A stretch of DNA of 20,532 nucleotides, from positions 1 to 20,532 of IMG/VR virus record IMGVR_UViG_3300037245_001929, one strand, 5' to 3'. The stretch comes from a virus. Of this stretch, positions 1-20,532 are shown in pieces. The notes beneath the pieces were generated by a model. It was not told the DNA's origin and did not search any database. It worked only from the letters and a program-made list of their open reading frames with translations. How positions within the stretch are numbered: the first letter of the stretch is position 1; each line of letters begins with the position of its first letter. A program made the translations under genes and the position numbers.

Positions 1-1
1 T

Positions 2-277
2 TCACCACTAGTGATAAGTAATGCATCACTAGATATGATGCGTGAGATCACAGGTAACAACGGTATCTTTTGGGACTTCGGTAGCAACCGTAGAGACTGG
101 CATTGTGATGACATGGACTCGTTCTTTGAGGGAGTGGCACAGATCATCGTAGGTAAGCTACAATCTGAGATGGGTATCAACATGAAGACCCACTTTCGCA
201 AATTCTTCAATTTGGACTACATCTTCCGCCACCAGCTTGAGCCGGCAATGTTTTCTTTGCTCAACGACACGATATGA
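2..277 (+). CDS. C-terminal part of a GT4-like glycosyltransferase (5' end outside window)
   Basis: The reading frame is open to the left edge. The only internal candidate start is a GTG at 11 with no ribosome binding site, so this is most likely the tail of a longer gene. The visible 91 or so residues start with a stretch reading SNASLDMMREITG, then NGIFWDFG, then an acidic helix containing DDMDSFFEGVAQII. This resembles the end of the C-terminal Rossmann domain of GT-B (family GT4) glycosyltransferases, where an Asn/Glu loop contacts the sugar nucleotide and a helix of the E-x-L-A-x-A-I type follows. That assignment is by pattern only. Its ATGA overlap with the next gene, and the other glycosyltransferases downstream, fit a sugar-transfer role. 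An unrelated phage protein remains possible. Confidence 0.5.
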   Translation, partial: SPLVISNASLDMMREITGNNGIFWDFGSNRRDWHCDDMDSFFEGVAQIIVGKLQSEMGINMKTHFRKFFNLDYIFRHQLEPAMFSLLNDTI

Positions 278-774
278 AAGCACTAGACCTCACAGGACAA
301 TGGTTTGGGCGTCTGATGCCGTTCAGGCCTACAGATGAGAGAAATGGAAGTGGTTTCATCATGTGGGATTGCCTGTGCGAGTGTGGGACGATTTGCAGAG
401 TGGCCTCTGCCAAGATAAAAAGAGGACACACACAAAGCTGTGGGTGCCTCTATCGGGAGAGCACTGGTAATATCAATCTTTCTCACGGAGATACAAGAAG
501 GTACAAAAAGACCCGACTTTTTACCACTTGGATCAATATGAGGCAAAGGTGCAACAACCCCAACACCTCTCACTGGCAACACTACGGCGGTAGAGGTATC
601 ACATATTGTGATGAGTGGGAAGACTACATCACCTTTAGAGATTGGGCCCTAGAGAGTGGATACGACGACACCCTATGTATCGATCGTATCGATAACGACG
701 GCAATTACGAACCCAATAACTGCCAATTTATAACCGCATCAGAGAATACGATTAAGAGGAACCAGGGGAGGTAA
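274..774 (+). CDS. HNH/AP2-like phage DNA-binding or endonuclease protein
   Basis: This 166-residue protein belongs by pattern to the common phage family annotated as HNH endonuclease or AP2-domain protein. An N-terminal Cys-rich half has CLCECG (residues 33-38) and SCGC (55-58), a likely zinc-binding knuckle after the LTGQWFGRL opening. The C-terminal half has YGGRGI (104-109), a Trp-rich segment, and IDRIDNDGNYEPNNCQ (136-151), the typical HNH-like end of this family. Such proteins are often free-standing mobile endonucleases or DNA-binding proteins. The ATG overlaps the upstream stop as ATGA. It sits inside the sugar cassette with no functional link to its neighbours, which fits an inserted selfish gene. 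The classical catalytic His pair is not obvious, so activity is uncertain. Confidence 0.75.
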   Translation: MKALDLTGQWFGRLMPFRPTDERNGSGFIMWDCLCECGTICRVASAKIKRGHTQSCGCLYRESTGNINLSHGDTRRYKKTRLFTTWINMRQRCNNPNTSHWQHYGGRGITYCDEWEDYITFRDWALESGYDDTLCIDRIDNDGNYEPNNCQFITASENTIKRNQGR

Positions 775-775
775 T

Positions 776-1744
776 ATGGGCGTACAACTCAGTATAATTA
801 TACCTGGATCAGGCGAATTTCCGCAGAATGCCTTCTCGATCCAAAACGTAATCTCTACCCTAGAGTGCTCACCTTTAGACTTTGAGGTAATCTATATAGA
901 CAACAAGTCTGAGTACTCAGGCCCCAAGGCCGAGGAGAAGCTCCGCTACCTAGATGGCAAAGCAAAGCATCGCCTCACAACTCTGCATTACGACGATAAA
1001 CTGTCTCACTGGAATGCTAAGATGGTTGGGGTGGAAGCTGCAAAGGCTTCGACACTGTTCTTTATGGACGCCCATTGCATCCTTGAGCCGGATTCGCTGC
1101 TCAATATGTTTAAAGCTTACAAGACGAAGTATATGTCCCTCAACGGCTCCCTTCACATGCCCATATCCTACATGCTAGAACTCCCGGGCAAGGAGCTTAC
1201 GTACAAACACTTCTACAACAAGCCCCACGGCATCATGCACTATAGCTTTACTCGCATGAGAACACGGGACAAGATACATAAGATACCTAGCATGTCAACG
1301 TGCGGTTGTATGATTGAGAAAGAGATCTTGGTGGACGCCTGTGGAGGATGGCCCAAAGAACTAGGCATATACGGTGGAGGCGAGAACTTCCTCAACTACA
1401 CCATGGCTGTGTTAGGCTACGACAAGAATATATGGCCCTTTAACCCGATCCACCATTTCGCTTTTCAACGTGGGTACAGCTGGAACTACGATGATTTCGT
1501 CAGAAATCATATCATAGCATGCTATATGTGGGGTGGAGAGGCGTGGGTTGACCGTTTCATCGTGGGTAGACAGGCAATCAAGAAAGACAAGCCGGCAGTT
1601 CTCAATGGTATGAAAGATGATGTCATTAAGAAGTGCTCCGAGCAGAGAGAGCACATTAAGTCACTCCAGAAGTACTCGCCAGAAGAGTGGATGGACAAGA
1701 TGAGGGAAGAGTTGCCCCAATACATCCACGAGGACGTGAAATAA
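776..1744 (+). CDS. GT-A glycosyltransferase (GT2/GT27-like, DxH and GGEN motifs)
   Basis: This is a 322-residue GT-A fold transferase. The start LSIIIPGSG is the typical first beta strand of GT2-type enzymes, and EVIYIDNKS follows at 37-45. The metal site reads FMDAHC, with Asp98 and His100, a DxH rather than the usual DxD. Further on come CGGWP (189-193), GGGEN (200-204) and PIHHF (224-228). DxH, WGGEN and a later His are the metal and acceptor motifs of polypeptide GalNAc-transferases (GT27), which act on Ser/Thr. Some bacterial GT2 members share parts of this, so the acceptor is inferred. The C-terminal 60 residues are charged and helical. The start at 776 follows a strong AGGGGAGG. The stop overlaps the next ATG (TAATG). 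It probably acts in the host cytoplasm. Confidence 0.8.
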   Translation: MGVQLSIIIPGSGEFPQNAFSIQNVISTLECSPLDFEVIYIDNKSEYSGPKAEEKLRYLDGKAKHRLTTLHYDDKLSHWNAKMVGVEAAKASTLFFMDAHCILEPDSLLNMFKAYKTKYMSLNGSLHMPISYMLELPGKELTYKHFYNKPHGIMHYSFTRMRTRDKIHKIPSMSTCGCMIEKEILVDACGGWPKELGIYGGGENFLNYTMAVLGYDKNIWPFNPIHHFAFQRGYSWNYDDFVRNHIIACYMWGGEAWVDRFIVGRQAIKKDKPAVLNGMKDDVIKKCSEQREHIKSLQKYSPEEWMDKMREELPQYIHEDVK

Positions 1745-2340
1745 TGCAGTTCTTTGAGGAGTGTTGGCAGAAATTAAGGCATCTGAAGACATTCAACTTC
1801 CAGTTGGATGCAGTGCCGCGAGATTACTACCTTAGGATAGTCCAGGAGCACGCTCCTGAGACGTTCTTAGACGTCGGGTGTGGTACAGGCCTCACATATA
1901 AAGTGCTCTTAGAATCGAATTTAGACCCCTTGTACGTCGGATTAGATATTACACCTAGATTCATTAAACTGCTAAAGAAGAAGTATCCGGAAGCACAATG
2001 GCACGTTGGTAGAGCACAGAATTTACCCTTCCCTGATCGATCGTTTGACATGGTAACCTGTAGAGCTCTCCTAGAGCACCTGCCTGATCCGGCACCAGCT
2101 ATTAGAGAGATGGCTCGAGTAGCCAAAGACACGGTAGTCATCGTATGGCACCTAGACCCAAAGCCAAGAGAGACGCTACGTTTCTTAGAGAAACAGCAGG
2201 TTCACAACAACACTTATAGCAGAAAACGCATATGGGACATACTAGAGGAACTAGACCTGTCTATAGTGGACACTTTAGTACAACAACACAGAGAACATAA
2301 GAGAACCCATACCATCTGGGTATTAAAGCATGGTAAGTAG
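1744..2340 (+). CDS. Class I SAM-dependent methyltransferase
   Basis: This 198-residue protein has the Methyltransf_11-type core: motif I FLDVGCGTG (41-49) for SAM binding, an acidic strand end in VGLDIT (about residues 65-70), the post-II segment AQNLPFPDRSFDMV, and HLPDP. The start at 1744 overlaps the stop of the glycosyltransferase and is preferred over an in-frame upstream ATG at 1687, which would run deep into that gene. The substrate cannot be read from the sequence. Placed between a glycosyltransferase and a second methyltransferase, O-methylation of a sugar or glycan end is the simplest inference. A protein or small-molecule substrate is possible. Confidence 0.85.
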   Translation: MQFFEECWQKLRHLKTFNFQLDAVPRDYYLRIVQEHAPETFLDVGCGTGLTYKVLLESNLDPLYVGLDITPRFIKLLKKKYPEAQWHVGRAQNLPFPDRSFDMVTCRALLEHLPDPAPAIREMARVAKDTVVIVWHLDPKPRETLRFLEKQQVHNNTYSRKRIWDILEELDLSIVDTLVQQHREHKRTHTIWVLKHGK

Positions 2341-2348
2341 GAGGGGAG

Positions 2349-2966
2349 ATGCTAGATTTAGACAAGATTTACGGCGAGAAGTTCTTCACGGGACGGGAGT
2401 GGCTCAAAGGACGCAGCGGACAAATGGTCGAACACTTCAAGTTCATGTATCCGAATACAGAGACAACCCTAGACGTGGGAGCAGCAATAGGGGATTTTAC
2501 AGCTGCATGGTTGAAATTAGGTGTAGATGCCTACGCTCTGGAAGGGAGCGAGCAATGTGTCGAGAAGCTCGTAATTCCGAGGGAAAGAATGATCATAGCA
2601 GATCTCCGCTTTCCGATTGATCTACCAGTTGATGTCCCACAGAAGTATGATATGGTCACCTGTTGGGAAGTCGCAGAACACATCGAGCGAGAGTATGTGG
2701 TTCCCTTTATACAGAACCTAGCCAAGTTCGTAGAGGATGATGGCGTACTAGCCATGAGTATCTGCACCAAAAAGGGCAGATATCATTGCACCGTAGAGCC
2801 TCTAGAGTGGTGGTTCATGCAATTCAAGATGGGTGGATTTACCCACACAGGAAATGAAGATCTCTTCAGAGACCTAGCGGGTAGGGCCCATGGTGGATGG
2901 GAAAAACGTGAGGGAAACATTAGAATGCTTGGCGATAACATGGTCATCTTTGAGAGGGGAGAGTAA
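2349..2966 (+). CDS. Class I SAM-dependent methyltransferase (second)
   Basis: This 205-residue protein is a second Rossmann methyltransferase. Motif I is LDVGAAIGDF (41-50), the ribose-binding acidic residue lies in ALEGSE, and motif IV is YDMVTCWEVAEHIE. The C-terminal part is rich in Trp and His (EPLEWWFMQF), a likely acceptor-binding region. It is clearly diverged from the methyltransferase just upstream, so it is unlikely to be a recent duplicate. GAGGGGAG lies directly before the ATG, an unusually short spacing. Its place in the sugar cassette suggests glycan methylation, but no substrate is visible. Confidence 0.83.
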   Translation: MLDLDKIYGEKFFTGREWLKGRSGQMVEHFKFMYPNTETTLDVGAAIGDFTAAWLKLGVDAYALEGSEQCVEKLVIPRERMIIADLRFPIDLPVDVPQKYDMVTCWEVAEHIEREYVVPFIQNLAKFVEDDGVLAMSICTKKGRYHCTVEPLEWWFMQFKMGGFTHTGNEDLFRDLAGRAHGGWEKREGNIRMLGDNMVIFERGE

Positions 2967-2967
2967 G

Positions 2968-3138
2968 ATGAAATACGTACAGGACGCCTTTCTATTTAGC
3001 GACAATGATGTTGTTTGTGAGGGGGAAATACGCACTCCCATAGATTACTTAGAGAAGGATCCACGTCCAGACTACAGGCTAGTCACCGTAGTAGACGACA
3101 AGTGGGGCTACCTCTTCATCTGGGAGAAGAAAGAGTAA
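2968..3138 (+). CDS. Small hypothetical protein (56 aa)
   Basis: This is a short acidic protein with LFIWEKKE at its C-terminus. I do not recognise a family. The start at 2968 is chosen because it follows the preceding stop by one base with GAGGGGAGAG upstream. An in-frame ATG at 2890 would overlap the methyltransferase by 77 bases. Its stop overlaps the next ATG, so it lies in the same translation-coupled operon. Confidence 0.6.
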   Translation: MKYVQDAFLFSDNDVVCEGEIRTPIDYLEKDPRPDYRLVTVVDDKWGYLFIWEKKE

Positions 3139-3224
3139 TGAAAATATGGCTAGTGCTCATAATCGCTTACATCACAGTGATGGGTATAGTGGCCATAATC
3201 TACGAGAGAAAGAGGGGAGAATAA
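3138..3224 (+). CDS. Tiny single-span membrane protein (28 aa)
   Basis: This 28-residue ORF is almost entirely one hydrophobic segment, roughly residues 3-21, with the sequence IWLVLIIAYITVMGIVAII, followed by the basic tail YERKRGE. It starts at an ATG overlapping the previous stop (TAATG) and ends one base before the next ATG. It is very short but fits the operon pattern exactly, with a GGGGAG site for its downstream neighbour at its end. It could tether a cassette enzyme to the membrane; no function is recognised. Confidence 0.5.
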   Translation: MKIWLVLIIAYITVMGIVAIIYERKRGE

Positions 3225-3225
3225 G

Positions 3226-3348
3226 ATGAAGGATTATCACTATGCAAAGCGGCTCAAAGGAAAATGGTACCGAGAGATCTTGCTTTTCCCGGGCTTTTGG
3301 TGTCTATACCACCACTACGTAAAGTACCTAGACCGGAAAAGAGGATGA
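3226..3348 (+). CDS. Tiny basic aromatic protein (40 aa)
   Basis: This 40-residue ORF has many Lys/Arg and aromatic residues (YHYAKRLKGKW near the start, FPGFWCLYHHYVKYL in the middle), giving an amphipathic or membrane-surface helix. It begins one base after the previous stop with AGAGGGGAG upstream, and ends one base before the PIG-L gene. No family is recognised. Support comes from spacing and the ribosome binding site only. Confidence 0.5.
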   Translation: MKDYHYAKRLKGKWYREILLFPGFWCLYHHYVKYLDRKRG

Positions 3349-3349
3349 A

Positions 3350-3970
3350 ATGAAGAAGCGTATGCTAGTCCTATCAGCACACCCTGACGATGGCGAATTG
3401 GGCTGTGGAGGCACCATAGCCAGATACATAGAGGAAGGCTGGACTATCGTACATGCTGTATTCTGTGCCTCTGAGAACATTGGTACAAGCGTACTGCCCA
3501 AAGAAGTGATGCTCGATGAATTCGAGCAATCCAACCAAGTGCTCGGTACACATAAAACCTTCATGTTTGACTTTCCTCACAGACGGCTCAATGAGGCCAG
3601 ACAGGACATCCTAGAAGAAATGTGCGAATTAAACCGCACGATCGCTCCAGACCTAGTCCTCTTGCCTTCTACTGATGATCTACATCAAGACCATCTGACC
3701 ATATCAAATGAGGGGCTAAGGGCATTCAAAATGAGCAACATGTGGGGGTACGAAATGCTCTGGAACAACCTGATGTTCGATTCCCGCACCTTTGTTATCT
3801 TAGAAGAACGCCATATCGACAAGAAGATAGAGGCACTGTTGCAATATACCACACAACAATTTAAGCCCTACTTTAACCCAGGCTTTGTCAAGTCACTTGC
3901 CAATGTAAGGGGCATTCAGATAGGCCATGCTTACGCAGAGGTCTTTCAGCACGTAAGGGGGATTATTTAA
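3350..3970 (+). CDS. PIG-L/LmbE-family N-deacetylase
   Basis: This 206-residue protein matches the PIG-L (LmbE-like) zinc deacetylases, which remove acetyl from GlcNAc-type amino sugars linked to lipid, nucleotide, inositol or antibiotic scaffolds. The N-terminus has the AHPDDGELGCGG signature (residues 10-21; Asp13 is the general base position, and His11 and Asp14 are zinc ligands in the family). HQDH at 112-115 carries the third zinc ligand. The length is near the usual 200-250. It is followed at once by a 56-residue ORF, an acyl carrier protein and an LpxD-like N-acyltransferase. This suggests it exposes an amine that is then re-acylated. The substrate (UDP-sugar or finished glycan) is not evident. 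Confidence 0.9.
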   Translation: MKKRMLVLSAHPDDGELGCGGTIARYIEEGWTIVHAVFCASENIGTSVLPKEVMLDEFEQSNQVLGTHKTFMFDFPHRRLNEARQDILEEMCELNRTIAPDLVLLPSTDDLHQDHLTISNEGLRAFKMSNMWGYEMLWNNLMFDSRTFVILEERHIDKKIEALLQYTTQQFKPYFNPGFVKSLANVRGIQIGHAYAEVFQHVRGII

Positions 3971-4141
3971 ATGTCAAAAGCAATCGTAAGGTCTATTTTG
4001 GAGAAGCTATATAAGCCAGAAGTTATTGGAGAATTCACTCTTGCAGAGTTAGATATACTCCACACCCTTCTTGACCCGGGTCATGCTGTCCGCCACGAAA
4101 TACTAGACGAGCATTGCCCTATATGTAAACGGGGGACATAA
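3971..4141 (+). CDS. Small hypothetical protein with C-terminal HCPIC (56 aa)
   Basis: This 56-residue ORF begins immediately after the PIG-L stop, with AAGGGGG upstream at a good distance. It ends four bases before the acyl carrier protein ATG. It is helical in character and ends with DEHCPICKRGT, where a His and a CxxC pair could hold a metal. No family is recognised. It sits inside the deacetylase, ACP and acyltransferase block, so it may be a small accessory part of that set. That is position-based inference. Confidence 0.6.
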   Translation: MSKAIVRSILEKLYKPEVIGEFTLAELDILHTLLDPGHAVRHEILDEHCPICKRGT

Positions 4142-4145
4142 TCTA

Positions 4146-4379
4146 ATGCATGCAATGGTAGCAGGAGTCATAGCGGAGTACTTAGCCGTTGATATAGGGG
4201 ATGTGACCCCAAGTGCACATCTCAAAAACACCCTAGGAGCAGATTCTCTAGATTTGATCGAGATATTCAATGTGCTAGAGGAAGAGACAGGTAAGCACTT
4301 CAATAAAGACGCAATCAGAGCAGCCAGTACACTAGACGACATTGTTACGATGCTAGGGGGAACCCATGGCGACCACTAA
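4146..4379 (+). CDS. Acyl carrier protein
   Basis: This 77-residue protein has normal ACP size and the hallmark LGADSLDLIEIFNVLEEE motif. Ser34 in GADSL is the attachment site for 4'-phosphopantetheine, and acidic helix II follows it, the surface that partner enzymes recognise. No phosphopantetheinyl transferase gene is visible, so the host enzyme would be needed for activation. The 3' end overlaps the next gene by 14 bases in another frame, indicating translational coupling with the LpxD-like acyltransferase. It most likely supplies the acyl chain for that enzyme. Phage ACPs are uncommon and their roles are mostly unproven. Confidence 0.92.
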   Translation: MHAMVAGVIAEYLAVDIGDVTPSAHLKNTLGADSLDLIEIFNVLEEETGKHFNKDAIRAASTLDDIVTMLGGTHGDH

Positions 4380-5031
4380 TGAGCACAACCAAGAGAGATG
4401 GGAGTTCGCAATCAAGCGTCTCGAGCTCAATAGCATAGAGAACTCAGGGGCCATTACGGTTAGAAACGACCGCAAGGTTCACACTAAAAACATACATCCA
4501 TCTGCCATTATAGGTGATGGTACAATCATTCAGCCAGGCGCCCAGATAGGCCCTAACGTCACTATAGGTAGAAACTGCCTTATCAAGGCAGGGGCCATTA
4601 TCGGCTACAGAGGCTTCTCATTCGGCTTTACAGAGAACAACAAGCCAATATACTTTGCCCATACTGGATATGTCACTATAGGTGATGATGTACAAATCGG
4701 ATCCTGCACAACAATCAACAGAGGCACCCTAGAAACCACAACTATAGCAGATTACGTCAAGGTAGATGACAGGGTTCATGTGGCACACAATGTTCACATT
4801 GGTGAGAGTAGCTGTATAGTAGCAGGCACAGTTCTCTGTGGCAGCGTCAAACTAGGTAAGCATGTCTGGGTAGGGCCAAATACGGTCATTCTCAACGATC
4901 TATATGTAGCAGACTATACATTAGTTGGCGCCATGGCTAACGTGACCAAGGAATTCGAGAGAGGTGATATACTGGTAGGAAATCCCGCTAAAGCTATCAG
5001 GAATCGTATGGGAGATTTCCCCAATGCCTAA
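4366..5031 (+). CDS. LpxD-like acyl-ACP-dependent sugar N-acyltransferase
   Basis: This 221-residue left-handed beta-helix protein has repeated hexapeptides (IIGDGTIIQPGAQIGPNVTIG and onward) from residue 43 to about 195. It matches the central part of LpxD (UDP-3-O-acylglucosamine N-acyltransferase): GFSFGF at 83-88, IGDDVQIG at 105-112, NRGTLETT at 118-125, and VAHNVHIG at 139-146, whose His141 aligns with the catalytic His of LpxD. It lacks most of the N-terminal uridine-binding domain of full LpxD (about 340 residues), so the acceptor may differ from lipid A precursors. The C-terminus has the GNPAKAIRN ending of hexapeptide acyltransferases. Overlap with the ACP gene implies an acyl-ACP donor. 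The alternative is a PglD-like sugar N-acetyltransferase. Confidence 0.85.
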   Translation: MATTNEHNQERWEFAIKRLELNSIENSGAITVRNDRKVHTKNIHPSAIIGDGTIIQPGAQIGPNVTIGRNCLIKAGAIIGYRGFSFGFTENNKPIYFAHTGYVTIGDDVQIGSCTTINRGTLETTTIADYVKVDDRVHVAHNVHIGESSCIVAGTVLCGSVKLGKHVWVGPNTVILNDLYVADYTLVGAMANVTKEFERGDILVGNPAKAIRNRMGDFPNA

Positions 5032-5188
5032 ATTAGGAAGAGTATCAGGGGAAATCCAAGCAGGAGTCAACCGTGGCTATCTCGGCGCCATCAAAGATGA
5101 CCCTGATGTGCAAGAGCTCTTAAAGGAAGACTCAGAGAGAAAGATGGTTATCACAGTTCGTGATACCATCAATACGAGAGCCTCGTGA
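5024..5188 (+). CDS. Small hypothetical protein (54 aa)
   Basis: This 54-residue charged, mostly helical ORF starts inside the last codons of the acyltransferase gene (8-base overlap) and ends in ATGA with the next ORF. There is no clear Shine-Dalgarno sequence other than weak purines, so it would depend on coupling. No family is recognised. It contains a DDPDVQELLKEDSERK helix. Confidence 0.45.
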   Translation: MPKLGRVSGEIQAGVNRGYLGAIKDDPDVQELLKEDSERKMVITVRDTINTRAS

Positions 5189-5307
5189 TGAGCAGCTCTA
5201 GCTCACGCTCTACACCATCGCCACGTTTCATGTGGCGTGATCTCTGGGGATGGCCATTAGGACATCTCGTACTGTGGTATTCTAGGTTAAAGAGGTTGCT
5301 TAAATGA
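5188..5307 (+). CDS. Small Ser-rich protein with RFMxRDLWGWPLGH motif (copy 1)
   Basis: This 39-residue ORF starts with a Ser run (SSSSSRSTPSP), then RFMWRDLWGWPLGH and an aromatic/basic helix (LVLWYSRLKRLLK). A second gene in the window, at 8429-8623, has the same motif at its C-terminus, with 13 of 14 motif residues identical but different codons (GAT/GAC, CTC/CTT, GGA/GGT, TTA/CTT). Conserved protein with divergent codons shows that this is a real, selected coding sequence. The C-terminal half looks amphipathic and could bind membranes. It overlaps both neighbours by ATGA. Function unknown. Confidence 0.65.
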   Translation: MSSSSSRSTPSPRFMWRDLWGWPLGHLVLWYSRLKRLLK

Positions 5308-6383
5308 GGATGATTTACATCCATAAAAGCCTAAATGCCAAACTGGAAGGGTGGGATGGCAACGTACACAATGTAGAGACTAAGAACATCCTCGCTACAG
5401 TGGATTTCGCTACAGACGGTCATCTTTTATTTCTAGAGGCCCTGCTAGAAGAAAACGTGTTTAGTGAGATACTGGTGATCATCGAATCCGCCCGGCAGCC
5501 TGGACGCCTAAAAATAGGCAACATTAATATAATAGTCATACCCGCAATCAAGCCCTACATGAAGTCCTTTAGAAAGGACGATGTACTCTACTGGCGTGGA
5601 GGGTATGACTGGTGGTGGGCACTTCTAGACAAGCTACCAGGAAACTGGCACCTCTATTATGGAGCAGGTACACCAAGGGCAGGTTGGCCACAATGGGACG
5701 TAATCCTCTGGGAAGGAGAGCAATCAATCACTAAACGGGGCAAATTATACATTCCCTGGAGCAAACCGGTCAATACAGACATATTTAACTTCAAACCGGG
5801 GAATACACCATATGATGTGATGACGTCACCCTCTAAGATATTCGATATCAAGCAACAGTATAAAACGATCGATGCAATGAAGGCTTATCAAAAGCGATAT
5901 GGCAAGGTGTTAAGTGTTATCATGCCTGGAGCATACAGAAGCTCAAGAGAGACCTCTAGAGTCAATCGAATGATTATAGCAGAGAAACTGCCTGTTTATA
6001 GACCAGGATATGTCCCTAGAGACGAGTTAGCCGTCCTGTACAACAAGACCAAGCTTATGACCCACCATGCAAGCGGCTTAAATGATCGATGTGTATTAGA
6101 AGCTATGATGTGTGGTGTTCCTCTTTTATCACTCTCAGAAGGAGGCGGACGCTATCCAAAATGGGTAAAAACCATGAGGGTGCTCGCAAAGGGCGCGGAT
6201 CCGGATAATCTAGCTCAAGCAATTCATCATATGCTCAATAACCTCCCTGACAGGGAAGAGGCTGCAAAGGCCGCGGCCAAACATAACTCTATAACACCAA
6301 CAGTAGAAAGCTTCAAGAAACTAGTACCATTACTCCGCCAACCCAAGAACAGAGCATTGCTCGTTAAGGAGTATTTGGCATGA
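5304..6383 (+). CDS. GT-B glycosyltransferase (GT4-like)
   Basis: This 359-residue protein has the two-lobed GT-B pattern. The N-terminal lobe has a YWRGGYDWWW region (96-105). The C-terminal lobe has the donor-binding motif GLNDRCVLEAMMCGVPLL (258-275), in which Glu266 is the expected E-x7-E-type nucleotide-sugar contact, followed by LSEGGG. The C-terminal helix region ends with KRLV-like basic segments. Start 5304 overlaps the previous stop (ATGA); a second in-frame ATG lies six bases on. It closes the sugar cassette right after the ACP and LpxD-like genes, so its sugar or acceptor may be an N-acylated amino sugar. Donor and acceptor cannot be read from sequence. Confidence 0.8.
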   Translation: MRMIYIHKSLNAKLEGWDGNVHNVETKNILATVDFATDGHLLFLEALLEENVFSEILVIIESARQPGRLKIGNINIIVIPAIKPYMKSFRKDDVLYWRGGYDWWWALLDKLPGNWHLYYGAGTPRAGWPQWDVILWEGEQSITKRGKLYIPWSKPVNTDIFNFKPGNTPYDVMTSPSKIFDIKQQYKTIDAMKAYQKRYGKVLSVIMPGAYRSSRETSRVNRMIIAEKLPVYRPGYVPRDELAVLYNKTKLMTHHASGLNDRCVLEAMMCGVPLLSLSEGGGRYPKWVKTMRVLAKGADPDNLAQAIHHMLNNLPDREEAAKAAAKHNSITPTVESFKKLVPLLRQPKNRALLVKEYLA

Positions 6384-6457
6384 TTCCAGCATTTATAGTA
6401 GTACAGCTTGTGTTTATCAGTTTTATGATAGGTATAATAGTAGGTCTACGATTATGA
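6380..6457 (+). CDS. Tiny membrane peptide starting MIP (25 aa)
   Basis: This 25-residue ORF is one hydrophobic span (residues 2-22) ending GLRL. It overlaps the glycosyltransferase stop by ATGA and the next ORF by another ATGA. The next ORF also begins MIP followed by a hydrophobic span, so the two may be diverged tandem copies. A small holin-like or membrane anchor role is possible, but nothing proves it. Confidence 0.45.
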   Translation: MIPAFIVVQLVFISFMIGIIVGLRL

Positions 6458-6582
6458 TTCCAGTATATGTCTTCGTAGCAGTATTCGTCATAGTGACCTT
6501 CTGGAAGCTAGGAAACCTAGAACGGCGTATCAACAACATAGAGAGAGGCATAATGCTCCTGGGGAGGAAGATATGCTCCTAG
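6454..6582 (+). CDS. Small membrane protein with cytoplasmic or periplasmic helix (42 aa)
   Basis: This 42-residue ORF has an N-terminal transmembrane span (residues 2-17), then a heptad-like helix LGNLERRINNIERGIMLLG. The layout resembles a very short inner-membrane anchor, but it is much smaller than typical i-spanins. It overlaps the previous stop by ATGA, and the next ATG lies inside its end with GGGGAGGA upstream. No family is recognised. Confidence 0.45.
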   Translation: MIPVYVFVAVFVIVTFWKLGNLERRINNIERGIMLLGRKICS

Positions 6583-6740
6583 CACCTTGTACAGAATGTG
6601 AACATCTGGTAGAGGAAAAGTGCTCTAAGGAGAATCTGTACCCCAGACATACAAGCTGTATTCTAAAGAAAGCCCTAACCCTATACCTTAGATTACAACA
6701 AACAGGTGGCCCAGTAGGGCTGCATGAGGTGACCGAATGA
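6573..6740 (+). CDS. Small Cys-rich protein, possible zinc knuckle (55 aa)
   Basis: This 55-residue ORF is preceded by the strong site GGGGAGGAAG. It has CTEC at 6-9, Cys17 and Cys29, with a nearby His11, a spacing that could hold one zinc ion. No known family is recognised. The stop overlaps the next ATG as ATGA, continuing the coupled operon. Confidence 0.55.
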   Translation: MLLAPCTECEHLVEEKCSKENLYPRHTSCILKKALTLYLRLQQTGGPVGLHEVTE

Positions 6741-6994
6741 AGCTCCATATGATCATCCCAATAGTCTTTATGCTAGTACTGTGTACTTGTGCCACCCCAA
6801 TGCCCAATGGCCCTTCTCTCGCCGAGGCCAAATACCAACTTAAGATGAGTGAGAAATACAAACAGCGTTATGGTGATGCATGGGGCCTCAAATACAATTA
6901 CATGGAGAAGGAGTATGACTACGCTCCCTTAGACTCACACCTCAAGTATAACCACATGGAGGAGAGGTATGAGTTCGTACCGCGCCGCCGATAA
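6737..6994 (+). CDS. Small secreted or lipoprotein-like protein with two 14-residue repeats
   Basis: This 85-residue protein has an N-terminal signal-like segment (MKLHMIIPIVFMLVLCTCA). Cys16 or Cys18 could be lipidated, but the residue before each is Leu or Thr, so the lipobox is weak. After a charged linker come two near-identical 14-residue repeats, LKYNYMEKEYDYAP (51-64) and LKYNHMEERYEFVP (69-82), a motif I associate with small phage proteins of unknown role. An outer-membrane spanin is conceivable, but no endolysin or i-spanin is seen next to it. Confidence 0.6.
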   Translation: MKLHMIIPIVFMLVLCTCATPMPNGPSLAEAKYQLKMSEKYKQRYGDAWGLKYNYMEKEYDYAPLDSHLKYNHMEERYEFVPRRR

Positions 6995-7039
6995 ACATAC
7001 TTATCCTTATCACTTCATAGCAAGGGGAGAATACAATGT

Positions 7040-7369
7040 ATGAAAGGACAGATAGAGAAGGACTCAATAGCAGGACAGCTTAAAGCAGCAGGAGTATCAG
7101 ATACAGATAGAGTATACTACATGCTCCATGGCTACTACCCAATACATGACTTCTGTGGAGCAGCCCTCAAACCTCAAGACAATATAGTGTATGCAACCAG
7201 CAGTAAGCTAATGAAAGCATCAGTCACAGGGGGTACATGGGAGGTTGCCAAAGCAACCGTTGGAGCGACAGGCTCCCAACAGGCTGAAACCAAAAGGTTC
7301 AGGCTCATCATCCTAACCATTAATGACAGAACAATGACCGTAGACCCCAAGAGATGTATTAGGATATAA
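7040..7369 (+). CDS. Hypothetical phage protein (109 aa)
   Basis: This 109-residue soluble protein is preceded by AAGGGGAG ten bases before the ATG at 7040. Another ATG at 7036, in a different frame, opens only a 15-codon ORF. Features include an aromatic segment DRVYYMLHGYYPIHDFCG, a central KLMKASVTGGTWEVAKATVG, and a beta-rich end with two Cys in total. No family is recognised. It is the last gene before the inverted-repeat region and the small terminase candidate. Confidence 0.6.
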   Translation: MKGQIEKDSIAGQLKAAGVSDTDRVYYMLHGYYPIHDFCGAALKPQDNIVYATSSKLMKASVTGGTWEVAKATVGATGSQQAETKRFRLIILTINDRTMTVDPKRCIRI

Positions 7370-7374
7370 GTACC

Positions 7375-7403
7375 AGTTGTTGATCAAATAGCATGCAACA
7401 ACT
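7375..7403 (+). repeat. 29-bp inverted-repeat element, copy 1
   Basis: The 8-base arms AGTTGTTG and CAACAACT are perfectly complementary around a 13-base spacer whose last three bases are ATG. A second copy at 7997-8025 has identical arms and 10 of 13 spacer bases, giving 26 of 29 overall. The copies flank the small terminase candidate. It could be an operator, a start-codon-hiding RNA hairpin or a terminase site. Confidence 0.8.
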
Positions 7404-7458
7404 CCCACACTGTACCACTGAATATACATATACTCCAATACGAGAGAGAGACGAATGA
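7393..7458 (+). CDS. Possible 21-aa leader ORF starting inside the inverted repeat
   Basis: An ATG at the 3' side of the hairpin spacer opens a 21-codon frame beginning MQQL and ending ATGA with the small terminase candidate. The second copy of the hairpin also supplies an ATG that opens a frame beginning MQQL. There is no good Shine-Dalgarno sequence. It may be a coupling leader peptide or chance. Confidence 0.25.
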   Translation: MQQLPHCTTEYTYTPIRERDE

Positions 7459-7868
7459 CTTACGTGACTAAAGAGCAACGTCAGTGCCAAATCATGGAAA
7501 TCCTCCAGGATACGTCTATTCCCTTCCCTAACCGCACCGAACTGTGTGAGCTACTTGGTATCAAGTCACGCTCTAACCTCTACCAGATGTTCTCTCTTGA
7601 AGAGATAGATACCCTCTACACTGATGGTGTAGCCTTTCGCAGAGAGAAGCTTAAGGAGCGTGGGGCAGAGGTGGACGAGGCCCTACTCCTACTGGCCCTG
7701 GCAGGGGATGTGCAGGCAATCAAGCTGTACTACCAACGCCATGAAGGGTGGTCCCCCTCCCAATCTATTGAAGGGAACATTAACCACCACTTCACCCTAG
7801 CAGAGCGCATGCTACAGCTGGAGAAGGAAGAGGCGGTACTGATAGAAGGCCGCGGCGATGAAGAGTAA
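7455..7868 (+). CDS. terS: Terminase small subunit candidate
   Basis: This 137-residue protein has an N-terminal helix-turn-helix (about 27-47, RTELCELLGIKSRSNLYQMF). It then has a central helical segment GDVQAIKLYYQRHEGW (84-99), which closely resembles the conserved centre of phage small terminases. The C-terminus is acidic. Small terminases bind the packaging start site as a ring and hand DNA to the large subunit. The gene lies upstream of the large terminase, with five small genes between. The ATG follows only weak purines (GAGAGAGAG). The flanking inverted repeats could be its DNA target. The remaining doubt is whether it is instead another HTH regulator. Confidence 0.7.
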   Translation: MTYVTKEQRQCQIMEILQDTSIPFPNRTELCELLGIKSRSNLYQMFSLEEIDTLYTDGVAFRREKLKERGAEVDEALLLLALAGDVQAIKLYYQRHEGWSPSQSIEGNINHHFTLAERMLQLEKEEAVLIEGRGDEE

Positions 7869-8014
7869 GGGGTACCCCTCCACCCCCTCCACCACTTAGT
7901 GTAATAGTGTACGGTCACTATCGTTTCTCAATCCAACCATGAGTTTCGAATGAAATGGGTTCATATATCCAATTTAATTCTAACACATATTTATGGAGTT
8001 GTTGATTAAATAAA
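7869..8014 (+). other. Non-coding interval with small inverted repeats
   Basis: This 146-base gap holds the palindrome GGGGTACCCC (7870-7879), a pyrimidine-rich run, ATAGTG/CACTAT (7904-7909 and 7916-7921), ATGAA/TTCAT (7950-7954 and 7960-7964), and the left arm of the second 29-bp element. No T-run follows any hairpin and no convincing -35/-10 pair was found. It may include a packaging or regulatory site. Confidence 0.4.
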
Positions 8015-8025
8015 ATGCAACAACT
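7997..8025 (+). repeat. 29-bp inverted-repeat element, copy 2
   Basis: Arms AGTTGTTG (7997-8004) and CAACAACT (8018-8025) surround a 13-base AT-rich spacer ending in ATG, as in copy 1. Here the ATG is a candidate start of the HTH gene, so the element overlaps that gene's beginning. This position fits an autoregulatory operator or a translational block. Confidence 0.8.
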
Positions 8026-8233
8026 GGAATCCCGTATGCTCTCAAAATCACAAAGATTAGTCATTGCCAAGTCGATCGTTACGCCTGGACTCTCAAACAG
8101 GGAGGTGGCGAGACGCGCCGGAGTGGATGAGAAGACCGTTAGGAACTATCGTGGGAAGACAAGTCCGCACATAGATATACAGGTGACGCGGGGTCTAGGA
8201 TCTCAACAGTATCGTCAGAAGCGGACAAGATGA
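8015..8233 (+). CDS. Small helix-turn-helix DNA-binding protein
   Basis: This 72-residue basic protein has a clear helix-turn-helix at about 26-46 (LSNREVARRAGVDEKTVRNY), the pattern of many phage and resolvase-type recognition helices. A basic tail follows. The first ATG (8015) lies in the inverted repeat without a Shine-Dalgarno site at proper distance. The in-frame ATG at 8036 has a weak GGAA before it and may be the true start. The stop overlaps the next ATG as ATGA. Because the same inverted repeat appears at its own start and upstream of the small terminase gene, this protein is a good candidate to bind it, although that is inferred from position. Confidence 0.7.
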   Translation: MQQLESRMLSKSQRLVIAKSIVTPGLSNREVARRAGVDEKTVRNYRGKTSPHIDIQVTRGLGSQQYRQKRTR

Positions 8234-8454
8234 CACCAGAGAAAGAAGAAAGAAAGCATAAATTCCACTGCCCTCTTTGTTCTGCCAAGCTCATCAAGAG
8301 AGGACTAATCAAGAAGGAAGGAGTTCCTGGGTTGGTCTACCAGACTCTCGCACTTGGGTGTTGGCACTGTCAGGAGTGCCTTACTAACTTCCACATACTA
8401 ATTACAAGGGACTGTACAAGGAGAGAAGATGACAGGATACAAAGGAAGTACTAG
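8230..8454 (+). CDS. Zinc-ribbon protein (74 aa)
   Basis: This 74-residue protein has two Cys knuckles, CPLC (14-17) and CWHC (44-47, with Cys50 close by), separated by 26 residues. This spacing is typical of a Cys4 zinc ribbon. It is very basic at both ends, which fits nucleic-acid binding. It overlaps the HTH gene by ATGA and the following gene by 26 bases. No specific family is recognised. Confidence 0.65.
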   Translation: MTPEKEERKHKFHCPLCSAKLIKRGLIKKEGVPGLVYQTLALGCWHCQECLTNFHILITRDCTRREDDRIQRKY

Positions 8455-8623
8455 TGCCCTAGCACAGTTGGAGCGCAAGCTCTCAACTAGTTCCTCCTCT
8501 AGTGGGGGAGGATCCACCAGTCGGACCACACCCACTAAGAGGTTCATGTTGAGAGACCTTTGGGGTTGGCCACTTGGACATATAAGGCTACTGATCTATA
8601 GAATGAAACAAGTAAGAACCTAA
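8429..8623 (+). CDS. Small Ser-rich protein with RFMxRDLWGWPLGH motif (copy 2)
   Basis: This 64-residue protein has a Ser/Gly/Thr-rich middle (STSSSSSGGGSTSRTTPT) followed by RFMLRDLWGWPLGH and an aromatic/basic end (IRLLIYRMK). It is a paralogue of the 39-residue protein at 5188-5307. Apart from one position the motif is identical, while synonymous codons differ, which means selection on the peptide. GGAGAGAAG precedes the ATG. The role is unknown. One copy sits in the sugar cassette and one next to the packaging genes. Confidence 0.7.
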   Translation: MTGYKGSTSALAQLERKLSTSSSSSGGGSTSRTTPTKRFMLRDLWGWPLGHIRLLIYRMKQVRT

Positions 8624-8631
8624 AAGAAGAT

Positions 8632-8736
8632 GGGGACAATCGGGCTTCAAGCTCCTATAAGGTGTAGATAGCTCAGGGCTACTCGGATCGATTGTTTCCA
8701 TGTTACAGGAGGGCTGGAGACAGCCCTCCAACACCT
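8632..8736 (+). ncRNA. Structured RNA region upstream of the bS21 genes
   Basis: Three nested or competing pairings are visible. GGGGACAATCG (8632-8642) pairs with CGATTGTTTCC (8689-8699) over 11 positions with two G-U pairs. GGAGGGCTG (8708-8716) and CAGCCCTCC (8721-8729) form a perfect 9-bp stem with a GAGA (GNRA) tetraloop. AGGTGT (8660-8665) matches ACACCT (8731-8736). AGGGCT also occurs at 8675-8680, so it could compete for the same partner. There is no T-run, so it is not a normal terminator. It may be a leader controlling the genes at 8749 and 8832. Confidence 0.5.
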
Positions 8737-8748
8737 ACGGAGAACAGC

Positions 8749-8841
8749 ATGCCCCTCGACAAAGCTAAACCACTTGAGTTGGGAGACGACTTAAGTAGTC
8801 GCTCCAACGTAGCTGCTTTAAGGAGAACTGTATGCCATTAG
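8749..8841 (+). CDS. Short ORF with bS21-like N-terminus (30 aa)
   Basis: This 30-residue frame begins MPLDKAKPLE, matching the first ten residues of the bS21 gene that follows (MPLERAKPLQ) with 7 identities and 3 conservative changes. Its ribosome site GGAGAACAGC also mirrors the GGAGAACTGT before bS21. This looks like a partial tandem duplication. The rest ends in a segment NVAALRRTV, faintly like the bS21 helix, then stops 10 bases inside bS21. It may be a leader peptide whose translation couples to bS21. Confidence 0.45.
   Translation: MPLDKAKPLELGDDLSSRSNVAALRRTVCH
8778..8808 (+). promoter_or_regulatory. Hairpin just before the bS21 Shine-Dalgarno
   Basis: CGACT (8787-8791) and AGTCG (8797-8801) form an inner stem. 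It is extended by GTTGGGAG (8778-8785) pairing with CTCCAAC (8802-8808), giving 12 pairs with two single-base bulges. It ends 11 bases before TAAGGAG, the bS21 ribosome site at 8819-8825. It also lies within the 30-residue ORF. Confidence 0.5.
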
Positions 8842-9047
8842 AAAGAGCAAAGCCGCTACAAGTAGTAGTAAGCGAATTCAAGACCTTTGACGCAGCCGTG
8901 AAGAAGTTTAAAAAGAAAGTAGATAAGGATGGTATCCTCAAGCAGTGTAGGGAGAGACAATCATTCAAGAGTAAATCAAAGAAAAAGTACGATAAACGAA
9001 GGAAAATGGAGTATATAAGAAGGACGTATGGGGGGACTGGTGCCTAA
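8832..9047 (+). CDS. rpsU: Ribosomal protein bS21 homologue
   Basis: This 71-residue protein has the same length as Escherichia coli bS21 and the same layout. A short beta strand (LQVVV) is followed by the helix FKTFDAAVKKFKKKVDKDGILKQCRERQSF, which matches the family pattern FDxALRRFKxxxxKxGxLxExRxRExY, and then a very basic C-terminal helix (KSKSKKKYDKRRKMEYIRR). bS21 sits near the anti-Shine-Dalgarno end of 16S rRNA and helps start translation. Viral bS21 genes are known, and are thought to enter host ribosomes and favour phage messages. TAAGGAG precedes the ATG. The gene overlaps the large terminase start by 20 bases. Confidence 0.85.
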   Translation: MPLERAKPLQVVVSEFKTFDAAVKKFKKKVDKDGILKQCRERQSFKSKSKKKYDKRRKMEYIRRTYGGTGA

Positions 9048-10488
9048 AACTAAAGACTTCCTTAACAAATCTAGAGAATCATTCATGTATTTCAACAATG
9101 CTGTCTGGGGAACCTGGGGTAAGCCCTGGGATAAACAGGTAGAAGTGGCTGATTCCGTCAGAGATTACAAAAGGACGACTGTACGTTCAGGACATTCCAC
9201 CGGTAAATCCTTCTTAGCTGGTAAGCTAGCCATCTGGATACTGTTCTGTTGGAAAGATTCCTACGTCATTACCACAGCTCCCACTCAGCGACAGACGGAT
9301 CTCATCCTATGGGCTGAGATACGGAACTGTTACAACCATGCCCTTATAGACCTTGGTGGTAATTTACTACCGCGGGAAAGCCTGCTGCGTGTGGGTGATA
9401 AGTGGGGAGCCTTCGGCTTCACTACTGGTAAGGGAGCGATTACAGATGTGGGTCAGACGCCCTTTGCCGGCTTCCACAGTACATCAAGGGTCTTCGTGAT
9501 CATAGATGAGGCCGCGGGTGTTGCTCCTGGGCTGTTTGCAGCTGCTGAATCTATCACTACGGGTGACAATGACCGCATACTTGCCATAGGAAACCCCACC
9601 GATCCCGGTGGTGAGTTCGCTAAATCGTTCAAAAGTCCTGCCCCAGACGTACCCGGAGGCTGGAATAAGATAAAGATCTCTACGTTAGACAGCCCGAATG
9701 TTGTAGCTGGTAGGGAAGTTATCCCAGGACTGGCCTCTCCTACGTGGCCCGAGGAGATGAAGGTAGCCTACGGTGAAGGTACACCGATGTACATGAGTAA
9801 GGTACTGGCAGAGTTCCCAGTATTCAGTGACGACGCCCTGATCCCCATGCACTATTTAGATCTAGCAATGGACAGAACGGTAGAAGAGATCGAGGAACGA
9901 ATCAAAGAGAACCCGAAGCTTGTAATGCCTTCCTACAATAACTTGGGCTGCGACATCGCCCGGTTTGGCTCAGACTACAGCGTGCTCTACGAAGCTAAGG
10001 GTGCACACGTAAAGAGATTGGTGAAATACGGACAAAAGGATACGATTCAAGTATCATACAAGATACTTGAGCTTCAAGATAATAAGAAATATGACCGAAT
10101 TAACATCGATGATGACGGCGTTGGGGGTGGTTGCGTTGACTTTCTTAGACGTGAGAAGGAACTTAAGAACATCGTTCGTATTAATGGAGCCGCCAAAGCT
10201 ACTCAGCCCACCAAGTTTTACAACAAAAGAGCACAGCTCTTCTGGAATCTCAGACAGCGTTTTGTGGATAGAGAGGATATTATACTGGATTGTAACTCTA
10301 CCGCAAGTGAGCTTGCTGCCATTGAGTACACATACACTCCTAAGGGTGGTGAGAACGTAGTTCTAATTCAACCTAAGAAAGACATCAAGAAGGTGCTTGG
10401 CTATAGTCCTGACAACAGTGATGCACTGGCATACGCATGTAATAACCTGTCCAGGCGACCATCACCCTCGGCGGTACAATTTGTATAA
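9028..10488 (+). CDS. terL: Terminase large subunit
   Basis: This 486-residue packaging motor ATPase and nuclease has Walker A SGHSTGKS (54-61), Walker B VFVIIDEA (155-162, catalytic Glu161), and the coupling motif AIGNPT (186-191). The RNase H-like nuclease has acidic residues in GCDIARFG (Asp309), NIDDDGVGGG (Asp361-363) and NSDALAYA (Asp465). All expected catalytic residues are present. It pumps DNA through the portal into the prohead and cuts the concatemer. The start at 9028, with AAGGA upstream, overlaps bS21. Confidence 0.96.
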   Translation: MGGLVPKTKDFLNKSRESFMYFNNAVWGTWGKPWDKQVEVADSVRDYKRTTVRSGHSTGKSFLAGKLAIWILFCWKDSYVITTAPTQRQTDLILWAEIRNCYNHALIDLGGNLLPRESLLRVGDKWGAFGFTTGKGAITDVGQTPFAGFHSTSRVFVIIDEAAGVAPGLFAAAESITTGDNDRILAIGNPTDPGGEFAKSFKSPAPDVPGGWNKIKISTLDSPNVVAGREVIPGLASPTWPEEMKVAYGEGTPMYMSKVLAEFPVFSDDALIPMHYLDLAMDRTVEEIEERIKENPKLVMPSYNNLGCDIARFGSDYSVLYEAKGAHVKRLVKYGQKDTIQVSYKILELQDNKKYDRINIDDDGVGGGCVDFLRREKELKNIVRINGAAKATQPTKFYNKRAQLFWNLRQRFVDREDIILDCNSTASELAAIEYTYTPKGGENVVLIQPKKDIKKVLGYSPDNSDALAYACNNLSRRPSPSAVQFV

Positions 10489-10499
10489 GGACCCTAAAT

Positions 10500-12107
10500 A
10501 TGACTATTAGAGGAAGACTACTCAAGTGGTTGCAGGCTGGCGATAAGAAATCCTACTCTGCCGACTGGTTAGCAGATAAGATGGGACAATACAATCAGGC
10601 AGAAGTGATAAATCCCATGGAAAACCACGCTACTGTCCATGCAATTGTTCAGGTTATCTCCCAGAATCTAGCCGCAATTCCAGGTTTAACCCTTGCGGGT
10701 GAGGACGAAGTGTTCGACACTCCACTCCAGAAGCTAATGAAGAAGCCTAATCCACTCGAGTCAGGGTACTCCTTGTTCGAGAAGACTGCTATGTTTATGT
10801 CTTTACAGGGTGAGGCGTTCTGGATCCTGACAGGAAGTGCTGGTATGCAGGCCGGACTTAGTGGTGCCCTCCCTGCTCAGATATGGGCTGTTGCACCCTC
10901 CACCATGCAAGAGGCTCTAGACACCCACGGACAACTTGTGGGTTGGGTCTATACTGCAAACAAGAAAAGGACCACCTTTAAGCCAGAAGAGGTGCTGCAT
11001 TTCAAAAGAACAAATCCGTACAATCCTATCAGGGGCTTGAGCCCCCTGTCTGCCGCACGTTTAGACATGGATACTGATGCGTCTGCTGGTGAATTCGTAA
11101 AGAGATTCTATGAGAACAACGCTACCCCTGGTGGTGTAGTTCAAGTGCCCGGGGAACCCGGTGTTCCAGTTGACGAAGATCTGTACAAGCAGATGAAAGC
11201 ACAGTTTGAAACCCGCCACAAGGGAGTGGTGAACAGCCACAAGGTAGCGATCCTGTCTGAGGGTGTCACCTTTACTCCCACCATGATGTCCTTTATAGAT
11301 CAGCAGTTTCTAGAATCTAGAAAGTGGAATAAAGATCAGCTAGCTATGGTATGGTTGGTTCCTCGTTTGATTATAGGGTCCACCGATGAACTGAACTTCG
11401 CCACAGCACAGGTCTCCCGTAGACAGTTCTATGTGGACTGCCTCCTTCCTCTAGCCAAACTAATCTCAATCAAAATCAACGAAGATTTGTACGATCGCTT
11501 CCAGCCAAAGCACCAGTTCTCTTGGAACCTTGACTCTATAGAAGAGTTGAAGCCTAATGCCGAGATCGTATCCAAGCTGGTTACAGCCTACTGGAACATA
11601 GGCGTACCGATGGTTGATCTGGTTGAAGCCTATGACCTACCGTTCGATCCAGTGTGGGCAGAAGCAGAATCGAGCATGATTCCCTCTAAGGTAAAGATCG
11701 CAGGCGCCCCAGAGCCGGAACCAGTGGCTCCTATAGTGCCTCCAGCACCAGGAGAAGAGGAGGAAATAGAGGATAAGGCCACTACTAAGCTCTTGTTTAG
11801 CAAGCTGAAACGCTTCTTTTTTGAACAGAGACTACAGATTCTCAAGGAAAACACCCCTGAGGTGTGGAAAAAGGAAGAGGAGAAACTACTCAAGAGAGTC
11901 ACTCCTATTATAAAAGGACTATATAGGGAGAAGCCAGACCTGGCTGAGCACCACTTAGACCGCATCGTTGCTCTTAATACCTCTATGAAGGGACAAGTAG
12001 AGAGAGCAAAGAGCGCAAGAGAAGTAAAAGAGATATACACTAACGCCTCTTCAAAGGCATGGAAGATAGCCGAAGCCGAGGTGCAGTTCGCTAAGGAGAC
12101 AATCTAA
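10500..12107 (+). CDS. Portal protein (HK97 family) with C-terminal helical extension
   Basis: This 535-residue protein is the head vertex ring through which DNA passes and onto which the tail connects. The first 400 residues follow the HK97/Phage_portal pattern: AxVHAIVQVISQNLAAIP (45-61), PNPLESGYSLFEKTAMFMSLQGEAFW, VLHFK, NPIRGLSPLSAA, ENNATPGGVVQVPG, and a wing/crown region with TDELNFATAQVSRRQFY. An acidic Pro/Glu linker (402-425) follows, with a 110-residue charged helical tail that ordinary HK97-type portals lack. The tail could bind a scaffold or minor head protein. AAGGA lies before the ATG. The stop overlaps the protease start. Confidence 0.93.
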   Translation: MTIRGRLLKWLQAGDKKSYSADWLADKMGQYNQAEVINPMENHATVHAIVQVISQNLAAIPGLTLAGEDEVFDTPLQKLMKKPNPLESGYSLFEKTAMFMSLQGEAFWILTGSAGMQAGLSGALPAQIWAVAPSTMQEALDTHGQLVGWVYTANKKRTTFKPEEVLHFKRTNPYNPIRGLSPLSAARLDMDTDASAGEFVKRFYENNATPGGVVQVPGEPGVPVDEDLYKQMKAQFETRHKGVVNSHKVAILSEGVTFTPTMMSFIDQQFLESRKWNKDQLAMVWLVPRLIIGSTDELNFATAQVSRRQFYVDCLLPLAKLISIKINEDLYDRFQPKHQFSWNLDSIEELKPNAEIVSKLVTAYWNIGVPMVDLVEAYDLPFDPVWAEAESSMIPSKVKIAGAPEPEPVAPIVPPAPGEEEEIEDKATTKLLFSKLKRFFFEQRLQILKENTPEVWKKEEEKLLKRVTPIIKGLYREKPDLAEHHLDRIVALNTSMKGQVERAKSAREVKEIYTNASSKAWKIAEAEVQFAKETI

Positions 12108-12919
12108 TGTCAGACAAAACCCTATACAAGAGTATGAACTTCGAGGTAAAGGCTACAGACGATGACAATGTCCTTACCTTTATCGGCTCAGATGAGACCG
12201 TAGACAGGTATCAGGAGGTCATTAGGGCAGATGGATGGCAGTTAGATACCTATAAACAGAACCCTGTAGTGATGTTATTCCATAATTACAGCTCATTTCC
12301 AGTAGCTAAGGCCACAAAAGTATGGGTAGAGAACAGTAAACTCATGTTTGACATAGAGTTTGTACCCATGGAAGGCTACAATGAGCACGGTTCTTTAGCC
12401 GATACAGCCAAGAAACTGTACAAAAACGGCTTTATGTCAGCAGTTTCAGTAGGTCTTATGGCCCTGGAGTTTGAATATCCAGAGGATCAGAAGTCAGGTG
12501 TGCATAGGTACATCACTAAGTCTGAGCTTTTAGAGCTCAGCCTAGTTCCGATACCGGCTAACCCTTCTGCTCTAGTAACCTCCCGCAGTATAGCAGATGC
12601 TATGAATGCCGGCGCTGTTGATATCCACGAAGTCAAAGAACTACAGATGGCTCTGGACGAGATGTTGAAGAAGAGCAAAGAGGAAGGGTTTGACTATGAG
12701 GGTGCTGTTGAGAATGCACTCTTAGACCTACGAGATAGAGCAAAGGAAAACCCACAGGACTTCTCATGTGACGAAGTCTGTGAATGTGAAGATTGTAAAG
12801 CCAAATCAATGGCTACAATATATGATCTACTTCTGGAAATCCGGTCAGAGCAGACCAAGGAAGATTCCAAGGAAGAGGATCTCATTCGGCTGTTAAAGAA
12901 GATAGCCGAAAAACCCTAA
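12107..12919 (+). CDS. Prohead protease (HK97 type, family U35)
   Basis: This 270-residue protein is a head maturation protease. The His/Ser/Glu residues expected in this family are His59 in MLFHNYSSFPVAKA, Ser114 in MSAVSVG (110-116), and Glu143 in LLELSLVPIPANPSAL. About 110 extra residues follow the catalytic domain, acidic and with a CDEVCECEDCK cluster near residues 223-233. This tail may serve as a scaffold domain or metal site. It cuts the delta domain from the capsid subunits after prohead assembly. The start overlaps the portal stop by one base. Confidence 0.93.
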   Translation: MSDKTLYKSMNFEVKATDDDNVLTFIGSDETVDRYQEVIRADGWQLDTYKQNPVVMLFHNYSSFPVAKATKVWVENSKLMFDIEFVPMEGYNEHGSLADTAKKLYKNGFMSAVSVGLMALEFEYPEDQKSGVHRYITKSELLELSLVPIPANPSALVTSRSIADAMNAGAVDIHEVKELQMALDEMLKKSKEEGFDYEGAVENALLDLRDRAKENPQDFSCDEVCECEDCKAKSMATIYDLLLEIRSEQTKEDSKEEDLIRLLKKIAEKP

Positions 12920-12939
12920 CCCTAACGGAGAATTCTACT

Positions 12940-14154
12940 ATGGACGAAAAGAAACTCCGAGGCATGATTGACGATGTCGTGTCTGGTCGTCTAGGTGAGG
13001 TCAAGGTCGAGCAGGAAGAGCGTGATGAAGCTTCCGCTAAGCGGCTTGAGGCCCTAGACACTTCCGTGAAGAACCAGTTGGAAGCTCTGGCCAACAAGCC
13101 AGCAGTTCCAATGGACGTTCCCGTGCCAGGCACGAGCAGGACTGTCCGCCTTTACAAAGGCTACAATCTTGATCGTCAGTGCATGAGTCTGAAGGTTATC
13201 AACCAGGAGAAGCGTGACATGATCGCTACTACTGTAGTTGATGCTCTTGAGAGAGCCATGTCGGCCGCTGGCCGGCCTATGGTTTATACCAAGGCGGCTC
13301 TCGCTGAAGGTGCTGCTGCGACTGGCGGGAACTTAGTTCCTGACGAATTCGCAGATGAGCTTCTGGCATACGCCAGGCTCCAGTCTCTCGCTCTACAGAA
13401 GTGCCGTATCTGGCCTATGGCTGGTATGGTTCTGTATATCCCGGGCGAAGACGGAACGGTAACCGTAGCATACACCAACGAAGCAACAGCAGCTACCCAG
13501 ACGGAGCCTACATACCTCCAGAAGACTCTGACAGCGAAGCGTCTCGATGCTTTCTCTCAGATGTCAGCGGAAGTTGAAGCTGATGCTTCCATCGATCTGG
13601 TCTCAAACCTGTTCGAGCAGTACGCGCAAGCTATTGCCGTCCAGCTAGATTCCGATCTGTTCGTCGGAGCATCCCCATTTACCGGTATCGGCTCAGATGG
13701 CGGTGTCAATGAAATTGACATGGTCTCGGGCGATACAGAGTTCAAAGACATCGACGCGATTTACTACTCGCAGATGATCGGTGAGCTACCGGTGAATAAG
13801 GTTGGCACTCCCGCGTTTTACTTTGGACGGGACATTGGTCATAGGACTCGCTCCCTGAGCGATACCACAGGCCAGCTAATCTGGGGTCAGTTCGCAGGCG
13901 CAGAGCCGAGCCAAATCTATGGTGTGCCGTATCACGTTTCGGATGCGTTCCCGGCTGATGACGTTTCCACTATGGCGGTTGTCTACGGTGACCTAAATAG
14001 GGTTGCTCTAGGTATGCGTCAGGGAATGGAATTCATGATCGACCCATACTCACTGTTCACAGCAAGTCAAGTTCAGACTCGCGTGACCATGCGTGTGGCG
14101 ATGGTTGTGGCCCAGCCTGATGGTCTCGTTCGGTTGATTACTGCCGCTACGTAA
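12940..14154 (+). CDS. Major capsid protein (HK97 fold)
   Basis: This 404-residue protein has an N-terminal coiled-coil delta domain (about 1-65, rich in Glu, Lys, Leu), the usual internal scaffold removed by the protease. A linker follows (AVPMDVPVPGTSR), then the HK97 fold with AAATGGNLVPDEFADELL at about 124-141, a P-domain, and IWGQFAGAEPSQIYGVPYHVSDAFP near residues 310-335. Codon choice differs from other genes: CGN outnumbers AGR for Arg and GC-ending codons are common, as expected of the most highly expressed phage gene. The ribosome site is ACGGAG. Tandem hairpins directly follow the gene. Confidence 0.95.
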   Translation: MDEKKLRGMIDDVVSGRLGEVKVEQEERDEASAKRLEALDTSVKNQLEALANKPAVPMDVPVPGTSRTVRLYKGYNLDRQCMSLKVINQEKRDMIATTVVDALERAMSAAGRPMVYTKAALAEGAAATGGNLVPDEFADELLAYARLQSLALQKCRIWPMAGMVLYIPGEDGTVTVAYTNEATAATQTEPTYLQKTLTAKRLDAFSQMSAEVEADASIDLVSNLFEQYAQAIAVQLDSDLFVGASPFTGIGSDGGVNEIDMVSGDTEFKDIDAIYYSQMIGELPVNKVGTPAFYFGRDIGHRTRSLSDTTGQLIWGQFAGAEPSQIYGVPYHVSDAFPADDVSTMAVVYGDLNRVALGMRQGMEFMIDPYSLFTASQVQTRVTMRVAMVVAQPDGLVRLITAAT

Positions 14155-14163
14155 GCCAACTTG

Positions 14164-14188
14164 CGTAAGGGCCCTCCCCTCCCTTACG
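14164..14188 (+). terminator. Hairpin upstream of the main terminator
   Basis: CGTAAGGG (14164-14171) pairs with CCCTTACG (14181-14188) around a 9-base C-rich loop. There is no T-run, so it probably stabilises the 3' end of the capsid message, or assists the terminator that follows two bases later. Confidence 0.6.
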
Positions 14189-14190
14189 TC

Positions 14191-14228
14191 GGTCTAAGGG
14201 GTACTTGGGTGCCCCTTAGACCCTTTTT
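14191..14228 (+). terminator. Rho-independent terminator after the major capsid gene
   Basis: GGTCTAAGGGG (14191-14201) pairs perfectly with CCCCTTAGACC (14212-14222) over 11 bases with a 10-base loop, and TTTTT follows at 14224-14228. It likely lowers transcription into the tail genes relative to the capsid gene. No promoter is evident after it, so some read-through is expected. Confidence 0.88.
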
Positions 14229-14240
14229 AAAGGAGTTGTC

Positions 14241-14414
14241 ATGGACAATAGAATGATGGATCCGAACAAAACACCCAAAGTCAACTATATCAGGGTATGT
14301 GGAGTGTGTACTCACCACGAAGACTATGACACTTATGGCCTTGCAGATCGCCAGCGATGTGGAAAGTGTGGGATGCACCTACCATTTAAGGTCACAAAAC
14401 GAGGAGTTGAATAG
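14241..14414 (+). CDS. Small zinc-ribbon protein (57 aa)
   Basis: This 57-residue protein carries CGVC (20-23) and CGKC (40-43), a Cys4 zinc-ribbon pattern with 16 residues between the knuckles. AAAGGAG, just after the terminator T-run, precedes the ATG. The stop adjoins the next ATG. It lies between capsid and connector genes, where some phages have a small head-completion or decoration gene. No match to a named family is seen. Confidence 0.65.
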   Translation: MDNRMMDPNKTPKVNYIRVCGVCTHHEDYDTYGLADRQRCGKCGMHLPFKVTKRGVE

Positions 14415-15053
14415 ATGTCAACAACCAGCAGCACTACATCTACATCTAGCAGTACAACAACAACAACCACTCTCCCAATCGAGATCTTTGTCACTACAGA
14501 TGACATAAAGAACTATCTGGGAGATATGGATGAGATTTCCAGCTCTGAAGAGACCCTTCTACAGCAGATGATTGATAGTGTGCAGGCATTATTCGAAGCA
14601 TATATCAACAGGAAACTGGCACGAGATGTCTTTGTAGAGATACATGATGGCGAGTACTCTGACAAGCTATTCCCAAACAATGTACCTGTTTCGTCTATTC
14701 AGTCGATACACCAGTCAATTGACCGGACCTGGGATAGCACTACACTGATGCCCACCACAGAGTATACTATAGCCCACAATACTTATATTCAGCTCTTCAC
14801 CAGAACCCTTAACTACCCTCAGTCAGTGCGAGTTGTCTATACCGCGGGCTACACTACAGATACGTACCCGCCGGACTTAAAGCAGGCTACCATTGAGCAG
14901 GTGGCCTATAAGTTCACCCACGAGTATACGGGTAGGAACTTAGGGATTAGTGCCAGAACATATCAAGATGGTACACTGGCTTACAGGCCGGGCACAATAT
15001 TACCTGGCGTTACAGTCGTACTTAACCGCTATAGAAAGATGAATCTGGGCTAA
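14415..15053 (+). CDS. Head-tail connector (gp6-like) with N-terminal Thr/Ser tract
   Basis: This 212-residue protein begins with 18 or so Ser/Thr residues (2-19) before LPIEIFVTTDDIKNYLG, the normal start of gp6-like or phiE125 gp8-like connectors. The core has helices LLQQMIDSVQALFEAYINRKL and the beta region VRVVYTAGYTTDTYPPDLKQA. These proteins form a ring below the portal. The Thr/Ser tract is an add-on that standard family members lack. It might be exposed on the neck or be a glycosylation target (inferred). The stop overlaps the next ATG. Confidence 0.82.
   Translation: MSTTSSTTSTSSSTTTTTTLPIEIFVTTDDIKNYLGDMDEISSSEETLLQQMIDSVQALFEAYINRKLARDVFVEIHDGEYSDKLFPNNVPVSSIQSIHQSIDRTWDSTTLMPTTEYTIAHNTYIQLFTRTLNYPQSVRVVYTAGYTTDTYPPDLKQATIEQVAYKFTHEYTGRNLGISARTYQDGTLAYRPGTILPGVTVVLNRYRKMNLG
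14418..14471 (+). repeat. Thr/Ser-coding low-complexity tract at the N-terminus of the connector
   Basis: Mixed ACA/ACT/ACC and AGC/TCT codons encode an unbroken run of Thr and Ser. The codons are mixed rather than a pure trinucleotide repeat, which argues for selection on the peptide. Similar tracts occur in the tail tube protein and in minor tail protein M. Confidence 0.85.
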
Positions 15054-15439
15054 TGATAGAGGTAAAGTGGTCTAAAAAGAGTAAGGCATACTTTCACAGC
15101 CTCCCAGATAGGTTCATTAAGGGTCTGTCTAGGGGATTTAGGGCCAGTGCGCCCACTGTTAGGAAGTCTATTCGGTCACAGTTTGGTGGTCCAAGACAGC
15201 TAAAGGTACGTACCGGAACCCTGAGAGACAGCATTGAGTACAAGATATCCAAGGATAGAAAGAGTAACTTTGATATGGCGTCCTTCTTTACAGATGTCAT
15301 CTACGGAGCCGTACATGAATACGGCGATCTTCGCAGGAACATGCCAGAAAGACCATACTTAGAACCAGGGGTAAGAAAGAAACTGTCGAGTGTCATTAGA
15401 GAGGTAGAAAGAGCAGTTGTCAAAGAACTGGAGAGGTAG
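15053..15439 (+). CDS. HK97 gp10-like head-tail joining protein
   Basis: This 128-residue protein has the hallmark segments of the HK97-gp10_like family: RTGTLRDSI (53-61), YGAVHEYG (84-91) and RPYLEPG (100-106), then a C-terminal helix. Members close or join the connector and tail. The first ATG overlaps the connector stop (TAATGA). It is strongly basic in the first half. Confidence 0.9.
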   Translation: MIEVKWSKKSKAYFHSLPDRFIKGLSRGFRASAPTVRKSIRSQFGGPRQLKVRTGTLRDSIEYKISKDRKSNFDMASFFTDVIYGAVHEYGDLRRNMPERPYLEPGVRKKLSSVIREVERAVVKELER

Positions 15440-15441
15440 AT

Positions 15442-15891
15442 ATGGCTATTAGCAATCGCAGACAGATCCTTGAAGACATAAGGGACGTGCTTAGAAAGAT
15501 CAGACTCAACACCTACCAGTCTCAAGTGGCAGATGTCAGACGGGGAGTGTATTATTATAATGAGATGTTGCAGCGTCCAGCGTTATGTTACTACAATGTA
15601 GAGAACCTCAAACTTCTAGACCAAGAGGAATTTGGTAGGCGTACCGCTAGACAGCTTAAAATAGTAGTAAGAGGCTTTGTAGACTTGCACACTACCGGAG
15701 ATATCTACGATCCTTTGGATCGTCTGATCTCAGACGTAGAGAAAGTGCTTGAAAACGAAACTGATAACCCCTACTACAGCGACACTGTCGTTGGTGACAT
15801 AATGATCAGGGAAGGGGGGTTTGAGGAAAATGTTGGCTGGTTTGAAATGGAGTTCTTCATCCAATACGACTACGACATTACAACACCATAA
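15442..15891 (+). CDS. Tail terminator / tail completion protein
   Basis: This 149-residue protein lies between the gp10-like gene and the tail tube gene, the expected place of a tail terminator (gpU-like). It has an N-terminal helix (RRQILEDIRDVLRKI), then alternating strands (RQLKIVVRGFVDLHT) and a C-terminal beta region EMEFFIQYDYDI, fitting the ring-forming alpha/beta fold of this group. The ribosome site is GGAGAGG. Assignment relies on position and general pattern. Confidence 0.75.
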   Translation: MAISNRRQILEDIRDVLRKIRLNTYQSQVADVRRGVYYYNEMLQRPALCYYNVENLKLLDQEEFGRRTARQLKIVVRGFVDLHTTGDIYDPLDRLISDVEKVLENETDNPYYSDTVVGDIMIREGGFEENVGWFEMEFFIQYDYDITTP

Positions 15892-15903
15892 GGAGATCCA
15901 ATT

Positions 15904-16383
15904 ATGGCCCAGATTATGGGAAAGGATGCTTCCATATACCTAGGAAACGATATGGTAGCACAAATGGTGGAATACTCCATCAACGTCAGCTCAGAACTGG
16001 CGGGTGAGGCAGAGTTTGGAGATGATTGGGATCGTAAGATTGGTTCCGCTCTCAATAGCTTTACCATCACCATGTCTGGGCTCGCAAGTCTGGTGGACAC
16101 CACAGGTCAAGACATACTTGAGGCAGCCGCTTTAAACGGCACAAGAATCACTAATCTCAAGCTGTTTGTCGAGACAAGAGCTAATGGAGCCAAGTATTGG
16201 TGGGCAGACTATATCAATGACTCGGCAGACGCTGGAGTGTACGTTGAATCAATCAACGTCACATCCCCAAGAGGCGGTGTAGTTGGTTTAGAGATCACTC
16301 TAACAGGTACAGGTACCCTGACCACTGCCACTCACACTACTACAACCACAACAACCTCTACAACAACCACAACCACACCGTAA
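15904..16383 (+). CDS. Tail tube protein, copy 1, with C-terminal Thr tract
   Basis: This 159-residue beta-rich protein is likely a tail tube subunit of the TP901-1/lambda gpV-like group. Typical segments are MAQIMGKDASIY, GEAEFGDDWDRKIGSAL (34-50), SINVTSPRGGVVGLEITLTGTG. After GTG it carries 22 extra residues, almost all Thr (138-159). The following gene encodes a paralogue that lacks this tail. The Thr tail would project from the tube surface if the usual topology applies (inference). AAGGAG precedes the ATG. Confidence 0.85.
   Translation: MAQIMGKDASIYLGNDMVAQMVEYSINVSSELAGEAEFGDDWDRKIGSALNSFTITMSGLASLVDTTGQDILEAAALNGTRITNLKLFVETRANGAKYWWADYINDSADAGVYVESINVTSPRGGVVGLEITLTGTGTLTTATHTTTTTTTSTTTTTTP
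16315..16380 (+). repeat. Thr-coding low-complexity tract at the C-terminus of tail tube copy 1
   Basis: A run of mostly ACA, ACT and ACC codons encodes the last 22 residues. It is absent from the neighbouring paralogue, whose reading frame ends shortly after the shared GTG. Confidence 0.85.
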
Positions 16384-16395
16384 GGAGCTTAAACT

Positions 16396-16812
16396 ATGGC
16401 ACAGTTACTTGGTAAAGATGCCGCATTTAAGATTACTACTACTCCAGTAGCACAGATGGCAGAGTGGTCAATCAACATCTCTAGCGAGAACGTCGGTGAA
16501 GCCGAGTTCGGAGATGACTGGGACCGCAAGATAGGTTCTGCCCTGTTGACCTGGACAGCTACAGTATCCGGCTTCGCTTCCGTGGATGATGGCTCTGGAC
16601 AGGATGTCTTAGAAGCTGCAGTCCTAGCAGGGACAAAGCTGTCGACCCTACGTTTCTACGTAGATGCTACAAACTACTGGACGTCAGATACCGGTAGTGA
16701 TGCTACCGCCGGCGCCTTCATCGAGGGATTTAATATCACAGCACCTCGAGGTGGAGTCGTAGGTCTTGAAATCACTATCTCAGGTACCGGTCCACTACAC
16801 AAAACTACCTAA
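16396..16812 (+). CDS. Tail tube protein, copy 2 (paralogue without Thr tail)
   Basis: This 138-residue paralogue of the previous gene has shared blocks MAQxxGKDA, VAQMxExSINxSSE, GEAEFGDDWDRKIGSAL, GQDxLEAA and PRGGVVGLEIT. Between these blocks the two are well diverged, so this is not a recent duplication. It ends ISGTGPLHKTT with no Thr tract. The two may form a mixed tube, or one may be the tube and the other a tip or decoration subunit. AAGGAG precedes the ATG. Confidence 0.85.
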   Translation: MAQLLGKDAAFKITTTPVAQMAEWSINISSENVGEAEFGDDWDRKIGSALLTWTATVSGFASVDDGSGQDVLEAAVLAGTKLSTLRFYVDATNYWTSDTGSDATAGAFIEGFNITAPRGGVVGLEITISGTGPLHKTT

Positions 16813-16833
16813 AGTAGTTAGGGGAGGTTTACT

Positions 16834-17157
16834 ATGAAGATTGATAAGAAAGCCATTGTAGGTGAATGGGTTGAGTTTCCAGATAAGGAGGTGTCCTTTC
16901 ACCTCCGTCCGTTCCCTTTCTCTAAGGGTGTCTGGAGCTTCAATGAAGACACAGCCTTCGTAGATAGTACGTGGGCACAGTTTAACTACTGTGTTATGGG
17001 CTGGAAGGGCATAATGACTAAGGATGATGAGAAAGAGCTCCCGTGCAACGACGAAAACAAGCTCTTCCTCTTCGACTTTGTTCCTATATTCCGTAACTTC
17101 TGTCTAGAAGAAGCTAAAAAGCTCTCCGATAAGCTTACGGTAGATCTGGGAAATTAA
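16834..17157 (+). CDS. Tail assembly chaperone G
   Basis: This 107-residue acidic protein lies between the tail tube and tape measure genes, the fixed position of lambda-like gpG. It has the beta/alpha start EWVEFPDKEVSFHLRPFPFSKGVW and an acidic C-terminal helix. The last codons contain the slippery heptamer GGGAAAT in the G GGA AAT register, just before the TAA. Most ribosomes should make this short form. GGGGAGG precedes the ATG. G proteins bind the tape measure during tail assembly and are absent from the virion. Confidence 0.85.
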   Translation: MKIDKKAIVGEWVEFPDKEVSFHLRPFPFSKGVWSFNEDTAFVDSTWAQFNYCVMGWKGIMTKDDEKELPCNDENKLFLFDFVPIFRNFCLEEAKKLSDKLTVDLGN

Positions 17158-17507
17158 AAGGGCTCGCCACATGGCGATACTCTCCCGGTCCTGGTTGTTC
17201 TGAATGTCTTGCAGTCACGAAGGCAAACACCGGGAAAGACCCCAATTGCCGCGAGCTCTGTCCGGACAGGCCATCATTAACTAACAATAATGTGGCCGCG
17301 ATGGCTGTCATAGAGAAGTACTTTGCCCTCTTTCTTACATCCGATGGGGTTTCGCCTGAGGGTGTACGTCTCGCCCTAGAACTAGAGCGAGTACCAGAAG
17401 ACGAGAAAGAGGTGATCACCTTAAAGATCATTGCTTACGCTACAGCTGCATTCAACGCAGCTAAGGGTGATAAGGAACTAGAGGATGGCCAAAAAGGCAC
17501 AGATTGA
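16834..17507 (+). CDS. Tail assembly chaperone GT fusion by -1 frameshift
   Basis: The -1 frame is open from 17133 to the stop at 17505-17507, so a slip at 17148-17154 joins G (107 residues) to 117 more, about 224 in all. Lambda uses GGGAAAG at the same place, and this site is GGGAAAT. The T part starts with a Cys-rich segment (CSEC at 122-125, Cys139, Cys143), a possible zinc knuckle. It continues as the helical domain VIEKYFALFLTSDGVSPEGV. No good separate ribosome site precedes the GTG at 17292 or ATG at 17301, which supports frameshifting over a separate gene. GT would bridge tape measure and tail tube. Confidence 0.85.
17148..17177 (+). promoter_or_regulatory. Programmed -1 ribosomal frameshift signal
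   Basis: GGGAAAT (17148-17154) fits X XXY YYZ in the G frame. Nine bases later TCGCC (17164-17168) pairs with GGCGA (17173-17177) around ACAT, and further on CCCGGT (17184-17189) matches ACCGGG (17229-17234), so a stimulating structure is plausible. Confidence 0.85.
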
Positions 17508-19608
17508 TATAGTAGCACGAGATAGGGCAAGTGGTCAAATAAAACAGGTTAGCAGGTCCGCGGCCGCCCTGACTTCTAGTCTTGGTACGGTTGCCGCTGC
17601 TGCTGTCGTCGCTGGCGCCGCCATGGCGGGGGTAGTCAGCATTGCCATAGATGCACGCAAAGCATTCCAAGCTCAAAAGGATGCTATAGCCAGTATGGAA
17701 ACCGCTATGAGGTCTATGGGCCGATTTAGCGCCATTGCATCTGAACAACTACAGAATCTTGCAAAGGCTCTGCAGAGGGTAACTAACTTCGGAGACGAAG
17801 CTACCCTATCTGCTGTCGGATTCCTTATGACCTATAAGGGTATTACGGACGACCTGATGCCCCGCACTATTAAGGTTATGCAGGACCTTGCTGCCAAGAT
17901 GGGTGGTGGTCCCGGTAGTCTAAGAAATGCAGCCAATATGATGGGTAAAGCTAGTATGGGTATGACTGGAGATCTACGTCGTGCTGGTATTACTGTAGAG
18001 AGCTCTACCTTTAAGGCTGAAGGCTATCTAGGTCTCCTAAGAGACATAGAGGAGCAAGTTTCAGGTATGGCCGCGGCCCTAGTAGATCCGTGGAAGCAAC
18101 TACATAACAATATAGGTGATGCTAAAGAAACTCTAGGTGCTTTCGTCGCTATTGCTTTTGATGATTGGGCCAGAGATGCTAATCTCTGGTTACAGCGGCT
18201 CAATGATGGCTTCGATGAACTCACTGAGAAGATGAAAGAAGCGGAGCGGGTAACAATCCGCGCCCAGATCCGAATGCTCGAGTCTATGATCGAAACAGAG
18301 AGAGCTGTCGCAGACATGGGCGGTATTGGTGCTGACTTTGAGATTAAAATGGAGAGTGAGGAACTCTTTGAGGCAGAGAAGCATCTTGCAGATCTTAGAA
18401 AGCAGCTAGGTATCCTCGACAAGACGCATACTGAAATCCATCTTGACAAGGCTGGCGAAGCCTGGGAACTCTTTGGTGCAGCAGGTATACCCGAAGCGAT
18501 TACCGGTGGTGCATACAAGCCACCACTAAGCAAGAAAGAGAAGAAGGATATAGAAAAGGCTGCAAAGATTAGAGTAGATATGCAGATGGCAGCAGGCAAG
18601 AGGATGCGAGCTACCCTAATCAAGCAGTATGACCTTGAGGTCAAGTTAGCAAAAGATGGCCAAGATAAGATCATAGCAGAATACAAGGCTGGTCTTGCAA
18701 AGGTATTACTCGCGCACGAGAAGGCCTATGCTAAAGCCAAAGAGAGCGCGGAAACCTTCAATGACGAGTGGAAAGCAATCTCTGTAGTGACGGTGCAATC
18801 ACAGATGGCTCTAAGGAAAGAGTTCCATGAGAAGTGGGCGGCGCTTGACAAGGCAAATAAAGATGCCCAATTACAGAGAGACAAGGACCAGCTTGAAGAG
18901 CAGAAAAGAATCGACAGAGAGGCAGCAGAATCAAAGAACCAGCTGCTAATAGATCACGGTACCGCCTTACAGGGTATGTCTCAGGGGCTACGTGAGTGGG
19001 GTCAAGAGGCAGGAAGCACCTTTGAACAGTACACAGAACTTGCTAGAAACGCCGCGGATATGGTTTCAGACCGTCTATCGACTGCTATACACGATGTAAT
19101 CATGGGTACCAAGACCTGGCAGGACGCTTTCAGAGAAATGGCTGTTTCTATCATGTCTGACATAGCCAAAATGATCATTAAGATGCTAGTGCTCAAGGCC
19201 ATCCAGGCTAGTATGGGCTATATGGGATTTACAGGCTCACTGTTCGCATCTACCGCTCACAGTGGTGGTGTAGTGGGCTCTACATCCTTCCCGCAGAGAC
19301 GAGTATCGGCTAGCACCTTTATGGGTGCGCCTCGTCTACACGACGGACTGGCTGGAGATGAATTCCCCGCTATACTACAGAGGGGCGAGACTGTTCTACC
19401 TAGAGGCGCCAGCATGAGCGCACAGGGCACGAATATCACCACAAACGTCACCATTAACAGCGAAGGTGGTGGTTTTTTGGGTAAGGATGAGCACTCAGAC
19501 GACGAACGGAAAAGTGCTGGTATGCAGATCGCCAAAATAGTCAATACACAAATTGACAAGAGACTACAGACCCAAATGAGGCCAGGCGGTATGTTAAATC
19601 GCACGTAA
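17485..19608 (+). CDS. Tape measure protein
   Basis: This 707-residue protein is the largest in the window and follows the chaperones. It has an N-terminal Ala/Val-rich hydrophobic segment (34-56), long charged helical stretches (about 225-310 and 345-500, rich in Lys, Glu, Ala), a second hydrophobic region at about 553-582, and a Gly/Ser-rich end with an SAHSGGVVGSTSFPQRR-type segment common in tape measure C-termini. It sets tail length and can help DNA pass the membrane. At the usual 0.15 nm per residue, the tail would be about 105 nm (estimate). The ATG overlaps the GT end by 23 bases, with AAGGA upstream. Confidence 0.93.
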   Translation: MAKKAQIDIVARDRASGQIKQVSRSAAALTSSLGTVAAAAVVAGAAMAGVVSIAIDARKAFQAQKDAIASMETAMRSMGRFSAIASEQLQNLAKALQRVTNFGDEATLSAVGFLMTYKGITDDLMPRTIKVMQDLAAKMGGGPGSLRNAANMMGKASMGMTGDLRRAGITVESSTFKAEGYLGLLRDIEEQVSGMAAALVDPWKQLHNNIGDAKETLGAFVAIAFDDWARDANLWLQRLNDGFDELTEKMKEAERVTIRAQIRMLESMIETERAVADMGGIGADFEIKMESEELFEAEKHLADLRKQLGILDKTHTEIHLDKAGEAWELFGAAGIPEAITGGAYKPPLSKKEKKDIEKAAKIRVDMQMAAGKRMRATLIKQYDLEVKLAKDGQDKIIAEYKAGLAKVLLAHEKAYAKAKESAETFNDEWKAISVVTVQSQMALRKEFHEKWAALDKANKDAQLQRDKDQLEEQKRIDREAAESKNQLLIDHGTALQGMSQGLREWGQEAGSTFEQYTELARNAADMVSDRLSTAIHDVIMGTKTWQDAFREMAVSIMSDIAKMIIKMLVLKAIQASMGYMGFTGSLFASTAHSGGVVGSTSFPQRRVSASTFMGAPRLHDGLAGDEFPAILQRGETVLPRGASMSAQGTNITTNVTINSEGGGFLGKDEHSDDERKSAGMQIAKIVNTQIDKRLQTQMRPGGMLNRT

Positions 19609-19620
19609 GGAGAGAAGTAG

Positions 19621-20217
19621 ATGACAACATCTTCAACCAGTACCTCAACGAGTACATCAACAACAACTTCAAGTAGTACCTCGACTACTCTTTCCACCTC
19701 CACGAGCACAAGTACTCACACGACCTCTACACACTCCACGACATCGAGCACGTCTAGCACCTCTTCCAGCACGAGCACAAGTACGTCTACACTTAGTACA
19801 GCCAGTACGTCTTCTACTGTCTCCACCTCAAGCACAAGTAGCAGTTCTTCTTCCACAACTACGACTACAGAGCCTTTAAACACCTTTTCCTACATCCCTA
19901 CATATAGTAGTAGAAAGAGAACGAAGCCAAGGATCCTAATAGCAAACCTAGGTGACGGATACCGCACCAGAGTTCCGGATGGTCTCAATTATCTAGACGA
20001 AGAGTGGAGTCTTACCTTTGTGAAGGCAAAAGCCACGATAGACGAGATTGAAGCCTTCTTAGAAGAGCGAGGTGGGTATGGAGCCTTCTTCTGGAGCGAT
20101 CCACGTAGCGAAGTGAGGCAAGTATGGACTTGTGAGGAGTGGAATAGAACCTTCCAAGGTGATAAAGTTGATAAACTGACCTGTAGATTCCGCAAGGAAT
20201 ATGACCTATACGGATAG
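19621..20217 (+). CDS. Minor tail protein M-like with long N-terminal Ser/Thr tract
   Basis: Residues 2-83 of this 198-residue protein are almost only Ser and Thr with a few Leu, His, Ala and Val. Residues 87-198 match the lambda gpM family (Phage_min_tail): LGDGYRTRVPDGLN (110-123), a WSLTF strand, IEAFLEERGGYGAFFWSDP (143-161), CEEW (171-174) and LTCRFRKEY. Lambda gpM has no such tract. gpM lies at the tail tip and helps connect the baseplate-like cone. The tract would add a flexible, possibly glycosylated arm to the tip. AAGGAG lies before the ATG. Confidence 0.88.
   Translation: MTTSSTSTSTSTSTTTSSSTSTTLSTSTSTSTHTTSTHSTTSSTSSTSSSTSTSTSTLSTASTSSTVSTSSTSSSSSSTTTTTEPLNTFSYIPTYSSRKRTKPRILIANLGDGYRTRVPDGLNYLDEEWSLTFVKAKATIDEIEAFLEERGGYGAFFWSDPRSEVRQVWTCEEWNRTFQGDKVDKLTCRFRKEYDLYG
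19624..19869 (+). repeat. Ser/Thr-coding low-complexity tract, about 82 residues
   Basis: Mixed Ser and Thr codons (TCA, TCT, TCC, AGT, AGC, ACA, ACT, ACC, ACG) form the longest such run in the window. Use of six-fold Ser codons shows that the peptide, not a simple DNA repeat, is maintained. The DNA has many AGTAC and GAGCAC-type short repeats that could allow slippage in length. Confidence 0.88.
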
Positions 20218-20227
20218 AGGATAATCC

Positions 20228-20532
20228 ATGTCACTAATAGTAGATCCGAATATAGCCTCTGATGTACAGAAGCTTACTCCCGGTGAGATAGTTTATTTAT
20301 ACCAAATAGACGCCACAGCCCTAGGTGCTCTTGCCGTCTATTACTTTACTCCGGCAACCCTAGAGGGTCATGCGGTGCAATTTGACAACACCACCTATAT
20401 ACCACTAGAGGTTGAGGTAGAGGGTTTTGAGGCCTCTGGAACCCAGATGCCCAGGCCAATAATACGCATAAGCAACATTACCAAGGCTCTGGCTTCTGCT
20501 GTGCTCAACTATGAAGATATGCTAGGGGCTAC
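20228..20532 (+). CDS. Minor tail protein L-like (3' end outside window)
   Basis: The first 101 residues match the start of lambda gpL (Phage_tail_L): a beginning of the LxPGEIVYLYQIDATALG type, FDNTTYIPLEVEVEGFEASGTQMPRPIIRISNI, and a helix ending NYEDMLGA. Lambda gpL is a tail tip protein whose C-terminal part, not seen here, binds an iron-sulfur cluster. AGAGGATAATCC precedes the ATG. Order M then L is as in lambda, so K, I and the host-recognition protein J are expected just beyond the window. Confidence 0.87.
   Translation, partial: MSLIVDPNIASDVQKLTPGEIVYLYQIDATALGALAVYYFTPATLEGHAVQFDNTTYIPLEVEVEGFEASGTQMPRPIIRISNITKALASAVLNYEDMLGA

Follow-up and report, generated by a model that had tools for sequence, protein, structure and literature searches.

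We found that an uncultured phage encodes a GT27-like glycosyltransferase and that, in many phages, enzymes of this family are encoded near virion proteins carrying tracts of threonine and serine. Because its closest relatives of solved structure are GT27 enzymes and because of this recurrent proximity to Thr/Ser-rich virion proteins, a mucin-like sugar coating of the virion is probable. We put at roughly 70% the probability that the protein is a phage-encoded cytoplasmic mucin-type O-glycosyltransferase acting on the Thr/Ser tracts of the virion, with further glycan enzymes encoded nearby. GT27 is the family that initiates mucin-type O-glycans; to our knowledge, its members come from eukaryotes. 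The window, that is, the whole stretch of DNA analyzed here, is the entire IMG/VR record IMGVR_UViG_3300037245_001929 (20,532 bases), a fragment of the phage genome.

Family placement and catalytic residues of the enzyme

The enzyme gene and its catalytic motifs are located as follows:

776-1744, plus strand: GT27-like glycosyltransferase, ATG start, 322 amino acids, a catalytic domain without a lectin domain
1067-1075, plus strand: D98-A-H100, the metal-binding DxH motif, with D and H invariant in all 40 homologues having the residue
1373-1387, plus strand: G200-G-G-E-N204, equivalent of the xED motif, with Asn at the site of the Asp base of inverting enzymes
1454-1456, plus strand: H227 (C-His), third metal ligand according to a GT-A survey that covers GT27, kept in all 41 homologues

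Further along the protein, C101 directly follows D98-A99-H100, C189-G-G-W-P193 precedes the GGGEN motif, and H227 is the conserved histidine within P224-I-H-H-F228. The sequence-only reading had called the open reading frame together with its DAH, CGGWP, GGGEN, and PIHHF motifs, and all were recovered in the translation at these positions.

Homologues were gathered from IMG/VR and subsequently used to build profiles. In a ranking that covers PDB sequences, with closer uncharacterized families possible, a profile of eight phage homologues from the window clade placed animal and protist GT27 enzymes at the top (E=1.8e-13). The alignment spans positions 5-253, so that DxH, GEN, and the His near the C terminus all fall within it. 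Outside GT27, the best match was 6h1j (4e-10), which extended over positions 3-123 only, the nucleotide-binding half, and heparosan synthase followed at 1e-5. A second profile, built from 15 other homologues, again had GT27 at the top of the PDB (2.3e-14), while that of a distant Tunturi_4-like subclade matched GT27 only (1.7e-6). A profile was required to place the enzyme, as the single-sequence phmmer search was weak (GalNAc-T12, E=0.026). In Pfam, the PF00535 match (E=2.4e-7) assigns the protein at the level of the GT2 superfamily only; this model covers GT27 domains as well. Pfam and NCBIfam returned only generic GT2 models, PHROGs returned no family for the enzyme, the GT60 (GlcNAc) family of Pfam was not among its matches, and there was no GT60 structure among the matches listed.

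The placement was further supported by predicted structures. The window protein was modeled with AlphaFold (pLDDT 82, pTM 0.86) and compared using Foldseek, and the best 50 matches listed were all GT27. Against GT27 structures, the model reached Z scores of 24.9-27.6 over about 290 residues, as compared to 20.2 for the next family. The model of a second homologue (pLDDT 91) gave 24.8-28.5 for GT27 and 19.9 for the next family. Together, the profile searches, the two predicted structures, and the motif conservation strongly support the GT27-like reading already proposed from the bare sequence: among PDB sequences, the overall sequence appears nearest to the GT27 catalytic domain, and the modeled GT-A fold agrees with GT27 across that whole domain. 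The sensitive profile search ranked GT27 first and gave no firm placement with polysaccharide GT2 enzymes. An ordinary inverting polysaccharide GT2 of the chondroitin or heparosan synthase type was rejected, as the protein carries DAH and GEN and not DxD with an Asp base.

Residue conservation was scored in 41 homologues with a median pairwise identity of 28%. E203 was kept in 40 of the 41, while position 204, Asn in the window protein, was never Asp or Glu. A survey of GT-A enzymes (PMC7185993) describes DxH, replacing DxD, as the mark of GT27 and GT60, assigns metal binding in GT27 to the C-terminal His, and notes that the Asp of xED is variable among retaining families. With DxH and C-His retained and an acidic residue consistently lacking at position 204, the protein thus has the catalytic residues typical of retaining polypeptide HexNAc-transferases, and Asn204, at the site of the Asp base of inverting relatives, fits retaining transfer.

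The CAZy family GT27 (GalNAc-T1, T2, T4, T7, T10, T12, PGANT9, and TgGalNAc-T3) comprises UDP-GalNAc:polypeptide N-acetylgalactosaminyltransferases. These share with the phage enzyme the fold of the catalytic domain, DxH, the C-terminal metal His, and a GEN without Asp base. In contrast, the phage enzyme is only about 15% identical to them and has neither a membrane anchor nor, by Pfam scan of its 322 amino acids, a C-terminal ricin-type lectin domain, which is typical of GT27 but not universal. It has also lost the Trp of the WGGEN motif (YGGGEN in the window protein), which is present among the homologues in two paralogues only; this residue is typical of GT27 and not strictly defining. The GT60 enzymes, UDP-GlcNAc:polypeptide alpha-GlcNAc-transferases of the Skp1 type, are cytoplasmic, as a phage enzyme would be. 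They carry DxH, as do GT27 and the phage enzyme, and fall in the same GT-A clade as GT27 (PMC7185993).

Among 50,697 phage records, the sole relative found was gp2 of Tunturiibacter phage Tunturi_4 (PP885687.1), which is about 23% identical and keeps DxH and C-His. Its gene lies between terminase and portal, and its acceptor is therefore probably something other than a tract; no Thr/Ser tract was found in the Tunturi_4 genome. This gp2 (L003, 1567-2565) and loci L010-L014 make up a distant DNHC subclade with no Thr/Ser tract in the stretches examined. A search for a bacterial origin in 296 Bacteroidota genomes, run without a positive control, gave no match at E<=1e-20; generic partial GT2 matches only were seen, in three Bacteroidota genomes.

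Tract-bearing virion proteins and the glycan cassette

Three structural proteins of the window had been described as carrying Thr/Ser tracts, and this was borne out, with lengths of about 18, 20, and 82 residues and each tract in frame with a virion domain:

14415-15053, plus strand: head-tail adaptor carrying a tract (phrog_442, E=7.4e-26)
14418-14471, plus strand: Thr/Ser tract at the N terminus of the head-tail adaptor, about 18 residues
15904-16383, plus strand: major tail protein copy 1, tract-bearing (phrog_1407, E=3e-4), sharing 56% identity with the gene that follows
16321-16380, plus strand: Thr tract at the C terminus of major tail protein copy 1, about 20 residues
19621-20217, plus strand: minor tail protein carrying a tract (PF05939, E=8e-26; phrog_14, E=8e-25)
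19624-19869, plus strand: 82-residue Thr/Ser tract at the N terminus of the minor tail protein, examined by codon use and a shuffle test

The three open reading frames are real coding sequence, since every tract continues in the same frame into a recognized virion domain or out of one. Synonymous codons are mixed within the tracts (four Thr and six Ser codons in the longest one), which rules out an origin as DNA microsatellites and makes the tracts features of the protein level. Such runs arose in none of 100 dinucleotide-preserving shuffles of the window; this result and the mixed codon use indicate that the tracts are selected as protein. The tract-bearing copy of the major tail protein is followed in tandem by a tract-less copy at 16396-16812, 56% identical to it; a Thr tail is present on just one member of the pair (15904-16812), which suggests a mixed tail tube.

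The enzyme gene is accompanied by a series of glycan genes:

11-277, plus strand: GT4-type glycosyltransferase, truncated at the contig end to a C-terminal fragment, with 51% identity to a GT4-like protein of locus L002 over residues 340-425 of the latter
1687-2340, plus strand: SAM-dependent methyltransferase (PF08241, E=6.6e-23)
2349-2966, plus strand: SAM-dependent methyltransferase (PF13489, E=1.4e-7), with a similar gene right after the glycosyltransferase in L002
3350-3970, plus strand: PIG-L/LmbE family deacetylase, candidate amino-sugar N-deacetylase (PF02585, E=1.5e-18)
4146-4379, plus strand: acyl carrier protein (PF00550, E=2e-9)
4366-5031, plus strand: LpxD-like UDP-glucosamine N-acyltransferase with hexapeptide repeat (phmmer to LpxD structures, E=5.3e-29; PF00132, E=1.8e-27)
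5304-6383, plus strand: GT4-type glycosyltransferase (PF13692, E=1.3e-6), with a 53% identical orthologue in L002

The frame listed at 1687-2340 begins within the upstream gene, and its true start is probably later. The GT4 fragment and the GT27-like gene are separated by an open reading frame at 274-774 that resembles an HNH homing endonuclease by eye and has no Pfam match. In L002, the GT4-like protein has 426 amino acids and its gene abuts the GT27-like gene; this locus retains the GT4, the GT27-like enzyme, a methyltransferase, and GT4s. Elsewhere, an epimerase is encoded in L419, and a cytidylyltransferase with a GT11 in L005. The cassette resembles a small production line for glycans. 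Its series of deacetylase, acyl carrier protein, and LpxD-like N-acyltransferase (3350-5031) is unusual in a phage and could swap the N-acetyl group of an amino sugar for another acyl group.

Other family members show further arrangements. The podovirus-like L005 carries, at 3575-10984, the cytidylyltransferase, the GT11, a methyltransferase-GT2 fusion, and the GT27-like gene, with no Thr/Ser tract on the fragment. In L009/L419 (6416-10945), three GT27-like paralogues are present, two overlapping and the third 1.8 kb on, followed by the epimerase and long Thr/Ser proteins.

Linkage of enzyme and tracts across phages

We collected loci via the enzyme alone and scanned them for Thr/Ser-rich runs of at least 20 residues. 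With shared ancestry ignored, a tract of at least 20 amino acids was found within 10 kb in 17 of 28 enzyme loci, a set that includes the near-duplicates L411 and L412 and in which the window, whose enzyme gene is 12.7 kb from the nearest tract, was counted over its full length. By comparison, none of 58 random loci of at least 10 kb, drawn by a random 14-mer, contained a tract. In every tract-bearing enzyme locus, the nearest tract frame shared the strand of the enzyme, and the two genes adjoined in L007 (12 bases apart), L409 (72 bases), and L414 (overlap of 7). The longest tracts were those of L411, with 498, 397, and 302 residues in a single 1,651-amino acid protein, and of L426, with 484. 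Over whole contigs with the enzyme, an uninterrupted (WSN)16 run was present in 22 of 30. For contigs found without reference to tracts, a count that leaves out the window and four contigs picked for their tracts and again ignores shared ancestry, an uninterrupted T/S run occurred in 17 of 25 versus 3 of 50 random contigs (p=3e-8). The three positive random contigs contained other repeats by eye, with a clear Thr/Ser tract in none.

A matched comparison was based on a structural gene. In the podovirus-like loci L005-L007, the enzyme is encoded downstream of gp11, a tail tubular gene; in L006 it lies between gp11 and gp12, and in L005 and L007 it is near gp11. A terminase had been tried as the matched-control anchor and gave no relatives, and gp11 was taken instead. 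Among 80 gp11-anchored phage loci, a tract was present in three of the four with the enzyme versus none of the 76 without a strong enzyme match (p=5e-5, or 1.6e-4 with near-duplicates removed); this comparison allows in part for shared ancestry. Query sequences had come from two of its three positives, which leaves L430 as the only fully independent one. In a quick tree, some leaves of which were picked for their tracts, tract-bearing loci appeared in all main branches but the Tunturi_4-like one. The GC content of enzyme loci ranged from 30 to 60%.

The converse relationship was evaluated in 150 contigs picked for Thr/Ser patterns. A strong GT27-like gene was found in seven, mostly those with the longest tracts: 4 of 7 contigs with tracts of at least 150 amino acids had the enzyme, versus 3 of 143 with shorter ones. 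As 143 of the 150 had no strong GT27-like gene, tracts occur without the enzyme, at least on these contigs, which are fragments. Thus, the enzyme is a good predictor of tracts, and only very long tracts predict the enzyme in turn. The notion of Thr/Ser tracts as general predictors of a glycosyltransferase was weakened by the low share of such contigs with a strong GT27-like gene and by the PF00535 counts (8 of 50 versus 2 of 50 random contigs, p=0.046). The recurrence of the enzyme-tract link in many phages is the strongest support obtainable in silico.

Thr-rich linkers such as TTTTTTTAAP were also seen in many environmental phage contigs (L019-L138 and L263-L380), mostly with no GT27-like gene detected. 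Two adjacent phage proteins (L402, 118-5707; L300) carry even longer stretches of Thr/Ser, 548 and 824 residues; on these contigs, the GT27-like match is weak (92 bits), with AGGH in place of the GGE motif.

Proposed role and alternatives

We propose that the protein is a soluble, cytoplasmic, metal-dependent GT-A enzyme of the polypeptide alpha-HexNAc-transferase type. The metal and the UDP-sugar would be bound through D98, H100, and H227, and a HexNAc would most likely be passed to Ser/Thr hydroxyls of the phage's own virion tracts before or during assembly. The donor would be UDP-GlcNAc or UDP-GalNAc, and it may well be UDP-GlcNAc. The GT4 enzymes, the methyltransferases, and the deacetylase/ACP/LpxD-like trio may then extend and decorate the first sugar. 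Neck, tail tube, and tail tip would thereby come to bear a brush of short glycans, the coat that had been suggested for these three sites.

A different division of labor within the same cassette has to be considered, in which a GT4 adds the first sugar to Ser/Thr, in the manner of GtfA/GtfB on serine-rich-repeat adhesins, and the GT27-like enzyme adds a later one or needs a pre-glycosylated peptide. GT4-type genes lie on both sides of the enzyme in the window and in L002, the two or three paralogues of several family members (L009 and L409) would be expected if they acted in sequence, and some GT27 enzymes prefer glycopeptides. However, the closest relatives of the family transfer to polypeptide, and several tract-bearing neighborhoods are mixed, with no constant GT4 partner identified, so that we regard this arrangement as unlikely. 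It is also quite unlikely that the enzyme modifies host surface glycans, in seroconversion or receptor masking, and that the tracts are unmodified flexible spacers which co-occur with it through shared phage lineage. Phage glycosyltransferases commonly do modify host surface glycans, bacterial LpxD-like and PIG-L enzymes take part in the chemistry of lipid A or amino sugars, and most tract-bearing contigs have no enzyme. Against this stand the placement in GT27 and not with polysaccharide GT2 enzymes, the position of the gene, which in L006 lies inside the virion operon between gp11 and gp12 and in both L005 and L007 is a near neighbor of gp11, the matched gp11 comparison, and the wide span of locus GC.

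Glycosylation of hypermodified phage DNA is highly improbable. DNA hypermodification of such kind normally needs a thymidylate-synthase/hydroxymethylase, and a match to the corresponding PF00303, even a partial one, was present in only 2 of 29 enzyme contigs, which disfavors this role; the neighbors are, moreover, structural and glycan genes. Phage-encoded DNA glycosyltransferases are nonetheless on record, as cited in PMC12619734.

The initiation of O-glycans on virion tracts by the GT27-like enzyme would have partial counterparts. In serine-rich-repeat adhesin loci of Gram-positive bacteria, GtfA/GtfB O-glycosylate a long Ser/Thr-rich protein in the cytoplasm and are encoded adjacent to it; there, in contrast to the phage, the initiator is of GT4 type and the acceptor is a bacterial adhesin and not a virion protein. 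Virion glycosylation in mycobacteriophages was reportedly described by Freeman et al. in 2023. Mycobacteriophages Che8 and Rita modify capsid and tail-tube proteins with their own glycosyltransferases, as cited in PMC11256854 and PMC12619734. According to these texts, the glycans are at the C termini of the capsid and tail-tube proteins, and neither a GT27-like enzyme nor a long Thr/Ser tract is mentioned there. In the open-licence literature, we found no report of a GT27-like enzyme in phages or of its pairing with mucin-like tracts, and no precedent for mucin-like phage proteins or threonine-rich virion proteins.

A broader proposal, which we hold tentatively and at somewhat less than even odds, is that widespread uncultured phages have their own mucin-type O-glycosylation, with a GT27-like initiator and extending and decorating enzymes building a dense glycan brush on virion proteins whose Thr/Ser domains reach hundreds of residues, and that this viral family and the mucin initiators of eukaryotes have a common origin. 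If mucin-type glycosylation by the phage enzyme is true, the family could offer soluble enzymes for O-glycoprotein production in bacteria. Mucin-type glycosylation would then also have been evolved or acquired by bacterial viruses, and the view of how such phages adsorb and withstand their surroundings would change.

Follow-up and report, generated by a model that had tools for sequence, protein, structure and literature searches.

A phage genome fragment encodes, in a tightly packed run of genes, a PIG-L deacetylase, an acyl carrier protein (ACP), and an LpxD-like acyltransferase. We judge the chances to be about even that this set, as part of a phage glycan operon, exchanges the acyl group on a sugar amine, with deacetylation followed by re-acylation, probably with a short acyl group, and with a dedicated ACP. 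Some two dozen further viral contigs have adjacent deacetylase and acyltransferase genes, and this recurrence suggests that viruses exchange amino-sugar acyl groups by a route that has not been described. The PIG-L enzyme would strip an amino sugar, most likely in nucleotide-activated form, of its N-acetyl group, and the LpxD-like enzyme would load another acyl group from a thioester donor onto the freed amine. The dedicated ACP probably carries this acyl group, with priming and loading presumably performed by host enzymes, and glycosyltransferases would then pass the modified sugar to an acceptor. That the two enzymes share a substrate and work one after the other on a single amine is what we infer from their genetic linkage.

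No description of a PIG-L/LpxD-like pair in phages was found in the literature searched; this is weak evidence, most subscription journals being outside the coverage. If the proposal is correct, phages own a compact route for swapping amino-sugar acyl groups that uses a deacetylase unrelated to LpxC, and a testable function would become available for phrog_11796 and several hexapeptide families, which PHROG lists as unknown. Some viral LpxD-type genes would then serve glycan rather than lipid A synthesis, and acylated glycans would emerge as a feature of viruses with a possible bearing on host recognition.

Gene content and layout of the phage operon

The window, that is, the whole stretch of DNA analyzed, is a linear piece of a virus genome, 20,532 bases long (IMG/VR record IMGVR_UViG_3300037245_001929), and the remainder of the genome is therefore unseen. 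It certainly belongs to a phage, since the same contig carries genes for a terminase, an HK97 portal (over the cut-off), a Phage_capsid protein, a tail tube protein, a tape measure protein, and a minor tail protein. The terminase, portal, and capsid genes lie downstream of the run that extends from the PIG-L gene to a GT-B glycosyltransferase gene. No near-DNA match to the window was found among known phages, and PADLOC matched no known defense system in it.

An upstream member of the glycan run encodes a GT2-family glycosyltransferase (776..1744, + strand; Pfam PF00535, E=2.4e-7, over the cut-off). Two SAM-dependent methyltransferases are encoded on the same strand at 1744..2340 (+; PF08241, E=5.8e-23) and 2349..2966 (+; PF13489, E=1.4e-7). 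Between 3350 and 6383 the order is PIG-L, a 56-aa ORF, ACP, the LpxD-like gene, a 54-aa ORF, a 39-aa ORF, and GT-B. The successive junctions measure 0 nt and 4 nt, followed by overlaps of 14, 8, 1, and 4 nt. The first-pass annotation had described this gene set and its motifs as one coupled operon, and the genes are present as described, with every junction either a gap of ≤4 nt or an overlap. The enzyme-family assignments are far beyond chance.

The PIG-L de-N-acetylase (3350..3970, +; 206 aa; Pfam PF02585, E=1.5e-18) passes the curated Pfam cut-off (68.0 bits versus 28.2) and matches phrog_11796 (E=5e-21). Its HPDD (H11-D14) and HQDH (H112-H115) motifs align with those of the solved PIG-L structures 1uan and 2ixd, and H11, D13, D14, H112, D114, and H115 are invariant in comparison with other phage PIG-L proteins. 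The ACP (4146..4379, +; 77 aa; PF00550, E=2e-9) has a GADSL site with the DSL serine (Ser34), passes its cut-off (38.0 bits versus 20.8), and matches solved ACP structures (E=3e-8). NCBIfam fatty-acid ACP models match it under their cut-offs, e.g., 47 versus 71. The GT-B glycosyltransferase (5304..6383, +; 359 aa) is over the cut-off for both PF13692 (E=1.3e-6) and PF00534 (E=2.3e-6), and its PF13692 score of 29.2 bits is slightly above the cut-off of 27. The 56-aa ORF (3971..4141, +) and the coupled 54-aa ORF (5024..5188, +) have no family match and no relative among the loci examined. The 39-aa ORF (5188..5307, +), which has a Ser-rich start, resembles an ORF at 8429-8623 of the window; both carry RFMxRDLWGWPLGH, and no other relative was found.

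Recurrence of the PIG-L/LpxD-like pair

Viral relatives came from alignment scans only; single-protein scans of viral contigs gave no close viral relatives of the LpxD-like protein, the PIG-L protein, or the terminase. PIG-L and LbH genes were neighbors in 22 of 80 viral loci and in 27 of 78, and 26 non-redundant viral PIG-L/LpxD-like pairs were obtained. Adjacency was found in 15 of 63 loci versus 4.3 expected, and PIG-L and LpxD-like distances were correlated across pairs (r=0.53, p=0.0003). Several pair-bearing contigs carry portal, head, or terminase genes. Some "phage" matches to LpxD and PIG-L (L006 and L008) proved on inspection to be bacterial contigs and were set aside.

Glycosyltransferases, nucleotide-sugar epimerases, and methyltransferases are abundant among the neighbors of the viral pairs. 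A glycosyltransferase family common to the downstream side of the pairs was also considered, and the window GT-B enzyme shows no clear relationship to the recurrent one (hhalign probability 0.9%). Several viral partners are full-length LpxD relatives that keep the uridine-binding domain, which points to a nucleotide-sugar substrate. Two of these exceed the NCBIfam LpxD-subfamily cut-off, and one that was modeled matches LpxD along its whole length. Among the best bacterial matches, three of four are also PIG-L/LpxD-like pairs within sugar clusters, and a FabG-type reductase is encoded near two bacterial pairs.

LpxC and LpxD catalyze the second and third steps of lipid A synthesis. LpxD acylates the amine freed by the deacetylase (PMC6820557), and the phage set would follow the same logic, with an amine freed on a UDP-amino sugar and then N-acylated. 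The window acyltransferase shares the LpxD-type beta-helix and catalytic His, and several other viral partners share the uridine-binding domain. In contrast to the lipid A pathway, the window deacetylase is PIG-L rather than LpxC, and there is no lipid A context. The recurrent viral adjacency, the full-length viral partners with a uridine-binding domain, and the bacterial pairs all favor the earlier suggestion of an LpxC-plus-LpxD analogue built on a non-homologous deacetylase. A bolder proposal, which we hold only tentatively, is that a widespread phage module of PIG-L and LpxD-derived enzymes re-acylates nucleotide amino sugars without lipid A, and that with its own ACP the window phage would attach a non-acetyl acyl group to a viral glycan, so that its virion or the host surface would carry an acylated sugar.

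Acyl group and acyl donor

The LpxD-like left-handed beta-helix acyltransferase (4366..5031, +; 221 aa) matches NCBIfam LpxD models with E about 1e-47 and remains under both of their cut-offs (162.8 versus 207 bits and 161.2 versus 242.5). It is also under the cut-off for NeuD/PglD/VioB (NCBIfam TIGR03570; 95.8 versus 160.8 bits). An AlphaFold2 model (pLDDT 86.1) retrieved only LpxD at Foldseek ranks 1-22, and second-tier fold matches include Pcryo_0615 and QdtC. The window enzyme resembles NeuD/PglD/VioB, QdtC, and Pcryo_0615 in being a single-domain beta-helix with a short tail and a VTK plus GNPAK-type C-terminal signature, but it scores higher against LpxD than against NeuD, and its N-terminal half ranks LpxD first by a wide margin.

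Within the beta-helix, His141 aligns with His242 of Pseudomonas aeruginosa LpxD, whose catalytic role is documented (PMC6820557), and this His is conserved. Unlike LpxD, the window enzyme has no N-terminal uridine-binding domain, with only some 40 low-confidence residues before the beta-helix. Nor does it have a C-terminal ACP-recognition helix: NPAK is followed by 12 residues, and the model shows no long helix at that end. Its acyl-pocket lining also differs: Ala253, Met269, Ala271, Gly272, and Phe287 of P. aeruginosa LpxD correspond to Val152, Trp168, Gly170, Pro171, and Leu186. These differences cast some doubt on the acyl-pantetheine groove that the proposal of the first-pass annotation requires. 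The position equivalent to Met269 is Trp, Phe, or Tyr in 29 of 32 viral partners, and a GNPAK-type ending is seen across them. In the C-terminal third of the window enzyme, acetyltransferases rank first (8vr6, E=1.4e-10; VioB, 1.6e-9) and LpxD later. With the uridine- and ACP-recognition domains missing, a Trp in the acyl pocket, and an end resembling acetyl-CoA transferases, a long acyl group is not indicated. The longer acyl group that had been proposed at first is thus not supported; the group is probably short, 3-hydroxybutyryl for example, and not a fatty acid of the lipid A kind.

The final ACP search used an iterated profile in all six frames; searches with one sequence, a motif, or a narrow profile missed divergent forms. 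None of 27 pair-bearing viral records, many of them fragments, encodes an ACP domain, and PIG-L, ACP, and the LpxD-like gene occurred together in no other locus examined. A conserved trio, for which the first-pass annotation had proposed a search in other phages, was rejected as far as these records and loci go, and it is the PIG-L and LpxD-like genes that stay together. The ACP is a peculiarity of the window among the pair-bearing viral records examined. Its absence from these records was counted against the acyl-exchange reading, as were the missing domains, altered pocket, and acetyl-CoA-transferase-like C-terminal third of the window enzyme and the lack of a recognized acyl-loading or aminotransferase gene in the window.

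The same features are accommodated if the LpxD-like enzyme is an amino-sugar acyltransferase dependent on acetyl- or short-acyl-CoA, and the ACP is independent of it, serving host fatty-acid takeover or being a chance insertion that separates PIG-L from its partner. This explanation is unlikely, though it is the strongest competitor. The acetyltransferase-like C-terminal third, the aromatic residue at the Met269 position, the GNPAK-type endings, and the pairs without an ACP all fit it. However, the ACP and acyltransferase genes overlap by 14 nt in the window, LpxD-like and ACP genes overlap in two bacterial loci too, and plain acetyl transfer after PIG-L would cancel the deacetylation.

Other substrates, acceptors, and known systems

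Many LbH sugar N-acyltransferases use 3- or 4-amino sugars. The two enzymes could accordingly serve one glycan pathway while acting on different nitrogens or sugars, for instance with PIG-L freeing a 2-amine and the LbH enzyme acylating a 3- or 4-amine that comes from an aminotransferase encoded in another part of the genome. The second-tier fold matches Pcryo_0615 and QdtC act on 3- or 4-amino sugars, and some viral relatives neighbor WlbA-like or WecB/WlbB-like genes. We nevertheless consider this division of labor quite improbable, because exactly these two genes are directly adjacent and their divergence is correlated, and because LpxD itself acylates a deacetylase-freed amine (PMC6820557). 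Neither an aminotransferase nor an acyl-loading gene was recognized in the window, which is a fragment of its genome.

It is less probable still that the modified sugar goes onto phage DNA bases rather than onto virion proteins, host polysaccharide, or lipid. DNA glycosylation by phage glycosyltransferases is reported in work cited in PMC12619734, and some PIG-L phages carry glycosyltransferase and ParB-like genes; however, no base-modification gene was recognized in the window, and the ParB-bearing phages examined have no LpxD-like partner near PIG-L. A role of PIG-L in low-molecular-weight thiol synthesis of the bacillithiol type, with unrelated neighbors, is hardly credible: BshB1 (TIGR04001) is the best NCBIfam match (E=1.8e-19), yet its 70.4 bits fall so far under the cut-off of 182.5 that a BshB1 identity was rejected, and glycan genes rather than thiol genes surround viral PIG-L.

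Among known systems, the acyl-exchange reading has a parallel in teicoplanin-type lipoglycopeptides, in which a PIG-L enzyme removes an N-acetyl group and a second enzyme re-acylates the same glucosamine. The acyltransferase of that system comes from a different family and modifies a sugar that the peptide already bears, whereas the phage set has an LpxD-type enzyme and an ACP. The Arthrobacter and Vibrio phages examined have a glycosyltransferase gene close to a PIG-L gene whose product falls in the same broad family, but neither an LpxD-like partner nor an ACP lies near that PIG-L gene. In the window, three virion genes encode Ser/Thr-rich tails that could be candidate glycan acceptors.

Organization of the putative glycan operon

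The window covers all 20,532 bases of a linear virus record and is clearly a tailed-phage fragment encoding terminase, HK97-type portal, capsid, tail tube, tape measure, and minor tail proteins. A run of genes on one strand lies upstream of these structural genes and comprises, in order, a GT2 glycosyltransferase, two methyltransferases, three small ORFs, a PIG-L deacetylase (3350-3970), a 56-aa ORF, an acyl carrier protein (ACP; 4146-4379), an LpxD-like acyltransferase (4366-5031), two small ORFs, and a GT-B glycosyltransferase (5304-6383). PIG-L and ACP scores exceed curated cut-offs. The junctions from PIG-L through GT-B measure 0, 4, -14, -8, -1, and -4 nt, a spacing that fits translational coupling and agrees with the coupled operon described in the first-pass annotation. 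The small ORFs at 5188-5307 and 8429-8623 both carry RFMxRDLWGWPLGH after a Ser-rich start, and this motif had no match in the other loci examined.

Recurrence of the PIG-L/LpxD-like pair

Viral relatives were collected by alignment scans with PIG-L (226 relatives, best 80 examined) and with the left-handed beta-helix (LbH) acyltransferase family that includes the window LpxD-like protein (111 relatives, best 80 examined). PIG-L and LbH genes lay on one strand no more than 300 nt apart in 22 of 80 and 27 of 78 loci, respectively. Removal of near-identical PIG-L sequences left 26 pairs, with PIG-L first in 18. LbH was the immediate neighbor of PIG-L in 15 of 63 non-redundant PIG-L loci, compared with 4.3 expected from random placement within the locus (15 was never reached in 100,000 simulations), and partner protein distances were correlated (Mantel r=0.53, p=0.0003, n=26); these figures are indicative only, since the loci were chosen by homology to window genes and the 26 partners include a few generic hexapeptide proteins that are not LpxD-like.

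The examined pair contigs bear portal, major head, terminase, tail spike, or DNA polymerase genes, and many glycosyltransferases, nucleotide-sugar epimerases, and methyltransferases surround the pair. PIG-L adjoins a Gfo/Idh/MocA (WlbA-like) oxidoreductase in two viral sugar clusters (L172:4780-8815 and L043:6947-9991), the latter also with genes reading as a UDP-GlcNAc epimerase and a hexapeptide acetyltransferase. Two Arthrobacter phages (L003:4320-6591 and L005:4859-6621) have a glycosyltransferase gene immediately 5' of PIG-L and no LpxD-like partner. In viral locus L017 (2743-4897), a FabG-like reductase gene lies between PIG-L and downstream hexapeptide genes, an arrangement that hints at a 3-hydroxyacyl donor.

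The 80 best LbH-family matches in bacterial genomes included, among the top four, three loci (L250, L251, and L253) where PIG-L precedes a full-length LpxD-like gene within a sugar cluster; a class-wide search added a fourth such pair (L335). FabG-type reductases, each above at least one curated cut-off, lie near the pair in L251 and L253 and give the same hint as in L017. Another contig of the L253 genome carries a second, LpxD-sized match adjoining an LpxA-sized match, so the L253 pair is probably not that genome's lipid A enzyme set.

The component families are already known; what is new here is how they are arranged and that this arrangement recurs in phages. We found no description of the pair in phages in the literature searched, which excluded most subscription journals.

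Family and active site of the LpxD-like enzyme

The window protein matched LpxD models at E about 1e-47, under their cut-offs and within the beta-helix only. Its AlphaFold2 model (16-sequence alignment) had a mean pLDDT of 86.1, with values mostly >90 in the beta-helix but low across residues 1-40, and Foldseek against the PDB returned LpxD at every rank from 1 to 22. Cut in two, the protein gave a split signal: LpxD was the top match for residues 39-145 (E=4e-22) and acetyltransferases were the top matches for residues 146-221. Of the 26 viral partners, eight have lengths of 273-323 aa, and those aligned have the LpxD-type N-terminal domain. Two full-length viral partners scored above the NCBIfam LpxD-subfamily cut-off, and the model of one full-length partner, L198 (mean pLDDT 89.3), aligned with LpxD structures over its whole length (TM-score 0.68-0.79). 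Given these full-length partners, the window enzyme makes most sense as a shorter representative of a group derived from LpxD whose members pair with PIG-L. A bacterial LpxD-like paralogue (L338:573-2217) is preceded by a HisF-like gene and an ORF without a Pfam match, not by PIG-L.

In an alignment with Pseudomonas aeruginosa LpxD (residues from PMC6820557), catalytic His242 corresponds to His141, and acyl-pocket residues Ala253, Met269, Ala271, Gly272, and Phe287 correspond to Val152, Trp168, Gly170, Pro171, and Leu186. At the Met269 position, 29 of 32 viral PIG-L partners have Trp, Phe, or Tyr, and across the 32 partners a median of 7 residues follows the NPAK motif, versus 37 in other bacterial matches, a rough yardstick that mixes LpxD with other hexapeptide enzymes. 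This predicted pocket and tail pattern speaks against both a long acyl chain and ACP binding in the manner of LpxD; ACP may still be the donor. The earlier proposal that N-acetyl is exchanged for a longer acyl group is not supported.

The ACP, a proposed pathway, and candidate acceptors

The proposed PIG-L/ACP/LpxD-like trio did not recur in the other viral loci and records examined. An ACP gene was found near PIG-L or LbH in no other viral locus among the best 80 matches per scan, and a PP-binding domain in none of 27 pair-bearing viral records searched whole, most of which may be fragments; the same search was positive in 11 of 14 control genomes. The ACP therefore appears to be a local addition in the window, and the main reason for linking it to the acyltransferase is the gene overlap. 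LpxD-like genes also overlap ACP genes, without PIG-L, in two bacterial loci (L269:7608-8745 and L328:7551-8958), followed in L328 by a ketosynthase-like gene.

On the most economical reading, PIG-L would deacetylate a nucleotide amino sugar, the LpxD-like enzyme would re-acylate the same amine from a thioester donor (in this phage probably its ACP), and the glycosyltransferases would transfer the product to an acceptor. Possible acceptors are three virion proteins with mucin-like tails containing 20-residue stretches of 85-100% Ser/Thr: the product of the gene directly 3' of the capsid gene (14415-15053), the tail tube protein (C-terminus; 15904-16383), and the minor tail protein (N-terminus; 19621-20217). 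In Mycobacterium phages, capsid and tail-tube subunits are reported to carry glycans at their C-termini, in work cited in PMC12619734. The tail tube gene is one of two tandem tail-tube-like paralogues (15904-16383 and 16396-16812), and the Thr-rich tail is missing from the second.

Follow-up and report, generated by a model that had tools for sequence, protein, structure and literature searches.

The stretch of DNA analysed here (the window) is a single IMG/VR virus record of 20,532 bases, which probably represents a fragment of a tailed phage genome. Within it, a gene for a phage version of the ribosomal protein bS21 is found amid viral genes encoding the small and large terminase subunits (terS and terL), the portal, the head maturation protease and the major capsid protein (MCP). 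The features of this locus are the following:

7455..7868, + strand: terS, small terminase subunit (PHROG 24579, E=1.2e-9)
8015-8233: HTH ORF, between terS and bS21
8230-8454: Zn-ribbon-like ORF, between terS and bS21 (weak matches only)
8429-8623: small ORF, between terS and bS21, without family match
8708..8729, + strand: perfect 9-bp hairpin with a GAGA loop, GGAGGGCTG-GAGA-CAGCCCTCC, located in the leader that precedes the mini-ORF and bS21
8749..8841, + strand: 30-aa mini-ORF MPLDKAKPLELGDDLSSRSNVAALRRTVCH, without family match
8820..8825, + strand: Shine-Dalgarno (SD) sequence of bS21, AAGGAG, 6 nt before the ATG (-9.2 kcal/mol)
8832..9047, + strand: phage bS21 gene (Pfam, NCBIfam, PHROG and PDB profiles, shuffle control, fold)
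9028..10488, + strand: terL, large terminase subunit (PHROG 2, E=5.3e-32; tblastn matches in 372 phage records)
10500..12107, + strand: portal protein, 3' of terL (PHROG 2662, E=1.6e-66)
12107..12919, + strand: head maturation protease (PHROG 80, E=2.2e-21)
12940..14154, + strand: major capsid protein, HK97 type (PHROG 10, E=5.5e-37)

The preliminary description of this DNA had placed bS21 between the two terminase genes. This is correct as to order, and the gene does overlap terL, by 20 nt if the latter starts at the ATG at 9028 or by 8 nt if the alternative GTG at 9040 is used, but it is not adjacent to terS, as four short ORFs intervene. No terminator-like sites were found on the plus strand from 7300 to 10700 and this, together with the same-strand overlap with terL, fits the co-transcription of bS21 with the packaging genes, which would presumably place its expression late. 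Neither tRNAs nor Rfam families were detected in the search of the window.

Several other elements of the window deserve mention. A cluster at 776-6383 has the appearance of an island for the modification of surface glycans or lipids and contains glycosyltransferases, two methyltransferases, a PIG-L deacetylase, an acyl carrier protein encoded by the phage (4146-4379) and a hexapeptide-repeat transferase (4366-5031). The small ORFs at 5188-5306 and 8429-8623 have in common the motif RFM[LW]RDLWGWPLGH, located after a Ser/Thr-rich stretch and, judging from this resemblance, are a paralogous mini-protein pair of the phage. Two copies (90% identical) of a 29-nt element with 8-nt inverted ends, AGTTGTTGAT.AAATA..ATGCAACAACT, lie on either side of terS, at 7375-7403 and 7997-8025, and possibly represent a packaging or operator site. 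Finally, three proteins of the virion region have terminal low-complexity stretches rich in Ser/Thr, for which AC/TC-rich repeats are the coding DNA (14415-14470, 16326-16383 and 19621-19880).

The bS21 ORF starts with an ATG at 8832, stops with a TAA at 9045-9047 and encodes 71 residues, comprising an N-terminal extension of 8-9 residues and a conserved domain (residues 10-64), with KKKYDKRRKMEYIRRTY as the C-terminal helix. The protein passed the curated cut-offs of both Pfam PF01165 (E=2.8e-9, 37 bits, cut-off 27) and NCBIfam TIGR00030 (36.7 bits, cut-off 28.95), and it also matched PHROG 21469, annotated as "ribosomal protein S21" (E=2.2e-7), and bS21 chains in the PDB (E from 5.7e-6). Against a profile of cellular bS21s, from whose construction the window protein was left out, it scored 54.1 bits, while the remaining ORFs of the window all scored 1.8 bits or less. 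A fortuitous resemblance to bS21, which might be suspected in a short and basic protein (23 Lys and Arg among 71 residues), has a practically negligible chance of being true, because the best of 5000 composition-matched shuffles reached only 12.5 bits, two libraries of curated families were matched and the fold also agrees. Indeed, the AlphaFold model (mean pLDDT 76, pTM 0.40) predicts helices at residues 19-33, 35-43 and 48-66, and bS21/mS21 ribosomal chains occupied 19 of the 20 rows returned by Foldseek, none of them with E<=0.001, which is attributable to the chain being so short. VIA-align superimposed the model on bacterial bS21 with Z values of 5.5-6.4 over 55-64 aligned residues. Therefore, the identity put forward in the preliminary description was confirmed by profile matches, scores and predicted fold alike, and it was bS21, and not another small basic protein, that the profile and structure searches retrieved.

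The ORF at 8832-9047 is thus a genuine, although very divergent, phage-encoded bS21, the nearest sampled cellular homolog being 44% identical over 54 residues. It retains the core residues A22, K24, K27, K29, G34, R40 and F/Y45, so its RNA-binding fold looks intact rather than degenerate. On the other hand, it lacks the KPS motif and the Arg in column 53, invariant across the sampled Bacteroidota, and, hence, the rRNA contacts made by its second half may differ.

The region immediately upstream of bS21 has a peculiar organization. The end of the mini-ORF overlaps the start of bS21 by 10 nt, both ORFs are preceded by similar ribosome-binding sites, and their N-termini (MPLERAKPLQ in bS21 and MPLDKAKPLE in the mini-ORF) are identical in 7 of 10 positions, with conservative changes in the other three, and 19 of the 30 corresponding coding bases agree. 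This match ranks second among all pairs of the 347 start sites, and it involves bS21 residues located mostly beyond the conserved domain. Such a resemblance suggests that a start cassette was duplicated long ago, an event that may have supplied the N-terminal extension of bS21. The leader hairpin forms part of a region (8624-8870) whose RNA fold has a z of -2.63, and a search of this leader against Rfam gave no match of note. Elsewhere in the window, a ribosome-binding cassette (AGAGGGGAGAATAAGATGAA) is repeated ahead of different ORFs, at 2953-2972, 3211-3230 and 7023-7043.

With respect to viral relatives, tblastn did not reveal any for this bS21 in 50,697 phage records (E<=0.01) or in plasmids, whereas a profile search for viral bS21 recovered 23 loci. 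In those examined, the identifiable flanking genes encoded DNA ligase, GroEL, an ATPase and Hsp20/ClpX-like proteins, and no terminase; the window terL had no match in 12 viral records tested, in a search run without a positive control. Single-sequence searches of IMG/VR yielded no close relatives of either terL or the portal, and a profile recovered 80 distant terL relatives (27-39% identity). No bS21 was found in the flanks covered for these 80 relatives, some of which extended for less than 3 kb on one side, the top match being one of 15.1 bits in an antisense frame. This absence suggests that the bS21 gene was acquired in a lineage-specific manner.

One clue about the origin of the protein lies in its C-terminal part. 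In Flavobacterium johnsoniae, Tyr54 of bS21 stacks on A1534 of the anti-SD tail of 16S rRNA, restraining SD recognition (PMC9976891), and the occlusion of the anti-SD in Flavobacterium depends also on contacts of bS18 and bS6 (PMC8710568). Tyr61 of the phage protein pairs with this Tyr54 in an ungapped alignment, although the match disappears in an alternative one with a 2-residue gap. In sequence sets that were non-random draws of their phyla, a Tyr occupied this column in 86 of the 95 proteins from Bacteroidota, but was absent from all 55 other proteins (18 from Bdellovibrionota, 20 from Cyanobacteriota and 17 from Pseudomonadota). When compared with group profiles, the window bS21 scored 44.1 bits with Tyr-type Bacteroidota and 44.5 with other viral proteins, followed by Cyanobacteriota (38.0), a non-Bacteroidia class of Bacteroidota (36.8), Bdellovibrionota (33.8) and Pseudomonadota (31.3). 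However, the restriction of the comparison to residues 9-55 resulted in a near tie (Bacteroidota 37.5, Cyanobacteriota 38.6, Bdellovibrionota 35.7 and Pseudomonadota 32.0), indicating that the Bacteroidota signal resides in the C-terminal helix. A tree placed the protein within Bacteroidota (support 87/95), albeit with a branch length of 7.05 changes per site and a placement flagged as unsure. Because of this long branch, the phylogeny, which had been expected to disclose the host group, did not provide one.

A single-sequence search of GTDB genomes did not produce any close bS21. The corresponding profile search did recover matches, but their list is biased because its patterns derive from a Bacteroidota-rich alignment. 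At E<=1e-4, 184 of 294 genomes matched for the non-Bacteroidia class, compared with 55 of 198 for the whole Bacteroidota phylum. The bS21 proteins of this class (GTDB loci L293, L296, L306 and L359-L378) lack Tyr54, and SD use in these bacteria is moderate. The class was considered as a donor of the phage gene and rejected, in view of its lower profile score (36.8 against 44.1 bits) and of an SD use that is only moderate.

The usage of SD sequences tells a different story about the host. An SD core precedes 79% of the window genes, against 29% of shuffled upstream sequences (19 genes of at least 110 aa), canonical SDs appear at -12 to -9 throughout, and a purine occupies positions -10 and -11 in nearly all of 29 window starts. 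In contrast, the same measure gave 4% versus 5% shuffled in Tyr-type Bacteroidota (226 genes), a difference that casts doubt on a Bacteroidia host for the phage. In the non-Bacteroidia class the figures were 22% and 10% (310 genes); thus, SD use and the identity of residue 54 seem to vary together within Bacteroidota, with Tyr-type genomes showing no SD use. Three viral loci encoding Bacteroidota-like bS21 (L019, L022 and L023) are devoid of an SD core. The Bacteroidia type was defined by a genome without SDs in which, in most orders, rpsU carries an extended SD below -13 kcal/mol. The extended SD published for Flavobacteriales rpsU (PMC9976891) was recovered by the same method (-12 to -17.7). 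The window departs from this type in its SD-led genes and in the -9.2 kcal/mol of its bS21 SD. The strong SD highlighted in the preliminary description is therefore real as regards the AAGGAG and its 6-nt spacing, but its strength is ordinary for the genes of this phage, so an rpsU-type autoregulation of bS21, also considered, found no support. In addition, no independent evidence for a Bacteroidota host came to light, the promoter motif of this phylum occurring in the window at chance level. Consequently, the Bacteroidia-like signature of bS21 and the SD-led genes of the phage point in opposite directions with regard to the host.

Phage bS21 genes located beside structural genes have already been published, and the window adds a new, divergent example; such a location is common among virus-encoded bS21 genes, although not universal. 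In lake phages, bS21 is transcribed late, together with the structural genes (PMC9723584), and for other phages it has been proposed that the viral protein replaces or supplements that of the host and biases translation toward late messages (PMC6375957, PMC9723584). The huge myophages of Bacteroidetes described by Chen et al. 2022 (PMC9723584) resemble the window in carrying bS21 near terL, portal, protease and MCP, as well as an aromatic residue at the Tyr54 position (in the window, according to the ungapped alignment). However, their bS21 lies on the strand opposite to the structural genes, instead of on the same strand and overlapping terL, their genomes measure about 300 kb, while the window presents HK97-type head genes, and their predicted hosts usually lack SDs, unlike the SD-led window genes. 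Pelagiphage HTVC008M and its metaviromic relatives (Mizuno et al. 2019, PMC6375957) also encode a bS21, which has been suggested to take the place of its cellular counterpart, but no match to the window bS21 was found among isolate phages at E<=0.01. Among cellular proteins, those of Bacteroidia, such as that of F. johnsoniae (PDB 7jil), constitute the best-scoring subgroup and share the Tyr in the ungapped alignment, but they differ in having the KPS motif and the column-53 Arg, in lacking the N-terminal extension and, in Flavobacteriales, in the extended SD before their genes.

All these observations could be integrated in a model that we regard as probable. The phage bS21 would be made late, from the packaging and structural gene block, and would join the host 30S subunit, replacing or adding to host bS21. 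Seated on the platform beside the anti-SD tail of 16S rRNA, it would promote high-level initiation on the SD-led late mRNAs of the phage. The computed basis of this proposal consists of the identity of the protein, its fold, the same-strand overlap with terL and the SD-led phage genes, while late expression, incorporation and message choice are inferred. Given that the genes of the window are SD-led, a protein placed next to the anti-SD would act precisely where such mRNAs are selected. The bS21 of HTVC008M does assemble into E. coli ribosomes; however, in vitro translation by these heterologous ribosomes dropped to about 5% (PMC6375957), so a positive effect of viral bS21 on phage translation is not established.

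Other explanations should be weighed. An unlikely one, though deserving some weight, is that the phage simply supplies extra bS21 for ribosome maturation during heavy late synthesis, with message choice unchanged. The protein is known to join the 30S late and can leave mature ribosomes (PMC9976891), and the retention of the core residues would suit such a function, but a divergence of this extent (44% over 54 residues, 7 changes per site) would not be required. Also rather unlikely is host shutoff, in which the phage bS21 incorporated into ribosomes would occlude the anti-SD tail by means of its Bacteroidia-like Tyr and SD-dependent host translation would fall. The ungapped pairing of Tyr61 with F. 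johnsoniae Tyr54 and the strong inhibition of E. coli ribosomes by a viral bS21 are in line with it; in opposition, the Tyr match is lost in the gapped alignment, the Flavobacterium occlusion needs the bS18 and bS6 contacts too, and the effect would be self-harming for a phage whose late genes are themselves SD-led.

We consider it improbable that the bS21 fold serves outside the ribosome, for instance in RNA binding during packaging or in the control of its own leader RNA. The position of the gene between packaging genes and the strong hairpin in its leader would be compatible with this, and a report places bS21 in the OLE RNP, which is not ribosomal (PMC12054373), but the fold matches almost exclusively ribosomal bS21/mS21 chains. 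Even less probable is that the host is Bacteroidia-like and ignores SDs, and that the altered phage bS21 frees the anti-SD tail, so that ribosomes would prefer the SD-led late phage messages. The coexistence of closest profiles from Bacteroidia with SD-led phage genes is compatible with this possibility, which, if true, would mean a specialised ribosome made by the phage; the Tyr, retained according to the ungapped alignment, argues against a freed tail.

The locus extends the range of phage bS21 to an HK97-type lineage in which the gene overlaps terL. Its combination of strongly SD-led genes with a bS21 whose tail resembles that of Bacteroidia offers a clean case in which to address whether viral bS21 alters the message choice of the ribosome, a question left by the 2019 and 2022 papers, and is the part that deserves a bench test.
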